From the NCBI RefSeq assembly GCF_003944795.1, contig NZ_RWBG01000001.1, positions 124,001 through 188,000 on the forward strand: DNA of 64,000 bases, read 5' to 3'. Below the pieces are notes generated by a model that saw nothing but the letters and a program-made list of their open reading frames with translations, ran no database searches and was not told where the DNA came from. The stretch is from Mangrovimonas spongiae. GTDB taxonomy: Bacteria; Bacteroidota; Bacteroidia; Flavobacteriales; Flavobacteriaceae. This document shows, piece by piece, positions 1 to 64,000 of the stretch (position 1 is its first letter; each line of letters opens with the position of its first letter). The translations under genes were made by a program, and so were the position numbers.

Positions 1-347
1 TTATGCAAGGCTTCTTGAAAATCGCGTTTGTATATAAAATAAATAATGGTTTCTTCCATAGCTATGCCAGAACACGAATGTCTCGTATCAAGCGATAAAT
101 CACCATAACTTAAAATATCACCTTTCGATGCTATATGAGTAATAAAATCCTTGCCACTACAACTCGTCTTAGTTACCTTAACCTTTCCCTGTTCTATAAG
201 ATAAATGCCTTGGGGCGAACTTCCCTCAAAATAAATAATCTGTCCTTTCTTGAAAATTAAAGTATCCTTATTTTCAATAAGATCTAATTGATTTCTTAAC
301 GTCATTGTCTGTTCGCTTTTAAATAACGAATTGTCATTATTCCACAT
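1..347 (-). CDS. Crp/Fnr-family transcription regulator (3' end outside window)
   Basis: The visible 115 residues form the N-terminal half of a cyclic-nucleotide-binding (cNMP) beta-roll. They include the pattern FKKGQIIYFEGSSPQGIYLI followed by EQGKVKV, typical of Crp/Fnr effector domains. The start chosen is the ATG at 347, which gives a normal short N-terminus. The C-terminal helix-turn-helix should lie to the left of position 1 and cannot be seen. No Fnr-type N-terminal cysteine cluster is visible, so oxygen sensing by an Fe-S cluster is not supported. Family members act as DNA-binding activators, often in redox, nitrosative or low-oxygen responses. The next genes on the same strand (phosphoribosyltransferase and hydrolase) may be related in function, but this is only inferred from position. 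The 205 bp upstream hold no gene; a minus-strand TAATTTTG at 495-502 fits a -7 promoter element. Confidence 0.8.
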   Translation of the reverse strand, partial: MWNNDNSLFKSEQTMTLRNQLDLIENKDTLIFKKGQIIYFEGSSPQGIYLIEQGKVKVTKTSCSGKDFITHIASKGDILSYGDLSLDTRHSCSGIAMEETIIYFIYKRDFQEALH

Positions 348-552
348 AATACTTAATATTCTAATTAATAGACCTTTTGGGGAGAGATAGACTAAATATA
401 GCAGATATAAATCGTAAAAAAAATGACTATCGTCAGGTTCAAAATGTTGTTGAATTAGGGTTAAGGAGAATTAATTTAAAAACCTGTTAGTTCACAAAAT
501 TAGATTAAGGTAATAAGTGCAGGATACTTATTGTTATAAGGACAACATTTTT

Positions 553-1185
553 TTAGGAAACCTTATTATTGGTGTGAAATAAAGAAATGGCTTCTTCATC
601 GGAAACGGGATTAAAATCTTTATAAAAGGCGCCAACAGCATGAAAGTGATGCGGTTGTAAAAGGCAAATAATGTTGGTTACCTCGGGAGATTTTTGGAGT
701 TTAAGTAATGCAGATGCAGACGATACAGGTGTCGCTATGATTATTTGTTTTGGATGTTTTGCTGCTAAAAGTTTTACAGTTGCTAAAATAGTATTTCCAG
801 TTGCTATGCCATCGTCAACAACAATAAGGGTTTTTCCATCTAACTCTAATGGTTTCTTGTCTTGATAATACATTTTAGATTTTTCTAATAAAATAGCCTG
901 TAAGCGTTTTATCTCATCGTCTAAATAAGATTTGGAAATATGTTTAGCGCTTTCATCTAAAACTTTACTACCAAGGCTTACCGCCCCTATGGCATACTCT
1001 TTATTAGAAGGATGACCAATTTTTTTTGTCAATACAATATCTAAAGGAAGATGTAAATTTTTGCTAATAAGAGCGCCAATAGGTAATGCACCCCTAGGTA
1101 TAGCCAATACAATAGCATCAGTATTTTTATACTCGGTTAATGCCTTAGCTAATAAATGTCCAGCTTCTTCTCTATTAGAAAACAT
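553..1185 (-). CDS. Phosphoribosyltransferase family protein
   Basis: The 210-residue protein carries the PRPP-binding loop of type I phosphoribosyltransferases, seen as hydrophobic strand, two Asp, then GIATGNT (about residues 121-132). An N-terminal stretch with AIPRGALPIG matches the family of stand-alone phosphoribosyltransferases often found beside alpha/beta hydrolases. The real substrate of this subgroup is not established, so purine salvage should not be assumed. It lies 11 bp downstream of the dienelactone-hydrolase-like gene on the same strand, which suggests one transcript. In related bacteria such pairs are linked to stress loci; here that is inference from context. Confidence 0.85.
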   Translation of the reverse strand: MFSNREEAGHLLAKALTEYKNTDAIVLAIPRGALPIGALISKNLHLPLDIVLTKKIGHPSNKEYAIGAVSLGSKVLDESAKHISKSYLDDEIKRLQAILLEKSKMYYQDKKPLELDGKTLIVVDDGIATGNTILATVKLLAAKHPKQIIIATPVSSASALLKLQKSPEVTNIICLLQPHHFHAVGAFYKDFNPVSDEEAISLFHTNNKVS

Positions 1186-1196
1186 AATTTTATGTG

Positions 1197-1844
1197 TTAT
1201 AAAGTTAAGTAGTGCTCAAACCAGTTGATAGACAAACTGGTAACTTGCTCTAATTTGCCTGGTTCAGAAAATAAATGAGTGGCTTGGGGTATGATTTCTA
1301 GTTTTACATTGTCATGAAGCAACTGAAAAGCTTTTTGGTTTAATTGAATAACAACCTCATCTTTTCCTCCTACAATAAGCAACACAGAAGCATCTACTTT
1401 TTGTAATCGTGTTTCATCTGCCAAATCGGGACGTCCACCTCTGGAAACGACTGCTTTAATTTTTGTTTTTAAGCTGCCAGCTGCATTTAAAGCCGATGCT
1501 GCACCCGTACTAGCACCAAAATACCCTATAGGAAGATGCTCTAAATAAGGTTGCGACTGGGTCCAGTTGGTAACATCAATCAATCGGTCGGTTAAAAGCT
1601 GTATATTAAACCTATTATCGTAAACCGTATCTTCTTCTGCCGTTAATAAATCAAAAAGAAGTGTCGCAAAATCATGGTTATTTAACATGTTGGAAACAAA
1701 AGTATTTCTTGGACTTAAGCGACTGCTTCCACTACCATGAGAAAAAATAACCAAACCCTTAGCATCCTCTGGTATGGTTAAAATGCCTTTTAAATCAACA
1801 GCATCTAAGCGAATTAAAACCGGGTGTTGTACTAAAAGTGTCAT
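1197..1844 (-). CDS. Alpha/beta hydrolase, dienelactone hydrolase-like
   Basis: This 215-residue alpha/beta hydrolase has the oxyanion-hole strand LVIFSHGSGS (about residues 31-40), a nucleophile elbow G-A-S-T-G with Ser112, a later Asp in GGKDEVV and a His in QATHLF, so a complete Ser-Asp-His triad is visible. There is no signal peptide, so it should be cytoplasmic. Dienelactone-hydrolase-like proteins hydrolyse esters or lactones; the substrate cannot be named from sequence. It is the first gene of a two-gene unit with the phosphoribosyltransferase (11 bp gap). The 238 bp upstream (1845-2082) contain no gene or clear promoter element that I can see. Confidence 0.85.
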   Translation of the reverse strand: MTLLVQHPVLIRLDAVDLKGILTIPEDAKGLVIFSHGSGSSRLSPRNTFVSNMLNNHDFATLLFDLLTAEEDTVYDNRFNIQLLTDRLIDVTNWTQSQPYLEHLPIGYFGASTGAASALNAAGSLKTKIKAVVSRGGRPDLADETRLQKVDASVLLIVGGKDEVVIQLNQKAFQLLHDNVKLEIIPQATHLFSEPGKLEQVTSLSINWFEHYLTL

Positions 1845-2082
1845 CCCAATAAATTTTTAGTTAGATTAATACCTAAAGTTACACGAAAACAAAGGCTTTA
1901 TGGATGATTTTTATTGCTGATGAGATTGATTTTTATAGCTGTAAAAAAGACGACTTATGGTTTGACTCCTACAAAACACATTAATAATTAAAATCAACTG
2001 TACTATAAAGTCCTTATTAATTAATCAGGATACTTAGTATTCACAACATGAGTAATATCTTAGAACGTCATTCTTTTCCAAT

Positions 2083-2835
2083 TTAAACCGCCGTATAACC
2101 ACCATCTATAAGGTAGTAACCGCCCGTCATAAAAGAAGAATCGTCCGAACTTAAAAACAGGACTAACTTAGCAACTTCATCGGCTTCACCTAAACGTCCA
2201 ATAGGATGCTTATCTTTCAACATTGCTAGCATCTCAGGGCTCAAGTTATTTTCTAAAAGTGGGGTGTTAATATAACCAGGACCTACGGCATTGCAACGAA
2301 TATTTTTGGGACCATACTCTACACCTATGTTCTTGGTAAGACCAACAACACCATGCTTACTAGTTGTATAAGCTGCCGATTGCGGCGCCGCAACCATACC
2401 GTGTATAGAAGCCATGTTAACAATCACGCCACCGCCATTGTTCTCCATAGCGGTTAATTGATGCTTACAACCGTAAAACACGCCATTTAAATTAATATCC
2501 ATCACTTTTTTCCACCCTTCTAACGAATAGTCACCCGCAAGGTTCATCTCACCACCAATACCTGCATTATTACACGCAATGTCTAACTTACCATAGGTAG
2601 TAACAGCAAATGTAACCAATGCTGCATTACCTTCTGATGTAGAAGCATCTGCTTTAAAAAATGTAGCATCGCCACCGGCTTTGGTAATGCTAGCAACGGT
2701 TTCTTTGCCGCCTGTTTCATCTATATCTGAAACAACAACTTTTGCGCCTGCTGTGGCATAAGCGATAGCTACAGCTTTTCCTATACCAGAACCTGCTCCC
2801 GTTACTATAGCAACTTTATTATCTAGTTTTTTCAT
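2083..2835 (-). CDS. Short-chain dehydrogenase/reductase (SDR), classical type
   Basis: The 250-residue protein is a textbook classical SDR. It has the NAD(P)-binding glycine motif TGAGSGIG at residues 12-19, the NNAG motif near residue 89, catalytic Ser143 (MASIHG) and the Tyr156-x-x-x-Lys160 pair. Asp37 after the second beta strand (VVSDIDE) favours NAD over NADP. The length is normal and there is no signal peptide. Substrate is unknown; the closest general types are glucose 1-dehydrogenase-like and 3-oxoacyl reductase-like SDRs. It stands alone: its left neighbour is 238 bp away and the right side is the rearranged lipoprotein region. Confidence 0.9.
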   Translation of the reverse strand: MKKLDNKVAIVTGAGSGIGKAVAIAYATAGAKVVVSDIDETGGKETVASITKAGGDATFFKADASTSEGNAALVTFAVTTYGKLDIACNNAGIGGEMNLAGDYSLEGWKKVMDINLNGVFYGCKHQLTAMENNGGGVIVNMASIHGMVAAPQSAAYTTSKHGVVGLTKNIGVEYGPKNIRCNAVGPGYINTPLLENNLSPEMLAMLKDKHPIGRLGEADEVAKLVLFLSSDDSSFMTGGYYLIDGGYTAV

Positions 2836-2962
2836 GATATTATTATTTATATTAAACGGTTTGTTTGTGTTTCAATGTTTTAAAAAAGTATAACACTAAT
2901 ATAAGCTTAAAAATAAGGTGATTAGTTATTTTAAATTATGATTTTTATCAGTGAAGTAACAA

Positions 2963-3132
2963 CATGATACAATCGTATGGGAACAGAGTATTAAATCCTT
3001 CTTCAGCTGAAGAACTAAATTGTATATTAAACCATCCTCATTTAAGGAGGCTTAATATATTTATTTTCTTTCTAAAAATGGTTACTACAAAAAAACAGTT
3101 ATTATCTATTAAAAGTTTATTGTTAATAACAG
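2963..3132 (+). pseudogene. Duplicated 5' fragment of the TlpA-like lipoprotein gene
   Basis: Positions 2987-3132 repeat, with few differences, positions 4579-4729, which span the leader and first 18 codons of the lipoprotein gene starting at 4675. Weaker similarity reaches back to a shared CATGATA at 2963. The copies differ by a 4-base indel, a 1-base indel in an A-run just before the start codon, and a few substitutions. The copied coding part (MVTTKKQLLSIKSLLLIT) stops being homologous at 3132, just where the second copy continues into the rest of its signal peptide. I read this as a broken gene start left by duplication and rearrangement, not a functional gene, even though a 78-codon open frame happens to run through it. 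Confidence 0.75.
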
Positions 3133-3149
3133 CTAGATACAAGCTGTCT

Positions 3150-3317
3150 TTATATAAAAAACTTGCTGTTTCTCCTCCCTTTTTTTATAAACTCTATTGA
3201 GTATTTTGAGGTTATATTTTCACTAAGGTTTTTCTTTTCTTCATTGCCTTCCTTTTTACAAGAAACAAATAAGTAAATAGACAACATTATTATAAAATGT
3301 ATTTTAATTTTTTCCAT
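3150..3317 (-). pseudogene. Truncated lipoprotein gene, paralogue of the next two
   Basis: An ATG at 3317 opens a 55-residue frame with a lipoprotein signal peptide ending in LFVSC (lipobox Cys20), followed by KKEGNEEKK. This closely resembles the N-terminus of the neighbouring lipoprotein encoded at 3321-3842 (LFSC-KKESNEKG). The frame ends at 3150, only 18 bp from the end of the duplicated lipoprotein 5' fragment, and lacks the roughly 110 C-terminal residues of its paralogues. It starts 3 bp after the stop of the 3321-3842 gene, so it was probably the third gene of a tandem array that lost its 3' part at the rearrangement point. A secreted 35-residue lipopeptide cannot be excluded. Confidence 0.6.
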
Positions 3318-3320
3318 ATT

Positions 3321-3842
3321 TTATTTAACCAAAACTTTTTGAGATACTAATGTCTTTTCGGAAATCAATCTTATTTTATCAGTATCACTAGTTTTCAAGT
3401 GTACAAAATCTTCTATAATCCCATTAATATAGTTTTCCCCTCTTTTATTAAAACCCGTTTCAAAAATAAACCCTCTATTATTCCTTGCCAATATTGTATC
3501 TAAAGAAAAATTGTTCATTATAAACTCTATAGATTTTTCTTCTAGATATTTGTCACTAAACTGGTCTTTCATTTTATGAAAAAACAGAGCTCTTTCAGGA
3601 TAACCTTCCGTGTATAAGTTTTTGGTAATAGTGTCAAAATTGCTCTTATATCTAATAACAACAATATATTCACTGTCTTTTAGTATTTCATTGACTCTTT
3701 CTTGATTTTTATCATAAAATTCAAATGAAAAAACCTGACTTGACTTTTTTAAAACTTGGGGGTTTCCTTTTTCATTGCTTTCTTTTTTACAAGAAAATAA
3801 GCTAGTCAAGAGCATTATTATAAAAATTACTTTTCTATGCAT
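3321..3842 (-). CDS. Small lipoprotein of unknown function (paralogue A)
   Basis: The 173-residue product starts with a lipoprotein signal peptide (hydrophobic stretch then SLFSC, Cys18, followed by KK) and is therefore probably anchored in the periplasm or outer membrane. I do not recognise the mature domain. It shares a pattern with the protein encoded at 3870-4385: a segment FDTITKNLY near the middle, and a C-terminal stretch with DTDKIRLISEKTLVSQKVLV matching TADTKSLRLLEKHLFISKPIYV, so the two are diverged tandem paralogues. Gaps of 27 bp and 3 bp to its neighbours suggest an operon. Confidence 0.65.
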   Translation of the reverse strand: MHRKVIFIIMLLTSLFSCKKESNEKGNPQVLKKSSQVFSFEFYDKNQERVNEILKDSEYIVVIRYKSNFDTITKNLYTEGYPERALFFHKMKDQFSDKYLEEKSIEFIMNNFSLDTILARNNRGFIFETGFNKRGENYINGIIEDFVHLKTSDTDKIRLISEKTLVSQKVLVK

Positions 3843-3869
3843 TTTTTATCCATTTCATTGATTTCTGAA

Positions 3870-4385
3870 CTATTTATTTTTAACATAAATAGGCTTTGAA
3901 ATGAACAGGTGCTTCTCTAAAAGTCTTAAAGATTTTGTGTCAGCAGTATCAATTAATACTTCATCTCTTAATAACACCTCTAAATAGTGCTTACCTTCGG
4001 AGCCAAATTTTTTACTAAAATGAATTATTGGATTTCTTTCTTTAACATCTTCTTTTCTAGGATAAAAACTGTCCTTCACTTTACTATTAAGTAATCCTTT
4101 AGTATTATTAGGTATAAAAATTTCATTTTGTTTTATATACATTGTTATAATTCTAAGAGTATCTTCTCCTTCATATAGTTTTTTTGTAATAGTATCAAAT
4201 GCACTATAATATTCAACATAGCCTTTAACATCTTCATTAATTTCAACTGTATCAGGAAAGGTTAACGAAATAAAGCTTTCTTTCACTTTTTGAGATTCTT
4301 CAATATTTTTTATCTCCTTCTTGTTTTTTTTACAGGAAACTAAAAGTGTAAAAATAATAACTATGATAGCTAATAAATTTTTCAT
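3870..4385 (-). CDS. Small lipoprotein of unknown function (paralogue B)
   Basis: The 171-residue product has a lipoprotein signal peptide with LLVSC (Cys18) followed by KKNKKE. Its mature part shares FDTITKKLY and the C-terminal leucine/lysine-rich segment with the protein from 3321-3842, so it is a paralogue. No catalytic motif is visible. It is the first intact gene of the short minus-strand lipoprotein array; 5 bp beyond its start lies the stop of a possible gene remnant (4391-4555). Family and role are unknown. Confidence 0.65.
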   Translation of the reverse strand: MKNLLAIIVIIFTLLVSCKKNKKEIKNIEESQKVKESFISLTFPDTVEINEDVKGYVEYYSAFDTITKKLYEGEDTLRIITMYIKQNEIFIPNNTKGLLNSKVKDSFYPRKEDVKERNPIIHFSKKFGSEGKHYLEVLLRDEVLIDTADTKSLRLLEKHLFISKPIYVKNK

Positions 4386-4390
4386 AATAT

Positions 4391-4555
4391 TTAATGTTTA
4401 AAAATTGTACTTCTAATACTATCCGCCCTCCTTCTCTTCATCTGTTTAATCCTAGTAGCATCATTGCTTAATATGGTTGTATCTTTACTTTCTTCAAAAT
4501 AGCTTCTAGTTTTATCTAAGTATCTATTGTATCGTGGTAATAAACTTAAGACAAA
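4391..4555 (-). pseudogene. Possible 3' remnant of a gene upstream of the lipoprotein array
   Basis: This minus-strand frame is open for 54 codons from just after a stop at 4556-4558 to a stop at 4391, with no plausible start. The translation is rich in charged residues (for example YLDKTRSYFEESKD and IKQMKRRRADSIR) and does not look like random AT-rich translation. Its stop sits 5 bp from the start of the lipoprotein gene ending at 4385, the spacing expected of an operon partner. It abuts the second copy of the duplicated segment (4579). It may be the tail of a gene whose 5' end was lost in the rearrangement. A chance open frame is the main alternative. Confidence 0.25.
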
Positions 4556-4578
4556 TCATGATAAAACTATAAAAACGT

Positions 4579-4729
4579 AGTATTAAATCCTTCTTCAGCA
4601 AAAGAACAAATTAAATTGTATATTAAACCACCCTCATTTAAGAAGGCCTAATATATTTATTTTCTTTCTAAAAAATGGTTACTACAAAAAAACAGTTATT
4701 ATCTATTAAAAGTTTATTGTTAATAACAG
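4579..4729. repeat. Second copy of the ~150 bp direct repeat
   Basis: This segment matches 2987-3132 in the same orientation. It covers the leader and the first codons of the lipoprotein gene at 4675. The two copies flank the minus-strand lipoprotein array, so the array sits between direct repeats about 1.6 kb apart. This arrangement could let homologous recombination delete the array. Confidence 0.8.
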
Positions 4730-6264
4730 TTGTTATAGGATTGTTCGCTTGCAAACAAAATACCGAAAGACACAAGGATACCAATTCTAGAGATCATAGT
4801 TCAAAAGGAAATATTAAACCCGTTTATATATCTGTAGAGACTGATGATCCAATGGCTTTGGAGTATTTAAATATACTTGATTATGCCAATTTTAATGGTG
4901 GTAAACCAAAAGGACAGCATATAAAAAAGAATGGTAACACCACAGTAATATCATTAGATTCCGTGAAAAATGAAAAAATATTGGAGCTTATGATGTTCGG
5001 AAAAAAACTTCACAATACCAAAGTGTTTGTCACTCCAGGAGACAGTATTAATTTGGTAATAAAAAATGAGAAAATTACATTCAAAGGTTTAAATGCCAAC
5101 CATTATAATTTCTATCAAGAACTAGATAATTTAAAAAGCCCGTATAGCACTATTGGATTTAAAGATAATCCAGAAGACTATAAGATAAAAGTTAACAGCA
5201 TATTTAAAAAAAGAAAGGCATTTTTCGAAGACTATATTAAAACCCATCAGGTTTCCAAGCAATTTGTAAATCAGGTTAAAGCAGAAATGAAATTTGAATA
5301 TATGTATAATTTAGTTGCACCACGGTCTATTACTAACAGTATTCCAAATTCGTATGTTAATAATAGGGATGGATTTACTTCTTTATTTAAAAATCAAAGC
5401 AAAAACCTTGACACTGATATTTTAAACTTGAAGAATTATTTTGATGATATCAGGATTGAAGATTTTAAAAGATCAGACTTAATTAACAATGATTATTTTA
5501 AGCGAAGTCTTTCACTATATATCAGATATTATTTTACAAAACAGCAAAGTGTCGTTTATAATAAAGAAAATTTTGATATTGAGTTAGATTACATTAATAA
5601 CAACCTAGAAGGAAAAATAGCACGATTTGCTAAGGCTAAAGTTATTGTTGATTATTTTAAGAAAGGCTTCGGACAAGACAAGGTTACACATTCGCGTTTA
5701 AAAGCAGAGATTGAAAATTATTTAAAACAAAAAACAGATACATCTTACACAGCTGCTGTTAAAGATGTAAAAGAAGAATTAAAGGTGTTTAATTTTAAAA
5801 TACCCCATAAAATTCTTCAGGAAAAATTGCTCACGATTAAAGGCGATACCATTGCTTTTAAAGATTTAATTAAAAATAAGAAATCAACAAAGTTTATGGC
5901 GTTTTGGATAAATAAACATAAATCATACGATTATTGTGAACGCTGCATTGACGATTTATTAAAAATTAAAAACCTTCAATCACAAATTAATAAAGATAAT
6001 ACCGAATGGATTTTTATTTCAATAGCCAAAACCAAACAATGGCATCAAGACCTAGTTTTATTTAAAAACCACATGAAAGGAATGTCCAATTATAAAGTTT
6101 TGGATAAAAAAATGACATCTGAAATGCTTAAATATTTTAAAGTTAACCATGGGAATTTCATACAACTCCCTAGATATGTAATTCTAGACAAAAACAACAA
6201 GGTTCTATTTAATGCTGTTCCTAATACTTTTGACGTTGAGAACTTTAAAAGCTTATTAAAATAA
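4675..6264 (+). CDS. TlpA-like thioredoxin-fold lipoprotein
   Basis: The 529-residue protein has a lipoprotein signal peptide (IGLFAC, Cys26) and a long N-terminal region without a recognised motif. Its C-terminal domain (about residues 390-529) resembles the TlpA/AhpC-like redoxin domains common in Bacteroidota: a beta strand FMAFWINKH is followed by a Cys421-E-R-Cys424 pair, later EWIFISIAK and a C-terminal strand containing PRYVILDKNNKVLF with a cis-Pro candidate. Such proteins act as periplasmic thiol-disulfide oxidoreductases. The CxxC lies about 17 residues after the usual position, so the fold assignment is good but activity is less certain. The ATG at 4675 lies just after the duplicated leader; its 5' end exists a second time at 2963-3132. 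Confidence 0.75.
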   Translation: MVTTKKQLLSIKSLLLITVVIGLFACKQNTERHKDTNSRDHSSKGNIKPVYISVETDDPMALEYLNILDYANFNGGKPKGQHIKKNGNTTVISLDSVKNEKILELMMFGKKLHNTKVFVTPGDSINLVIKNEKITFKGLNANHYNFYQELDNLKSPYSTIGFKDNPEDYKIKVNSIFKKRKAFFEDYIKTHQVSKQFVNQVKAEMKFEYMYNLVAPRSITNSIPNSYVNNRDGFTSLFKNQSKNLDTDILNLKNYFDDIRIEDFKRSDLINNDYFKRSLSLYIRYYFTKQQSVVYNKENFDIELDYINNNLEGKIARFAKAKVIVDYFKKGFGQDKVTHSRLKAEIENYLKQKTDTSYTAAVKDVKEELKVFNFKIPHKILQEKLLTIKGDTIAFKDLIKNKKSTKFMAFWINKHKSYDYCERCIDDLLKIKNLQSQINKDNTEWIFISIAKTKQWHQDLVLFKNHMKGMSNYKVLDKKMTSEMLKYFKVNHGNFIQLPRYVILDKNNKVLFNAVPNTFDVENFKSLLK

Positions 6265-6395
6265 GAGGAAATATATTAAACTCATTTCCATTCAGCAAAT
6301 TAGGCAAGTGAGTGAAACAACAAGAAAAAGCAATGGTCTATTGAGATTGAGTAAAGCTACTGAAAAAACGGGTTTTATGTTTTAAACAATATTCT

Positions 6396-6428
6396 CTCGC
6401 GAGGGATAGACACAAACTGTGAGTGTCT
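6396..6428. repeat. Palindrome plus hairpin in the peptide-gene leader
   Basis: Positions 6396-6403 are the perfect palindrome CTCGCGAG. Immediately after, AGACAC (6408-6413) pairs with GTGTCT (6423-6428) around a 9-base loop. Both lie in the 207 bp between the TlpA-like gene and the small-peptide gene at 6472. The GC-rich palindrome stands out in AT-rich DNA. It could be a dispersed repeat, a regulator site or a weak terminator; nothing in the window decides this. Confidence 0.4.
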
Positions 6429-6471
6429 CTAAATGTTCACGGCAAATATAATTTTATAATTTCTCACATGT

Positions 6472-6807
6472 ATGTTAAAAAACATTTTTAAATTAGAAGG
6501 TGTTGCTGTTCTCTACAAAAAGCAGCAAAAAGAAATTACAGGAGGCAAGCTTGCTGTCCGGAACATGACAGCTACTCATCAGATAGTTTCTTACAATGGA
6601 GGTGTTTATGCATGTGAATGTCAATGGGAATACAATAAGTATGATGGTACTGGTTGGCATACAAGAACAGGGGAGCTTGCCCTACTTATCTTGAAGCTAG
6701 TTGTTTGTAGTAAATTTAAGGCTGTCAAATTTGGCAGCCTTAAAAAACTTAAAAGTTATGGAACATATAAAAGTTACATTTGTAATTATTTTAAGTGTAA
6801 TCGCTAA
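6472..6807 (+). CDS. Probable double-glycine-leader small peptide, likely frameshifted 3' end
   Basis: The N-terminus MLKNIFKLEGVAVLYKKQQK followed by EITGG (Gly24-Gly25) matches the leader type common to short flavobacterial peptides, in which a helical leader ends in GG and is cut by a peptidase-containing ABC exporter. The core begins after residue 25 and includes YACECQW. The frame as it stands gives 111 residues, but it runs through a strong hairpin at 6718-6741 and overlaps the next gene by 50 bases. A shift into the frame used at 6657 would instead end at a TAG at 6708-6710, 8 bp before the hairpin, with a Cys-containing tail (RGACPTYLEASCL). I think the ancestral peptide ended there and the copy is frameshifted. 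No maturation or export gene is seen nearby. Confidence 0.5.
   Translation: MLKNIFKLEGVAVLYKKQQKEITGGKLAVRNMTATHQIVSYNGGVYACECQWEYNKYDGTGWHTRTGELALLILKLVVCSKFKAVKFGSLKKLKSYGTYKSYICNYFKCNR
6718..6741. terminator. Hairpin after the small-peptide gene
   Basis: AAGGCTG at 6718-6724 pairs with CAGCCTT at 6735-6741, and the interior CAAATTTG is itself palindromic, so nearly all 24 bases can pair. It is followed by an A-rich run rather than a T-run on the plus strand, so it is at best a weak intrinsic terminator. Its position fits the end of a shorter peptide gene and the start of the leader of the next gene. Confidence 0.5.
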
Positions 6808-7651
6808 TCAAATAGGTTTTGCTCAAAACTCAAAAAATATTAGGTTGTTAAGCTTAAAAGATTCAACATCGATTGATTTTGCTCATATTTTTTTAGATGA
6901 AAAATTAATAACATATTCAGATGAGTCTGGTTATTTTAAGGTGCAACTAAAAAATGATTTTAATATATTGAAAATTGAGCATCTGACTTATGAAACATTT
7001 AAAGTAGTAAAGAGCGAATTAAAAAAGCAGGAAGTAATTTTCATGAAAGAGAAAAACAACTCACTAGAAGAAGTAGTAATTTCAGTTAAAAAAAAACCAA
7101 AAAAACATATTTTGTTGCCTGAAAAATCTTACAAAGAACTTTTCATGAAGGGATTGGATGTAAGATTTCCTTATAGTTTAAAAAATGCCGTTTATGTTCC
7201 AAACGAGTTAAAAGGTGAGAATTATAAAATACGTAATATAGTTTTTCAGTCAAGAAAGGGATTTGATAATCCAAAAGGGAAGTATATTCCGTTCAAACTA
7301 AATCTGATGACAGTTGATACAGTTACTTTTTTGCCTAAAAAAAATATATTTGAGAAAGATCTTCCAGTGGGTAAAAAAGAAAATCAAAAAATATTGAAAA
7401 TTGATGTTTCAGAATATAATTTAGATTTTCCAGAAGAAGGTATATTTATTGTCGTTTCACTTTATGATAAAGATTATTATTTATCAAAAGGATTTACAGA
7501 TAGACCAGGTTTTGGTCAAACACAAATAAGTAATAATTCAAATTTTTTTGAATTGTTTTGGTATCCTAGTAAGAATAGATGGGAAGAGCCTTTGTATAGC
7601 AAGGAAAGAATACAATGTAGGAATTTTGGAATTGAAGTTGTTGAAAAATAG
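6758..7651 (+). CDS. Secreted carboxypeptidase-regulatory-like domain protein
   Basis: With the ATG at 6758 the product has 297 residues and a clean signal peptide (MEHIKVTFVIILSVIANQIG, cut after GFA). An in-frame start at 6701 would add 19 residues and bury the signal peptide, so I prefer 6758. After the signal lies a beta-sandwich of the carboxypeptidase-D regulatory-like type: SIDFAHIFLDEKL, then YSDESGYFKVQL and a terminal segment LEEVVIS, the same order seen at the N-terminus of TonB receptors. No plug or barrel follows. The C-terminal 170 residues are not recognised. Such stand-alone proteins are common in Flavobacteriia; no role can be given. Confidence 0.7.
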   Translation: MEHIKVTFVIILSVIANQIGFAQNSKNIRLLSLKDSTSIDFAHIFLDEKLITYSDESGYFKVQLKNDFNILKIEHLTYETFKVVKSELKKQEVIFMKEKNNSLEEVVISVKKKPKKHILLPEKSYKELFMKGLDVRFPYSLKNAVYVPNELKGENYKIRNIVFQSRKGFDNPKGKYIPFKLNLMTVDTVTFLPKKNIFEKDLPVGKKENQKILKIDVSEYNLDFPEEGIFIVVSLYDKDYYLSKGFTDRPGFGQTQISNNSNFFELFWYPSKNRWEEPLYSKERIQCRNFGIEVVEK

Positions 7652-7703
7652 GATTATTAATGTCAAAATTTCCTCACTACAAACAAACTGACTTAAAAAA
7701 CTA

Positions 7704-7771
7704 TTGCCAACAATAGCTATAAGTAATTGCTAAACCACACAACTACTCATAAGCCGAGACCGTTATGCAAC
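7704..7771. repeat. attC-like imperfect inverted-repeat element
   Basis: TTGCCAAC at 7704-7711 and GTTATGCAA at 7762-7770 form an imperfect inverted pair (TTGC-CAAC against TTGCATAAC) about 68 bp apart. Size and layout resemble integron attC sites, which have an RYYYAAC box at one end and GTTRRRY at the other; the match to those consensus boxes is close but not exact. It lies in a non-coding gap directly upstream of a small lipoprotein gene. No integrase is visible in the window. A dispersed flavobacterial repeat of unknown function is the alternative. Confidence 0.4.
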
Positions 7772-7790
7772 ATTAAATCCCATCGAGAAT

Positions 7791-8306
7791 TTGAAGAAAA
7801 TAGGACTACTAATTATTGTTATTTTACTTATTGGATGTTCTTCTAGTAGAAAAATGAATAAAATCAAATCGCAAATAGATTGTAACAAAACCATCCATAT
7901 TGTATGGGATGAATCTAGTAATTTGATTCGAATAGAATCCATAGGAACATATAAAAATGGTTACGCCTCGTTTACAAAAGGAAAAAAATTGGATTATAAA
8001 AAAACCTTCAAAAAATCATTAGAAGAACTAAACAAAAAGTATAATACAAAATTCATTTTTAGAGAAAGTCATGGATTTCCATCTGATTCCGTTATTCAAG
8101 TTACAATCAAAATTGATCAAATTGTTTGGAATAAAGGTTTTAGAAACGCAACTATGGATAATTATTTAACATATCAAACAACTGAAAAAAACATTCAAAT
8201 AACAGGAAGAAGTAAAGCTCAATCTTACGCAAGAGCTGGTAAAAGTCTCCTACAAAGTTTTGAGCATGGGAATTTATTATTCTTGCAAGCTTTTTGTGAA
8301 AATTAA
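7791..8306 (+). CDS. Small lipoprotein of unknown function, TTG start
   Basis: The 171-residue product starts at a TTG, chosen because it gives a compact lipoprotein signal peptide (KKIGLLIIVILLIGC, Cys16) and no ATG gives a better one. The mature part starts SSSRKMNK and contains no motif I recognise. The gene is flanked on its 5' side by the attC-like element and on its 3' side by about 260 bp of non-coding DNA before the tRNA gene, so it could be a mobile single-gene cassette. This is inference from the flanks. Confidence 0.6.
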   Translation: MKKIGLLIIVILLIGCSSSRKMNKIKSQIDCNKTIHIVWDESSNLIRIESIGTYKNGYASFTKGKKLDYKKTFKKSLEELNKKYNTKFIFRESHGFPSDSVIQVTIKIDQIVWNKGFRNATMDNYLTYQTTEKNIQITGRSKAQSYARAGKSLLQSFEHGNLLFLQAFCEN

Positions 8307-8529
8307 AAACATAAGACTACAGAATCCTTTAGCATTTGCTTTGTGTTTATTTATGACAAATAATATATTGATTTTCATTTTTTTTGGTTTTAAATTTTAT
8401 GGGTGTCTTTTTAAATTAGATGGGAGTCTTAAAAGAGGCCTTTTTTTAATAGAAATAAGGAATAATCTAACTTGTTGAAGAAAATGCAATTAATGTAGTA
8501 AGTGCAGTTAAACCCTAAGTATTGCGTAC

Positions 8530-8563
8530 AAAAAAAGCCTCTACATTGCTGTAAAGGCTTTTG
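8530..8563 (-). terminator. Intrinsic terminator of the tRNA-Asn gene
   Basis: AGCCTcTACA at 8536-8545 pairs with TGTAaAGGCT at 8550-8559 around a short loop, with one mismatch. Read on the minus strand the stem is followed by a run of T, directly downstream of tRNA-Asn. The preceding 8307-8529 region contains no supported gene. Confidence 0.75.
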
Positions 8564-8570
8564 TTATTTG

Positions 8571-8644
8571 CTCCTCAGGTTGGGCTCGAACCAACGACCC
8601 TCTGATTAACAGTCAGATGCTCTAACCAACTGAGCTACTGAGGA
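8571..8644 (-). tRNA. tRNA-Asn (anticodon GTT)
   Basis: On the minus strand the 5' acceptor strand TCCTCAG (8644-8638) pairs with CTGAGGA (8578-8572), followed by discriminator G at 8571. The D-arm AGCTCAGTTGGTTAGAGC, the anticodon loop CTGTTAA with anticodon GTT, and the T-arm with GGTTCGAGCCC are all present. The 3' CCA is not encoded. Length is 74 nt. Confidence 0.95.
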
Positions 8645-8718
8645 AGATTCTTTTTCGCTTTTGCGAGCGCAAATATATATTATTTTTTACTTTCAACAAA
8701 CTATTTTGAAAAATATTT

Positions 8719-10065
8719 CTATTTAAAAATAGCTTTAAAGATGTCGTTACCATTAGCAAACAATACCAAAGCAATAAGAATAATAAAACCAACTAATTGG
8801 GCATACTCCATAAACTTATCACCTGGCTTTCTACCAGAAATCATTTCATACAATAAAAACATCACATGACCGCCGTCTAAGGCTGGAATAGGCAACAGGT
8901 TTAAAAACCCTAACATAATAGATAAAAAGGCGGTGATACCCCAAAAATATTGCCAACTCCAAACCGTTGGAAAAATATCGTAAATCGCTTTAAAACCACC
9001 AACACCTTTATACGCACCGGTACTTGGTGTAAAAATAGCTTTAACTTGTGTTACATAAGAAGCTAGTTTTTCTTTGGTTTTCACAAAGCCTACAGGAATG
9101 GCTTCAAAAAAGCCATATGTCTTGGTTTCAAACGTATAGTACCCTAACTCTTGTAACGTTTCTGGAGTAGCACCAGTAGCATAAACTAAGCCTAGTTTAC
9201 CAGCGTTATTAATACTTAAAGGGACCGTTACGGTTTGCTTATCACGCAACACTTCTGCAGTAACTTGTTGGCCTTTAAAGTCGTCTAAAGCAGCAACAAC
9301 TTGATCGGCATATTTGGTGTCTTTCCCATTTATAGCAGCAATAATATCGCCTTTACGTAAGCCGCTAGAACTATTATGAGACGTATCGGGAACCTTAGAG
9401 ACTACAAACGGCATTCTTAGGTTTAAAAATGCTTTTTCGTTAGCATCGATAATTTGGGCTAAAAAGTCTTCAGGTAGTGTAATCGTTTCTTGGGTGCCAT
9501 GACGATCTACAGTAATGTTTGTGCCAAAAAGAACTTTTTCAGAAACTTCAGAGAAGTTTTCTATCGGCTCGCCATCTACAGCAACAACATTATCACCTGT
9601 TTGTAAACCAGCTTTATTAGCGACGCTACTTTCTACCAATAACCCATCTTTTATATGATCTACAGGTAAAAATTTATCGCCGTAAACATAACTCATCCCA
9701 ATATAAATAATTATGGCCAACAAAAAGTTAACCGTAACACCACCAAGCATTATAATTAAACGTTGCCATGCTGGTTTAGAACGAAACTCCCAAGGTTTTG
9801 GCTCTTGTGCCATTTGTTCCTTATCCATACTTTCGTCTATCATACCGGAAATTTTCACATAACCGCCTAAAGGCAACCAACCTATACCGTAAACGGTGTC
9901 GCCTATTTTCTTTTTAAAGAGTGAAAACTTAACATCAAAAAATAGATAGAACTTTTCTACACGTGTTTTAAACGCCTTGGCTGGTATAAAATGCCCTAAC
10001 TCATGAAGTACAATAAGTAATGAAAGGCTAAGTAAAAATTGGGATATCTTAATTACAAATTCCAT
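8719..10065 (-). CDS. rseP: Site-2 intramembrane metalloprotease RseP
   Basis: The 448-residue protein has the zinc-binding HELGH motif at residues 21-25 in the first membrane segment, two PDZ domains in the middle (around GLQTGDNVVAVDGEPI and LRKGDIIAAINGKD) and the second catalytic motif near the C-terminus (LLPIPALDGGHV, the NxxPxPxLDG type). This is the complete RseP/MmpA layout. Family members cut transmembrane anti-sigma factors and remnant signal peptides in the inner membrane. It stands alone on the minus strand; the start ATG at 10065 lies about 30 bp from a good -7 element. Confidence 0.95.
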   Translation of the reverse strand: MEFVIKISQFLLSLSLLIVLHELGHFIPAKAFKTRVEKFYLFFDVKFSLFKKKIGDTVYGIGWLPLGGYVKISGMIDESMDKEQMAQEPKPWEFRSKPAWQRLIIMLGGVTVNFLLAIIIYIGMSYVYGDKFLPVDHIKDGLLVESSVANKAGLQTGDNVVAVDGEPIENFSEVSEKVLFGTNITVDRHGTQETITLPEDFLAQIIDANEKAFLNLRMPFVVSKVPDTSHNSSSGLRKGDIIAAINGKDTKYADQVVAALDDFKGQQVTAEVLRDKQTVTVPLSINNAGKLGLVYATGATPETLQELGYYTFETKTYGFFEAIPVGFVKTKEKLASYVTQVKAIFTPSTGAYKGVGGFKAIYDIFPTVWSWQYFWGITAFLSIMLGFLNLLPIPALDGGHVMFLLYEMISGRKPGDKFMEYAQLVGFIILIALVLFANGNDIFKAIFK

Positions 10066-10096
10066 GTAAATTGGTGTCTTATTTTAAATTAACGCA

Positions 10097-10104
10097 CAAA
10101 AGTA
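10097..10104 (-). promoter_or_regulatory. -7 promoter element of rseP
   Basis: The minus strand reads TACTTTTG here, an exact match to the Bacteroidota -7 consensus TAnnTTTG, about 30 bp upstream of the rseP start codon. No clear -33 element is seen. Confidence 0.5.
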
Positions 10105-10202
10105 GTGTTTTTATACCAGTACTAAAAACATTACGTAAAGTGTTCGGTATCGTTTAACAATCATTTAGGAGACTTTTAAATAACCAACATAAAATTTCAT
10201 TG

Positions 10203-10210
10203 TAAATTTG
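10203..10210 (+). promoter_or_regulatory. -7 promoter element of the SCO1-like gene
   Basis: TAAATTTG matches TAnnTTTG exactly and lies 19 bp before the ATG at 10229. No clear -33 element is seen. Confidence 0.5.
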
Positions 10211-10228
10211 TATTGAAAAACATACAAA

Positions 10229-10900
10229 ATGCTCAACTTCTTTAAAGGTTACAAATATATAGGCATTACGCTAGCCATACTTTCGGTAATTATTATTACA
10301 ACATTTTATTTTATTTTAAAACCCGTTGAAGTCTTACCTATTTATCAACCCGCTATGGTGAATTATGAAATGGTGGATAGCACCATTCAACACCAAAAAA
10401 AATACCATAAAATTGCCGATTTCTCTCTAACCAATCAAAATGGAGAGACCATAACGCAAGACACGTACAAAGACAAGATTTATGTGGCCGATTTCTTTTT
10501 TACCACCTGTCAAACCATTTGTCCAATCATGACCGACCACATGTATCAAATTCAAAAAAACATTAAAAATGACGATGAAGTGATGTTGCTCTCGCATACT
10601 GTTACACCAAATATTGATTCGGTGGCTCAGTTAAAAAAATACGCGCTTGAAAAAGGCGTTATCGATAGTAAATGGAATTTAGTTACTGGTAATAAAAAAC
10701 AAATTTACGAACTAGCACGTAAAAGCTACTTGGCGGTTAAAACTAATGGCGATGGTGGCCCGTTTGATATGATTCATACCGAAAATTTTATGCTTATCGA
10801 TAAAAAGCAACAAATTCGCGGGTTTTACGATGGCACAAAGCCAGAAGAAATCGACCGATTACTTCATGATATAGAGGTTTTAAAACAGGAAAATCCTTAG
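10229..10900 (+). CDS. SCO1/SenC family protein
   Basis: The 223-residue protein has an N-terminal membrane anchor (about residues 10-30) and a thioredoxin-like domain with Cys94-x-x-x-Cys98 (TTCQTICPIM) and a distal His in DMIHTENF, the three copper ligands of SCO proteins. SCO proteins deliver copper to the CuA site of cytochrome c oxidase or act as periplasmic thiol reductases. Its -7 promoter lies 19 bp upstream. The next gene, feoA, begins 71 bp later with its own -7 element, so the two are probably separate transcripts. Oxidase genes are not in the window. Confidence 0.9.
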   Translation: MLNFFKGYKYIGITLAILSVIIITTFYFILKPVEVLPIYQPAMVNYEMVDSTIQHQKKYHKIADFSLTNQNGETITQDTYKDKIYVADFFFTTCQTICPIMTDHMYQIQKNIKNDDEVMLLSHTVTPNIDSVAQLKKYALEKGVIDSKWNLVTGNKKQIYELARKSYLAVKTNGDGGPFDMIHTENFMLIDKKQQIRGFYDGTKPEEIDRLLHDIEVLKQENP

Positions 10901-10938
10901 TTTTTTGTTAAGCATTTTTTTACCCTAACTTTTTGACT

Positions 10939-10946
10939 TATTTTTG
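10939..10946 (+). promoter_or_regulatory. -7 promoter element of the feoAB operon
   Basis: TATTTTTG matches TAnnTTTG and lies 25 bp upstream of the feoA start. It follows the end of the SCO1-like gene by 38 bp, giving feoAB its own promoter. Confidence 0.45.
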
Positions 10947-10971
10947 CTTTTTAAAATCAATCTAAATAAGC

Positions 10972-11205
10972 TTGGAAGTTACACTAGCACAACTAAAACG
11001 AGGACAAAAAGGCATTATAAAAGATGTCTCGTCGTTTCATATTCCATTAAAACTTTTAGAAATGGGATGTCTCCCAGGTAACGATGTCGAGCTTGTCCAA
11101 GTAGCACCGTTTGCCGATCCTATGTATTTAAACATTAATGGCTCGCATTTGGCCATTCGTAAAGAAACTGCTACTCATATTTTAATCAATATTGTCAATG
11201 AGTAA
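10972..11205 (+). CDS. feoA: Ferrous iron transport protein A
   Basis: This 77-residue protein is a single FeoA/SH3-like domain: LKRGQKGIIKDVS, then LLEMGCLPGNDVELVQVAPFADP and a final HLAIRKETATHILI. FeoA is a small cytoplasmic partner of the FeoB ferrous-iron channel. The start used is a TTG at 10972, since the domain begins right there and no ATG fits. Its last codons overlap the feoB start, so the two are translationally coupled. Confidence 0.9.
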   Translation: MEVTLAQLKRGQKGIIKDVSSFHIPLKLLEMGCLPGNDVELVQVAPFADPMYLNINGSHLAIRKETATHILINIVNE

Positions 11206-13300
11206 GCAGATTAACGTTGCCCTAATAGGAAACCCCAACACTGGAAAAACCTCTGTTTTTAATGCTCTAACAGGCTTAAACCAGAAGGTTGGGAATTACC
11301 CCGGAATAACGGTTGAGAAAAAAGAAGGTATTTGCAAATTACCACGTGGCGTTAAAGCCCATATTATCGATTTGCCAGGAACTTACAGTTTAAATGCGTC
11401 GTCGTTAGATGAAAATGTGGTTATCGAACTCCTATTAAATAAAAACGATAAAGATTTTCCAGATGTTGCTGTTGTGGTTAGCGATGTAGAAAATCTTAAA
11501 CGTAATTTATTACTCTTTACACAAATTAAAGATTTAGAAATCCCTACCATTTTGGTCATTAATATGGCCGATAGAATGGCATACAAAGGCATTTCTTTAG
11601 ATATTGAGTTACTTGAAAAAGAACTTAACACAAAAATAGCGTTAGTAAGTACACGAAAAAACCAAGGCATCTCGCAGCTTAAAGAGCTTATTTCCGATTA
11701 CAGAAAATTATCTGCCGAGCCGTGTTTAAACGCTAGCGAGATAGACCCAGAATATTTTGGTAATTTAAAAGAAGCCTTTCCAAACCAATTACTGTATAAA
11801 CTTTGGTTGGTTATTACACAAGATGTAAACTTTGGCGATATAGAACGCCAAGAGTCTGATGCGCTTGAAAACTTTAAAACCAAAAGCAAATCTTACTTAA
11901 AAAGACTACAACAAAAAGAAACGATAAAACGCTATCAGTTTATAAACAATGTCCTTAAAAAAGGACAAACTATAGACCTAAAAACAGCTAAAGATTTACG
12001 TATAAAATTCGATCGGATTTTAACTCACAAGGTTTGGGGATACCTTATATTCTTTGCTATTTTAATGCTTATTTTTCAAGCCATTTACGATTGGTCTGCC
12101 GTTCCTATGGACTTTATAGATAGCGCTTTTGCCTCTTTAAGCGAATGGACTAAAACCACACTACCCGCTGGACAATTTACCAACCTTATCGCCGAAGGCA
12201 TCATTCCTGGTCTAGGAGGTATTGTTATTTTTATTCCTCAAATTGCCTTCTTATTCCTATTTATAGCTGTTTTAGAGGAAAGCGGTTATATGAGTCGCGT
12301 GGTGTTTTTAATGGATAAAATTATGCGTCGCTTTGGCCTTAGTGGAAAAAGTGTGGTGCCACTTATTTCGGGTACTGCTTGTGCTATTCCTGCTGTTATG
12401 GCCACGCGTAATATTGAAAGCTGGAAAGAACGTCTAATTACCATTTTAGTCACACCATTTACAACCTGTTCTGCAAGACTACCTGTATATCTTATTATTA
12501 TCGCCTTGGTTATTCCCGAAGGACGCTTTTTAGGACTTATTAGTTATCAAGCGTTAACGCTAATGTTGTTGTATTTAATAGGTTTTGGTGCAGCTATTGG
12601 TTCGGCCTATGTGTTGCATAAAACCATGAAGATTAAAAGTCGCTCGTTTTTTGTAGTTGAAATGCCTAATTACAAAATGCCGTTACTTAAAAATGTTGCT
12701 ATTACGGTAGTTGAAAAAACCAAAGCCTTTGTTTTTGGAGCAGGTAAAATTATTCTAGCCATTTCTATTATTCTTTGGTTTTTGGCGTCCTACGGCCCTG
12801 GAGACAATTTTAATAAAGCAGAAAGCATTGTCACCGAACAATATGCTTCTGAAAATCTTTCGGATGAAGAACTACAACAACACATTGCGTCCTATAAATT
12901 AGAGCACAGTTTTATTGGTTTAACTGGTCGCGCCATCGAACCGGTTATTCAACCTTTAGGCTACGATTGGAAAATAGGTATAGCCATTGTAAGCTCGTTT
13001 GCTGCTCGTGAAGTATTTGTAGGAACATTAGCAACCATTTATAGTGTAGGTAGCGACGAAGAAGAAACCATAAAAAACCGAATGGCTGGCGAAGTAAATC
13101 CTGTTTTAGGAACACCTTTATTTAACCTAGCATCAGGTATTTCGTTAATGCTATTTTATGCCTTTGCCATGCAATGTATGAGCACGTTGGCCATTGTAAA
13201 ACGAGAAACCAATAGCTGGAAATGGCCTATGCTTCAATTAGTAACTATGAGTACTTTTGCGTATCTTGTAGCTTTAGTAGCTTATCAAATTTTAAAATAG
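11198..13300 (+). CDS. feoB: Ferrous iron transporter B
   Basis: The 700-residue protein has an N-terminal G-protein domain with P-loop GNPNTGKT at residues 11-18, a G3 motif DLPGTYSL and a G4-type NMAD, then two Gate-type membrane modules (for example EESGYMSRVVFLMDK and TPFTTCSARLPVY) with eight or so membrane helices. It is the GTP-dependent inner-membrane Fe(II) transporter. I start it at the ATG at 11198, which overlaps the feoA stop; a TTG six bases earlier is less likely. It is followed after 1 bp by a small Cys-rich partner gene. Confidence 0.95.
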   Translation: MSKQINVALIGNPNTGKTSVFNALTGLNQKVGNYPGITVEKKEGICKLPRGVKAHIIDLPGTYSLNASSLDENVVIELLLNKNDKDFPDVAVVVSDVENLKRNLLLFTQIKDLEIPTILVINMADRMAYKGISLDIELLEKELNTKIALVSTRKNQGISQLKELISDYRKLSAEPCLNASEIDPEYFGNLKEAFPNQLLYKLWLVITQDVNFGDIERQESDALENFKTKSKSYLKRLQQKETIKRYQFINNVLKKGQTIDLKTAKDLRIKFDRILTHKVWGYLIFFAILMLIFQAIYDWSAVPMDFIDSAFASLSEWTKTTLPAGQFTNLIAEGIIPGLGGIVIFIPQIAFLFLFIAVLEESGYMSRVVFLMDKIMRRFGLSGKSVVPLISGTACAIPAVMATRNIESWKERLITILVTPFTTCSARLPVYLIIIALVIPEGRFLGLISYQALTLMLLYLIGFGAAIGSAYVLHKTMKIKSRSFFVVEMPNYKMPLLKNVAITVVEKTKAFVFGAGKIILAISIILWFLASYGPGDNFNKAESIVTEQYASENLSDEELQQHIASYKLEHSFIGLTGRAIEPVIQPLGYDWKIGIAIVSSFAAREVFVGTLATIYSVGSDEEETIKNRMAGEVNPVLGTPLFNLASGISLMLFYAFAMQCMSTLAIVKRETNSWKWPMLQLVTMSTFAYLVALVAYQILK

Positions 13301-13301
13301 A

Positions 13302-13442
13302 ATGAACGATCTTATTCAAAACATATTAGTATTTACTACTTTAGGAATAGCGTTACTGTTCCTGATAAGGAAATTCATTTGGAAACCTAAAACAACCACA
13401 TCTAAAAATACTTGTGGAGACACCGATTGTGGTTGCCATTAA
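13302..13442 (+). CDS. FeoB-associated small Cys-rich membrane protein
   Basis: This 46-residue frame begins one base after the feoB stop. It has one membrane helix (about residues 6-22, LIQNILVFTTLGIALLFLI) followed by a basic stretch and a C-terminal cysteine tail (TCGDTDCGCH). This layout matches the FeoB-associated Cys-rich membrane protein family that sits after feoB in many bacteria and is thought to help FeoB, though its role is not established. The 3' end overlaps the convergent ZIP gene by 4 bases. The gene is short and easily missed; position, topology and Cys pattern support it. Confidence 0.8.
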   Translation: MNDLIQNILVFTTLGIALLFLIRKFIWKPKTTTSKNTCGDTDCGCH

Positions 13443-14260
13443 CCTAAGGCAACGTCTAAAGTCATCATTATAATAAACCCACCAATGAAGCCAAGTGTCG
13501 CAATATCGGTATAATTGTCACGCTGGGTTTCTGGGACGACCTCTTCTACCACAACAAAAATCATAGCACCTGCTGCAAAAGCTAAAGCGTAAGGTAGTAT
13601 AGGTGTAAAAAATGTTACCGCAACAGCACCAATAACAGCCGAAATTGGTTCGACAATCGCACTCATTTGTCCATACCAAAAACTCTTAAATTTACTCACA
13701 CCTTGACGACGTAATGGCATAGACACGGCTAACCCTTCTGGAAAATTTTGAATACCAATTCCCAATGCTAAGGCTACAGCACCACCAATAGTAGCTTCGG
13801 GAATTCCAGCTGCAACGCCACCAAACAATACGCCAACAGCCAAACCTTCAGGAATGTTATGCAAGGCAATAGCCAAAACTAATAATGTAGTTCTATGCCA
13901 AGGGGTTTTTACGCCTTCCTTTTCACTTTCCTTAAAATTGATGTGTAAATGTGGTAATACCTTGTCCAACCCAAACAAAAACAATGCACCCAAAGCAAAA
14001 CCAACTGCTGCGGGAATCACTTTTACAAAACCTTCTCCAGGACTCATTGCAATACCTGGCGCTAACAAACTCCAAAAACTGGCAGCCACCATAACACCAC
14101 CTGTAAAACCCAACATACCATCTAACAAGGCACGATTCATACCTTTAAAAAAGAACACTAATGCTGCACCAGCTGCGGTTAAAATCCAAGTGAATAATGA
14201 GGCATACAATGCACCCAATACAGGATCTATATTTTCAAAATAAGAAATAATTTCTGTCAT
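13439..14260 (-). CDS. ZIP family metal transporter
   Basis: The 273-residue protein has about eight membrane helices and the ZIP signature helices: HNIPEGLAVGV in helix 4 and QNFPEGLAVSMPL in helix 5, which supply the metal-binding His, Asn, Pro-Glu residues. ZIP proteins import Zn, Fe or Mn into the cytoplasm. It is the second gene of a minus-strand pair, 7 bp downstream of the DtxR/MntR-type regulator, which suggests that its substrate is the regulator's metal (Mn or Fe). Its 3' end overlaps the feo-side small gene. Confidence 0.9.
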   Translation of the reverse strand: MTEIISYFENIDPVLGALYASLFTWILTAAGAALVFFFKGMNRALLDGMLGFTGGVMVAASFWSLLAPGIAMSPGEGFVKVIPAAVGFALGALFLFGLDKVLPHLHINFKESEKEGVKTPWHRTTLLVLAIALHNIPEGLAVGVLFGGVAAGIPEATIGGAVALALGIGIQNFPEGLAVSMPLRRQGVSKFKSFWYGQMSAIVEPISAVIGAVAVTFFTPILPYALAFAAGAMIFVVVEEVVPETQRDNYTDIATLGFIGGFIIMMTLDVALG

Positions 14261-14267
14261 TTTACGT

Positions 14268-14924
14268 TTAAATTACTTTTACAAATAGGTTATTAGAAAC
14301 TGTTTTGGAGATGCTTTTTGTTTCATTATTTATTAAAATAGTCATCGATTCATCAAAATCTTCCTTAGACATCACCTTAAAGTGTGTTCCTAAAGCAATT
14401 TCATTTTTATCTAAATAGTTTAAAAATTCTTTTGAAGAGTCTTTTACGCCAACACACAAACATTCATCGCTTGGTTTTAAACTTGCCAATAACTCCTTAT
14501 CGGTTTTCTTAATATTACCGTGTTTGTCTGGAATAGGATCGCCGTGTGGATCGTGGGTTGGGAAATCTAAAAAGGCATCGAGTTGATTGATGAGTTTTTC
14601 TGATTTGATATGCTCCAACTGTTCGGCCACCTCATGAACTTCATCCCATTTAAAATTCAAGTTTTCTACTAAAAACACTTCCCATAAACGATGTTTTCTC
14701 ACTACCGAAGCAGCAGTTAATCGGCCACTTTCGGTAAGTGTAGCTCCTTGATATTTTTTATAGTTAACCAAGTCTTTTTCGGCCAACTTTTTAATCATAT
14801 CGGTTACCGAAGACGCCTTGGTTTGTATTTGCTCTGCAATAGCATTGGTACTTACCGATTGACTACCAAACTTTCCCAAATGGTAAATAGCTTTTAAATA
14901 ATTCTCTTCAGATAAGGTTAACAT
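14268..14924 (-). CDS. DtxR/MntR-family metal-dependent transcription repressor
   Basis: The 218-residue protein has an N-terminal winged helix-turn-helix (SVSTNAIAEQIQTKASSVTDMIKKL), a dimerisation/metal domain with EVHEVAEQLEHI and FPTHDPHGDPIP, and a C-terminal FeoA/SH3-like domain (from about residue 150). This is the three-domain DtxR/IdeR order. With Fe(II) or Mn(II) bound, such proteins repress uptake genes. It lies between a ZIP gene (same operon) and a divergent TonB receptor, with a palindromic site in between, so autoregulation and control of both transporters is likely. Whether Fe or Mn is sensed cannot be read from the sequence alone. Confidence 0.9.
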   Translation of the reverse strand: MLTLSEENYLKAIYHLGKFGSQSVSTNAIAEQIQTKASSVTDMIKKLAEKDLVNYKKYQGATLTESGRLTAASVVRKHRLWEVFLVENLNFKWDEVHEVAEQLEHIKSEKLINQLDAFLDFPTHDPHGDPIPDKHGNIKKTDKELLASLKPSDECLCVGVKDSSKEFLNYLDKNEIALGTHFKVMSKEDFDESMTILINNETKSISKTVSNNLFVKVI

Positions 14925-14973
14925 AGAAAATTAGTTTACGCAAATATACAATTTACTTTCAATAAAATATATA

Positions 14974-14989
14974 TTTAGCCTTGTCTAAA
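14974..14989. promoter_or_regulatory. Candidate DtxR/MntR operator
   Basis: TTTAGCCTTGTCTAAA is an imperfect palindrome: arms TTTAGCC and GTCTAAA differ at one position and are separated by TT. It is in the 103 bp between the divergent repressor and TonB-receptor genes, 9 bp upstream of the receptor's -7 element, where a bound repressor would block transcription. The TTTAG...CTAAA form resembles operators of the DtxR family in general terms. Confidence 0.5.
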
Positions 14990-14997
14990 TTTAATTT

Positions 14998-15005
14998 TAT
15001 ATTTG
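14998..15005 (+). promoter_or_regulatory. -7 promoter element of the TonB-receptor gene
   Basis: TATATTTG matches TAnnTTTG and lies 22 bp before the ATG at 15028. The candidate operator ends 8 bp upstream. Confidence 0.55.
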
Positions 15006-15027
15006 CATAAAAATAAATTTCAAAAGA

Positions 15028-17286
15028 ATGTATTCATTTATATATATCCTAATACCAATTGTTTTATTTCCAGTTAGTGTAATGTCGCAAAGCTTTACCA
15101 TACAGGGTAAAGTCACCTCAGAAGACGAGCCGCTACCTTATGTTAATGTGTATTTAAAAGGGACTACCAAAGGCGCTGTAACAAACGAGAATGGTCATTT
15201 TAAAATCATGAATGTCACCCCAGGTGAATACACCATTATAGCGTCGTTTACAGGGTTTAAAACGGAAATAAAACGCATCACAATTACAACCCAAAACCTA
15301 AGCATAAACTTTGCCTTAAAAAACAACGAAAGCCTAGATGAAGTTGTTATCACAGGAACGCTTAAACCTGTTAGCAGATTAGAAAGCCCTGTTCCCGTTG
15401 AAGTCTATTCACCTGCATTTTTAAAGAAAAACCCAACTCCTAATATTTTTGAAGCCCTACAAAACGTAAATGGTGTTAGGCCACAACTTAATTGTAATGT
15501 TTGCAATACAGGCGATATTCATATCAATGGATTAGAAGGTCCTTATACTCTTGTTCTTATTGATGGAATGCCTATAGTTAGTGGCTTGTCTACTGTTTAC
15601 GGACTTTCAGGAATCCCCAACTCATTAATTGAACAAGTTGAAGTGGTAAAAGGTCCTGCGTCGTCTTTATATGGCAGTGAAGCCGTTGGTGGGTTGATCA
15701 ATATTATTACTAAACGTCCTGAAAATACCGCTAAGCTTTCGGCTGATGGTTTTGTTACCAGTTGGGGTGAAGCTAATTTGGATCTTGGTTATAAAGCGAA
15801 AATAGGAAAAAAAGCAACAATGCTTTTAGGAACCAATTACTACAACTATTCCAATCCCATAGATAACAACGACGATAACTTTACCGATGTCACGCTGCAA
15901 GACCGCATTTCAATCTTTCAAAAATGGGATTTTAAACGTCGTAAAAACCGTAAGTTTTCTCTAGCTGGACGGTATTTTTACGAAGACCGTTGGGGCGGCG
16001 AAATGCAATGGAATAAAAATTATCGCGGTGGAAACGACGTGTATGGTGAGAGTATTTACACCTCGCGATTTGAGTTTATTGGCAATTACCAACTGCCTTT
16101 TAAAGAGACCATTAATTTTCAGTTTTCATATTCCAATCACGACCAAAACTCAGTGTATGGCGATATGCCCTATATAGCGCAACAACGCATAGGGTTTGGA
16201 CAATTAGTTTGGGACAAACCACTTAAACATCACGATTTACTCCTTGGAATGGCGGCACGCTATAACTATTACAACGACAATACTACTGCAACCCCAAAAG
16301 CAGACGAAGTAACCATTCCTTCTTTATTTCTCCAAGATGAAATCACACTATCATCAAAACAAAAACTATTATTGGGTGCACGATACGATTATGATAAACG
16401 CCACGGTTCTATTTTCACACCTCGAATTGCTTATCGTTTTAAACCTAGTAAAGATGATATTATCAGGGTAAATGCCGGTACGGGGTTTCGGGTAGTTAAC
16501 CTATTCACAGAAGAACACGCTGCCTTAACAGGTGCAAGAGATGTGGTGATAGAAGAAACCCTAAAACCTGAAAAATCATACAACATCAACATCAATTATC
16601 TTAAAAAACACTATACTAAAAATGGTATGATGTTCACTTTTGATGCTTCAGTTTGGCACACGCATTTCACCAATGCCATTTTACCTGATTATGATACCGA
16701 TCCCAATAAAATTATTTATAATAATCTGAATGGCTATGCCACGTCCAAAGGTGCAAGTTTAAATATAGATGCCGTATTTGGAAGTGGTATAAAAGCGCTC
16801 TTAGGAGTAACTTATCAAGACGTATCACAAACCGAAAACGATATAACCATAGATCAAATTTTAACCGAAAAATTCTCTGGAACTTGGGCGTTGTCCTACA
16901 AACATTACAAAAGCAATTTAACTTTGGATTATACAGGAAATATTTATGGCCCAATGCGATTGCCAACACTAGGCGAATTAGATCCAAGAAGTGATAAGTC
17001 ACCAACGTGGAGCATTCAGAACATACAACTCACTTTTGATGGGTTAAGCAATCTTGAATTTTACGCTGGTATAAAAAACTTATTAAACTGGACACCAAAT
17101 AAAGGCGAGCCGTTTATTATTGCTCGTGCTCACGACCCATTTGATGAACAAGTACAATATAATGCAGATGGCAGTGTAATGGCTACTCCCGAAAACCCTT
17201 ATGCATTAACGTTCGACCCATCGTATGTGTATGCGCCAAATCAAGGGCGACGCTTGTTTTTTGGAATACGTTTTAATGTGAATTAA
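15028..17286 (+). CDS. TonB-dependent outer-membrane receptor, probably metal related
   Basis: The 752-residue protein has a signal peptide (ends near VMSQS), a carboxypeptidase-like regulatory domain (about residues 23-105, ending with LDEVVITGT, which also serves as the TonB box region), a plug domain (about 115-230; [19 protein letters not shown]), and a 22-strand-type barrel ending in an aromatic-rich strand ([13 protein letters not shown]). It imports a large or scarce ligand across the outer membrane using TonB energy. Divergence from a DtxR-type repressor, with an operator next to its promoter, suggests an iron or manganese ligand or metallophore. The plug has an unusual pair of cysteines in [15 protein letters not shown], which could bind metal; that is inference. 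It overlaps the convergent DnaJ-type gene by 4 bases. Confidence 0.9.
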
Positions 17287-18014
17287 AAGCCTCGCTCTTT
17301 TTGAAGTTGCTCGTAAGCTTCTTGTACTTGACGGAATTTTTCCTTAGCCCCTTCTTGATGTTCTTTCCCAAGGTGAATCACCTTGTCTGGATGATATTTC
17401 TTAGCCATTTTTCTGTAAGCTTTTTTAATCTCATCAACAGAAGCTGATTTATCGATTTCAAGAATTTTATAGGCATTGTCGCTACTGTTATAAAACATCG
17501 CTTTAATGCTTTCAAAATCTCTATGGCTTATACCTAAATATCCTGAAATGGTTTGAATTTGTTTTACCTCAGCATCACTAACATGTCCATCGGCTTTGGC
17601 AATTCCAAATAAAAAATGAAGCAATTGTAAGCGCGATGGGTGATCCATCATTTGACGGATTTGCAAACACACTTGTCTCGCCGAAATATCTTGCTTATTA
17701 ATACTTTTAAACAACTTAAACGCTTGATTTGCACGCTCTTTTCCGTACATTCCAGCAAATTGTTGACGCACGTAATCTAATTCACGTTGATCGGGTTTGC
17801 CATCAGCTTTTATAACAATAGATGCCAACACCAAAAGGCTCACTTCAAAATCGCCCGACTGTGTTCTTCTAGTTTGGTATTGTCTTTTAAACGTTTTTGC
17901 TTCACTACTAGACATTCCATCAATTACACCACCTAAAGCCATACCTACAATGGCTCCAATAGGACCACCAAATGCCCAACCTAAAGCAGCTCCAATCCAT
18001 TTTGTAAAACTCAT
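17283..18014 (-). CDS. TerB-DnaJ domain co-chaperone, DjlA-like
   Basis: The 243-residue protein starts with a glycine-rich hydrophobic segment ([20 protein letters not shown]), likely a membrane anchor. A TerB-like helical domain follows (about residues 50-170; two repeats of the acidic KADGKPD and KADGHVS type) and then a C-terminal J domain with the HPD motif in KKYHPDKV. This is the DjlA order. J-domain proteins stimulate the ATPase of DnaK and hand it clients. It stands alone on the minus strand, convergent with the TonB receptor. Confidence 0.9.
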
Positions 18015-18088
18015 TAACTATCAATTTTATTTATGGGTAAATATACTATTTGTTTGTAGAACAGATATGGAGTTTGTTACACAATTGG

Positions 18089-18096
18089 TATCTTTG
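18089..18096 (+). promoter_or_regulatory. -7 promoter element of the bacilliredoxin gene
   Basis: TATCTTTG matches TAnnTTTG and lies 35 bp upstream of the ATG at 18132. Confidence 0.5.
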
Positions 18097-18131
18097 TACA
18101 AACAAATAAAAATTCTAAAAACACATAATAT

Positions 18132-18542
18132 ATGTATCCAGCAGAATTAGTAAAACCAATGCGTGAAGACTTAACTCAGGTAGGTTTTGAAGAATTACAC
18201 ACAGTAGAAGCTGTAGATGCTGCCATAGCCAAAGAAGGAACTACTTTAGTAGTTGTAAATTCGGTTTGTGGTTGTGCCGCTGCCAATGCTAGACCAGGGG
18301 CTAAAATGAGTTTAAACAATGCTAAAAAACCAGATCATTTAGTAACGGTTTTTGCAGGTGTTGATAAAGATGCTACAGATAAGGCAAGAGCGTATATGAT
18401 ACCATTCCCTCCAAGCTCGCCAAGTATGGCGTTGTTTAAAAACGGTGAATTGGTGCATATGTTGGAGCGTCATCATATTGAAGGGCGCCCAGCTGAAATG
18501 ATTGCTGAAAACCTTGTTGATGCTTATAACGATCATTGTTAA
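18132..18542 (+). CDS. BrxA/BrxB-family bacilliredoxin
   Basis: The 136-residue thioredoxin-fold protein starts YPAELVKPMRE and has the Cys46-Gly-Cys48 active site in NSVCGCAAANARPG, the signature of the YphP/YqiW (bacilliredoxin) family. In Firmicutes these remove bacillithiol from proteins; Bacteroidota of this group are also reported to make bacillithiol, so the same role is plausible. The gene is monocistronic, with its own -7 element and a strong hairpin 24 bp after the stop. Confidence 0.9.
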   Translation: MYPAELVKPMREDLTQVGFEELHTVEAVDAAIAKEGTTLVVVNSVCGCAAANARPGAKMSLNNAKKPDHLVTVFAGVDKDATDKARAYMIPFPPSSPSMALFKNGELVHMLERHHIEGRPAEMIAENLVDAYNDHC

Positions 18543-18566
18543 GCAAACACAAAACGATTTAAAAAA

Positions 18567-18590
18567 GGTCATTGAAATTCATCAATGACC
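18567..18590. terminator. Bidirectional intrinsic terminator
   Basis: GGTCATTGA (18567-18575) pairs perfectly with TCAATGACC (18582-18590) around a 6-base loop, with A6 before and T7 after. It serves the bacilliredoxin gene and the convergent T9SS-protein gene. Confidence 0.9.
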
Positions 18591-18621
18591 TTTTTTTATG
18601 GATATTTTTTAGACTAAATCT

Positions 18622-20142
18622 CTAATTGCTTTTTACCAGTCTAATAGTTTCGCTACCTTTTTCAGTAGTAATCTTTGCAAAATATAAACCGTTAGGCAGT
18701 TCTTGTGCATCTATCGTGCTAATTGCAGTATTGGGCTTTAACGTAAATATGTTTTTGCCTAAGACATCCAATACTTGTATCTCAGACACAATAGCGTTTG
18801 AAACCACGTTCCAACTGTCTTTGGTTGGATTTGGGAATACTTTAAAATCAATGCTAGTAAACTCATCATTACTCAACACATTGGTAGTACTGAAGAATAT
18901 ATTATCAATAAATACAGTTCCGTTTCCAGTTACTAGAGTCTGAATAAGATCCGTACCATCCCAAGTCCCACTAACTAAAGCCGGAAAATTAGCAAAATGA
19001 TCTAACGGAATAAACACACTAACCCACTGACCCGTTTCCAAAGGTCCATCGACGCCAAATCTGAAAAATGGTTCTTCTGGGTTTCCACAACAAATGGTTG
19101 CGCTCAATGATTGGTCTACCAATGAAAAATTCCAAGCTGTGGATGTTGTAGCATAATAATTTAAGTGTACATAACTGTAAGTAGCTGTCGCGTTAAAGCT
19201 TTCACCAAATCCACTACCAAAGTAGTCTAAGTTCTCTGCTTTAAGTACAATGTCTCCATTTAAATCAGGCTGTGAGATAGTCACACTTCCTGCAAAATCC
19301 ACTAAATTAAACCCTGAAAAGTCTGATGAGTTAGGGTTACCGCTAAGTTCACTATAAATGTAAAAATCTGAACCTGTTGAACCATTGTTATCTGGACCAT
19401 CGGTTGGATCGGCTGGTGGGCAAGGCTCACAATTAGGCCCCCCACAATCGACTTGCTCCTCTCCATTGTTTAAGATGCCATCATCACAACTTTCTGGGCA
19501 AGGTGCACAATCTGGCCCACCACAATCTACACCCGTTTCATCACCATTTTGTACACCATCGTCACAAGTTGGTTCTGGAGCACCAACTTGCACAATATCA
19601 TCAATGTACCAAATACCACCATTACCTGCACCAACAGTTGTACAACTAGCACCTTCGCAAGCTGGATCATAATTTGGCTGTATCACAAGAGTTGTGTATT
19701 GTTCAGTTCCTGTTAGCCCAGGCTGATTTGAAAAATCGAAGATTACTTCTGTCCAAACATTTGCTGTTGATATAACAACATCTCTATTATAAGTTGGTTC
19801 AGAATTAAGACCTATTTGTATTTGAAATCTAATACTTTGATTGGCAATTGGTGCCCAAACCTTCATGGTAAATGCTGTTCCATTTGCTAAGTCAATAAAA
19901 ACAGAGCCCGGGGTTTCATATCCAAAACCAGCAAACCAGTCTGCTGCATCTGGCTTATTGACTTCCAAAACCCGTGATGACGTGTTTATTCCTGAAATAT
20001 CAGGGTTTGCTATGTTAGCATATCCCAGACTTCCAAATTGAAAATTTGCAGATGTAGTACCATCCTCAAAATCCAATGGTAGAGATTGACCAAACATCAC
20101 TGCGGATGAAAGGGTAAACACTATAAGTAAAATTTTTTTCAT
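18622..20142 (-). CDS. T9SS-secreted binding-type protein with duplicated Cys-rich motif
   Basis: The 506-residue protein has a signal peptide (ends near FGQS), a beta-sandwich module (about residues 22-187) ending IWYIDDIVQV, two copies of a 23-residue Cys motif (C193-C215 and C219-C241, pattern CDDGxxNxxExxxDCGGPxCxPC), a second beta-sandwich (about 250-425) ending VFIDNIFF, and a T9SS type A sorting domain (about 430-506; FPNPTKDSW, GLYFAKITTEKG). The beta-sandwiches resemble carbohydrate-binding modules and the fold of the binding lipoprotein encoded at 29868. No catalytic residues are visible, so surface glycan binding is the likely role. It lies 169 bp downstream of the glucan operon on the same strand with a terminator candidate between, so co-expression is not certain. 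Confidence 0.75.
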   Translation of the reverse strand: MKKILLIVFTLSSAVMFGQSLPLDFEDGTTSANFQFGSLGYANIANPDISGINTSSRVLEVNKPDAADWFAGFGYETPGSVFIDLANGTAFTMKVWAPIANQSIRFQIQIGLNSEPTYNRDVVISTANVWTEVIFDFSNQPGLTGTEQYTTLVIQPNYDPACEGASCTTVGAGNGGIWYIDDIVQVGAPEPTCDDGVQNGDETGVDCGGPDCAPCPESCDDGILNNGEEQVDCGGPNCEPCPPADPTDGPDNNGSTGSDFYIYSELSGNPNSSDFSGFNLVDFAGSVTISQPDLNGDIVLKAENLDYFGSGFGESFNATATYSYVHLNYYATTSTAWNFSLVDQSLSATICCGNPEEPFFRFGVDGPLETGQWVSVFIPLDHFANFPALVSGTWDGTDLIQTLVTGNGTVFIDNIFFSTTNVLSNDEFTSIDFKVFPNPTKDSWNVVSNAIVSEIQVLDVLGKNIFTLKPNTAISTIDAQELPNGLYFAKITTEKGSETIRLVKSN

Positions 20143-20271
20143 TGTTAATATGGTTTAAATTAATATTTAGTTTTAAAAAGTTATTATATTCTAATCCGTT
20201 CATGTAAAAATACTTATTGAAACTCAAAAAAATCAATTTTACACCACTACAAAAACTATACAATCATATAA

Positions 20272-20295
20272 AAAACCCTTATTTTTTAAGGTTTT
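20272..20295 (-). terminator. Probable terminator of the glucan operon
   Basis: An A-rich arm with CCCTTA (20272-20281) pairs with TAAGG plus T-run (20287-20295), with one bulge. It lies 17 bp beyond the stop of the last GH17 gene read on the minus strand. The stem is short and A/T rich. Confidence 0.45.
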
Positions 20296-20311
20296 AACAA
20301 AATTAATAGCT

Positions 20312-21226
20312 CTACAGTACCGAATTATCGACTTTTTGTGTTTTAAATTTCATATTCTCATTTTTGTCCCAAATACCCCAAAACGCACCAACGTCTCCTT
20401 CGGTTCCCACTTTCCAAGACTCATCAAAAGAAGAGAAATAAAACATTTCTATATCATCTTCCTTGGCCCATTTTTGAGCATTGATAAAATACTTGATGGC
20501 GTTCTCTTCTGATGGAAAGGCACCTTCCAAATTAGTACCTTGATTAGGCCAGCCCGTTTCAGAAATGATTACTTTCTTACCATTGGCGGCTCGTTTAGCC
20601 CTGTTGTACATATCTTTCATATACAATAGCGAATAGTCTTGGTCACAACCTTCCCAAAATGGATAGCAATTGGCCAAAATCACATCACAGGCTTCGGTAA
20701 TAGCAGGTCGCTCTGTAAATTCGTAATAAGCATCAACATAACCTACTGGCACGTTTTTAATGGATGCTTTGGCTCTGTAGATAAAATCCAATAGCTCATC
20801 TTCGGTCAAATCGCCTCTATACATTACCTCATTACCAACAGCAGCAATATCTACAGCACCACTTTTGCATAAATTGATTAAACCCAAAAGTTCCTTTTCA
20901 TTGATTTTTGGATCCTCACCAAGCCAAGCGCCAACCAGTGTTTTAATGCCATATTCTTTTGCTATTTGCGGTATGAGTTCGTTGCCTTCTGTTGTTGAGA
21001 ATGAGCGCACCCATTTGGTATAAGGCGCAATAATTTCCATTCGTCTTCTTATTTGGCTTTCTGATAGCTGGTCTCCTGGTTTTTGCCCTTCTTCATAAGG
21101 ACTAAAGCACAAACCGTGCATACCTTGATTCAAAAATCCATGAAACAGCTCTCTTAGTTCTTCTATGCTTTTATTGGTATAATCCATAGAAGCTAGTGCT
21201 AAAAATTTCTCGTTTCGTAACGACAT
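20312..21226 (-). CDS. Cytoplasmic GH17 beta-1,3-glucan-active enzyme
   Basis: The 304-residue protein is a GH17 (clan GH-A) barrel with acid/base Glu133 in AAVGNEVMY and nucleophile Glu223 in IISETGWPNQG, both in standard context. It has no signal peptide or lipobox, unlike the second GH17 of the locus, so it should act in the cytoplasm. GH17 enzymes hydrolyse beta-1,3-glucans, and some act as transglycosylases. Being the last gene of the operon, 23 bp after the permease gene, it probably trims imported oligosaccharides next to the phosphorylase. Exo, endo or transferase action cannot be told from sequence. Confidence 0.85.
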   Translation of the reverse strand: MSLRNEKFLALASMDYTNKSIEELRELFHGFLNQGMHGLCFSPYEEGQKPGDQLSESQIRRRMEIIAPYTKWVRSFSTTEGNELIPQIAKEYGIKTLVGAWLGEDPKINEKELLGLINLCKSGAVDIAAVGNEVMYRGDLTEDELLDFIYRAKASIKNVPVGYVDAYYEFTERPAITEACDVILANCYPFWEGCDQDYSLLYMKDMYNRAKRAANGKKVIISETGWPNQGTNLEGAFPSEENAIKYFINAQKWAKEDDIEMFYFSSFDESWKVGTEGDVGAFWGIWDKNENMKFKTQKVDNSVL

Positions 21227-21249
21227 TACTTTGTAAATCTTTTTATGGT

Positions 21250-22686
21250 TTATAATTCTCCTCTTCTCTTGACCAGGATAGCTTTAATTTCTCGTGCGCG
21301 GTCCTCGGTTAAAGTATATTTCCACATAACCCAAATGGCCAAGGCAGCTGTTAAGGCAGGTAAAGCAATATCTGTAATTCGCATTCCCGTCAGAGCTTCA
21401 GCCGTTTGCGTTGAAGCTGTTGGGTCGTAGCCTAAGACTTTTAATATTATTCCTGAAAAGACAAGCGCAATACCTTGTCCCACTTTTATCATCCACCAGT
21501 AAATGGCTCCAAAGGTGCCTTCCTTACGTGGCATTCCGTTTTCCAATTCATCTAAATCGCAAACATCGGCTGTCATACTCATCATTAAGGTAAACAAGCA
21601 CCCCATACCAAATGCCATTAGTGGAATTGGCAAGAAAATCATATAGTGATTTTCGGGATCGAAGCCCCACCATTTTAAAATATAACCTACGATTGAAATG
21701 GCAGTAGCGTAGATGAAAGCCTTTCGTTTTCCGAATTTATTGGCCATCCAATTGATAATAGGAATAGCAATAAAAGCAGTGTAAGCTGCAGTAACGGCAG
21801 GGAAAAGTGCCACCCACCATTTTGAAGCTCCCCAATCGCCGTCAAACATATAAAAGTTGATGATGAACACTCCAAATTCGGCAACAATCTGAAAGCCATT
21901 AAAGACCAAAAAAGTAGCTAAGCATAGTTTTACAAAAGGCTTGTTATTAAAAACTATTTTTATGCCTTTAAAGATTTTACCTATACTTTTAAAAACACTT
22001 TTTAAGGTAATATCCTCTCTACCTTCCATTTTACTAGCATCAATTCCTCTACAAAATATGGCAGGCAAAATACCTAGGGCAATAATCACAAAACCCGAAA
22101 TTAAAGCTACCGTACGCACACCTTCGGGTTGAGTGGTAAAAATATTCTTATCTGGTATAAGCACATATAAAAATGGCACCAACATCCAAGCAACTTGACC
22201 AATGGTGTTAGCAAAGCTCATAAGTCGGGTACGCTCGTTATAATCGGAAGTCATCTCATAGCCAAGTGCAATGAGTGGTGTGGAGAAAATGGTGTTTCCA
22301 AAAATCAAAAGGATTGAAAAAATTAACAAATACCAAAAATTATACATTTCAGGATTAGTGTCATATACTTGCCACAGGATGACAAAAATAATCCCAGTAA
22401 AAATCGCGCCAATAAAAATATAGGGGCGACGTCTTCCAAATCTCGAACTTGTATTATCAGAAACGTAACCCATAACAGGATCGGTTATAGCATCAAACAA
22501 ACGTGGAATTCCAACAATAAGCCCTGCCAACACGGTGTCCATTCCAAAACCATCGGCAGATTTAAGAATGACCACAAAAACCCCTAAAATTCCAGGAACT
22601 AGATTATTTATTAAATGTCCAGCACCAAAGGCCGCTTTTTGTCCGATAGGCACTTTATCTCTTGAGGCTGTGTTCTGATGTGACAT
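21250..22686 (-). CDS. GPH-family sugar:cation symporter (MFS superfamily)
   Basis: The 478-residue protein has about twelve membrane helices and GPH-family features: an N-terminal GQKAAFGAGHL, and RLFDAITDPVMGYVSDNTSSRFGRRRPY in loop 2-3 with the conserved Asp and Arg pattern of melibiose-carrier-type symporters. It imports glycosides across the inner membrane with Na+ or H+. Set between GH30 and GH17 genes (gaps of 10 and 23 bp), it probably carries beta-glucan oligosaccharides to the cytoplasmic phosphorylase and GH17. Confidence 0.9.
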   Translation of the reverse strand: MSHQNTASRDKVPIGQKAAFGAGHLINNLVPGILGVFVVILKSADGFGMDTVLAGLIVGIPRLFDAITDPVMGYVSDNTSSRFGRRRPYIFIGAIFTGIIFVILWQVYDTNPEMYNFWYLLIFSILLIFGNTIFSTPLIALGYEMTSDYNERTRLMSFANTIGQVAWMLVPFLYVLIPDKNIFTTQPEGVRTVALISGFVIIALGILPAIFCRGIDASKMEGREDITLKSVFKSIGKIFKGIKIVFNNKPFVKLCLATFLVFNGFQIVAEFGVFIINFYMFDGDWGASKWWVALFPAVTAAYTAFIAIPIINWMANKFGKRKAFIYATAISIVGYILKWWGFDPENHYMIFLPIPLMAFGMGCLFTLMMSMTADVCDLDELENGMPRKEGTFGAIYWWMIKVGQGIALVFSGIILKVLGYDPTASTQTAEALTGMRITDIALPALTAALAIWVMWKYTLTEDRAREIKAILVKRRGEL

Positions 22687-22696
22687 ATTATTTTTT

Positions 22697-24175
22697 TTAG
22701 TTTGTTAATACTAGTGTTTGTATGGCTTGTTTGTTAATTGAAATGTCTTTTGAGAGTTCGCCGAGAGTGATCGTGAACGATTTTTGGTGTTCGGTTGGGT
22801 TAAAGACCACAACGGCAATGGAATTATCTGGGTTTTGAACGGCTGCCACTTGCAGTTCTTCATCGGTATGCTTGACATCTACAACTTGGCCTCCTGGTCT
22901 CATATACTTACTAAAATGTACCATAGTATGATATAATGGCGTAAAATAGACCTCGTCGTTTTCGGGATCGACAATCACTGGTGCTACACACCAGTTCTTG
23001 AACCAGTTGGGGCCACCTTGCCTGTCCAAAACCATATTCCAATCTACCCAACCATCAACCCAATTGTTCAAGCAACCAATAATATCTCTTGCATAGCGAT
23101 GTACGGGAACATATTTTGGGTGTAGATATTTTTCATCCTCAGCAGCCCAATCCCATCCCCAATCGGTGGCTTCCTTGCTCCAATACCAGTCATCGTCTTT
23201 CCAATGTGGCACTTCAGCATCGATGCAGCCTTCAGTTTCAATAAGATACTTGTTGGGTGCTTTTTTATGTGCATATTGCAAATCTTCTGGAAAAACTTCA
23301 AAAGTGCTTTCGTACCAATGAATGGCTGTCCCATCGTAATATTTAGAGCTTTCCTCGGTAGCAAACATCACATCTACCCATTCTTTTAAGCCAGCTCTAT
23401 TTTGGTCGTAACCCAAAATAATCTTATCGCCATAACCGTCAGTTTCCAGTTTTGGCCCTAAATGGTTAACTACAAAGTCTGTCATTTCCTCTGGTGTAAA
23501 ATGCATACTTTCCCAGTTGTTGCCATTACCATGGGGTTCGTTTTCTACCGTAAAGCCCCAAATATCTATACCTTCTGCTTTGTAGGCCTCTAAATATTTT
23601 GAAAAAAACAGTGCCCAAGTATCATAATATTCAGGCAAGAGCTTTCCGCCAACCCAATGGTTATTGTCTTTCATCCAAGGTGGTGCGGTCCAGGGCGAAG
23701 CAAAGAGTTTAAACCCGTCTTCTGAAGTTTGCATTGCCGCCTTTATCATTGGGATCAAATCTGCTTTATCTTCCTTGACCGAAAAATCCTTAAGCGCCTT
23801 GTCTTTGGTTGGCGCATAAGAATATTGGCTTAGCGAAAAGTCGCAAGAATTCATATGCGTTCTGCATAACGAATAATTGGCGCCTTCTTTACCAAAATAA
23901 GCCTGTATGATTTTTTTGCGATTGTCTTTACTCAGCTTGTTCAACAAATACGCTGAAGACTCAGTAAACGCACCTCCAAAACCTGTAATGGTTTGAAACG
24001 TTTTGTCTGGATTTAGCTGTATAGAGCTTTTGTCTTCCTGAACGGAAAACGTAGTCAGTCTCGTTAATTTATTCCCGTTTGAAGCTGTTTCAAAAACGTC
24101 TATTTGGAGGGATTTTTCTTTTGAACAAGCACTCATAATTATTGCAGCAATTAGTATGTAAGCGTTCTTAAACAT
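22697..24175 (-). CDS. GH30 lipoprotein glucanase
   Basis: The 492-residue protein has a lipobox (MSAC, Cys17), the GH30 N-terminal FQTITGFGGAFTESS, acid/base Glu213 in FTVENEPHG, and nucleophile candidate Glu315 in LIETEGC (matching the SEAC context of GH30 enzymes). The C-terminal beta domain ends normally. GH30 members near laminarin genes are typically beta-1,6-glucanases or beta-glucosidases, fitting removal of beta-1,6 branches. As a lipoprotein it acts on the cell surface or in the periplasm. It lies 4 bp after the GH17 lipoprotein gene. Confidence 0.9.
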   Translation of the reverse strand: MFKNAYILIAAIIMSACSKEKSLQIDVFETASNGNKLTRLTTFSVQEDKSSIQLNPDKTFQTITGFGGAFTESSAYLLNKLSKDNRKKIIQAYFGKEGANYSLCRTHMNSCDFSLSQYSYAPTKDKALKDFSVKEDKADLIPMIKAAMQTSEDGFKLFASPWTAPPWMKDNNHWVGGKLLPEYYDTWALFFSKYLEAYKAEGIDIWGFTVENEPHGNGNNWESMHFTPEEMTDFVVNHLGPKLETDGYGDKIILGYDQNRAGLKEWVDVMFATEESSKYYDGTAIHWYESTFEVFPEDLQYAHKKAPNKYLIETEGCIDAEVPHWKDDDWYWSKEATDWGWDWAAEDEKYLHPKYVPVHRYARDIIGCLNNWVDGWVDWNMVLDRQGGPNWFKNWCVAPVIVDPENDEVYFTPLYHTMVHFSKYMRPGGQVVDVKHTDEELQVAAVQNPDNSIAVVVFNPTEHQKSFTITLGELSKDISINKQAIQTLVLTN

Positions 24176-24179
24176 TGGT

Positions 24180-25463
24180 TTAGTGAGTTGCTAATTTTTT
24201 TCTTTGAACAGGCATTTCTACCGTTTTCATTAGTTCTTCGGTATTGCCATCAAACGTTTTTACTATTGGTTTTCCATCACGAGACAAGCCTTTAAAAACA
24301 TGATCATCAACAGATTGCCAAAGCGCATATTTTGCTTTTCCATCTACGGTAAACAAGCCAAAATGATTCTCCGAACCTTTATCATTTTGGGCATCTTTCC
24401 AAGGCTCGTCAAAAGCTTCAAAATAGAAACAGGAAATCCCTTCCTTATTGGTCCAATCTCGCATGTTGTGATAGTAAAGCGCTTGTTTGTATTCGTCTGT
24501 TGCTTTTGAACCATTTGAGCCATAATGGCCGTTTGAAATCGACGCCCATCCTGTTTCGCCAATATGGATTTGTTTTGTAGAATCCACACTGTGGACATAC
24601 TTTGAAACGTTGTGGTATTGGTTTTGGGCAAACGTAATGGCACGTTGCATCGCAGCTTCAATCTTTTGCTGGCTTGAAAGGGTTTTTTCTTCGTCGTCAA
24701 TTCCCCAAAATTGTGGATTGTAATGGGTGTTATGATACGGGTAGGTATGCATCGATATAAAATCGACAGCTTTAATGAGTTGTTCCAAATCTTTATTATG
24801 ATAGCTCTTATCGCCTCCGCCCCAAGACGCAAAATCGTCTGAACTGGTAACCCATAGATCTTTGGGCAGCTTACCCTCTTTCTTTAGGTTTTGTAAATGG
24901 TTAACCCATTTTAAAATTACGTTGGGTTGCACATAATAAGTGGTTGCCCATCGTACCATAGCTTCGTTACCTACGGCTATTATTTTTATGATATCTGGAT
25001 ATTGATTGGCCAAATCGACTGCACGCTTAATTTCGTCAGCATTTTTTTCACTCTCTACAGAGTGGTCTGGCTCTAAATTGGTCCAAGCATTTTTGCAATC
25101 TATCCAAGCACCAAGCATTACGTACATCTCAAAGGTTTTATCTTCCTTTTTTAACTGCGTAATGGCTTTCATTAGGTTTGAGGCCTGAGCCAATTGCACG
25201 TTGTAAGTTCTCAGCACTTTAATGTTTAAAGCTTTAAGAATTTTTAAATCTTCTTTTATCTGTGTTACCGTTGGCTGATATTCTCTAGAAGTTTTACGAT
25301 AACCTCCATAGGAAATAGCTTGATAGTCTGGATTGCCTAGGATCTCTTTTGCAGTCATACGTTTTGTAGGTTGGGTTGGTGATTGCGTTTCTTTATCTTT
25401 TTTACAGGACAAAACACTTAGCAAAAAAGCCATTATTACTGTTATGTACCGTAGTGTTTTCAT
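24180..25463 (-). CDS. GH17 lipoprotein beta-1,3-glucanase
   Basis: The 427-residue protein has a lipoprotein signal (LLSVLSC, Cys20, then KKDKE), a GH17 barrel with acid/base Glu167 in AVGNEAMVRW and nucleophile Glu303 in IHIGETGWAS, and SYGGYR near residue 51. It should be an envelope-anchored enzyme cutting beta-1,3-glucan chains. It is the third-from-last extracytoplasmic step of the operon and lies 4 bp after the phosphorylase gene. Insertions around residues 240-300 make it longer than the cytoplasmic GH17, so the two have probably diverged in substrate length preference. Confidence 0.9.
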   Translation of the reverse strand: MKTLRYITVIMAFLLSVLSCKKDKETQSPTQPTKRMTAKEILGNPDYQAISYGGYRKTSREYQPTVTQIKEDLKILKALNIKVLRTYNVQLAQASNLMKAITQLKKEDKTFEMYVMLGAWIDCKNAWTNLEPDHSVESEKNADEIKRAVDLANQYPDIIKIIAVGNEAMVRWATTYYVQPNVILKWVNHLQNLKKEGKLPKDLWVTSSDDFASWGGGDKSYHNKDLEQLIKAVDFISMHTYPYHNTHYNPQFWGIDDEEKTLSSQQKIEAAMQRAITFAQNQYHNVSKYVHSVDSTKQIHIGETGWASISNGHYGSNGSKATDEYKQALYYHNMRDWTNKEGISCFYFEAFDEPWKDAQNDKGSENHFGLFTVDGKAKYALWQSVDDHVFKGLSRDGKPIVKTFDGNTEELMKTVEMPVQRKKLATH

Positions 25464-25467
25464 TATG

Positions 25468-28400
25468 TTATTTTAATACGTCCTTTTTAATGTGAACCTT
25501 TATTTGAGCAACTTCGGCTGTTCTGTTGAATAGTGCCTTGCTAATTTCTGAACCCAAGGTTAAATTGTCTTGTGACCTCATCCTGCCATCGCTATAAGTA
25601 ATATCCACACTGTTTTTGGAAGCTATTGCATACACAATTGGCACTTGGCAATAGGTAAATGCTAATTCGTGTCTATACACTTGAAGTTCTTGTTTGTTTT
25701 GATTGACATCCACAAACACAAAGGTTTTAGGGTCTTTTAAAAACTCATCAGCCCTTAACAAAACAGGATTGAACGTTATGTTTCCATTTTCAACAACAAC
25801 TCCAAGTTCTCCCATTCGGCTTAAGATATCTTCTTTTACCTGACCTGTCATTCCAGGTTGTTGTGCCCCTTTGCCCAAGGGTGTATGCGAATACGGATCG
25901 GTTGGAAAGGCACCATAAAGTTTTGGCGATTTATGCACGCCTATGCCTTCGTTAATTTCGTAGTAATGCTCCAATAATCTGCCAATGGTTTCATCACTCT
26001 CTTTTAAGTTAATGGCTTGCAAACAACATTCTTGTACTGCGAGCAATAACTTAGAAACCATATGCCAGTAAATAGAGCCCAAGCCTTCATAACCGTAGAA
26101 TGTTCCTGACCTGCCTGTAAACGCCTTGTGGTTAAAAACATCCTCAAAAGTTTGCAAAACAGCTTTACGCTCTCCTGCCACCAAATCTTGATATCCTTTG
26201 TTGGCTAATGCATCTAGCGCTTTATTAAGGCTATTGGCATTGTTGAAGTTACCGTTAAAATGATAATTGCCATCAATATCCTGTTCCAACACATTGGTGT
26301 TACCATCGTGAATGAGTTTGGTCAATAGTTTTGAAGCTTCTACTTTTTCGGTTGGGATGGTGTTCTTCTCCAAGAATTTTGGCAATTCCTTGTTTGGGTA
26401 CAGCAAATAACTGTATTGATCTGGCCTAAATAATTTGCTGTTTTTCATACTGTCCAAAACAGCTAAACTTTCTTTTGGTTTAAGGTACCCTGAACTTAAC
26501 GCTGCTACTTGACCTTCCAACATTTCGTCTAAATAAGAAATGGAAATGCCATTATTATCAATGGTCATTAAGTTATAGGCGTGGTACATATTGTCTGCTC
26601 GCTTATTGGCCTTGATGGAGTGTTCTAGGTATTGCAGCGTTAGCGCAACAAAATCGGTAAGTTTGGAAACCGAAATTGTCTCTTTTCTGCCAGAAAAGGA
26701 ATGATTGTAAATTTTGCTTCTGTACTGGCTTCCAGCTTCGCCCAAACCATCGGTAACTGTCTTTCTATCGGCATCTGAAATTTTGGACGACAGCACGTTT
26801 GAATGTGCTATTAAAACCGAATTAACTTGATTGAAAAACTCCAAAAGTTCTTTTGACAGCTCAATATCCTGCGTTTCTGAAGTTTTCAAAATGTGTTCAA
26901 AAAACTTAAAAAAACGTCTTAAATAGTATAATGTGACCATTGATACACCGTTACCAACAAGAGCGTTGTTGGCATCGTTCCATTCTGGTCTTTGGGTATT
27001 CATCCAAATACCACCTTCTGGGATAAAATTGGATAACTTAGCAAGTGTTGTTGCCAATATTTTCTCAAGGAAATTTACTTTATGGATAAAGTAATTTTCG
27101 TCTCTTAGCAAAGCACCATCTGCACCAAATTCGTCACGTTTTTTACGTATTTGCTTATCTAAATCATAATCAAACTCAATGGTGTCCTTTGGGTCTTTAA
27201 CAATCTCTTGATAGGGCTTTATTTTATATGGTACGTTGGCATACACAAACAAATCTTTTGTAAAATAATCGTCCAACATATTAGGATAATGGTCTTGAAA
27301 TGCTTCTAAAAACTTGAGCAAATAAATAATTTGATGGTCGCCCCAATAGCCAATGTACGACCAAGGATCGTGCTCTTCTATCACCTCCCAATCAAAGCCA
27401 TCCTTTGTAACCCGATACGGATTGTACCCATCAAATGTTGTGGCGTTTAAAAACTTATGGATCATACTCTCCAAAAACTCGGGATAAGAATACGCAAGTG
27501 CTTCCCAGTTTTGAAAAATATCACGCCAGTTGCCTTCATAGTCCAAAATTTTCGACCCATCATCTTCGTTTCTAGTGTTAATTGAGAATTTGTTCCACGG
27601 TCTGCTTGGATCGCCGTGACGACGACTAAACTTGAGTGGCATATACTCCATTGCCAAACGCCTAAAGTTTTTGTCATCACTATTTACAGCTAACTCTTTG
27701 AGTTTTTGTAGTGAGAACACCTCAGGTAGTTTTTCCAAAATGCTTTCGGTAGTTCTGTGTATTTTTTTATTGGCCTTTGCCAAATAGGTATCAAAATCCC
27801 ACTTTTCAATTAGGTAGTTCAAATCAAAAATGCCACCTCGCATAATGTTGAAAAGTGTGTTGGAGTAATGACGCGTGTTGCGACGTTTATCGGCTGATAG
27901 CTGAAACCCGTCAGATGCAGAAACCAAATTCATAAGGCGTTGTGTACCTAATTGAATATCGTTGTTTACTTGGGTTTTTAAGTTGTCGTTATTTTTTATT
28001 TTATGTGCAATGGCCGAAATTGCTGAAATCGTTTGGTTAACATTTGCGATAATCATCCATTGTTTTTGGGATTCTGCAGGCAAACTCATTTCACTCACCA
28101 AAAAGTAAGCCCCTTTTTCGGCTTTGATGTCATTTTCCTCTTTTACCGACGCATTGTTTCTAAACGCATCCAATTGCAATGAAGAGGCCAAATATTGTGG
28201 GTTTTTAATACCCAAAGACCAAACCATGTTTGCTTTTAAAGCTTCACTAGGTTCTGCTCTATCTACAATTATGGCACTTAAACTGTATATGCCGATGCCT
28301 GTTTCCTTTTGTATTTCGCTGCGTTTATAGGCATCTACCAAGTTGCTTCTTATGGCTTGCAAATCGGTGTTTACGCCATAGGGCATAATATTTTGAATAC

Positions 28401-28911
28401 CATCCAACAACTTCACATTTACCTCAGCCTCTGAATGGTTAATAAGTGTGCTTTTACGTACAAAACCATATTGATTGCTAGAACACCATTGGTACCTAAA
28501 GGTTAGGTTCAAGTCGTGGTTGACTTCTTCAAAAAGGAGTTTGTTTCCAAATCTGTTTTTGTAAATGTTTCTAGAATAGTTGTACTGCCCTTCTTGTCTG
28601 TCAGAAAAAGGCTCCCATAGGTGAGCTTGATTATCTACGGTTACCCAAAATATGGACTTACTGCCCGTAACATCATTGAGCTCGGTAACCTTGTCATCGG
28701 TATAATAAGGAAATAGTGCGTTTTCAGAGTCTTTTCTTCCAGCAGTTAAACCACCATTACTGGAAATGAACATCCAATGGTTGGAATCGCTCACAATACT
28801 CATAAAGAAAGGTCGCATTTCATTATGGTTGGTAATTTTATAGTACTGCTCGTTTCCTATGGTAACCGATTTGAGTTTTATCTCTTTGTTTAGGGCTTGT
28901 ATGTCTTTCAT
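25468..28911 (-). CDS. GH149-type beta-1,3-oligoglucan phosphorylase
   Basis: The 1147-residue protein has no signal peptide. It has an N-terminal beta-sandwich region (NHWMFISSNGGLTAGRKDSE), and a long (alpha/alpha)6 barrel including EGNWRDIFQNWEAL, DPWSYIGYWGDHQIIYLL and RPEWNDANNALVGNG, where Asp646 (by alignment to the WND motif of GH94 phosphorylases) is the likely general acid. Length and motif order fit GH149, whose members split beta-1,3-glucan oligosaccharides with phosphate to give glucose 1-phosphate; the related GH161 is the main alternative. The start is the ATG at 28911; a TTG 9 bases earlier is possible. Its place beside a permease and a cytoplasmic GH17 supports intracellular phosphorolysis of imported laminari-oligosaccharides. 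Confidence 0.85.
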   Translation of the reverse strand: MKDIQALNKEIKLKSVTIGNEQYYKITNHNEMRPFFMSIVSDSNHWMFISSNGGLTAGRKDSENALFPYYTDDKVTELNDVTGSKSIFWVTVDNQAHLWEPFSDRQEGQYNYSRNIYKNRFGNKLLFEEVNHDLNLTFRYQWCSSNQYGFVRKSTLINHSEAEVNVKLLDGIQNIMPYGVNTDLQAIRSNLVDAYKRSEIQKETGIGIYSLSAIIVDRAEPSEALKANMVWSLGIKNPQYLASSLQLDAFRNNASVKEENDIKAEKGAYFLVSEMSLPAESQKQWMIIANVNQTISAISAIAHKIKNNDNLKTQVNNDIQLGTQRLMNLVSASDGFQLSADKRRNTRHYSNTLFNIMRGGIFDLNYLIEKWDFDTYLAKANKKIHRTTESILEKLPEVFSLQKLKELAVNSDDKNFRRLAMEYMPLKFSRRHGDPSRPWNKFSINTRNEDDGSKILDYEGNWRDIFQNWEALAYSYPEFLESMIHKFLNATTFDGYNPYRVTKDGFDWEVIEEHDPWSYIGYWGDHQIIYLLKFLEAFQDHYPNMLDDYFTKDLFVYANVPYKIKPYQEIVKDPKDTIEFDYDLDKQIRKKRDEFGADGALLRDENYFIHKVNFLEKILATTLAKLSNFIPEGGIWMNTQRPEWNDANNALVGNGVSMVTLYYLRRFFKFFEHILKTSETQDIELSKELLEFFNQVNSVLIAHSNVLSSKISDADRKTVTDGLGEAGSQYRSKIYNHSFSGRKETISVSKLTDFVALTLQYLEHSIKANKRADNMYHAYNLMTIDNNGISISYLDEMLEGQVAALSSGYLKPKESLAVLDSMKNSKLFRPDQYSYLLYPNKELPKFLEKNTIPTEKVEASKLLTKLIHDGNTNVLEQDIDGNYHFNGNFNNANSLNKALDALANKGYQDLVAGERKAVLQTFEDVFNHKAFTGRSGTFYGYEGLGSIYWHMVSKLLLAVQECCLQAINLKESDETIGRLLEHYYEINEGIGVHKSPKLYGAFPTDPYSHTPLGKGAQQPGMTGQVKEDILSRMGELGVVVENGNITFNPVLLRADEFLKDPKTFVFVDVNQNKQELQVYRHELAFTYCQVPIVYAIASKNSVDITYSDGRMRSQDNLTLGSEISKALFNRTAEVAQIKVHIKKDVLK

Positions 28912-29018
28912 TACGATCAAAATCTGTAATTCTCTTTTAGATTAATGGTTGAAAAATTCTGTGCAAAACAGCTTAATTCTGTTTTGCCTCATTATAGTTT
29001 TTATGTGTTTTAAATGTA

Positions 29019-29849
29019 TTATTTACTGTAGACTCGCACGTAATCTACTAGCATTTGCTGTGGAAAAACCGTGTTTTCATTAGGTACGCCACCATAATTG
29101 CCACCAACAGCCACATTCATAATAATGTAAAAAGGCTGGTCGTTAAAAATCCAGTCGCCGGGAATATCATTTGGTGTTAATTGATTATAAAGCACGTCGT
29201 CTACATAAAAGTTAATGTAGTTTTCGTCCCATTCAATGCCAAAAACGTGAAATCCAGTATCAAACCTATCGTTGACCAAATCATAAAGCTTGGTCACAGA
29301 TTCGCCTCCAGAATAGCCTGGGCCGTGAATGGTACCATTAACTATGGTTGGTTCGCTACCACGATTTTCCATAATGTCTATCTCGCCACAAGCAGGCCAG
29401 ATGACCTCATCAGAATTAGCTCCCAACAGCCAAAATGCTGGCCAAAGACCTTGACCCCAAGGCAATTGTATGCGAGCCTCGAAGCGACCGTACTTTTGCT
29501 CAAACAAATCTTTGGTATTGATTCTTGCCGAAGTGTAAGACGCACCTTCGTAAGATTCGCTTAGTGCAGTTATTTTCAGCATTCCATCTTCAACTACAAT
29601 GTTATCAGTTCTATCTGTGTAATACTGCAACTCGTTGTTCCCCCAACCTGGTATGCCTTGTTCTGAACCGTTCCCCATATCGTAATTCCACAGTGTGGCA
29701 TCTGGAGCACCATCGACATCAAATTCATCAGCCATCACCAAGTTATCCATCGTAGTGACTATTTGCGTATCGTCTGTTGAGCAGCCCATAATTATTAGAC
29801 TTGAAAAGCTTAACAATACTAAATTATGTTTGTATGATAAAAACTTCAT
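29019..29849 (-). CDS. GH16 lipoprotein laminarinase
   Basis: The 276-residue protein has a lipobox (IIMGC, Cys23) and a compact GH16 jelly roll with the catalytic signature Glu156-Ile-Asp158-Ile-Met-Glu161, in the EIDIMEN form typical of beta-1,3(4)-glucanases. WPAFWLLG and the terminal VDYVRVYS are also typical. It is likely an endo-acting enzyme on the cell surface that makes the first cuts in beta-1,3-glucan. It is separated by 18 bp from the binding lipoprotein gene upstream and by 107 bp from the phosphorylase gene downstream. That gap (28912-29018) could hold a processing site or an internal promoter; nothing clear is visible. Confidence 0.9.
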   Translation of the reverse strand: MKFLSYKHNLVLLSFSSLIIMGCSTDDTQIVTTMDNLVMADEFDVDGAPDATLWNYDMGNGSEQGIPGWGNNELQYYTDRTDNIVVEDGMLKITALSESYEGASYTSARINTKDLFEQKYGRFEARIQLPWGQGLWPAFWLLGANSDEVIWPACGEIDIMENRGSEPTIVNGTIHGPGYSGGESVTKLYDLVNDRFDTGFHVFGIEWDENYINFYVDDVLYNQLTPNDIPGDWIFNDQPFYIIMNVAVGGNYGGVPNENTVFPQQMLVDYVRVYSK

Positions 29850-29867
29850 AAGTTGTTGTTTTAAGTA

Positions 29868-31793
29868 TTAATTGTGAAAGTAAACGTTATCGATAAACAC
29901 ATCTGTAACCTCATAAGGTTGTCCCACAAAAATGTACTGGGCAATATTTGCAGTTGAGGTCAGATTGGTGAAATCTGACAATGGTATATCTAAACTTACC
30001 CATTCGCCTTGAGCTAGAGCATTAATACTGATTTCGTGCTCAGTATCATCGCCACCACCAAAGGCATTATCGGCTCCAAAATCTACCAACTTAATGTTGA
30101 AAGACGTAAAGTCTGGCGACCACACATCCATATGAAAATGCGTCATTGCAGAAGCATCAACCGTTGTGCTTACCGTTTCTACGCCTACAAATCCTAAATT
30201 GGTGTATTTTTTTGTTGGGTTGCCATCAACATCAACATCATCCAAAATAGTTGCTGCCGCAGACCAATCGGTACGCCAAGTATCTACGGTAACATTTGTA
30301 TACACATCGCTAAACAACGAAATTACATTTGCTGCTGCCAATGTTGGATCTGGTGCCGCAACCGTTGGCGAAGTTGGTACTTGGTAGAAATAGATATTGT
30401 CTGCATAAAAATTGGTTAAGTTGGTGCCTAAGTTTTCATAAATAATAAGGCCCATGCTATCCTTGTTTGCCAAAGACAAGGGCATATCGATGCTTGCCCA
30501 ACCGCCATCAACCAAATTGCTGCTGTTAAGTGTGAATTCTTGATTGGTATCATCTGTACCACCATCTACACCATCAGCTCCAAAATCCCTTAGCGTAATT
30601 TTTAGTTGTGCACCAGCATCGAGAACTGGAACAAAAATATCGAAATGCACGTGAGTCATTTCTGAAGCATTTACAGTAGGATTGCTAAAGCTAGTTCCCA
30701 CAAAATTGAAGTTTGTATAGTTGAGTACATTATCACCATTTACCGTAAAATCGGCAGATTCTGTAGTTTGATAAGGTTCCCAATAGCCATTATAAAAATC
30801 TACTGGAACATTGGTATAAGCATCACTAAATATGGATATTACCAACGACTCGTCTTCAGTAGGAACAGGAGCTGCTGTGAAATTACCCAAAGACTCCAAG
30901 GTTAATGAACCTTCGGCATCAACACCTGCTACAGTAGCGGTTATTGTTGTCATTCCACTTCCAATTACTGAGACTGTACCCTCTTCTGAAACTGTGGCTG
31001 TACTTGGGTTTGAAGATTGAAAATTAAAATAAGCAGGTGCTGCAACAACCGTTACATCTTCTCCAGTACCTAGATTGTAGGTCTGGGATAAGCCTGTAAC
31101 ATTTGCCAATGCTCCGATAAAAGTTTGCTCAGATACATCATTACCTTCCAATATTTTTGGTCTTGGTTGTGCAACCGTTCCCAATTTTTCAAATTTTATT
31201 TCGTCTAACCAAATGGTATAGCCAAACCCTCCCGTGTTTTGCGTTCCGGTAGCATATCTAAACACGCCTCTTACTTCTGTCAATTTTGAAGGATCTGGAA
31301 TTGGAACTACATATTTTTCCCAAGCTGTTCCAACACTCACATTAGTAAGTGTTACTTGATAAGCATTATCAATAAAATCTTCTCCAAAACCAATTTGATC
31401 GAGTATGATTCCTTGAGAAGCTTTGGCATAAAAGGTTAAGGCATCATAGCCAGAGAGATCCCTGCCTGCACCATCAATTCTAAAAATACCGCCGGCGTAA
31501 TTTCCATCGGGATTGTCGGCATTTGGAACATTAATTTCAAGTGAAGCGTTGCCACTGTAAGCCTCTGTGCCCTCAAAGTTTATAACTTCTAAATTTGAAT
31601 CGCCGTAGGGAAAATAAAAATCGGTACCTAAGCCAACTGGTGCATCCAGAAACACATCTCCTAAGGTAGAAAAGTTGGCTTCTACCGCATCGTCTGAAAG
31701 ATCTCTTTCGCAACCAAACGCAAAGACTAGTAATAATCCAAGCAAAAGTGCTCTGTTTCGTGTATTTACTGTTCTATTTTTCATTTTTGCCAT
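29868..31793 (-). CDS. Multidomain glycan-binding lipoprotein with duplicated C-terminal modules
   Basis: From the ATG at 31793 the protein has 641 residues. A lipoprotein signal ends at FAFGC. Next come a beta-sandwich of CBM type (to about residue 205, ending IWLDEIKFEKL), a bacterial Ig-like (BIG2) domain (about 235-300; SSNPSTATVSEEGTVSVI), and two homologous beta-sandwich modules (about 315-485 and 495-641). The last two share AxxVIS-F-D-YTNVxVD near their start, TH-HxD, xLxDFGAD and a terminal Y/FxDNxYF, so they arose by duplication. No catalytic motif is present. It probably holds laminarin at the surface, playing the part of SusE/F-type proteins. A TTG at 31808 would overlap the upstream gene; the ATG 4 bp after that gene's stop is preferred. 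Confidence 0.8.
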   Translation of the reverse strand: MAKMKNRTVNTRNRALLLGLLLVFAFGCERDLSDDAVEANFSTLGDVFLDAPVGLGTDFYFPYGDSNLEVINFEGTEAYSGNASLEINVPNADNPDGNYAGGIFRIDGAGRDLSGYDALTFYAKASQGIILDQIGFGEDFIDNAYQVTLTNVSVGTAWEKYVVPIPDPSKLTEVRGVFRYATGTQNTGGFGYTIWLDEIKFEKLGTVAQPRPKILEGNDVSEQTFIGALANVTGLSQTYNLGTGEDVTVVAAPAYFNFQSSNPSTATVSEEGTVSVIGSGMTTITATVAGVDAEGSLTLESLGNFTAAPVPTEDESLVISIFSDAYTNVPVDFYNGYWEPYQTTESADFTVNGDNVLNYTNFNFVGTSFSNPTVNASEMTHVHFDIFVPVLDAGAQLKITLRDFGADGVDGGTDDTNQEFTLNSSNLVDGGWASIDMPLSLANKDSMGLIIYENLGTNLTNFYADNIYFYQVPTSPTVAAPDPTLAAANVISLFSDVYTNVTVDTWRTDWSAAATILDDVDVDGNPTKKYTNLGFVGVETVSTTVDASAMTHFHMDVWSPDFTSFNIKLVDFGADNAFGGGDDTEHEISINALAQGEWVSLDIPLSDFTNLTSTANIAQYIFVGQPYEVTDVFIDNVYFHN

Positions 31794-31797
31794 TTTT

Positions 31798-34700
31798 TTA
31801 TTTTCCAATATTGATATGCACGTAGGTTCTTATTTCCCATTCTGATCCATTAGGAAACCCTACTGGACTTAGTGGAGGCACTCCAAATTCTGGGCCTTGC
31901 AAAGGCGCATATCTTGGAGAGTACTCATTTAACGATCGCCAAGTATACCTCAAACCTATAGTGGTATTTGGTAATATAAACCAATCTGGTTTACCAAGAG
32001 AAGTAGAAATATCTGCCATAAATTGAACTGGGAATGTTAGGTTGAAATCCCTATGATAGTCAAAAGGTCCCCAATCGTTAATTTTTAAATGTGTTTGAAA
32101 CTTCATTTTCTTGTATATGGCTCTTACATCGCCACCAAATCGGTAAATTGTTCTGTCTGAATCACCATTGCCTTGACCATTTCCATAGTAAAAATTTCCT
32201 ATCAACCCTAAATCTGGGGAGACCTTGGAAACCATTCTAGAATGTACTTCCCATAGGTCTTCTGCTGGCACAGAGTTAGTAAACGCAAAAAACGTACGGT
32301 TAGCTAAAAACCCTATGTGAGCATCCATAGCTGTTGGGTGATGCCTGTAAACAAACCCTAGGTTCATGGCAAATTTTGCGTCTTCAGCTCTGTCATTGTC
32401 CCATTGGTACATCCAAGTTCCTGGTGTTGGATCGTAGGTTAGCAAAAGCTCTCCAGCTGTAGTTTCTCTGTTTGATCTTACCGCAAACGGATCGTCTATG
32501 ACATTTCTTAATCGACCAGGTGCATTAACATCATTTGGCATTGGATCAACCAATGGTTTTTGCCATAAAAAGTTGGGTGCAACTTGAATGTCTCCAAAAG
32601 AATAGGTAAAGCCAGAAAGTATATTGGTTTGGTTACCGCTTCCTGTATCTTTAAGCCTCCATCCCGTAAAGGTTTGTGTAGCATCTGCACCGCCATTGGC
32701 AACCAATCCCATTATGGCACCTTGACCATACCAATTGAATCGACCTCCTTGATAAGTGATTTTTGCTTTCCCTCCCCAATTATCGCTTGATTTTATTTTA
32801 TCTTCATAAACAACTCCATTTTTAATATCTTGGAAAGCACTACCATTTAATGGACTTCCTCCCCAAATACCACCAACAGTCACGCCTACTTTACCAAAAT
32901 CTCTTTCAATGGCAAGCGTGGCTCTTTCGGTTGGCCAAGGTGGTATTATACCACTTCGCGCTTGGTTTTGATCAATGATTCGTCTTCCGTTATCATCAAA
33001 ATTCAAGTCTGTTTCTACGTCTCTGTGATAAATTCCTGTAACATTGAAATGTCCAAACTTTCGACCGTACTTAAAAAGCATTGCTGGATTTGCACCCCAC
33101 CACAATTGAGGTCCAAAAGCTGCTTTTAAGCCGTCTAGGCCACGTTTCATATCTACTTCTACTCCTGAAATCTCACCACCATAAATATCTAGGTTTGGGC
33201 CATAATTGGCTTCAGGATAAAGGCCGAAAAAATCGCCTTCGTACTGCCAGTGGTAGTGCCCTGTTCTGTAAAATCCTCTTAAATCAAAATGTTTGGATTT
33301 CCATTCAAAATCACTTTGATAAATGTTGAGCCTGTTGTTATCTTGTAGGGTAACTTCACCTTCGCTAGTTGAAAGGGTTACTATTCGCGCTCTATTTTCA
33401 TAAAAAATTTCATCTATTGGGTTTTGTGCCACTCTACCTATGTAATTAACCACAACATTGGCTCTCATGTTTGGGGTGGGGTTGGCCTCCACTCCCACAA
33501 AATACGATTGCATATGGTCGAACCCTAATTGGTCTGGGTACACATTTTCATTGGGGTCGGCGTTTTCGGGCGTGGTGATTAAACTTCCACCTGTGTTGAA
33601 TGTTGTGAATTTAGCTTGCAACTGACTTAGCCTTATTTTGCCCGTTTCTTTAGCTTCAAGTGCTGCTTTATCACCTCGCGCTCTTAATACAGCATCCATA
33701 ATTTGGATGTTGTTGAAATAGTTGGTCACAAATCCGGCTGTTACAGTGTCATCATAAGGGTTTAACTTATGTGCTTCCTTTAAGGCGTAATAGGCTGCTC
33801 TTGGATATAATTCGTAAAGGCCTCTTTCGTTGGTCGGCCCTTTTGCACAAATACCAAACCACTCTTCATTCATGTTATTTTCGCCTGGAGCAAGGTCTAT
33901 GTCGTAGCCTCCATTTGCCCAAGAAGCATTGTTATCGTGAATATCGGCATTTTCACGCTTATCAAACCCATACTTCCACCAGCCATCGCTGAATTGAAAC
34001 GTAAAGCCACCAATGGAGTTTTCTGCCCTGCCCAAACCTGCGGCATTTTGATAAATTTCCTTCCAGTTGCCAAGCATATAGTAAGCTTGTGCTTTTTGAT
34101 CTTCTTGATTTTCTATGGCATTAAATGCATCGGCTCCAAATTCTGTGAACATTAATGGTTTGTTGAGTTTTTCCTTGACCACATCAAACATATCGGTAAA
34201 CGACACACCTCTATATACATTGGTCCCATAGATGTCTATGTCTGGGCATTCTTCTGCAATAATGTCTATAAACAAGACATCTCCGTTACAGATAGCAACT
34301 GGATGATTAGCATCCATGGCTTTCATTTTTTTGGCAGCATCGTTCATTAACTTGTACATTGGTCTTCCTCTTGACTCGCCTATAAATGCTTTTTGAGATT
34401 CATCATCTGGAAAGTCCTCAGTTTCGGCACCTTGCCAAAACAAACCATAGTTGTTTTCGTTTCCTAATAAATACATTAACAAGCCTGGTGTGTCTTTATA
34501 CGTTTTGACCAACATCTCTATTTCACTTAAAAGAAGTTGCGATGTTTTGGGATCGTCATAAATGGTAATGGGCGTCCAAACGCCATCTATAGTTAAGCCA
34601 TAACGTCCAAAAGAGTGGTTAAGCATCGTGTAAATGCCATATTTCTCATAGATATATTTTATCCATCTTGCTGGCACACCCGTATACTGTCTTATGACAT

Positions 34701-34962
34701 TTACTCCCATGTTTTTAAGCAAGGACATTTCGGTATCTAGACCTGCTTTAATGACATCGTCAGATTTTTCCCAAAACTTGGCATCTATTGTATTAGTGCC
34801 AATTGGAATATAGTCCCAGTTCATACCATTAATCATAAAAGCTTCACCATTTACCATAAGTTTTACTCCATCGTTATCGTTGAGCACCGAGACGTTATCA
34901 GATTGGGCAAAAACTGTAAAGGAACACGCTATAAGCAAGTATTTGAATATGTGTTTTCTCAT
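31798..34962 (-). CDS. Clan GH-A glycosidase fused to an outer-membrane-barrel-like domain
   Basis: The 1054-residue protein has a signal peptide (ends about residue 20, FAQS). A TIM-barrel glycosidase of GH2/GH5-like type follows (about residues 33-400): FMINGMNWDY, VNVIRQYTGVP, acid/base candidate Glu169 in LLGNENNYG, and nucleophile candidate Glu274 in LMFTEFGADAF. After a linker comes a roughly 560-residue region (about 480-1054) of alternating polar and aromatic segments typical of outer-membrane beta strands (YFVGVEANP, FNVTGIYHR, ILSGFTYSF, TIGLRYTWRS, WEIRTYVHINIG). No TonB box or plug domain is seen. It is the first gene of the glucan operon. I infer a surface glycosidase tethered to, or forming, an outer-membrane pore. 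The barrel reading rests on pattern only. Confidence 0.7.
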   Translation of the reverse strand: MRKHIFKYLLIACSFTVFAQSDNVSVLNDNDGVKLMVNGEAFMINGMNWDYIPIGTNTIDAKFWEKSDDVIKAGLDTEMSLLKNMGVNVIRQYTGVPARWIKYIYEKYGIYTMLNHSFGRYGLTIDGVWTPITIYDDPKTSQLLLSEIEMLVKTYKDTPGLLMYLLGNENNYGLFWQGAETEDFPDDESQKAFIGESRGRPMYKLMNDAAKKMKAMDANHPVAICNGDVLFIDIIAEECPDIDIYGTNVYRGVSFTDMFDVVKEKLNKPLMFTEFGADAFNAIENQEDQKAQAYYMLGNWKEIYQNAAGLGRAENSIGGFTFQFSDGWWKYGFDKRENADIHDNNASWANGGYDIDLAPGENNMNEEWFGICAKGPTNERGLYELYPRAAYYALKEAHKLNPYDDTVTAGFVTNYFNNIQIMDAVLRARGDKAALEAKETGKIRLSQLQAKFTTFNTGGSLITTPENADPNENVYPDQLGFDHMQSYFVGVEANPTPNMRANVVVNYIGRVAQNPIDEIFYENRARIVTLSTSEGEVTLQDNNRLNIYQSDFEWKSKHFDLRGFYRTGHYHWQYEGDFFGLYPEANYGPNLDIYGGEISGVEVDMKRGLDGLKAAFGPQLWWGANPAMLFKYGRKFGHFNVTGIYHRDVETDLNFDDNGRRIIDQNQARSGIIPPWPTERATLAIERDFGKVGVTVGGIWGGSPLNGSAFQDIKNGVVYEDKIKSSDNWGGKAKITYQGGRFNWYGQGAIMGLVANGGADATQTFTGWRLKDTGSGNQTNILSGFTYSFGDIQVAPNFLWQKPLVDPMPNDVNAPGRLRNVIDDPFAVRSNRETTAGELLLTYDPTPGTWMYQWDNDRAEDAKFAMNLGFVYRHHPTAMDAHIGFLANRTFFAFTNSVPAEDLWEVHSRMVSKVSPDLGLIGNFYYGNGQGNGDSDRTIYRFGGDVRAIYKKMKFQTHLKINDWGPFDYHRDFNLTFPVQFMADISTSLGKPDWFILPNTTIGLRYTWRSLNEYSPRYAPLQGPEFGVPPLSPVGFPNGSEWEIRTYVHINIGK

Positions 34963-35223
34963 TAGTGGTTTGTATTTTGGTTAAGAAGATATTTTGATGA
35001 GTTATAAAACTAGCATTTATATATGTTAAATTCTCAAAATACACCTTTACAAAAAACATACATATCAAAAAAAAGGGGGTAAATTTATGAATATCACACT
35101 TTATGATGCTTTAGATTGAGTATTTGAAAGAATAATGAAAAGTTTACGTTAGATTAACGATTTATCAAAAAAGCGACTATTGTATAGGTAATGTTAAGGT
35201 AAAGTGGGATGTTGTTTGGTTTA
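34963..35223. promoter_or_regulatory. Control region of the glucan operon
   Basis: These 261 bp separate the operon's first gene from the end of the regulator gene, both on the minus strand, and contain no gene. This is the only sizeable gap upstream of the operon, so its promoter and regulator site should lie here. I see no exact TAnnTTTG on the minus strand; TATTTTGA near 35034-35041 is the nearest. No convincing palindrome was found. Confidence 0.4.
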
Positions 35224-38025
35224 TTATATGCCCAAAATGTAATTGGTTAAGCTAGATTCGTGGTCTAGATTCATTTTTTTTCTTAATCTGTAGCGTTTAA
35301 CCTCTACGCTTTTTACAGAAATGTTTAGTAGCGGAGCTATTTCTTTGGATGATAAGTTAAGTCTTAGGTAGGCACACAACTTTAAATCGTTTGGAGTTAA
35401 GTTGGAGTGTTTTGCTTTTAGGTTTTTTAAGAAATCCTTATCAGCATTGTTAAACGCTTCTTCAAAAAACTTCCAGTCGTCTGTGTTGTTCAAATTTTTG
35501 TCTACTAAACGCACAACTGGTTTTACATCCTTTACATCTTTGACTTGGTTTAATTCTCCTTTAATAAGATTAAGAAATTCGTTCTTTTTAATTAAGCTCA
35601 TAGTAGAAATGGCCAACTCACGGTTTTTGTTCTCTATATCTTGCTCTAACTTTTCGTTCTTAAAGCGCATGGCTTGTTGCTGGTTTTCCAGTTGTTTTAA
35701 TTCCAATTTACGCGCTGCTTCTGTTAGTAGCTTTTTTTGTTTTTTCCTATAATAAAATCTATATATGTTGTGCATTAGCAAACTAAATAGCAGAAGCCCT
35801 AACAGGTAAAAAAACATGGCCACATTACTTTTATAAAATGGCTTTTCTATCTTAAAGCTGTACGAAGCTTCGTTGGAGGATAGCGTATTCCCTACTTTTG
35901 CCCTAACTTTAAAAGTATAATTTCCCGATGGTAAATTTTCGAAGCTATGTGACGTTTCTGTTGACCAATTGGACCAATCTTTGTGCAAGCCTTCTAGTTT
36001 ATACTGGTATTTGGGTTGATAATAGGTGTTAAACAACGGAATGCTGTATTCCAAATGAAAATAATTGTTTTTATACTTAAAGTCTTGGGATTGTATTTTA
36101 TCTAATAAGCTATAGTTGGCATTGGCTGCCTTACTGGATATTTTATTTATGCTTATTGCATACTGATAATCGTCTATTTTATTGGTTTCCAACACAACAT
36201 AACCATAAGATGAACCAACTAAATAATTGTTTTTACTTATCTTGCTTATGTTTTCGTAACCTGATAATTCGTCTCCAAATGAGCTTGGAAAAACAATACT
36301 CTCAATTTTTGGGTTGTTATCAAAACTGCCTTTGGAAATGGCATAAATATAATCTGTACCAAAAGCCCATAGTTGATCATCCTCTTTAATTGCAATAAGC
36401 TTACCAGATGTATACTCAAAATCTTTGTAAATGCTACTTAAAGTGGCATCTTTAACAAAGGTATCTTGTTTAGAGTTGTACTTAAAAATCCCATACTTAT
36501 AAGCATAATAAATGGTATCATTAAATTTTACTAAGCTTGAATTTACGCCTTTACTTACTCCAGGAGCTTTCCCAAAATGAACGACATTCATAAAATTCGC
36601 ATCCAACTCAACTTTAAATACGCCTTTGTATTCGTGGCTTACAAACAACAAGCGCTCACCAGCATATTGAACATGTTTGGAGGATATATTAAAACCGTTA
36701 ATTTTATTTCTTAAAAACCAGGTATTATCATCCTGCTTTTCCAATACAAACAAACCGCTATAGTTACCTTGCAAAATAAGATTATCATTTAACGGAGTGA
36801 AATCCCAAGTACCATTTTCTTGTGAAATTAGTTTTGAAGTGCTCCCTTCTATAATATAAGTGCCATTATGATGGCCACAAAAAAGCGTATTATCTATTTC
36901 TTTTAAACTCCATACTTGCCCTTTGGTTCCTTCAATAAACTTGAAAGACCTTTTAGTGTTTTGCTTTTTATAAAATAGTCCTTGGTTAGTCCCTACATAT
37001 AGGTTGCCGTTAAAAACTATGGAAGCATAAGTAGTTCCTATAATACCCTGATAATCATTATAGATTTTAAATGGAGAATCAAAGTCAATCATGTTTAGGC
37101 CGTTATCCAAACCTAACCAAATATTACTTTCATCATCTTCAAAAACGCTTAATACTGTGTTGTTACTTAAGCCGCTTAATTGGTTGATTTCATATAGTAT
37201 TTCGCCTTTTTTATCAACAATTAGAACACCATTGGAAATGGTTCCTAAAACAAAGGAACCATCTTTTAACCGCTTGCAACTATACACACTTTTTAAATCC
37301 AAAGCTTTGTTAGCAGCAATATTCCATTTATTCAATTGGTTGTTGTCAAGCCAATAAAAACCATTGTCCTGGGTTAGAAAAAGTAATTTTGAGTCAATGT
37401 AGAAGATGTCAACAACTATTTTTTCTTTCAATACAGCATGATCTGAAATCAAGTTTGCCTTGCCATTGTTAACCTCAAAAAACCCTTTACCCAAACCCTG
37501 AAAATAAATGGTCTCATTGGCATTAAAGGCTTTATTGAGTCTAGTTTCTGAATCAATTATATCTATATTATTATCTTTAGTATCATAAACATAAAGCCTG
37601 CTAAGTGATTGAAAAATCACCCATTTGTCGATTTTCAAAATGTTCCAAAACTCTTCATCTTCGAGAAGTTTACTAGCAATCTTGTTTGATAATGAAGTAT
37701 AATCTAAATTGCCAAAATTGTTTTTTTGCCAATAGCCAAACTCCATATAACATCCTGAAAATATTTTATCTCCAATAACTTTAACCGATCTAACAATAGA
37801 CTCGTTTGGTGAGGGATATAACTGCCATTTGGCACCATTGAACTCCAGTAACCCAGAATTGTTAGCCACATAAATAAACTTATCTTGACTTTGACTTATC
37901 GCCCAATTTTGCGCTTCGGCTTTGTAGGTTTTGGGTTGAAAGATGCTTATTGGCGGGATTTCTTGTGCAGATGTGTACACAAACACAAATAAATATAAAA
38001 GGAATAATAGCTCTTTTTTCTGCAC
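35224..38025 (-). CDS. Membrane-bound propeller/YYY-domain LuxR-type regulator
   Basis: The 933-residue protein has a signal peptide (ends near TSAQE), a long extracytoplasmic part made of beta-propeller repeats (two-component-regulator type; e.g. VLSVFEDDESNIWLGLDNGLNMIDF), a YYY-type immunoglobulin-like domain (about 650-730; YQYKLEGLHKDWSNW, NYTFKVRAKV), one membrane helix (about 737-760), a coiled coil, and a C-terminal LuxR-like helix-turn-helix (about 870-933; LSSKEIAPLLNISVKSVEVKRYRLRKKM). There is no kinase or receiver domain, so it joins sensing and DNA binding in one chain. It sits directly upstream of the glucan operon on the same strand and is its likely regulator, sensing a glucan oligosaccharide. 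Confidence 0.85.
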   Translation of the reverse strand: MQKKELLFLLYLFVFVYTSAQEIPPISIFQPKTYKAEAQNWAISQSQDKFIYVANNSGLLEFNGAKWQLYPSPNESIVRSVKVIGDKIFSGCYMEFGYWQKNNFGNLDYTSLSNKIASKLLEDEEFWNILKIDKWVIFQSLSRLYVYDTKDNNIDIIDSETRLNKAFNANETIYFQGLGKGFFEVNNGKANLISDHAVLKEKIVVDIFYIDSKLLFLTQDNGFYWLDNNQLNKWNIAANKALDLKSVYSCKRLKDGSFVLGTISNGVLIVDKKGEILYEINQLSGLSNNTVLSVFEDDESNIWLGLDNGLNMIDFDSPFKIYNDYQGIIGTTYASIVFNGNLYVGTNQGLFYKKQNTKRSFKFIEGTKGQVWSLKEIDNTLFCGHHNGTYIIEGSTSKLISQENGTWDFTPLNDNLILQGNYSGLFVLEKQDDNTWFLRNKINGFNISSKHVQYAGERLLFVSHEYKGVFKVELDANFMNVVHFGKAPGVSKGVNSSLVKFNDTIYYAYKYGIFKYNSKQDTFVKDATLSSIYKDFEYTSGKLIAIKEDDQLWAFGTDYIYAISKGSFDNNPKIESIVFPSSFGDELSGYENISKISKNNYLVGSSYGYVVLETNKIDDYQYAISINKISSKAANANYSLLDKIQSQDFKYKNNYFHLEYSIPLFNTYYQPKYQYKLEGLHKDWSNWSTETSHSFENLPSGNYTFKVRAKVGNTLSSNEASYSFKIEKPFYKSNVAMFFYLLGLLLFSLLMHNIYRFYYRKKQKKLLTEAARKLELKQLENQQQAMRFKNEKLEQDIENKNRELAISTMSLIKKNEFLNLIKGELNQVKDVKDVKPVVRLVDKNLNNTDDWKFFEEAFNNADKDFLKNLKAKHSNLTPNDLKLCAYLRLNLSSKEIAPLLNISVKSVEVKRYRLRKKMNLDHESSLTNYILGI

Positions 38026-38108
38026 GTCGATTATTTATCGATACAATATACAAATTCAATAATATTTTTCCCTAACAAGATTATCAAAAACAAAGCTGTT
38101 TTTATTTT

Positions 38109-38116
38109 TAAATTTG
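38109..38116 (+). promoter_or_regulatory. -7 promoter element of the plsC-like gene
   Basis: TAAATTTG matches TAnnTTTG. Its last base is the G of a GTG that could be read as an upstream start; because the promoter covers it, translation must start at the ATG at 38137. Confidence 0.6.
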
Positions 38117-38136
38117 TGCAAAACAATAATTGTAAA

Positions 38137-38871
38137 ATGACAAAACTCTTGGCCTACCCCCTAACCGTTATTTACTTTATATTTTTTGGACTAACGCTTG
38201 TTGTTTTTCACCCTATACAATGGCTATGTCTAAACATGTTTGGATATCAAGCCCATAAAAAAAGTGTCGATTGGCTACAGTTTTTTTTAATGCGCTGTAC
38301 CAATATTTTAGGCACTAGATATTCTTTTAACAACCCTTATAAGATAGACGCAAACCAACCTATCATCATTGTTGCTAACCATCAAAGTATGTACGACATT
38401 CCCCCTATTATTTGGTATATGCGCAAACACCACCCCAAATTTATTAGTAAAAAAGAATTAGGAAAAGGCATACCAAGTGTATCTTTCAATTTAAAATATG
38501 GCGGCTCAGCTTTAATCGATAGAAAAAAACCAAAAGAAGCCGTTCAAACCATTAAAAACTTTGCCGAATACATTAAAACCAATAACCGGGCGGCGACCAT
38601 TTTCCCTGAAGGCACACGAAGCCGAACAGGCCTACCAAAACCTTTTCAGAAAAAAGGTTTGATTACTTTGTTTGAAGGTATTCCAAATGCTATGGTAATT
38701 CCCATAACCATTAACAATTCTTGGAAAATGCTACGCTACGGAAAACTCCCCATGGGATTGGGAGCGCATTTAAAGTTTAAAGTTCATCAACCCGTAAAAG
38801 TGAGTGATTTTGATTATAATACACTAATTAAACACTTGGAAACTGAAATCACAAAAGATGTTATCGTATGA
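38137..38871 (+). CDS. plsC: 1-acyl-sn-glycerol-3-phosphate acyltransferase (PlsC family)
   Basis: The 244-residue protein has an N-terminal membrane segment (about residues 5-28), the acyltransferase motif His82-x4-Asp87 (NHQSMYD) and the second motif FPEGTRSRTG. This is the PlsC/LPLAT family, which adds the second acyl chain to make phosphatidic acid at the inner membrane. Start chosen at the ATG at 38137, since a GTG 21 bases earlier overlaps the promoter. Its last codons overlap the next gene (ATGA type), so the two are translationally coupled. Confidence 0.9.
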   Translation: MTKLLAYPLTVIYFIFFGLTLVVFHPIQWLCLNMFGYQAHKKSVDWLQFFLMRCTNILGTRYSFNNPYKIDANQPIIIVANHQSMYDIPPIIWYMRKHHPKFISKKELGKGIPSVSFNLKYGGSALIDRKKPKEAVQTIKNFAEYIKTNNRAATIFPEGTRSRTGLPKPFQKKGLITLFEGIPNAMVIPITINNSWKMLRYGKLPMGLGAHLKFKVHQPVKVSDFDYNTLIKHLETEITKDVIV

Positions 38872-39521
38872 CACAAAACGAAATCGTAGATAAAACAAAA
38901 ATCTTTGTAAAACAACAACTTGAAAATGCCGAAGGTGGTCACGATTGGTTTCATACGCAACGGGTTTTAAACAACAGTTTACGCATTGCAAAAAATGAAA
39001 ATGCAGATGTCTTTGTGGTGGCTTTAGGAGCCTTACTGCACGATATTGCTGACAGCAAGTTTCACGATGGCGATGAAAATGTTGGTCCTAGAATTGCTCG
39101 TGAGTTTCTATTTAAATTGGATGTAGATTTAGATGTTATCGATCACGTTGTGAATATCATTAAAAACATTTCGTACAAAGGTGGTAATTTTGAACAAACC
39201 TTCACCTCACCTGAATTGAACGTTATTCAAGATGCCGATAGATTAGATGCTATTGGCGCTGTTGGTATTGCAAGGTGTTTTAATTATGGTGGTTATAAAA
39301 ACCGAAAACTTTATGATCCAGATATTGCGCCCAAACTTAATATGAACAAAGAGGAATACAAAGCTTCAACAGCGCCAACTCTAAATCATTTTTACGAAAA
39401 ACTACTGCTTTTAAAAGACCTGATGAATACTGAAACTGGAAAGCAATTGGCCAAACAACGTCATCAATTTATGGAAACTTATTTGGACCAGTTTTATGGC
39501 GAATGGCATGGCGAACGTTAG
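38868..39521 (+). CDS. HD-domain phosphohydrolase
   Basis: The 217-residue protein has HDWFHTQRV near residue 24, ALLHDIADSKFHDGD with the HD pair, and a later Asp in IQDADRLDAIGAVG, giving the metal-binding H...HD...D set of the HD superfamily. It matches the YedJ/YpgQ-like subgroup of small cytoplasmic HD proteins, some of which have nucleotide pyrophosphohydrolase activity. It overlaps plsC by 4 bases. Substrate is unknown. Confidence 0.85.
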   Translation: MTQNEIVDKTKIFVKQQLENAEGGHDWFHTQRVLNNSLRIAKNENADVFVVALGALLHDIADSKFHDGDENVGPRIAREFLFKLDVDLDVIDHVVNIIKNISYKGGNFEQTFTSPELNVIQDADRLDAIGAVGIARCFNYGGYKNRKLYDPDIAPKLNMNKEEYKASTAPTLNHFYEKLLLLKDLMNTETGKQLAKQRHQFMETYLDQFYGEWHGER

Positions 39522-40607
39522 TTAAAATAATTTCAATTGGCCTTCTTTATACTGCTCGTGAAGCTGAGTATTTAATCTAGGCATCATTTTGTCTTTAAAG
39601 TATTTTTGTTTTGCCAATCGTATTAGCATATTTATTTGCTCGGCAATTTTACCTTCACCACGCATTCGTGTTCCGTAACGACTATCGTTAAGCGTTCCGC
39701 CATGGCAACTTTCAATTTGGTGAAGTACTTTCTCGGCTCTATCTGGCATTGTTTTTTTAATCCAATCGGAAAAAATCTCCCCAATAGCGCCATTCAGACG
39801 CACAATGGTATGCGCAATGGATAAGGCACCAGATTCTGATACTTGATTTGCCATTGGCAATATTTCGTGACTATTAATCGACGGGATAATGGGTGCTAAC
39901 ATTACATTAACGGGAATACCATTTTCTGAAAGCGTTCTAACGGTTTCCAAACGTTTTTTAATCGTGGCCGTTCTGGGCTCCAATATACGCCTAGTATCTT
40001 CTGATAATGACGTAATAGAAATATTAACAGCCACCAAACCATCTTTATGTAATGCTTTCAAAAGATCCAAATCACGCAATACCAAAGCATTTTTTGTAAT
40101 AATAGCTACGGGGTGTTTATACTTTAAAAACACTTTTAAACATTGTCTTGTAAGTTGAAACGTTTTCTCAGCCGGTTGATAACAATCGGTGTTACCAGAC
40201 ATAACAATAGTTTGGGCTTGCCAGCTTTTCTTTTTCAGAAGATCTTCCAGTAACTTTGGCGCATTTTTTTTGACCAAAATGCGACGTTCAAAATCCAATC
40301 CAGCACTATAACCCCAATATTCGTGAGAGTTTCGTGCGTAACAATAAATACAACCGTGTTCGCAACCTTGATACATATTCATAGAATACGTCATCCCAAC
40401 ATCTGGGCTTTTCACCTTGTTGACAATGGTTTTAGGGAAGGTTTCTAGATATACTGTTTTGTTCTTATCGGCATCTTCACCTTCCTTAGCACAAAACTCC
40501 AAAAAATCGTCGCGCATCTCGTGACTTAACTCAAAGAAACGATTGCGCACATTTTTTTGTGCGCCACGACCTTTGATAATGGGTTTTTGCTGTTCTAAAG
40601 AAGACAT
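39522..40607 (-). CDS. PA0069-type radical SAM protein
   Basis: From the ATG at 40607 the protein has 361 residues. It carries the radical SAM cluster Cys82-x3-Cys86-x2-Cys89 (GCEHGCIYCYAR) and NMYQ before it, typical of the spore-photoproduct-lyase-like PA0069 family. VMSGNTDCYQPAEK follows. An upstream in-frame ATG at 40682 would add 25 residues unlike the family; MSSLEQQKPIIKGRGAQ is the usual N-terminus. The reaction is not known. It is convergent with the HD gene, ending one base after its stop. Confidence 0.9.
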   Translation of the reverse strand: MSSLEQQKPIIKGRGAQKNVRNRFFELSHEMRDDFLEFCAKEGEDADKNKTVYLETFPKTIVNKVKSPDVGMTYSMNMYQGCEHGCIYCYARNSHEYWGYSAGLDFERRILVKKNAPKLLEDLLKKKSWQAQTIVMSGNTDCYQPAEKTFQLTRQCLKVFLKYKHPVAIITKNALVLRDLDLLKALHKDGLVAVNISITSLSEDTRRILEPRTATIKKRLETVRTLSENGIPVNVMLAPIIPSINSHEILPMANQVSESGALSIAHTIVRLNGAIGEIFSDWIKKTMPDRAEKVLHQIESCHGGTLNDSRYGTRMRGEGKIAEQINMLIRLAKQKYFKDKMMPRLNTQLHEQYKEGQLKLF

Positions 40608-40686
40608 AAAACGGGAATATTTCTTTAAAATTATAAAGAATAACCCGCGAAAAATTGTTAAAATGAAACAAGTTTTCAACAAAAAA

Positions 40687-40707
40687 AGGCAGCTTTTTAG
40701 GCTGCCT
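40687..40707. terminator. Intrinsic terminator of the enoyl-CoA hydratase unit
   Basis: AGGCAGC (40687-40693) pairs with GCTGCCT (40701-40707) around a 7-base loop, with A7 on the left side, which becomes a T-run on the minus strand. It lies 21 bp after the hydratase stop. Confidence 0.85.
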
Positions 40708-40728
40708 CTTATATTTTCAAGTATAAGG

Positions 40729-41511
40729 TTATTTCCCTGGAAAATCGGCTTTACGTTTTTCTAAAAATGCTGTGGTACCTTCCTTAAAATCTTCGGTACC
40801 AAAACAGTTTCCAAATTCTTCAACCTCAACATTAAAACCATTCACACCATCTTCGTAATTAGCATTAACCGCTTTAATGGCCGAACGAATAGCGACAGAC
40901 GAGTTTCGCATAATCTTTCCAGCTAGTTTTTCAGCTAGAGGGATTAACTCATCTAAAGTTGTCACGTGGTTTACTAAACCGTAATTTAGCGCCGTATCGG
41001 CATCAATCATACCAGCTGTCATTACCAATTCCATAGCGCGACCCTTGCCAATAAGTTGCGGTAAACGTTGTGTACCACCATAGCCTGGAATTACACCAAG
41101 CGAGGTTTCTGGCAAGCCCATTTTGGCATTGTCACTAGCAATTCTAAAATGTGCGGCCATTGCCAGTTCTAATCCACCGCCAAGCGCAAAACCATTTAAA
41201 GCTGCAATAACTGGCGTGCCTAGGTTAGCCACAAAATCAAACAACAATTCTTGACCTTTAGCAGCCAATTCTTGACCTTGATTCACGTTAAAGTCGGCAA
41301 ACTCACTAATGTCTGCTCCTGCTACGAAGGCTTTTTCGCCACTTCCTGTAATAATAATCACCTTAGTATTGGCATCATTATCGGCTGCTTTAAAAGCCTC
41401 GTGAAGCTCTTGGATGGTTGCTTTGTTTAACGCATTTAATTTTTTTGGTCTATTAATGGTTATGGTTGTAATACCATTGTTTTGTTCTGAAAGAATGTTG
41501 TTATAACTCAT
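40729..41511 (-). CDS. Enoyl-CoA hydratase/isomerase
   Basis: From the ATG at 41511 the product has 260 residues, the usual length. It has AFVAGADISEF (oxyanion-hole region), GFALGGGLELAMA, and two Glu candidates in LPETSLGVIPGYGGTQRL, the crotonase-family active site. It hydrates trans-2-enoyl-CoA in beta-oxidation or related pathways. A longer frame to 41607 overlaps the sensor kinase gene and lacks family similarity, so it is rejected. It starts 10 bp after the kinase stop and probably shares its transcript. Confidence 0.9.
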   Translation of the reverse strand: MSYNNILSEQNNGITTITINRPKKLNALNKATIQELHEAFKAADNDANTKVIIITGSGEKAFVAGADISEFADFNVNQGQELAAKGQELLFDFVANLGTPVIAALNGFALGGGLELAMAAHFRIASDNAKMGLPETSLGVIPGYGGTQRLPQLIGKGRAMELVMTAGMIDADTALNYGLVNHVTTLDELIPLAEKLAGKIMRNSSVAIRSAIKAVNANYEDGVNGFNVEVEEFGNCFGTEDFKEGTTAFLEKRKADFPGK

Positions 41512-41521
41512 TTTTATTGAT

Positions 41522-42979
41522 TTATTCGGTTGGAAAAACCACCTTAAACGTGGTTCCTTTATTTTTTTCTGTGGTAAAGGTAATACTTCCTTGATAAGTT
41601 TCCACAATGTTCTTTACCATTGCTAAACCAAGCCCCATACCACTTGACTTAGTGGTAAACTTAGGTTCGAATATTTTGTCTTTGTTTTCTTCTAAAATAC
41701 CTACGCCATTATCCGAAATAGTGATAATAACCTCTTGGTTTCCTTTGGAAACATTTACTAAAATGGTCTTGTTTTCTTTATCGTCTGGAATAGCTTGCGT
41801 GCCGTTTTTTACCAGGTTTGTAACCACGCGAATAAGTTGTGTACGATCTAATTTTGCATTAATAACATCCTTTTCAGATGTAAAATGGATATAATCTTCA
41901 CTAAAAATATCTAAGGCTAGCTTGGTAATTTCGACCACATTTAGCATTTCATTTTTTTGCGCAGGCATTTTGGCAAAATTTGAAAATGCCGATGCTATCG
42001 AACTCATGGTATCTATTTGTTGAATAAGTGTTTTACAATATTCATCTACTTTTTTATCAATATCAGGGTCATTAACATCAAACTTACGTTGAAAACTTTG
42101 CACACTTAATCGCATTGGTGTTAATGGATTTTTAATCTCGTGAGCTACTTGTTTTGCCATTTCGCGCCAGGCTTGTTCACGTTCACTTGTCGCTAATTTC
42201 ACAGCACTTTCTTCAAGCTCGTCTATCATACTATTGTAAGCCTTAACCAAGTTTTCAATTTCTTCACTTGAGGATTCGACTTCTATTTTCTCGTTACGTT
42301 TTTCAAGGCGTGTGGCTTTCATTTTTTCACTTATGGCCTTAAGAGACTTGGTTATGTATTTGGACAGCCAATACGCCAAGACTATGGCGAAAAATAACAT
42401 AAATAAATATGCTAAGGCTAAGCGTTTTAAAAACTCATTCAGCTCGTTAGTAAAAAAGTCATCATCTTCTAAATATGGTAAATTTAAAATCGCTAACGGT
42501 TTAAATTTTTGATCGGTGATGTATGAATACGATGATTGAAACACCCGGCCTCCTTCAAAATTCTTTTCAACATAGCGGCGTTCTGAAGTTTGCGATAAAT
42601 GATTTAGAATATTGGCGTCCAAGCAATTTGTTGCTGTAGTATCTGGTGAAATAGATGCTTTTGAAGAAATAAGAAGTCCGCCATCTAAATCGTATAATTT
42701 AACCTGCAGATTGTGAACATCGGCAATTTCGTAAATTTCTTCCTTAAAAATTAAGGGGATTTTTTCGGTGGTAACTTCGTAAGTAGTTTCACGTATAACA
42801 AAATCTATATTACGCTTTATGGCGCGTTCTTTTCTATTTAATCGCTCTTGATGATAGTCTTTTGTTTCTTCTCTATATTGATGAATTGTTACTACTGCAA
42901 TCAAAATAGATGCGACAAGCACCAGTAAAATCATCGCAATAAAAATCCTAAATCGTAAAGAGAGTTTTTTTAGCTGCAT
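41522..42979 (-). CDS. Membrane sensor histidine kinase
   Basis: The 485-residue protein has two membrane helices (about residues 10-32 and 185-208) enclosing a periplasmic sensor region, a HAMP-like linker, a HisKA domain with His280 in QVAHEIKNPLTPMRLS, and an HATPase domain ending with GMGLGLAMVKNIVE. The NPLTP form after the His matches the NtrY-like group. No response regulator is adjacent. It is the first gene of a minus-strand pair with the enoyl-CoA hydratase, an odd pairing with no clear functional link. Confidence 0.9.
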   Translation of the reverse strand: MQLKKLSLRFRIFIAMILLVLVASILIAVVTIHQYREETKDYHQERLNRKERAIKRNIDFVIRETTYEVTTEKIPLIFKEEIYEIADVHNLQVKLYDLDGGLLISSKASISPDTTATNCLDANILNHLSQTSERRYVEKNFEGGRVFQSSYSYITDQKFKPLAILNLPYLEDDDFFTNELNEFLKRLALAYLFMLFFAIVLAYWLSKYITKSLKAISEKMKATRLEKRNEKIEVESSSEEIENLVKAYNSMIDELEESAVKLATSEREQAWREMAKQVAHEIKNPLTPMRLSVQSFQRKFDVNDPDIDKKVDEYCKTLIQQIDTMSSIASAFSNFAKMPAQKNEMLNVVEITKLALDIFSEDYIHFTSEKDVINAKLDRTQLIRVVTNLVKNGTQAIPDDKENKTILVNVSKGNQEVIITISDNGVGILEENKDKIFEPKFTTKSSGMGLGLAMVKNIVETYQGSITFTTEKNKGTTFKVVFPTE

Positions 42980-43026
42980 ACGTTTATTTAGTTAACTAAA
43001 TATAGCAATAATCAAGCCACTTCATT

Positions 43027-43575
43027 TTATGCATTGGGATTTTTAGACCTAATGTTTTTATAGATTTTAAACCCTAACATTAATAATACGCCTAAAACCA
43101 CAATGCCAACAACGCCAAAAATCCAGTTTATAGCATTTTTTAGAATGACCAAAAACACCACAGCAAATAGAATAAACGTGGCGCCTTCATTCCACAAGCG
43201 CATGAAATTAGATGTTTTTGTTACCTCATCACGTTGTAACTGTTTATAAAACTGATGCGTTTTTAGGTGATACACAAAAAGCAGTAAAACAAATAATAAT
43301 TTAACGTGCATCCAAGGTTGTTGCAACCAAACTGGTTGTATAATTAACAACCATACGGCAAACACAGTTGCCAAAATAGCCGATGGCCAAGTAATAATAT
43401 TCCACAAGCGTTTTGCCATTAGTTTTAGCTGTTTGCCAAGAATGTCTTTCTCTGGCGATGGCTTATGAAAAGCTTCTATTTGGTATACAAAAAGTCTTGG
43501 AATGTAGAACAATCCTGCAAACCAAGTCACAACAAAAATTAAATGTAACGCTTTTATATAATTGTAATATTCCAC
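43027..43575 (-). CDS. hemJ: HemJ-type protoporphyrinogen oxidase (CopD-like membrane protein)
   Basis: The 182-residue protein has four to five membrane helices and the N-terminal YIKALHLIFVVTWFAGLFYIPRLFVY that marks the HemJ (UPF0093) family, with a conserved His in helix 1. HemJ oxidises protoporphyrinogen IX to protoporphyrin IX, the step before ferrochelatase. Its setting in a block with hemH, hemA, C, D, E, F and B strongly favours HemJ over a copper-resistance role. A final basic segment follows the last helix. Confidence 0.85.
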   Translation of the reverse strand: MEYYNYIKALHLIFVVTWFAGLFYIPRLFVYQIEAFHKPSPEKDILGKQLKLMAKRLWNIITWPSAILATVFAVWLLIIQPVWLQQPWMHVKLLFVLLLFVYHLKTHQFYKQLQRDEVTKTSNFMRLWNEGATFILFAVVFLVILKNAINWIFGVVGIVVLGVLLMLGFKIYKNIRSKNPNA

Positions 43576-43588
43576 AAGCTAAAGGTAA

Positions 43589-44944
43589 TTATTCTGAAAT
43601 TGGTTTAATTAAAGTCTTTCGTATTTCCCTGTTTAAAAAATATGCCGTAACAATAGTTGCCAACACATCGGCAATAGGGAACGACATCCACACGCCTAAT
43701 TCACCATAAAAACTGGGTAAAATCAAGATTAACGGAATAAAGAAAAACCCTTGCCGTGTTAACGTTAACAGCAAAGCTGGCGTCGCTTTACCAATGGCCT
43801 GAAAATACGCCGCGCCAATTAATTGAATAGCAATAATAGGTGTTGCTGCAAACACCCAACGCATAGCACTTGGTGTTTCTTTAAGTACTTCGGCATCGTG
43901 TGTAAATAAACGTGTAATGACATCGGGAAATAGCATTAATAATATAAAAATGACCGTTGCCAAAATAACCGCGTATTTAATGGCTGTATTAATGGTTTCT
44001 CGCACACGACTATATTTTGATGCACCATAATTATAGCCTGCAATAGGCAAAAAGCCTTGGGTGATTCCGAAAACTGGAAACAAAGCAAACATTAACATTC
44101 GTCCAACAATGGCATAAGCAGTCACCGAGGTTTCGCCTCCTAAATTGAATAGAATGTTGTTCATAAACAAATAGGTGATACTTACAACGGCTTGTCTAGC
44201 TAAAGTGACAAAGCCTAATGAGCCTATTTCTTTAACTATTAATTTATCTAAACCTAAATGAGCAAAACTTAGTTTTAATTCGGAGTTTTTCGAAAAGAAA
44301 AACCACAAAATAAACAGCAAACACAACATATACGATCCTGTGGTTGCCCAAGCAGCACCATACATACCCAAATCCAGAACGTTAATAAACACATAATCTA
44401 AAATAAGATTGCCAACCGATGGAATCATCATGGCATACATAGCAAACTTTGGTTTACCTTCGGCACGTATAACGGTATTTCCCATCATACAAAGTGCCAA
44501 GAAAGGCACACCATAAAGTACAATGATGTAGTAAATTTTTGCAGGCTCGAAAATGGCTCCTTTACCTCCAAAAGCAGGAATAATATCATCAACGTACAAC
44601 AACCCAAAAACGACTAAAGTTACCGTAAACAAAAGGGTTAAAGTAATTTGATTACCAAAAGTTTTTAACGCTTTGCTTTTATTATCTGCTCCTAAAGCAC
44701 GAGAAATAATGGACGATCCACCAACGCCAATACTCATTCCAAGGGCAGCAATAAAAAACGACACAGGCAGCACGACATTAATAGCTGCAATGGCTGTAGA
44801 ACCAATCCAATTACCAACAAAAATAGTATCGACAAGGATATTCAGCGACATTACCAAAATACCTATCGACGCCGGAACAGCTTGTTTTACCAATAATTTA
44901 CTTATGGGTTTCGTACCTAAGTCTTCCGAAGCTACTTTCGCCAT
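43589..44944 (-). CDS. MATE-family multidrug/efflux transporter
   Basis: From the ATG at 44944 the protein has 451 residues and about twelve membrane helices in two halves, with MATE-type patterns (VLPVSFFIAALGMSIGVGGSSIISRALG; FPVFGITQGFLPIAGYNYGA). MATE pumps export cationic compounds using Na+ or H+. The start overlaps the hemH stop by one base (TAATG), so the two are translationally coupled. This raises the possibility that the pump handles a porphyrin or related compound; that is inference from coupling only. A start 30 bases earlier would lie inside hemH. Confidence 0.9.
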   Translation of the reverse strand: MAKVASEDLGTKPISKLLVKQAVPASIGILVMSLNILVDTIFVGNWIGSTAIAAINVVLPVSFFIAALGMSIGVGGSSIISRALGADNKSKALKTFGNQITLTLLFTVTLVVFGLLYVDDIIPAFGGKGAIFEPAKIYYIIVLYGVPFLALCMMGNTVIRAEGKPKFAMYAMMIPSVGNLILDYVFINVLDLGMYGAAWATTGSYMLCLLFILWFFFSKNSELKLSFAHLGLDKLIVKEIGSLGFVTLARQAVVSITYLFMNNILFNLGGETSVTAYAIVGRMLMFALFPVFGITQGFLPIAGYNYGASKYSRVRETINTAIKYAVILATVIFILLMLFPDVITRLFTHDAEVLKETPSAMRWVFAATPIIAIQLIGAAYFQAIGKATPALLLTLTRQGFFFIPLILILPSFYGELGVWMSFPIADVLATIVTAYFLNREIRKTLIKPISE

Positions 44945-45978
44945 TAAACGGTCACGGTTTCTGTGGTTACCCACGTGTTAATCCACTTGGCTAATAAATC
45001 TACCCACTCTTGATCGTCGTTTAAACAAGGTATTGTCGTGAAATTTTCGCCACCAACTTCGTGAAAAATCTCTTCACCTTCCATAGCAATTTCTTCTAAG
45101 GTTTCCAGGCAATCACTTACAAAAGCTGGCGTAACAACTGCCATATTTTTCACGCTTTGAGTTCCTAATCGTTCGATGGTTCTATCGGTATATGGTTGTA
45201 ACCACGGATCGAACCCTAAGCGCGATTGAAAGGATGTAGAATATTTTCCTTCTTCTAATTGAAGTTTTTCAGCAACCAAACGCGTTACCTCAAAACATTG
45301 ATGACGGTAACAAAATTGATGTGCTTTTGATGCTGTTACACAACAGCTTCCATCTATTTTACAATGCGACTTCGTAATATCGCTTTTTTTAATATGACGC
45401 TCTGGAACTCCATGATAAGAAAATAGTAAGTGATCTATGTTTTTTCCTTTTAAATGTCTTGAAATGCTATTTGACAAGACTTCTATATAATCTGGATTAT
45501 TATAAAACGCCGGTAAATCGGTGATTTTTAAATTAGGAAAATCTGTTTTTCTTATGTCTTTGGCCAATACCAAAATTGTTTCGGTTGTTGCCATAGCAAA
45601 TTGTGGATACAACGGAATAAGCAACACCTCTTCTACACCTTTATCAACCAAATCTTGAAGGCCCTTTTTTATGGTCATACTTCCATAACGCATAGCCAAT
45701 CCAACAGGCATTTCTACTTGTTGTTGCACTTTTTCCTGTAAGCGCTCTGAAATAACAATTAACGGCGATCCTTCTTCCCACCAAATCTTTTGATAAGCAG
45801 CGGCCGATGCTTTTGGTCGTGTGTTTAAAACAATACCGCGCACAATAAAACTACGTAACCAAAATGGCACATCAATAACACGCGGATCCATTAAAAATTC
45901 GTCAAGATATGTTTTTACATCCTTTGGATTAGGACTGTCTGGCGAGCCCAGATTGACGAGTAAAATTCCTTTTTTCAT
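44944..45978 (-). CDS. hemH: Ferrochelatase
   Basis: The 344-residue protein starts KKGILLVNLGSPDSP, has LLFSYHGVPERHI with the active-site His, a CVTASKAHQFCYRHQC segment with several cysteines, and FQSRLGFDPWLQPYTD. This is the full ferrochelatase family pattern; it inserts Fe(II) into protoporphyrin IX. It is downstream (14 bp) of the AraC-type regulator and coupled to the MATE gene. Confidence 0.95.
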   Translation of the reverse strand: MKKGILLVNLGSPDSPNPKDVKTYLDEFLMDPRVIDVPFWLRSFIVRGIVLNTRPKASAAAYQKIWWEEGSPLIVISERLQEKVQQQVEMPVGLAMRYGSMTIKKGLQDLVDKGVEEVLLIPLYPQFAMATTETILVLAKDIRKTDFPNLKITDLPAFYNNPDYIEVLSNSISRHLKGKNIDHLLFSYHGVPERHIKKSDITKSHCKIDGSCCVTASKAHQFCYRHQCFEVTRLVAEKLQLEEGKYSTSFQSRLGFDPWLQPYTDRTIERLGTQSVKNMAVVTPAFVSDCLETLEEIAMEGEEIFHEVGGENFTTIPCLNDDQEWVDLLAKWINTWVTTETVTV

Positions 45979-45991
45979 TAATTTTTCTTAG

Positions 45992-46891
45992 TTAAGATAT
46001 CGACATCACATATTTTTTTGGTGTCGTACCATATTTCTTTTTAAATGCTGCAATAAAATGACTTGCTGTACTGTAACCTACTTTTAAGCCCACTTCATTT
46101 ACATTGTGATCTCCCGATTCCAAAAGTTTTCTGGCATACTCCATTTTATAGTCAAACAAAAAACTAAATACCGAGTCACCATAAATTTCTTTAAACCCTT
46201 CTTTAAGTTTTTTAAGACTTAGTCCGATTTCATCGGCCAATTCTTGCAAAGTTGGTGGTTCAGCCATTCGTGATATAATAATATCCTTGGCTTTTCGTAT
46301 TTTAATTACATTGGTTTCATCAACCAAAAATGGGCATTGTTCTACATTGGCTTCTTCATTTCTGTGAAAGTACAAACTTAATAGCTCATATGCTTTGCCA
46401 TTGAAATAAAGATTTTTTATAGAACTATTAAGATTATAATGGATAAGTTGTGTTAACACAATAGCCATTGATGGCGTAATTTTCCCATCCTTATAATATT
46501 TTTTATCTTTATTATCATCGCTCAAAAACGTTATGTAATCGGCTTCTTGCGAAAATAAGCTATGGAATTTTTTTATTGAAATTAAGACTGAAACTAGCCA
46601 AGTATGTGGGTTGCTATTAATATGAATAGGTAAATCCCGTTGCGGATTATACAATAACAACGATTTTTCATCTTCAATATTTAAACCATAATTTCCTTGA
46701 TTAAATACAAACTTACAAGACCCTTTTAAGCAAAAATGAAACTGTATAAAGCTACTATCAATATCACGCTCTAAAACCTCAACTAGCTCATTTTCATTTT
46801 GATAGGTAAGCACAATAAAATCTTCGTCTATTTTCACTTCGGAAAACGACCCTTTAGCGACATTTTTCATACGGTTAAAATCAGACTTCAC
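45992..46891 (-). CDS. AraC-family transcription regulator
   Basis: The 299-residue protein has an N-terminal cupin-like effector region (FIQFHFCLKGSCKFVFNQG) and a C-terminal AraC/XylS double helix-turn-helix (PTLQELADEIGLSLKKLKEGFKEIYG and VGYSTASHFIAAFKKKYGTTPKKYV). It is divergent from hemA and lies 14 bp upstream of hemH. Regulators of the similar PchR/iron-responsive type are activated by small ligands. Here heme or a heme precursor is a reasonable guess from position only. Confidence 0.9.
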   Translation of the reverse strand: MKSDFNRMKNVAKGSFSEVKIDEDFIVLTYQNENELVEVLERDIDSSFIQFHFCLKGSCKFVFNQGNYGLNIEDEKSLLLYNPQRDLPIHINSNPHTWLVSVLISIKKFHSLFSQEADYITFLSDDNKDKKYYKDGKITPSMAIVLTQLIHYNLNSSIKNLYFNGKAYELLSLYFHRNEEANVEQCPFLVDETNVIKIRKAKDIIISRMAEPPTLQELADEIGLSLKKLKEGFKEIYGDSVFSFLFDYKMEYARKLLESGDHNVNEVGLKVGYSTASHFIAAFKKKYGTTPKKYVMSIS

Positions 46892-47050
46892 TACATAATT
46901 ATTTAGACTTGTTCTAAATTAGAAACATCAAAAGCTTTGATATGTCTGCAAAAATATGATATTTATCAGTTTCTATAAAAAAACAACGCTAAAAAACCAC
47001 TATCGACATTAAAAGTTCTTTTAGCGTTACTTTTTGTTGCATCGTCCTTA

Positions 47051-47058
47051 TATTTTTG
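47051..47058 (+). promoter_or_regulatory. -7 promoter element of the hemACDE operon
   Basis: TATTTTTG matches TAnnTTTG and lies 22 bp before the hemA ATG at 47081. It also overlaps a TTG-initiated longer reading of hemA closely, which argues for the ATG start. Confidence 0.5.
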
Positions 47059-47080
47059 TCACTTGTATTTTGATTTATTT

Positions 47081-48334
47081 ATGCCGCAGTCTAAAAAACA
47101 CAAAACATTTTATGCTATTGGATTAAGCTACAAAAAAGCAGATGCCGTAACGCGCGGTCATTTTAGCTTAGATGAAAATGCTAAAACTGCTTTATTTACT
47201 CAAGCCAAAGCCAATAACATTTCTAGCCTTATTGTAACTTCAACATGTAACCGTACTGAGTTATATGGGTTTGCAGAGCACCCTTTTCAATTAATAAAAT
47301 TACTTTGTGACAACACCAAAGGCACCGTTGAGGAGTTTCAAAAAGTAGCTTATATTCACAAAAGCAACGAGGCAGTTTCGCATATTTTTAAAGTTGGTGG
47401 TGGTTTAGATAGTCAAATTTTAGGTGATTTCGAAATTATAAGTCAGTTAAAGGCTGCGGCAAGACAATCTAAAAAAGAAGGGTTGCTTAACAATTACTTA
47501 GAGCGTTTGGTAAATGCTGTAATTCAAGCTAGCAAGCGTATAAAAACCGAAACAAATATTTCGTCTGGTGCCACGTCTGTTTCGTTTGCTTCTGTTCATT
47601 ATATTCTCAACAATGTTTCGGATATCACTAATAAAAACATCCTACTATTTGGTACAGGGAAAATAGGCAGAAACACTTGTGAAAACCTAATAAAGCACAC
47701 CAAAAACGAACATATTACTTTAATAAACCGCACAAAAACAAAAGCCGAAGAAGTTGCTGGCAAATTTAATGTTGTGGTTAAAGATTATGCCAATTTACAG
47801 GAAGAAATTAATGGTTCGGATATTTTAATTGTTGCTACAGGCGCGCAAAATCCTACGGTTGATAAATACTTGATACAATCCAAAAAACCATTATTGGTTT
47901 TGGATTTATCTATTCCTAAAAATGTTGACCACAATGTTTCTGAACTAGACAATGTAACGTTGGTTCATTTAGACCATTTATCACAAATTACAGATAAAAC
48001 TCTAGAAGACCGTAAAACGCATATTCCTGTTGCCGAAGCCATTATTGAAGAGGTTAAAGCAGAATTTAACAGTTGGCTAGAAACCCGAAAGTTTGCCCCA
48101 ACAATAAAAGCTTTAAAACTTAAATTGAATGATTTTAAAACTGCTGAACTAGATACTCAGCGGAAAAAACTTTCTGATTTTAACGAAGAACAAGCTGAAT
48201 TAATAAGCAACAATATCATTCAAAAAATAACTAATCACTTTGCGCATCATTTAAAAGATGATGACATCTCTACTGATGAAAGTCTAGAACTCATAAAAAA
48301 AGTGTTTCAATTAGAAGAAACTAAGTATGTCTAA
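47081..48334 (+). CDS. hemA: Glutamyl-tRNA reductase
   Basis: From the ATG at 47081 the protein has 417 residues. It shows IVTSTCNRTELYGF with the nucleophilic Cys, GGLDSQILGDFEI, and an NADPH-binding region (ILLFGTGKIGRNTCENL). It reduces glutamyl-tRNA to glutamate-1-semialdehyde, the first step of the C5 heme pathway. hemL (next step) is not in the window. It overlaps hemC by 8 bases. Confidence 0.95.
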   Translation: MPQSKKHKTFYAIGLSYKKADAVTRGHFSLDENAKTALFTQAKANNISSLIVTSTCNRTELYGFAEHPFQLIKLLCDNTKGTVEEFQKVAYIHKSNEAVSHIFKVGGGLDSQILGDFEIISQLKAAARQSKKEGLLNNYLERLVNAVIQASKRIKTETNISSGATSVSFASVHYILNNVSDITNKNILLFGTGKIGRNTCENLIKHTKNEHITLINRTKTKAEEVAGKFNVVVKDYANLQEEINGSDILIVATGAQNPTVDKYLIQSKKPLLVLDLSIPKNVDHNVSELDNVTLVHLDHLSQITDKTLEDRKTHIPVAEAIIEEVKAEFNSWLETRKFAPTIKALKLKLNDFKTAELDTQRKKLSDFNEEQAELISNNIIQKITNHFAHHLKDDDISTDESLELIKKVFQLEETKYV

Positions 48335-49235
48335 AGTCATAAGAATTGGTACACGCGATAGTAAATTAGCACTTTGGCAAGCCAAAACCGTACAACGAAA
48401 ACTAGAAGATTTAGGATATAACACCAAACTAGTTCCTGTAAAATCACAAGGCGACATTATTCTAGACAAACCACTTTATGAGCTTGGTATAACAGGTGTT
48501 TTTACCAAAACTCTGGACATCGCCATGCTTAATGGCGATGTAGATATTGCTGTACATTCTATGAAAGATGTCCCAACAGCATTACCTAAAGGCATTGTGC
48601 AATCGGCCGTTTTACCGCGAGCAAACACCAAAGATATTTTAGTTTATAAAGATGTAGATTTTTTAAACACCGTTGGAACTATTGCAACAGGAAGTTTAAG
48701 ACGCAAAGCCCAATGGCTTAACAAATACCCTAATCATACCGTTGAAGGATTGCGAGGCAATGTTATAACACGTTTACAAAAATTAGAAGACAGTAGTTGG
48801 AACGCTGCTATTTTTGCCAAAGCAGGATTAGAACGCATCGCCATTCTCCCCGAAAACCACATCGAACTGGATTGGATGATTCCAGCACCAGCACAAGGCG
48901 CTATGGTTGTTGTAACATTGCAGGATGATACGTTTTCAACTAAAGCTATTTCAAAGTTAAATCATCAACCTACCGAAATTTGCACCCATATAGAACGTGA
49001 GTTTTTACGCGTTTTAGAAGGTGGTTGTACAGCACCAATTGGAGCGTCGGCTACAATTAATGGCGACTCTATTCAATTTGAAGGCGTGTTACTTGCTCTC
49101 GATGGAACTAAAAAATTAAGTGTAAGTAAATCCGTGGCGCGCTCCAAATACAAAGGTTTTGGAGAAGCTTGCGCACTAGAAATTTTGGAAAATGGTGGGG
49201 ATGAATTAATGAAAGCTATAAAAGCTGCATTGTAA
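48327..49235 (+). CDS. hemC: Porphobilinogen deaminase (hydroxymethylbilane synthase)
   Basis: The 302-residue protein starts IRIGTRDSKLALWQA and has VHSMKDVPT, IATGSLRRKAQ, AAIFAKAGLERI and the cofactor-binding Cys in LEGGCTAPIGA, which holds the dipyrromethane cofactor. It joins four porphobilinogens into hydroxymethylbilane. It overlaps hemA by 8 bases and hemD starts 1 bp after its stop, so the three are co-transcribed. Confidence 0.95.
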   Translation: MSKVIRIGTRDSKLALWQAKTVQRKLEDLGYNTKLVPVKSQGDIILDKPLYELGITGVFTKTLDIAMLNGDVDIAVHSMKDVPTALPKGIVQSAVLPRANTKDILVYKDVDFLNTVGTIATGSLRRKAQWLNKYPNHTVEGLRGNVITRLQKLEDSSWNAAIFAKAGLERIAILPENHIELDWMIPAPAQGAMVVVTLQDDTFSTKAISKLNHQPTEICTHIEREFLRVLEGGCTAPIGASATINGDSIQFEGVLLALDGTKKLSVSKSVARSKYKGFGEACALEILENGGDELMKAIKAAL

Positions 49236-49236
49236 A

Positions 49237-49881
49237 ATGACCATACTTTCAACCAAAATATTAACCCAAGAACAAAAAAATGTTCTCACAAAAGCTAATA
49301 TCAATGTTATAGATTATAATGCTATTACTATTGATTTTTTAGATTTTGATGATGAAATTATAGCTGAGAACGCCATTATTACTAGTAAAAATGCTGTAAA
49401 AGCGGTAATAGACAAAAAAGTAGTGATAAAAAACTGCTTTTGTGTTGGTGAAAAAACAAAAGCTCTTTTAGAAGAAAATGGCCAAAATGTAACTAAAATG
49501 ACTAATTATGGTACAGATTTGGCTAAATTCATTGTAAAAAACCATAAAAACGAGCATTTTTGGTTTTTCTGTAACAACATTAGAAGAGACGAATTACCAA
49601 ATATTTTAACCAAAAATAACATTAGCTTTAAAGAAGTTGAAGTATACAAAACGGCTTTAAATAAACAACTTATTTCAAAACCATTTGACGCCGTATTATT
49701 TTTTAGCCCAAGTGGTATTGAAAGTTTTACAGCAAATAACTCTTTAAAAAACAAAGCCATATTTTGTATTGGTAAAACAACAGCAAAAGCCGCAAAACCG
49801 TTTGCCGAAAACATTCATATAGCAAACAAACCAACTATTGAAAGTGTTTTGAAATCGGTCGTTAAACAGCTTACTAAATAA
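49237..49881 (+). CDS. hemD: Uroporphyrinogen-III synthase
   Basis: The 214-residue protein shows the low-conservation HemD pattern: AIITSKNAVKAV near residue 45, FCVGEKTKALLEENG, and AVLFFSPSGIESF followed by FCIGKTTAKAAKPF near the C-terminus. HemD closes hydroxymethylbilane to uroporphyrinogen III. Sequence evidence alone is moderate; its position between hemC and hemE makes the call firm. Confidence 0.9.
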   Translation: MTILSTKILTQEQKNVLTKANINVIDYNAITIDFLDFDDEIIAENAIITSKNAVKAVIDKKVVIKNCFCVGEKTKALLEENGQNVTKMTNYGTDLAKFIVKNHKNEHFWFFCNNIRRDELPNILTKNNISFKEVEVYKTALNKQLISKPFDAVLFFSPSGIESFTANNSLKNKAIFCIGKTTAKAAKPFAENIHIANKPTIESVLKSVVKQLTK

Positions 49882-49936
49882 CATAACAACGCATTACATT
49901 TAAGCCTTTATAAACAAGGTAAAATACAAAGACATT

Positions 49937-50962
49937 ATGATAAAAAACGATTTATTCTTAAGAGCTTTAAAAGGTGAAACCGTGCAACGCCCACCTGTTT
50001 GGATGATGCGCCAAGCAGGACGTTACCTTCCAGAATTTATGGAAATAAAAGCCAAATACGACTTCTTTACACGTTGTCGCACGCCAGAATTAGCTAGCGA
50101 AATTACCGTACAACCTATTAGACGTTACGGTATGGATGCTGCTATTTTGTTTAGCGACATTTTGGTCATTCCACAAGCTATGAATATTGAAGTAGAAATG
50201 AAACCTAACTTTGGGCCGTATTTGCCAAATCCTGTTCGCACACAAAAAGACGTGGATAATGTTATTGTTCCCGATGTAACGGTAGAATTGGATTATGTAT
50301 ACCAAGCCATTAAAGCCACTAAGGAATTACTTAATAACGACATTCCATTAATAGGTTTTGCTGGTTCGCCATGGACTATTTTATGTTATTGTGTTCAAGG
50401 TCAAGGCAGCAAAACGTTTGATAAAGCCAAGGCATTTTGTTTTACCAATCCTGTGGCAGCACATCAAATGCTTCAAAAAATAACCGATACCACTATTGCA
50501 TATCTTAAAGAAAAAGTAAAAGCAGGTTGCGATGTGGTTCAAATTTTCGATTCTTGGGGTGGTATGTTATCACCAACCGATTATCAAGAGTTTTCGTGGC
50601 AATATATCAACCAAATTATAGAGGCTTTAAAAGATATGGCTCCTGTAATTGCCTTTGGAAAAGGATGTTGGTTCGCCTTAAACGAGATGGCACAAAGTAA
50701 TGCTTCGGCATTGGGAATAGATTGGACGTGCTCACCAAAGAATGCACGATATTTAACAGGCGGGAATATTACGTTACAAGGTAATTTTGATCCTTCTAGA
50801 TTGTTATCGCCACCATCTGAAATCAAGAAAATGGTTCATCAAATGATTGACGCATTTGGGAAAGATAAATATATTGTAAATTTAGGTCACGGTATTTTAC
50901 CTAATATACCATTGGAAAACGCCCAAGCATTTATCGATGCTGTTAAAGAATACAATGCTTAA
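49937..50962 (+). CDS. hemE: Uroporphyrinogen decarboxylase
   Basis: The 341-residue protein has the N-terminal signature [17 protein letters not shown] and [30 protein letters not shown] with the catalytic Asp, plus [15 protein letters not shown]. It decarboxylates uroporphyrinogen III to coproporphyrinogen III. The gene lies 55 bp after hemD and its end overlaps the EI24 gene. Confidence 0.97.
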
Positions 50963-51713
50963 AAACATTATAAGGGGCATACAAGCATATTTAGGAGCTT
51001 TTGGGGTAATCTCCAAGTTGAAGCTCTGGAAATACTTTGCCGTGCCCATTTTAATAAGCATCGTTACAGCACTTATTGTTGGGGTTTCTGCTTATGGGTT
51101 ATCTGATAATATTGGCTCTTTCATCTCAAAACTCTGGATTTGGGAATGGGGTAAAGAGACATTTACAAGAATTGCTAATGTTATTGGTGGGTTATTGATT
51201 ATTGCTCTTGGACTCATCTTATATAAACATATTGTTATGGCTTTGTCCGCACCATTTATGAGCCCGGTATCCGAAAAAATTGAAGCCCATTTTTTAGGAA
51301 CAACACATAAAACACGTCGTAATACTAATTTTGGTCAACAACTTTGGCGTGGTATTAAGATAAACCTTCGTAACTTAGGTTTAGAACTCTTTTGGACCAT
51401 TCCTATTTTACTTATTGGTTTTATTCCAGTTATTGGTATTGTGTCGTCTGTATTATTGTTTTTAGTACAAGCGTATTATGCTGGTTTTGGTAATATGGAT
51501 TACACCTTGGAGCGGCATTTTAATTATAAGGAAAGTATTCAATTTGTAAAACAAAACCGTGGTCGTGCTATTGGTAATGGTATTGTTTTTATGTTGTGTT
51601 TATTAATTCCTATTCTAGGTTTTATCTTAGTGTTACCGCTTTCGGTTACTGCAGCTTCTAGAGAAACAGTTACTTTACTACAATTAAAGAACCATTACAA
51701 CATTGAACGCTAA
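50955..51713 (+). CDS. EI24-domain membrane protein
   Basis: From the ATG at 50955 the protein has 252 residues and about four to six membrane helices (e.g. [20 protein letters not shown] and [18 protein letters not shown]-like segments), matching the EI24/CysZ-type family. CysZ takes up sulfate in gammaproteobacteria; the function in Bacteroidota is not known. The start overlaps the end of hemE by 8 bases and its stop overlaps the next start (TAATG), so it belongs to the hem operon. An ATG 18 bases earlier in hemE is the alternative start. Confidence 0.8.
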
Positions 51714-52249
51714 TGGATTTGAGCAACGAAACTTTTTACTTAGACAACCTAAAATCAAAAGATGCGCTTAGCTTAAATCAGTTAATGATTAGGAATGCAA
51801 GACATTTTCAGCAGTATTTACCTAAAACATTGGCACAAAATCTTTCAGAAGATGCTTCAAAAAATTATATTAAAAATAAATCTGAAGCATTTAAAAACAA
51901 AACCGAATTCACTTTTGCTATAAAAGAAAAAAGCACCCATAATATTGCTGGTTTGGTTATTCTTAAAAACCTGGATTGGAATACCAAACAAGGCGAATTT
52001 GCCTATTGTCTTGGCAATAAATACTCTGGGAATGGCTGGATGAGTAAAAGCGTACAAGCAGCTAAAAATTATGCGTTTAATAAACTGGGCTTGGAAAAAC
52101 TTCAAGTTATCATACACCACACCAATACCGATAGTATAAATGTAGCCAAACGTTCTGGTTTCACATGGGTTAAAACCTTGAAAAAAGAACATGTTTCAGC
52201 AAAGGCCGTGTTGGATATGGAATTATATGAAGCAAAAAATGATGTTTAA
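51713..52249 (+). CDS. GNAT-family N-acetyltransferase (RimJ/RimL type)
   Basis: The 178-residue protein shows the RimJ/RimL-like GNAT pattern: FAIKEKSTHNIAGLVILKNLDW, GEFAYCLGNKYSGNGWMSKSVQAAKNYAF (acetyl-CoA loop region) and LQVIIHHTNTDSINVAKRSGF. Such enzymes acetylate ribosomal or other protein N-termini or small molecules; the target is unknown. It is coupled to the EI24 gene through a TAATG overlap and is followed 12 bp later by nhaA. Confidence 0.85.
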   Translation: MDLSNETFYLDNLKSKDALSLNQLMIRNARHFQQYLPKTLAQNLSEDASKNYIKNKSEAFKNKTEFTFAIKEKSTHNIAGLVILKNLDWNTKQGEFAYCLGNKYSGNGWMSKSVQAAKNYAFNKLGLEKLQVIIHHTNTDSINVAKRSGFTWVKTLKKEHVSAKAVLDMELYEAKNDV

Positions 52250-52261
52250 TTTACCTTATAT

Positions 52262-53551
52262 ATGACAGAAAAATCTTTATTATCACCATTTCAAAAATTC
52301 GTAAAAATTGAAAGCTTTAGCGGACTTTTACTGCTCGCCGCTACTGTTTTAGCTCTAGTTTGGTCTAATTCGCCTTTTGCCGATAGTTACACGGCACTTT
52401 GGGACTACAAAGTTGGGATTACAACCGAAGCGTTTGAGTTAAACAAACCTTTAATTTTATGGATAAACGATGGATTAATGGCGATTTTTTTCTTCCTTAT
52501 AGGTTTAGAGATTAAACGTGAATTCCTCATTGGCGAACTTAATTCGCCAAAAAAAATTGGGTTTCCTTTAGTTGGGGCTTTTGGCGGCATGGTAATCCCA
52601 GTACTTTGCTTCTTTTTAATAAACAACAACCCCGAAACTTTAAAAGGATGGGGAATTCCTATGGCTACCGATATTGCCTTCTCTCTTGCCATACTTACTG
52701 CATTAGGCAAACGCATACCGTTAAGCTTAAAAGTGTTTTTAACCGCTTTTGCTATTGTAGATGATTTAGGAGCCGTTTTGGTTATTGCTATATTCTATAG
52801 TAGTTCAATAAAGTTTACTCTTTTAGGTGTTGCCTTATTACTATTGGTATTTTTATACCTTTTATCTCATAAAGGCATTTACTCAAAATTTTTCACCATT
52901 TCTTTGGGCATTGTCATTTGGATCCTGTTTTTAAAGTCTGGCATACACCCAACATTAGCAGGAGTATTATTAGCTTTTTCGGTGCCTATTAGACAAAAAA
53001 TAAACACCCAAGAATTTATAAACACCTTAGTAAGCATTACCGATAACATTAAACAAGCTTCTATTTTAAATAAACCCATTCTATCAAAAGAGCAAATTCA
53101 ACAAATAGACGATTTAGAAGATTGGACCTACAAATACCAATCGCCATTACAACAAATTGAACACAACCTTCACGATTGGGTAGCCTACTTTATAATTCCT
53201 GTTTTTGCTTTTGCCAACGCAGGTGTTATTATTAATAGCTCGGCTCCATTAGAATTTAATCTCGTAACAGCCATCGTCGTTAGTTTGGTTTTAGGTAAAA
53301 GTATTGGAATAACTCTATTTGTTGTTTTAGCACAAAAAATTAAACTTATTAATATTCCCAATGATATTTCTATATGGCACATTATTGGGGTGTCGTTTTT
53401 AGCAGGTATCGGATTCACCATGTCTATATTTATAGCAGGTTTAGCCTTTGTAGGCAACCCCATAAATATCGATTCGGCTAAAATAGGCATCTTAATAGGA
53501 TCGTTAATTTCAGCTATTATTGGTTTTCTTATTTTAAAATTCAAAAAATAG
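52262..53551 (+). CDS. nhaA: Na+/H+ antiporter NhaA
   Basis: The 429-residue protein has about eleven membrane helices and the NhaA signature: WINDGLMAIFFFLIGLEIKREFLIGEL, TDIAFSLAILTALGKRIP with the helix 4 break, FAIVDDLGAVLVIAIFYS with the essential Asp pair, and GIGFTMSIFIAGLAF near the C-terminus. It exports Na+ in exchange for protons, useful for a marine organism. It sits between a GNAT gene and hemF in the hem operon, with gaps of 12 and 2 bp, which is an unusual location. Confidence 0.95.
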   Translation: MTEKSLLSPFQKFVKIESFSGLLLLAATVLALVWSNSPFADSYTALWDYKVGITTEAFELNKPLILWINDGLMAIFFFLIGLEIKREFLIGELNSPKKIGFPLVGAFGGMVIPVLCFFLINNNPETLKGWGIPMATDIAFSLAILTALGKRIPLSLKVFLTAFAIVDDLGAVLVIAIFYSSSIKFTLLGVALLLLVFLYLLSHKGIYSKFFTISLGIVIWILFLKSGIHPTLAGVLLAFSVPIRQKINTQEFINTLVSITDNIKQASILNKPILSKEQIQQIDDLEDWTYKYQSPLQQIEHNLHDWVAYFIIPVFAFANAGVIINSSAPLEFNLVTAIVVSLVLGKSIGITLFVVLAQKIKLINIPNDISIWHIIGVSFLAGIGFTMSIFIAGLAFVGNPINIDSAKIGILIGSLISAIIGFLILKFKK

Positions 53552-53553
53552 AT

Positions 53554-54456
53554 ATGAAAGATTCATTTTATCAATACATACAAGATTTACAAGACACTAT
53601 TACTTCAAAATTAGAAAGTATTGATGGTAAGGCACGTTTTGAAGAAGACCTTTGGGAACGTCCCGAAGGCGGTGGCGGACGTACACGTGTTATTCAAAAT
53701 GGTAATGTATTTGAAAAAGGCGGTGTAAATATTTCAGCCGTTCACGGAAAATTGCCCGACAGTATGCAAACCTATTTTGGTGTAAAAGATGCCGATTTTT
53801 TTGCCTGCGGATTAAGCCTAGTCCTTCATCCTAAAAACCCTTTTGTCCCAACAGTTCATGCCAATTGGCGTTATTTTGAAATGTACAATCAACAAGGTGA
53901 GATTGTCGACCAGTGGTTTGGTGGTGGACAAGATTTAACACCTTATTATCTTTTTGAAGAAGACGCCAAACACTTTCATAAAATTTGCAAAATGGCTTGT
54001 GACAAACATCACCCAGAATTTCACGCCACTTACAAAAAACGTTGTGATGAGTATTTTTGGAACACCCACCGAAATGAAGCTCGAGGTATCGGCGGATTAT
54101 TTTTCGATTACTGTAAAGCCAAAGACGATTTCTCAATGAAAGATTGGTACAACTTTGTTACCGAAGTAGGCGATAGCTTTTTAGAAGCCTACACACCTAT
54201 CGTTGAAAAACGTAAAGATTTACCATATACTGAAGCCAACAGAAATTGGCAAGAAATCCGTCGTGGTCGCTATGTAGAATTTAATTTGGTGCACGACAAA
54301 GGCACTTTGTTTGGCCTAAAAACCAATGGCCGTATCGAAAGCATACTAATGAGCTTACCGCCTTACGTTCAATGGAAATACGATCATCATCCTGAACAGG
54401 GAAGTGACGAAGAAAAATTAATTAAAGTTTTAAAAAAGCCTAAAAATTGGGTTTAA
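53554..54456 (+). CDS. hemF: Oxygen-dependent coproporphyrinogen III oxidase
   Basis: The 300-residue protein has RPEGGGGRTRVIQNG, VHANWRYFEMY, WFGGGQDLTPYYLFEEDAKHFH, GIGGLFFDY and RRGRYVEFNLVHDKGTLFGL, the HemF family pattern. It makes protoporphyrinogen IX from coproporphyrinogen III with O2, so the pathway in this window is an aerobic, classical protoporphyrin route (HemF, HemJ, HemH). Confidence 0.97.
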   Translation: MKDSFYQYIQDLQDTITSKLESIDGKARFEEDLWERPEGGGGRTRVIQNGNVFEKGGVNISAVHGKLPDSMQTYFGVKDADFFACGLSLVLHPKNPFVPTVHANWRYFEMYNQQGEIVDQWFGGGQDLTPYYLFEEDAKHFHKICKMACDKHHPEFHATYKKRCDEYFWNTHRNEARGIGGLFFDYCKAKDDFSMKDWYNFVTEVGDSFLEAYTPIVEKRKDLPYTEANRNWQEIRRGRYVEFNLVHDKGTLFGLKTNGRIESILMSLPPYVQWKYDHHPEQGSDEEKLIKVLKKPKNWV

Positions 54457-54460
54457 CTTT

Positions 54461-54522
54461 GTCATTCAGAAGGTAGTAAAGAATCTCTTAAGTTAAAGAT
54501 TCTTTGTTTTACTCAGAATGAC
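54461..54522. repeat. REP-like palindromic intergenic element
   Basis: GTCATTC at 54461-54467 and GAATGAC at 54516-54522 are inverted ends, and AGTAAAGAATCT pairs inside with AGATTCTTTGTTTTACT. The form GTCATTC...AAGAATCT...AGATTCTT...GAATGAC is the type of REP-like element widespread in Bacteroidota intergenic DNA. It lies between hemF and hemB and could also act as a transcription terminator or mRNA-stabilising hairpin. Confidence 0.65.
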
Positions 54523-54539
54523 ATTTAAAAAAATAGAAA

Positions 54540-55529
54540 ATGTACCCACTACAACGACATAGACGATTAAGACAAAACAGTGCCATAAGAAGCCTGGTAA
54601 GAGAAACCATCATCACACCAAACGACTTTTTAGTCCCACTTTTTGTTGTTGATGGTAAAGGCGTAAAAGAAGAAATTGCTTCTATGCCCAATTACTATAG
54701 ATATAGTTTAGATTTATTAGAAAATGAAGTAAAAGAACTCTGGAAACTAGGTATAAAATCGGTGTTACTATTTGTAAAAGTGCCCGATAACCTAAAAGAC
54801 AATTCTGGAACCGAAGCCTTAAACCCTAATGGATTAATGCAACGCGCCATAAAAACGGTGAAAAATGTTTGTCCAGAAATGTTGGTAATGACCGATGTTG
54901 CCATGGATCCTTACTCTAATTTTGGTCACGATGGTGTGGTGGCTAATGGTCAAATTTTAAACGACGACACAACAGCTATTTTATCTGAAATGGCTTTAAG
55001 TCACGCCAAAGCTGGTGCCGATTTTGTAGCGCCAAGCGATATGATGGATGGTCGCATTTTTGAAATGCGAAGCTTACTAGAAGATGAAGGGTTTCATAAT
55101 ACAGGTGTTATGAGTTATTCAGCTAAATATGCTTCGGCTTTCTATGGCCCTTTCCGAGATGCCTTGGATTCGGCGCCCGTAGACGTTCAAGACGTTCCAA
55201 AAAACAAAAAAACCTATCAAATGGATCCTGCCAACCGTCTGGAAGCCATTAAAGAAACCCAAACCGATATTGCCGAAGGTGCCGATATTGTTATGGTAAA
55301 ACCTGGTTTGTGCTATCTAGATATTGTTCGCGATATTAAAAACGTTGTCGATATTCCTGTTGCTGTATATCAAGTCTCTGGCGAATACGCAATGCTTAAG
55401 GCTGCTGCCGAAAAAGGGTGGTTAGACCACGATGCCGTTATGATGGAGCAAATGACCGCTATAAAACGTGCCGGAGCCGATATAATAGCAAGTTATTTTG
55501 CTAAGGACGTTGTAAAATTGATTTCGTAA
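54540..55529 (+). CDS. hemB: Delta-aminolevulinic acid dehydratase (porphobilinogen synthase)
   Basis: The 329-residue protein has RRLRQNSAIRSLVRET, TDVAMDPYSNFGHDG, APSDMMDGRI, the active-site region with YSAKYASAFYGPFRDA (Lys) and ADIVMVKPGLCYLDIVRD (Schiff-base Lys). The Cys-rich zinc motif of animal enzymes is replaced by DPYSNFGHDG, so it is of the magnesium-dependent type. It condenses two aminolevulinates. It follows hemF after 83 bp that hold the REP-like element. Confidence 0.95.
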   Translation: MYPLQRHRRLRQNSAIRSLVRETIITPNDFLVPLFVVDGKGVKEEIASMPNYYRYSLDLLENEVKELWKLGIKSVLLFVKVPDNLKDNSGTEALNPNGLMQRAIKTVKNVCPEMLVMTDVAMDPYSNFGHDGVVANGQILNDDTTAILSEMALSHAKAGADFVAPSDMMDGRIFEMRSLLEDEGFHNTGVMSYSAKYASAFYGPFRDALDSAPVDVQDVPKNKKTYQMDPANRLEAIKETQTDIAEGADIVMVKPGLCYLDIVRDIKNVVDIPVAVYQVSGEYAMLKAAAEKGWLDHDAVMMEQMTAIKRAGADIIASYFAKDVVKLIS

Positions 55530-55558
55530 CTTCGCATTAATCAAACTAAAACACAATA

Positions 55559-56686
55559 ATGGGTCTACTCATTTTTTACGCGCTTATTTCTATTTTCTTT
55601 TCGTTTTTATGCTCCATTTTAGAAGCTGTTTTACTAAGCATTACCCCAACATTCATTTCCCTAAAGGAAAAAGAAGGCAAAGCTTACGCAGAAACGCTTA
55701 AGCAATTAAAAACCGATGTCGACAAACCACTTATCGCCATTTTAACACTTAATACCATTGCGCACACCGTTGGTGCTATTTTGGTTGGTGTGCAAGCTAA
55801 AGTAGCTTACGCCGAACTTTATGGAACCGCTACACGCAAAGTTTTTGGAGTAACTTTTACCGAAGATATTATGGTAGGTGTGGTTTCTACCATTATGACA
55901 ATCCTAATATTAGTGGCTTCTGAAATTATCCCAAAAACCATTGGTGCGACCTATTGGAAACAATTATCTAATTTCACGGCTAAAGCCTTAACTATAATGA
56001 TTTGGCCGCTTCGTGTCACAGGGATTTTATGGTTATTACAGCTTACCACTAAACTTATAGGCGGTAAAGGTCATCACGGAAGTGTGTTAAGTCGTGAAGA
56101 TTTTCATGCAATGACCGATTTAGCCGAAGAAAAAGGCGTGTTTTTAGAGTCTGAAAGTAAGGTCATTAAGAATATGCTTACTTTCAAGGACGTTCAGGCC
56201 AAGGATATCATGACGCCACGAACGGTTATGAAAATTGAAGATGAATTAATGACCATCGAAGAGTTTTTCAAGAAGAACTCCAACATTAGGTTTTCTAGAA
56301 TTCCTGTTTACAAAGATGATTCCGATAATATTTCTGGCCTCGTTTTAAAAGACGAAATTTTTAAGGAAATGGCCTTTGGTAATGGCGATAAAAAACTTAA
56401 TGAAATTAAACGAAACATCATCATTATAAACCGTACAATGCCTATTCCAAAACTGTTTGAGCAGTTGGTAGAAAGCAAAAACCATATGGCATTGGTTGTT
56501 GATGAATATGGCTCGGTTAGTGGCTTGGTAACTATGGAAGACGTTATTGAAACCCTTCTTGGTATGGAAATCATGGACGAAAGTGACAACATTCCTGATT
56601 TACAATTATTGGCTAGACGCAGTTGGGAAACGCGTGCCAAACGTCTGGGATTAATAGACGATGAAGGCGAAACGCCAGAAAACTAA
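55559..56686 (+). CDS. CNNM (DUF21) transporter-like protein with CBS pair
   Basis: The 375-residue protein has an N-terminal DUF21/CNNM membrane domain with about four helices (to about residue 190) and a CBS-domain pair (about 210-340; KDIMTPRTVMKIEDE and MALVVDEYGSVSGLVTMEDVIETLLG). It lacks the CorC_HlyC C-terminal domain, so it is shorter than typical hemolysin-like proteins. Family members move Mg2+ or other divalent metals. Its stop overlaps the ogt start. Confidence 0.9.
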   Translation: MGLLIFYALISIFFSFLCSILEAVLLSITPTFISLKEKEGKAYAETLKQLKTDVDKPLIAILTLNTIAHTVGAILVGVQAKVAYAELYGTATRKVFGVTFTEDIMVGVVSTIMTILILVASEIIPKTIGATYWKQLSNFTAKALTIMIWPLRVTGILWLLQLTTKLIGGKGHHGSVLSREDFHAMTDLAEEKGVFLESESKVIKNMLTFKDVQAKDIMTPRTVMKIEDELMTIEEFFKKNSNIRFSRIPVYKDDSDNISGLVLKDEIFKEMAFGNGDKKLNEIKRNIIIINRTMPIPKLFEQLVESKNHMALVVDEYGSVSGLVTMEDVIETLLGMEIMDESDNIPDLQLLARRSWETRAKRLGLIDDEGETPEN

Positions 56687-57159
56687 TGGAAACCTGCGTC
56701 ATCAATACGCCATTAGGTTATACCAAAATTGTTGGTGATGACTATGGTATAAACACCATTACTGTTTTAAATTCCGAAGAACAAGAAACCGATATTATTC
56801 CAGAAATATTGCAGGATTGTGTATACCAACTACAAGAATATTTTGAAGGCAAACGGAAAAACTTCACTTTAAAACTCAATCCACAAGGTACCAATTTTCA
56901 AAAAACAGTTTGGAAGGCTTTAGCTGAAATTCCCTATGGAAAAACGACCTCTTATTTAGAATTATCGCGACAATTAGGCGATGAAAAGGCCATTCGCGCT
57001 GTTGCAAATGCCAATGGTAAAAACCCTATTTGGATTGTAATTCCTTGCCATCGTGTTATTGGAAGCAATGGAAGTTTAACGGGTTACGCTGGTGGACTTT
57101 ACAGAAAACAATGGTTGCTAGAACACGAAAGTCCATACAAGCAACAAACATTATTTTAG
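56686..57159 (+). CDS. ogt: Methylated-DNA--[protein]-cysteine S-methyltransferase
   Basis: The 157-residue protein has VWKALAEIPYGKTTSYLELSRQLG (DNA-binding helix-turn-helix), VANANGKNPIWIVIPCHRVIGSNGSLTGYAGG with the methyl-accepting Cys in IPCHRV. It removes alkyl groups from O6-alkylguanine in a suicide reaction. It lacks an Ada DNA-repair regulatory domain, so it is the Ogt type. It overlaps the CNNM gene by one base. Confidence 0.95.
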   Translation: METCVINTPLGYTKIVGDDYGINTITVLNSEEQETDIIPEILQDCVYQLQEYFEGKRKNFTLKLNPQGTNFQKTVWKALAEIPYGKTTSYLELSRQLGDEKAIRAVANANGKNPIWIVIPCHRVIGSNGSLTGYAGGLYRKQWLLEHESPYKQQTLF

Positions 57160-57196
57160 TTTTTACTATCTTTAATTTTTTCAAACTAAAAACCGA

Positions 57197-58354
57197 ATGA
57201 AATATCTTAAAAAACTCGCAAAATGGGTGGCTATCCTATTTGCATTACTTATCGTTATTCTTTACCTAACCGATACCGATTATCTCATCAAAGCAGTTAG
57301 AACCATCTATTTAAATGGTCATACAACAGCTTACCTCGAAGACTATAAGCATTTTGACAACAAACCGCTTGAGGTTGGCACACCAGAACCTTGGCCAAAT
57401 CATAAAGATTACAACTCAGCTAAAGCTACCGAAAAATTACAGCAAACCAATACCGATTTGGGCACCATAGCCTACGTTATCATTAAAAATGATAGTATTT
57501 GGTTTGAAAAATATTATGATGGTTTTAATGAAAATTCCAAATCCAATTCATTCTCTATGGCAAAGAGTTATGTCTCTGCCATGTTAGGAAAAGCCATAAT
57601 GGAAGGTCATATTAAAAGTCTTGACCAACCTGTTTGCGATTTTATTCCTGAATTTTGCGACGGAAAAGCTTCAAAATTAACTGTCGGCGATTTATCTAGT
57701 ATGTCTTCAGGCACCAATTGGGACGAGCGTTACTATTCGCCATTTTCTATTACCACAAGAGCTTATTTTGATGATGACTTAACCAAAGTAATGACCGGGT
57801 TAAAAGTGGTAAACGAACCAGGACAAGCCTTTAAATATGCCAGTGGCGACACACAAATGCTAGCTATTGTTATTGAGCGCGCCACGGGGAAAAACCTGTA
57901 CAAATACCTTTCCGAAAGTTTCTGGAAACCAATGGGTAGCGAAAACCAAGCTTTGTGGCAGCTAGATAGCGAAGAGCACGATTTGGTAAAGGCTTATTGC
58001 TGTATTGCTAGTAATGCCAAGGATTTTGCACGAATGGGCAAACTCTACAAAGATCACGGCAAATGGAACGGTAAACAATTATTGGATTCAGCATTTATAG
58101 CTAAATCTGTTACGCCACGTTTTAAAGAAAGTCCACAATATGGCTATGGTTGGTGGTTACGTGATATGGGCGATAAATCCTTCTTTATGATGCGTGGTCA
58201 CCTTGGGCAATATGTTATTGTAGAACCCAATGACAACGTAATTATTGTACGTTTAGGTCACTCCAAAGGCCCTGGCGACGCTGTAGCAACATTTACACCA
58301 GATATTACAACCTATATTGAAGAAGCCTATAAAATGTTAGGAGATGCTCTCTAA
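57197..58354 (+). CDS. Serine hydrolase, class C beta-lactamase-like
   Basis: The 385-residue protein has an N-terminal membrane anchor (about residues 10-25), the nucleophile motif Ser-Met-Ala-Lys (FSMAKSYVSAML), a Tyr-Ala-Ser motif (FKYASGDTQ) and a His-Leu-Gly region (RGHLGQYV) in the KTG position. It belongs to the beta-lactamase/esterase/DD-peptidase family. A true beta-lactamase role cannot be claimed; most flavobacterial members are esterases or peptidases of unknown substrate. Its end overlaps the exonuclease gene by 11 bases. Confidence 0.85.
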   Translation: MKYLKKLAKWVAILFALLIVILYLTDTDYLIKAVRTIYLNGHTTAYLEDYKHFDNKPLEVGTPEPWPNHKDYNSAKATEKLQQTNTDLGTIAYVIIKNDSIWFEKYYDGFNENSKSNSFSMAKSYVSAMLGKAIMEGHIKSLDQPVCDFIPEFCDGKASKLTVGDLSSMSSGTNWDERYYSPFSITTRAYFDDDLTKVMTGLKVVNEPGQAFKYASGDTQMLAIVIERATGKNLYKYLSESFWKPMGSENQALWQLDSEEHDLVKAYCCIASNAKDFARMGKLYKDHGKWNGKQLLDSAFIAKSVTPRFKESPQYGYGWWLRDMGDKSFFMMRGHLGQYVIVEPNDNVIIVRLGHSKGPGDAVATFTPDITTYIEEAYKMLGDAL

Positions 58355-59057
58355 ACTCAACTTAGAAAACATATTATTTTTGGATATTGAAACCGTTCCT
58401 GAAACGGCTCAATTTTCTGATTTAGATGACACTAAACAACAACTTTGGGAAACAAAATCGAAATACCAACGTAAAGACGATTATACGGCCGAAGAGTTTT
58501 ACGAACGTGCTGGTATTTGGGCCGAGTTTGGAAAAATAGTTTGTATTTCGGTTGGATATTTCAACATCACAAACGATGTAAGAACTTTTAGAGTAACGTC
58601 GTTTTTTGGTGATGAGATTAACCTTTTGAAGGACTTTAAAAACCTTTTAATATCTCATTTTAGCAAGTCCAAACATTTGTTATGTGCTCATAATGGAAAG
58701 GAATTCGACTTTCCTTATATAGCCAGACGCATGATTATCCATAACATTGAATTGCCCTATAAATTGAACTTATTTGGCAAGAAACCCTGGGAAGTTCCAC
58801 ATCTCGACACCTTGGAACTTTGGAAGTTTGGTGACTATAAGAATTATACATCGCTAAAATTATTAACTAATGTTTTAGGCATTCCATCACCAAAAGACGA
58901 TATTGATGGTAGTGAAGTCTATCAAGTATATTACGAAGAACAAGATATTGATAGAATTGTTCAATATTGTGAAAAAGATACCATAGCTGTAGCACAAATT
59001 TTATTGCGTTTACGGGGTGATGAGCTACTACATGATAACGAAATTATTCATATTTAA
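58344..59057 (+). CDS. 3'-5' exonuclease, PolB-type DEDD family
   Basis: The 237-residue protein has the first acidic motif FLDIETVPET (Exo I), AHNGKEFDFPYIARR (Exo II) and a later Tyr/Asp motif YCEKDTIAVAQILLRL (Exo III), so it is a DEDD exonuclease of the predicted PolB-like group. It probably trims DNA 3' ends in repair; no polymerase domain is attached. It is coupled to the upstream hydrolase by overlap. Confidence 0.9.
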   Translation: MLSKLNLENILFLDIETVPETAQFSDLDDTKQQLWETKSKYQRKDDYTAEEFYERAGIWAEFGKIVCISVGYFNITNDVRTFRVTSFFGDEINLLKDFKNLLISHFSKSKHLLCAHNGKEFDFPYIARRMIIHNIELPYKLNLFGKKPWEVPHLDTLELWKFGDYKNYTSLKLLTNVLGIPSPKDDIDGSEVYQVYYEEQDIDRIVQYCEKDTIAVAQILLRLRGDELLHDNEIIHI

Positions 59058-59070
59058 GTTTTTAAAATAA

Positions 59071-60762
59071 ATGACCCTAAACCCTATTCTCTCTTTAGAA
59101 AATGTAAGTATTTCGTTTACTTCGCAAAAACAAGAGAACGAAGTTATTCATGGTATATCTTACCAACTTTTTTCTAATGAAATTTTAGGTATTGTAGGAG
59201 AGTCTGGGTCTGGTAAATCTATTTCTTCATTGGCTATAATGGGGTTGTTACCAAAAAGAGTTTCTAAAATCACAAATGGTCGTATTACCTTTTTAGATAA
59301 AGAGCTTATTGGATTATCTGATAAAGCGCTGCAACATATAAGAGGGCATGATATTGCCATGATTTTTCAAGAACCTATGAGTTCTTTAAATCCAACTATG
59401 ACCTGTGGTAAACAGGTTGAAGAAATCTTGCTACAACACACAAATTTAACCCAGCAAGAAGCCAAAGAAGAAACCTTATCGTTATTTAGTAAAGTTAAAT
59501 TACCTAAGCCCAATCGGGTTTATACAGCGTATCCACATGAAATTTCTGGTGGGCAAAAGCAACGCGTTATGATTGCTATGGCTATTGCCTGCAAACCCAA
59601 GATATTAATTGCTGACGAACCTACTACAGCTCTAGATGTTACGGTACAGAAAGACATTATTCAGTTATTAAAAAGTTTACAAGAAGACACTAAAATGAGT
59701 GTTATTTTTATCTCTCACGATTTGTCTTTAGTTTCTGAAATAGCCGATAGAGTTTTGGTTATGTATAAAGGAAACATTGTAGAACAAGGAGATAAAACAA
59801 GTATTTTTAAATCACCTAAACACAAATACACTAAAGCTTTAATCGCTTCAAAACCATCGTTACGTGTGCGGTTTAAGCGGTTACCCACCATTAAAGATGT
59901 ATTAAATAATACCGTAAACAAAGCTATTATTAGCAAAGAAGAACGCGAAAAAAAACAGGCTTCTTTATATAGTAAACAACCATTATTAGAAGTATTTAAT
60001 CTTGAAAAAACCTATTTTTCAAAGTCGGGTTGGTTTTCAAAAAAGGAAGGGTTTAAGGCTGTTAACAATGTAAGCTTTAAGGTTTATGAAGGCGAAACAT
60101 TAGGGCTTGTAGGTGAGTCTGGTTGTGGCAAATCTACATTATCTAATGCCATTTTGTTACTTGACAAAGCCACCAGCGGAAGCATTACATATAATGGTCA
60201 AGATATTACCAATTTAACCCCAAAAGAAGAACGTAAACTACGTAAGGATATACAAATTATTTTTCAAGATCCATTTGCATCTTTAAACCCAAGAATTCCT
60301 GTAGGAAAAGCTATTATGGAGCCTATGGAAGTACATAACATAGGAACATCTTACAAAGATAGAAAACAACGCGTAATTGAGCTGTTAGACCGTGTTGGGC
60401 TTACCAAAAGCGATTTTAATAAGTATCCTCATGAATTTTCTGGTGGACAACGCCAACGTGTTGGTATTGCAAGAACAATTGCTCTACAACCTAAGTTAAT
60501 TATTTGTGACGAATCGGTATCTGCTTTAGATATTTCTGTTCAAGCACAAGTATTAAATTTATTAAATGAGCTAAAAGAAAATTATAACTTCACCTATATT
60601 TTTATTTCTCACGATTTATCGGTAGTAAAATATATGTCCAATCAACTACTTGTTATGAATCAAGGTAAGATAGAAGACATTGGCGATGCCGATGCAATTT
60701 ATAATAGTCCTAAAACAGATTATACTAAAAAACTAATTGATGCTATTCCAAAAGGATTATAG
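59071..60762 (+). CDS. Duplicated ABC transporter ATPase (Dpp/Opp type)
   Basis: The 563-residue protein is two ABC ATPase domains in one chain. The first (about 5-255) has Walker A GESGSGKS and signature SGGQKQR; the second (about 305-560) has GESGCGKS and SGGQRQR, each with DEPTTALDV or DESVSALDI Walker B regions. The C-terminal extension after the first domain ([15 protein letters not shown]) resembles the DppD-DppF fusion of peptide importers and of microcin/peptide exporters (YejF). No permease or binding protein is adjacent, so the substrate is unknown. The gene is 13 bp after the exonuclease gene. Confidence 0.9.
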
Positions 60763-61076
60763 CATAAATACTTTTCTAGTTAACTTAAAAACGTTTCTTA
60801 AAAATTTTAATGAATTTTGAATGCTCGTAAAAAATTTGCTTTCAAAAAAAGTAGGTTTTGGTAGATTTGGGGCAACATGGTTCATAAGTAAAAATTCATG
60901 GTAGATTTAGGGCAAAAATCATAAATTTAAGTTTATGATAGATTTGGTATAATTAGGTTGATTTGGGATTACTAATATGTGAAAGTTTTTCGACTTAATC
61001 TGCTAAAAAGCATTAAAAATCGACAAAATACATATTTTTTTAACATTTCAAATATAAAAATAAACTTTTTCCTACA
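60763..61076. other. Non-coding stretch between the ABC ATPase gene and the CoA-transferase terminator
   Basis: No supported gene is present in either strand here. The notable content is the degenerate repeat array at 60860-60971 and a very A/T-rich tail before the terminator at 61077. It is the longest gene-free stretch of the window. Confidence 0.7.
60860..60971 (+). repeat. Degenerate short-repeat array with a GGTAGATTTGGG core
   Basis: Four related 16-mers occur in one orientation: GGTAGATTTGGGGCAA (60860-60875), GGTAGATTTAGGGCAA (60900-60915), GATAGATTTGGTATAA (60937-60952) and GGTTGATTTGGGATTA (60956-60971). Start-to-start distances are 40, 37 and 19 bp. The first two units also share the following CATAA and AAATT parts, as expected from decayed tandem duplication of a ~38 bp unit. 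No coding frame explains it. Confidence 0.6.
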
Positions 61077-61105
61077 AAAAAGCCGCTTCAATGAAGTGGC
61101 TTTTT
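61077..61105 (-). terminator. Intrinsic terminator of the CoA-transferase operon
   Basis: AAAAAGCCGCTTCA (61077-61090) pairs with TGAAGTGGCTTTTT (61092-61105) with one G-T wobble; the effective loop is about five bases. The A-run on the left is a T-run on the minus strand, 19 bp after the subunit B stop. Confidence 0.85.
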
Positions 61106-61123
61106 AATATATTATAGGTCTTA

Positions 61124-61780
61124 TTATAGTTTCATTTCAGGGATATCGCCATTTACAATAAGTGTGCCTTCGGTAGCCGCTTGTATCTCTTCTACAGAAA
61201 CTCCTGGAGCTCGTTCTATTAAATGGAATGCATTGTCTTTTATTTCTATAACCGCTAAATTAGTTACAATTTTAGTGACGCAGCCTACCCCTGTAAGAGG
61301 TAAACTACAGCGTTTAAGCAGTTTGGATTCACCACGTTTATTGGTATGCATCATAGCAACAATAATGTTTTCTGCACTAGCTACAAGATCCATAGCGCCG
61401 CCCATACCTTTCACCATTTTTCCAGGAATTTTCCAATTAGCAATATCACCATTTTCAGCTACTTCCATAGCTCCAAGAATAGTTAAATCTACATGCTTTC
61501 CTCTAATCATAGAGAAACTCATAGACGAATCGAAAAAACTAGCGCCTGGTAATGCTGTTATGGTTTGTTTTCCTGCGTTTATTAAATCGGCATCTTCGTC
61601 ACCTTCAAAAGGAAATGGTCCCATACCAAGAACACCATTTTCACTTTGAAACTCTACTTCTATATCATCGCGCACAAAATTGGCTACCAAAGTTGGTATA
61701 CCTATTCCAAGATTGACATAAAAGCCATCTTTTACTTCTTTAGCAATACGTTTTGCTATTCCGTTTTTATCTAGTGCCAT
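61124..61780 (-). CDS. scoB: 3-oxoacid CoA-transferase, subunit B
   Basis: The 218-residue protein starts NGIAKRIAKEVKDG and has the active-site Glu in VEFQSENGVLGMGPFP, the SENG motif of subunit B of class I CoA-transferases. With subunit A it moves CoA from succinyl-CoA to acetoacetate or a similar 3-oxoacid in ketone body or fatty acid metabolism. It starts 2 bp after subunit A. Confidence 0.95.
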   Translation of the reverse strand: MALDKNGIAKRIAKEVKDGFYVNLGIGIPTLVANFVRDDIEVEFQSENGVLGMGPFPFEGDEDADLINAGKQTITALPGASFFDSSMSFSMIRGKHVDLTILGAMEVAENGDIANWKIPGKMVKGMGGAMDLVASAENIIVAMMHTNKRGESKLLKRCSLPLTGVGCVTKIVTNLAVIEIKDNAFHLIERAPGVSVEEIQAATEGTLIVNGDIPEMKL

Positions 61781-61782
61781 AA

Positions 61783-62484
61783 TTATTGTCTTTGTCTTAC
61801 CGTTAATTGTTCTATACGTTTTTCATAATCGTTTCCTTGGAAAATGCGTTGCACGAAAATTCCAGGGATATGGATTTGGTTAGGGTCAAGTTCGCCTACG
61901 GGAACCAATTCTTCAACCTCGGCAACTGTTATGGTTGCAGCACCACACATACAAGGGTTAAAATTTCGTGCTGTACCTTTAAAAATAAGGTTTCCTGCTT
62001 CATCTCCTTTCCAAGCTTTTACAAAAGCAAAATCGGCTTTGAAAGCTTCTTCAAGAACGTACATTTTGCCATTAAATTCACGAGTTTCTTTACCTTCGGC
62101 TACTTCGGTACCATAACCTGCTGGTGTATAAAATGCCGGAAAACCAGATTGAGCGGCTTTGCATCTTTCGGCTAAAGTGCCTTGCGGAACAAGCTCTACA
62201 TCTAACTCGCCTGATAGCATTTGACGTTCAAATTCATCATTTTCACCTACATAAGAGGAAATCATTTTTTTAATTTGATGTTTTTGAAGCAATAACCCTA
62301 AGCCAAAATCGTCTACACCTGCATTGTTTGATATACAGGTAAGTCCTGTTATATTACGTTTTACTAGCTCTGATATGGCGTTTTCTGGTATGCCACAAAG
62401 TCCAAAACCACCAAGCATAAAAGTCATGTCGTTTGAGACGCCTTCTAGAGCTTCTGCAACGTTGGATACTGTTTTATTTATCAT
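61783..62484 (-). CDS. scoA: 3-oxoacid CoA-transferase, subunit A
   Basis: From the ATG at 62484 the protein has 233 residues with [17 protein letters not shown] (the CoA-binding glycine-rich motif) and [17 protein letters not shown], typical of subunit A. An upstream ATG at 62505 adds seven residues unlike the family. It forms an operon with scoB. The 190 bp upstream up to 62695 hold no gene. Confidence 0.95.
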
Positions 62485-62695
62485 TTTTAATCGTATTTTT
62501 TTCAATTCGTAAAATACAAAAATACGAGGAGATTTAATATGATCTAAGAAAACTTATCTGTATGACTTTTGTTCTTTTTACAAGGACCTTTGCAAAGAAG
62601 TAAGAAACGTCTTAAAAATGAAGATTGTGACTTTTATTAAAATTATTAGTTGTTTCTTATATAAGCGCAAATTAAACTACCAAAAAAATTACAAA

Positions 62696-64000
62696 TTAAA
62701 AATCTAACTCGTCTGGTATGTTTTCTTCTGGTAATGTATTTTCTTCTGCTTCTTGGTAAGTCTCACAATCAACATTAATGGTTAACTCTTTTGGTTTTTC
62801 AAATTCTGCTTTAGAGACATTAAGTTGGTCGTCTTCATAACAGCTTTTCATAAACATACCCCAAATAGGTAATGCCATAGAAGCTCCTTGCCCGTAAGTA
62901 ATCGTTCTAAAGTGAGCTGCACGGTCTTCAGCACCAACCCAAACACCAGTTACCAGATTAGGCACCATACCCATAAACCAACCATCACTTTGGTTTTGTG
63001 TGGTTCCTGTTTTTCCTGCTATTGGATTGGAAAGTTCGTATGGGTATCCTGTAATGATTTCTTTGTAAACAGGTACTTTAGAAGCCCAAGTGTGTCTTAA
63101 TCGTTGTCCAGAACCACTTTGGGTAACACCTTCCATTAGGTTTACAGTTACATAAGCGGTTTCGGCACTTAATACATCGCGCGATTCTGGTTTAAATTGG
63201 TATAATACGGTACCGTTTTTATCTTCAATATGTGTTACCATAACAGGTTCGTTATATACTCCTGCATTAGCAAATGTGGCATAAGCTGCTACCATTTCGT
63301 AAACACTCAAGTCTGCTGCACCCAATGCTATAGATGGTACAACAGGTATTTCGGCTTCTACACCTAGTTTTTTTACAAGATCGATAACAGGTTGTGGCCC
63401 TACTTTGTTCATTAAACGAGCCGTAATTGTATTTACCGAGTTTGCCAGAGCGTTTTTTAATGTTAAGTTACCACCATATTTACCTCCCGCATTTTTTGGT
63501 GTCCATGGTTTTGTATTCCCATATTTACCGGCTTCTATGGTAATTTGTGTGTTGGGCAATTCGTCGCAAGGCGATAAATGTAATTGGTCTATGGCTGTAG
63601 CGTAAACAAATGGTTTAAATGTAGATCCTACTTGGCGTCTTCCTTGCTTGACATGGTCGTATTGAAAATGCTTATAATTCATACCGCCAACCCAAACTTT
63701 AACATGTCCTGTTTGTGGGTTCATACTCATCATGCCTGGATGTAAGAACGATTTATAATAACGCATAGAATCTATTGGTTTCATAATAGTATCTATTTCA
63801 CCCTTCCAAGAAAATACATTCATTTGTGTTGGTGTATCGAACGATGCTTCTATCTCTTTATCCGATTTACCTAAATCGTATTTCATGTGTCTCCAGCGCT
63901 CGGATTGTTTCATAGAACGCTTCATTAGTCCACTTATTTCAGACTCTGTAAGTCCTAAAAACGGTGCTGTTGCATTACGTTTAGGTGTGTTTTGATGATC
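62696..64000 (-). CDS. Penicillin-binding protein 1A, C-terminal part (5' end outside window)
   Basis: The frame is open from the stop at 62696 to the right edge, giving 434 residues. Visible is the transpeptidase domain: active-site STFK in QVGSTFKPFVYATA, SVN in LANSVNTITARL, and KTG in IAGKTGTTQNQSDGWF, followed by an acidic C-terminal tail. The part before residue 60 matches the linker after a glycosyltransferase domain, which should lie beyond 64000. The protein polymerises and cross-links peptidoglycan in the periplasm. An internal ATG at 63925 is not the true start, since coding continues upstream in frame. Confidence 0.9.
   Translation of the reverse strand, partial: DHQNTPKRNATAPFLGLTESEISGLMKRSMKQSERWRHMKYDLGKSDKEIEASFDTPTQMNVFSWKGEIDTIMKPIDSMRYYKSFLHPGMMSMNPQTGHVKVWVGGMNYKHFQYDHVKQGRRQVGSTFKPFVYATAIDQLHLSPCDELPNTQITIEAGKYGNTKPWTPKNAGGKYGGNLTLKNALANSVNTITARLMNKVGPQPVIDLVKKLGVEAEIPVVPSIALGAADLSVYEMVAAYATFANAGVYNEPVMVTHIEDKNGTVLYQFKPESRDVLSAETAYVTVNLMEGVTQSGSGQRLRHTWASKVPVYKEIITGYPYELSNPIAGKTGTTQNQSDGWFMGMVPNLVTGVWVGAEDRAAHFRTITYGQGASMALPIWGMFMKSCYEDDQLNVSKAEFEKPKELTINVDCETYQEAEENTLPEENIPDELDF

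Follow-up and report, generated by a model that had tools for sequence, protein, structure and literature searches.

A glycosidase fused to a predicted outer-membrane barrel as a candidate enzyme-pore in a beta-glucan locus of Mangrovimonas spongiae

How might an enzyme joined to a barrel-like half serve a beta-glucan locus that has no SusC/SusD pair? The question is raised by a single open reading frame (ORF) of Mangrovimonas spongiae, located within the 64,000-nucleotide stretch of DNA analyzed here (the window). Based on sequence comparison and predicted structures, we consider it probable, at about 0.6, that the fusion is an enzyme-pore for the uptake of beta-1,3-glucan (laminarin), such that a neighboring lipoprotein and the barrel-enzyme would together fill the role of SusC and SusD. 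According to one study, laminarin is a leading marine energy source (PMC13188888).

Gene content of the locus

The fusion protein, its parts and its neighbors were assigned as follows:

31798..34962, minus strand: fusion protein, 1,054 aa from ATG (signal peptide, GH-A glucanase, linker, predicted outer-membrane barrel)
33748..34905, minus strand: GH158-like (clan GH-A) catalytic domain, approximately residues 20-405, by Pfam Glyco_hydro_2_C and GH158 fold match
34456..34458, minus strand: E169, predicted acid/base (N168-E169)
34141..34143, minus strand: E274, predicted nucleophile
33637..33747, minus strand: linker, residues 406-442, with a low-confidence helix and a partly conserved L-x-ARGDKAAL stretch
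31801..33636, minus strand: residues 443-1054 as a predicted outer-membrane barrel without plug (24 long strands counted)
35224..38025, minus strand: Y_Y_Y / LuxR-type regulator (Pfam PF07495, PF00196), upstream neighbor of the fusion
29868..31808, minus strand: partner lipoprotein (lipobox with C-ERDLSDD, Big_2, weak CBM_11 match)
29019..29849, minus strand: GH16 beta-glucanase-like enzyme, sole PF00722 match in the genome
25468..28920, minus strand: GH149 1,3-beta-glucan phosphorylase (NCBIfam NF058639, 1803 bits, cut-off 1150)
24180..25463, minus strand: GH17 glycosidase (Pfam PF00332)
22697..24175, minus strand: GH30 (Pfam PF02055, 249 bits; best NCBIfam match endo-1,6-beta-glucanase, under its cut-off)
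21250..22686, minus strand: GPH/MFS sugar symporter (Pfam PF13347)
20312..21226, minus strand: second GH17 (Pfam PF00332)
18622..20142, minus strand: protein with a T9SS C-terminal sorting domain (Pfam PF18962), operon membership uncertain
15028-17286, strand opposite to the fusion: TonB-dependent receptor of another kind

The regulator is encoded on the same strand, upstream of the fusion, which therefore ranks as the first enzyme gene to follow it. The first-pass annotation had placed the fusion at the head of a glucan operon; the beta-glucan locus and the rank among its enzyme genes agree with this, but the regulator gene precedes it. A promoter ahead of the fusion gene was sought by eye, with no convincing match. 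If started at TTG, the lipoprotein gene shares 11 bases with the fusion ORF, and its next ATG lies 4 bases past the fusion stop. The fusion gene was the single match in its own genome. No SusD was detected in the window by a local SusD HMM; the only PF07980 (SusD) match of the genome was found, together with its SusC, in a locus of SusE, alpha-amylase, GH65 and LacI genes (alpha-glucan). In principle, the receptor at 15028-17286 could serve uptake instead.

A laminarin PUL of Muricauda has matching neighbors (LuxR, GH16, GH149 or GH3, GH17, GH30_1 and MFS) and includes a gene named 'GH2 beta-glycosidase' (PMC13188888). Judged by its neighbors rather than by its sequence, this gene is probably the same as the fusion. 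A locus of our set (L010) comes from one of the strains of that study, 2012CJ35-5, on a contig other than the accession printed there. In the paper the gene is described only as a GH2, and the main text gave no hit for 'TonB' or 'porin' (PMC13188888). In a word search of open-licence PMC papers, no title or opening of an abstract described a glycosidase-porin of this kind.

The two halves of the fusion protein

Predicted structures of both halves and a profile match of the enzyme half confirmed that a glycosidase and a barrel-like half share one ORF, as first annotated. Within the enzyme half, a GH2 TIM-barrel domain was present (Pfam Glyco_hydro_2_C, PF02836, over residues 34-285; E 8.6e-06, 25.5 bits, cut-off 21), and the best fold match was to GH158 (Foldseek 1.1e-11; VIA Z 23.9, rmsd 3.1, 252 aligned, with an identity of about 19% in the aligned segment). 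Five GH158 entries headed the VIA ranking at Z 23.9-22.3, followed by the family GH35 at 21.0; this list, made for the full-length model, covers the enzyme half only, with the barrel folded and searched separately. In an alignment with two solved GH158 structures (BuGH158, PDB 6pal; and 9oro), E169 and E274 fall on the NE and TEFG/TEWG motifs, and both residues, as well as N168, are invariant across 101 fused sequences. In BuGH158 the alanine mutants of N136, E137 and E220 are inactive (PMC7157763). The clan GH-A assignment with Glu 169 and Glu 274 was thus borne out, with both Glu residues present in the predicted active site; by its model, the enzyme half is a clan GH-A domain closest in fold to GH158 endo-beta-1,3-glucanases and bears a predicted catalytic pair.

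The family name GH2 was also considered. In GH2 enzymes, N-terminal sugar-binding and Ig-like domains precede the TIM barrel. The BuGH158 paper remarks on two such domains in a GH2 (PMC7157763). The TIM-barrel domain of the fusion begins directly after the signal peptide, with no Pfam match to either kind of domain ahead of it at E up to 1. Given the absence of these domains and the better fold score of GH158, we did not adopt the GH2 name, although sequence still ranks a beta-galactosidase (E 0.0032) above GH158 (E 0.011 to 9oro and 0.014 to 6pal) in the profile search. In BuGH158 an Ig-like domain takes the place that the barrel occupies behind the enzyme of the fusion (PMC7157763).

The barrel half (residues 402-1054 as modeled; pLDDT 72.3, pTM 0.71) contains 30 strand elements, of which 24 were counted as membrane strands and six short ones were excluded. 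All displayed Foldseek and VIA rows were outer-membrane barrels, bacterial or mitochondrial; the best Foldseek E-value was 8.9e-10 but with TM-scores of only 0.24-0.44, and VIA gave Z up to 15.2 at rmsd 4-9. The in/out alternation of the strands was 0.424, compared with 0.230 +/- 0.036 after shuffling, and none of 5,000 within-strand shuffles scored as high. The first strand lacks alternation (0.35/0.34; per-strand values from 133 aligned rows including duplicates), so the count of 24 is not firm. SusC and other TonB-dependent transporters have a 22-strand barrel, beside which the 24 counted here may be set. The barrel half had no Pfam match, no sequence relative in the PDB (best E 1.1, an antibody chain) and no paralogue in its own genome at E up to 10. 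The Plug domain PF07715 gave no match in the fusion (filters remove most matches above E 0.1) and 24 matches elsewhere in the same genome, which served as a control. The model therefore predicts a fold of the outer-membrane-barrel class, from which strand number and topology are inferred. The barrel and the lack of a plug stand as first annotated, whereas its length is revised from about 560 to about 612 residues (443-1054).

The full-length model (pLDDT 66.5, pTM 0.48) does not fix the relative placement of the halves; it has helices at residues 409-417 and 421-440, directly ahead of strand 1, and the linker is possibly a lumen or mouth element of the barrel. The alignments used for structure prediction drew on 42 and 76 of the 80 related loci. 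The 12 odd-to-even gaps between strands span 7-36 residues, while 10 of the 11 even-to-odd gaps span 2-9 and one spans 20; from these lengths both barrel ends, and hence the enzyme, are expected to face the periplasm. Where the enzyme occurs as a free-standing protein, its signal peptide is ordinary and lacks a lipobox (by eye), and the three copies scanned by Pfam have no T9SS tail; such enzymes should therefore stay periplasmic. These sequence and model features suggest that the glucanase is likelier to sit at the inner mouth of the pore than to cut at the surface; the original proposal of cutting at the pore mouth is retained with its side changed accordingly.

Conservation and relation to SusC/SusD

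The two halves were found to co-occur as a fusion well beyond the window: in 80 of 80 retained relatives, in 78 of the 86 matching genomes sampled from Flavobacteriaceae, and in ten other families of Bacteroidota. A search with the barrel half matched 35 genomes, 33 of which carried it in an ORF of at least 1,028 aa. Near-invariant positions (at least 95% identical in 101 sequences) made up 0.443 of lumen-facing, 0.387 of long-loop, 0.390 of enzyme and 0.164 of lipid-facing residues. This set comprised the window gene, 80 relative loci and 20 loci of other families, after removal of repeat genomes, L123 and copies that do not span residues 60-1040 in one frame. By sequence, the conservation of lumen and long loops exceeds what a mere anchor should need.

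The lipoprotein is a putative surface glycan-binding protein, with Big_2 and the weak CBM_11 match but no match to a SusD domain. All 99 fused loci that were not truncated contain it, and all four barrel-less loci lack it, a comparison that ignores shared ancestry and in which two of the four barrel-less rows lie on long branches. A lipobox pattern was found in 89 of these 99 partners, and C-E/D-R with a later acidic pair in 38 of the 40 displayed. In CERDLSDD the acidic pair is some residues further from the Cys than in published export signals (LES), where position matters.

SusC and SusD were searched for within approximately 8-10 kb on each side of the fusion locus. The 20 loci of other families all carry the lipoprotein and GH16, 17 of them GH149, and none SusC or SusD. 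Among the nearer loci of full length (23 kb), 20 of 54 carry SusC or SusD (18 carry both), which rules out that the fusion always replaces the pair; the proposed replacement agrees with the absence of a pair in the window locus but is not universal. Four loci have the enzyme with neither barrel nor lipoprotein, and SusC/SusD occur in three of them. Close relatives can differ in which of the two systems they carry: in L120 the enzyme stands alone adjoining SusC and SusD, while its same-genus sister L123 (SH-aLRT 99) has the fusion and no SusC/SusD found within 19 kb. Because four of the tree rows nearest the window gene (L003, L004, L008 and L014) carry SusC/SusD, the missing pair of the window locus may reflect nothing more than a loss, with other loci retaining it. 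Like SusC/SusD, the fusion system is encoded in a glycan locus where the gene for an outer-membrane barrel adjoins one for a lipoprotein; unlike SusC/SusD, the barrel has neither plug nor SusC match, the enzyme is built in, and the lipoprotein is not a SusD.

A candidate uptake route and its alternatives

If the fusion is an enzyme-pore, the surface lipoprotein would catch glucan or GH16-made fragments, the barrel, with no TonB plug, would let them across the outer membrane, and the fused GH158-like endo-beta-1,3-glucanase at the periplasmic mouth would cut the arriving chain, trapping the products. GH17 and GH30 would shorten these products, the GPH/MFS symporter would move them into the cytoplasm, and GH149 would phosphorolyse them. 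A point against the enzyme-pore is the hazard that a wide pore without a plug would pose if left open; the fused glucanase may help to close it. More tentatively, and at somewhat less than even odds, the system could be a TonB-independent importer of glycan that relies on hydrolysis instead of an energized plug, with the glucanase closing the pore and pulling glucan in and the lipoprotein serving as a lid.

An autotransporter-like arrangement, in which the helix would thread the lumen, the glucanase would be displayed outside and the barrel would secrete or anchor it, leaving uptake to another porin, is unlikely, though it accounts for the passenger-helix-barrel order, with the two helices ahead of strand 1, and for the partly conserved ARGDKAAL stretch before the barrel. 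Classical type V autotransporters have a 12-strand C-terminal barrel, whereas the moderate-confidence model has 24 long strands over about 612 residues; the strongly conserved lumen and long loops and the signal peptides of the free-standing enzymes also speak against surface display. It is improbable that the barrel only tethers a periplasmic glucanase, with oligosaccharides entering through general porins or another receptor. Loci with SusC/SusD can dispense with the barrel and both systems share over a third (20/54) of full-length loci, as a tether would allow, but the lumen-facing conservation is far above the lipid-facing, and the barrel-less loci also lack the lipoprotein and in three of four cases have SusC/SusD, as a replaced function predicts.

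Two further readings we regard as very improbable. The C-terminal half could be an all-beta domain of another type, as the absent family match, low TM-scores and nonalternating strand 1 would permit; the structure matches, overall alternation and asymmetry of the gaps argue otherwise. The slightest chance is given to glucan export or cell-surface glucan remodeling of the AlgE/PgaA/BcsC kind. The highest VIA row was the alginate exporter AlgE at Z 15.2, level with OprD-type porins (14.9), and PgaA shares the order of N-terminal periplasmic domain and C-terminal porin (PMC9384988), but the neighbors scanned here comprise degradative enzymes along with a phosphorylase and a symporter, and the ten scanned proteins include no synthase.

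Should the enzyme-barrel import glucan, some loci now classed otherwise would be full uptake systems: SusC/SusD genes decide uptake-locus status, and clusters without susCD are termed 'CAZyme clusters' (PMC10108472). Gram-negative glycan uptake without TonB energy would also become testable on one gene, and a hydrolysis-driven importer, if true, would be a second solution, non-homologous to SusC/SusD, of the problem that this pair solves, in at least 11 Bacteroidota families. Among known systems, PgaA and BcsC likewise join a polysaccharide-handling N-terminal periplasmic domain to a C-terminal outer-membrane porin (PMC9384988); they differ in having a TPR scaffold instead of an enzyme, 16 strands, and export instead of import. 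The laminarin loci of Formosa, which are of a related kind, encode a GH17-MFS fusion (PMC6246565) that likewise places a transporter and a laminarin enzyme in one chain; its transporter is an inner-membrane MFS rather than an outer-membrane barrel.

The fusion protein and its spread

The protein in question and its neighbor are encoded as follows:

31798-34962, minus strand: fusion gene, encoding 1,054 aa from its ATG (signal peptide, GH158-like enzyme half, linker, predicted outer-membrane barrel)
29868-31808, minus strand: adjoining gene of the putative beta-glucan operon, encoding the partner lipoprotein

The fusion was found to have one match in its own genome (2.77 Mb) and a single Pfam domain, Glyco_hydro_2_C (residues 34-285, E 8.6e-06). 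When the whole protein was modeled (43-sequence alignment; pLDDT 66.5, pTM 0.48), the best Foldseek match was GH158 (1.1e-11), and the five highest VIA rows were all GH158, with Z from 23.9 to 22.3, ahead of the next family, GH35, at 21.0. By sequence alone the GH158 match was marginal (E 0.011 and 0.014, vs 0.0032 for a beta-galactosidase); the enzyme half is therefore termed GH158-like. The first-pass annotation had judged Glu169 and Glu274 to be well placed, and this was upheld: profile alignments against 9oro and 6pal, in which several pieces were weak alone, matched the two residues to the NE and TEFG/TEWG motifs, and N168, E169, and E274 were unchanged across 101 fused sequences (the window, 80 loci of the best GTDB relatives, and 20 loci of ten other families). 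For BuGH158, activity is reported to be lost in N136A, E137A, and E220A (PMC7157763). Loci L101-L109 also contained free-standing open frames, about 330-345 codons long and 26-28% identical to the enzyme half, many of which begin like a lipoprotein by eye; these are a possible sister group. In addition, the middle of a 1,093-aa frame (L122:7559-10837, genome G093) was distantly related to the enzyme half, and the frame had no barrel match.

A scan of GTDB contigs returned at least 564 relatives among at least 585 pattern matches; the best 80 by whole-protein match (a ranking that favors fusions) were all fused. Among 395 genomes sampled from the order, 71 matched at 1e-3, including 17 full fusions, two with the enzyme alone (G201 and G334), and 52 whose matches were weaker and covered only portions of the enzyme half. 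Of 397 genomes sampled from the family, 86 matched at 1e-60: 78 by a single match spanning at least 989 of the 1,054 residues; four split by frameshift, unread bases, or contig ends (G447, G486, G524, and G677); one cut by a contig end (G435, locus L150, with SusD upstream); and three without the barrel (G201, G568, and G620). When the barrel was the only query, 35 of 395 genomes sampled from the phylum matched; the ORF reached 1,028 aa or more in 33 and was short or interrupted in the remaining two (G959 and G858). Full barrels outside the family were 54-64% identical. No intact barrel lacking the enzyme was seen among the genomes matched in the order, family, and phylum samples. Co-occurrence of the halves elsewhere, which the first-pass annotation had named as a check, was thus borne out (80/80 kept loci, 78/86 family genomes, and 33/35 barrel-query genomes), and the enzyme-barrel fusion is real and widely kept. 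Two copies of the fusion gene (L153:8180-11328 and L154:3166-5648) were broken by frameshift or unread bases, through assembly error or decay.

A word search of open-licence literature found no description of a glycosidase-outer-membrane-barrel protein. A Muricauda cluster is reported with a 'GH2 beta-glycosidase' accompanied by LuxR, GH16, GH149 or GH3, GH17, GH30_1, and MFS, in a paper whose main text yielded no match to the words 'TonB' and 'porin' (PMC13188888). A bloom study lists laminarin PULs in which GH149 is accompanied by a 'GH0' (PMC10108472); this 'GH0' may be the enzyme half.

The predicted barrel and its orientation

The C-terminal 600 residues matched no Pfam model at E up to 1, and NCBIfam gave only a weak TonB-receptor match (residues 720-790, E 0.014, far under the cut-off). 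A barrel profile likewise found no relative in the PDB and no paralogue in the own genome. Residues 402-1054, folded alone with 76 relatives (pLDDT 72.3, pTM 0.71), formed 30 strand elements, of which 24 were counted as membrane strands and six short ones inside loops were excluded; the count of 24 may be off, because strand 1 by itself displayed no alternation. Across the strands, hydrophobic/other alternation was 0.424 compared with 0.230 ± 0.036 in 5,000 shuffles, none of which reached it. The best Foldseek matches of this model were outer-membrane barrels (BtuB3G3, 8.9e-10; MOMP, 2.1e-08; AlgE, 3.6e-08; and chitoporin, 2.0e-07), with TM-scores of 0.24-0.44 among the matches listed. VIA returned AlgE (Z 15.2, rmsd 6.7, 316 aligned), OprD-type porins (14.9), and the PapC and FimD ushers (14.0 and 13.9), the usher alignments starting near model residue 37 or 41 and running through to the end of the model. 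These fold matches support assignment of the modeled half to the outer-membrane barrel class and to no particular family. Thus, the barrel-like character read from the sequence in the first-pass annotation is supported, with moderate confidence, by model, fold matches, and alternation together.

Outer-membrane barrels have short turns inside and long loops outside. Here, the odd-to-even strand gaps were 19, 36, 29, 7, 30, 25, 27, 30, 28, 7, 17, and 29 residues, and the even-to-odd gaps 5, 3, 6, 2, 2, 3, 2, 20, 2, 2, and 9; by this rule both barrel ends and the enzyme would therefore be periplasmic, unless the linker threads the pore. The four free-standing enzyme copies had ordinary signal peptides by eye, Pfam detected no T9SS tail in the three that were scanned (L120, L121, and L151), and a lipobox-like cysteine near the start was present in one of the 101 fused proteins (L068). 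The enzyme probably cuts at the inner mouth of the predicted pore. The earlier proposal of cutting at the pore mouth is accordingly retained as to the fusion and revised as to the side, on the strand gaps and the signal peptides of the free-standing copies. Parts of the sole long inner turn (residues 844-863) are invariant (DPTP, W, D, and EDA), and this turn may contact the enzyme. The linker between enzyme and barrel (33637-33747, residues 406-442) contains a helix modeled at low confidence with a partly conserved L-x-ARGDKAAL, which could sit in the pore.

Whether the barrel is an anchor or a pore was considered by the share of positions with at least 95% identity in the 101 sequences. This share was 0.443 for lumen-facing positions (131), 0.390 for the enzyme (400), 0.387 for long loops (284), 0.268 for short turns (56), 0.184 for the linker (38), and 0.164 for lipid-facing positions (140). 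Mean identity to the window protein was 0.784 (enzyme) and 0.728 (barrel) in the 80 kept loci, and 0.618 and 0.596 in the 20 loci of other families. Because lipid-facing residues often vary more than soluble-facing ones, the contrast between these classes of position is support and not proof; loops as fixed as the enzyme domain would nevertheless exceed the needs of an anchor.

Locus partners and the relationship to SusC/SusD

The 80 kept loci, many of which end early, encoded the lipoprotein in 78, GH16 in 75, a LuxR-type regulator in 71, GH149 in 57, GH17 in 50, GH30 in 34, and GH3 in 6; the two loci lacking the lipoprotein (L057 and L078) end soon past the fusion. In the 54 full-length loci the counts were lipoprotein 54, GH16 54, LuxR 51, and GH149 49, and in the 20 loci of other families, chosen for spread from 30 such genomes in the barrel-only phylum search, lipoprotein 20, GH16 20, GH149 17, MFS 12, and LuxR 1. 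The one GH16 of the own genome belongs to the window locus. A lipobox pattern was found in the partner lipoprotein of 89 of 99 loci, and 38 of 40 inspected starts had C-E/D-R and then an acidic pair. This arrangement resembles the Flavobacterium export signal SDDFE, but with the pair further from the cysteine (PMC5080379).

Local HMMs for SusC and SusD were built from proteins of these loci. Against nine control loci of the own genome (L111-L119), the SusD HMM matched the one SusD locus, while the SusC HMM matched seven (missing L112 and L119), most of them other TonB receptors, and is thus broad. SusC was detected in 22, SusD in 23, and either in 24 of the 80 kept loci, at least two of the matches (L018 and L024) being distant and on the other strand. 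In the window the SusD HMM had no match; the one SusC-HMM match there lies past the far end of the operon:

15028-17286, opposite strand: TonB-dependent receptor with CarboxypepD_reg_2 and Plug domains

The single PF07980 match of the own genome stands beside SusC, SusE, an alpha-amylase, GH65, and a LacI regulator, and this is an alpha-glucan locus. The proposal that the fusion acts in place of SusC/SusD fitted the loci of other families, where the local HMMs detected SusC in none of 20 and SusD in none of 20, but not throughout, as 20 of the 54 full-length loci had either (18 had both).

Four loci (L120, L121, L151, and L152) carry the enzyme without the barrel. In L120 and L121, genes for SusC, SusD, and surface-type proteins immediately precede it, and GH149-, GH17-, and MFS-type proteins are encoded downstream (typed by size and position, partly by Pfam). 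L152 has SusC/SusD nearby in a different arrangement and no ORF of GH149 length. In L151 a GH16 domain takes the place of the barrel in the fusion with the enzyme half (9379-11436, 685 aa), and a 1,142-aa ORF of GH149 size follows; SusC/SusD were not seen in the stretch covered, which ends upstream. None of the four has the partner lipoprotein (99.8 bits for the best partial match, vs at least 158 in 99 uncut fused loci). A quick tree built from the enzyme half (106 rows, rooted only for drawing) did not group the four, and its starred branches require three or more changes. L120 paired at SH-aLRT 99 with the fused locus L123, which comes from the same genus and showed no SusC/SusD over 19 kb; L121 and L151 were on long branches of unsure placement. 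The simplest reading is that barrel and lipoprotein were lost repeatedly where SusC/SusD are present. This relationship is not a simple one, however, because near the window gene fused loci with and without SusC/SusD are intermixed, and the counts ignore shared ancestry. Overall, there is good comparative evidence that the predicted enzyme-barrel is able to stand in for SusC/SusD in beta-glucan loci. L151 also encodes a 789-aa protein (2113-4482) that starts like the MFS symporters of these loci and is long enough for a further domain; the extra length would suit an added domain such as that of the Formosa GH17-MFS.
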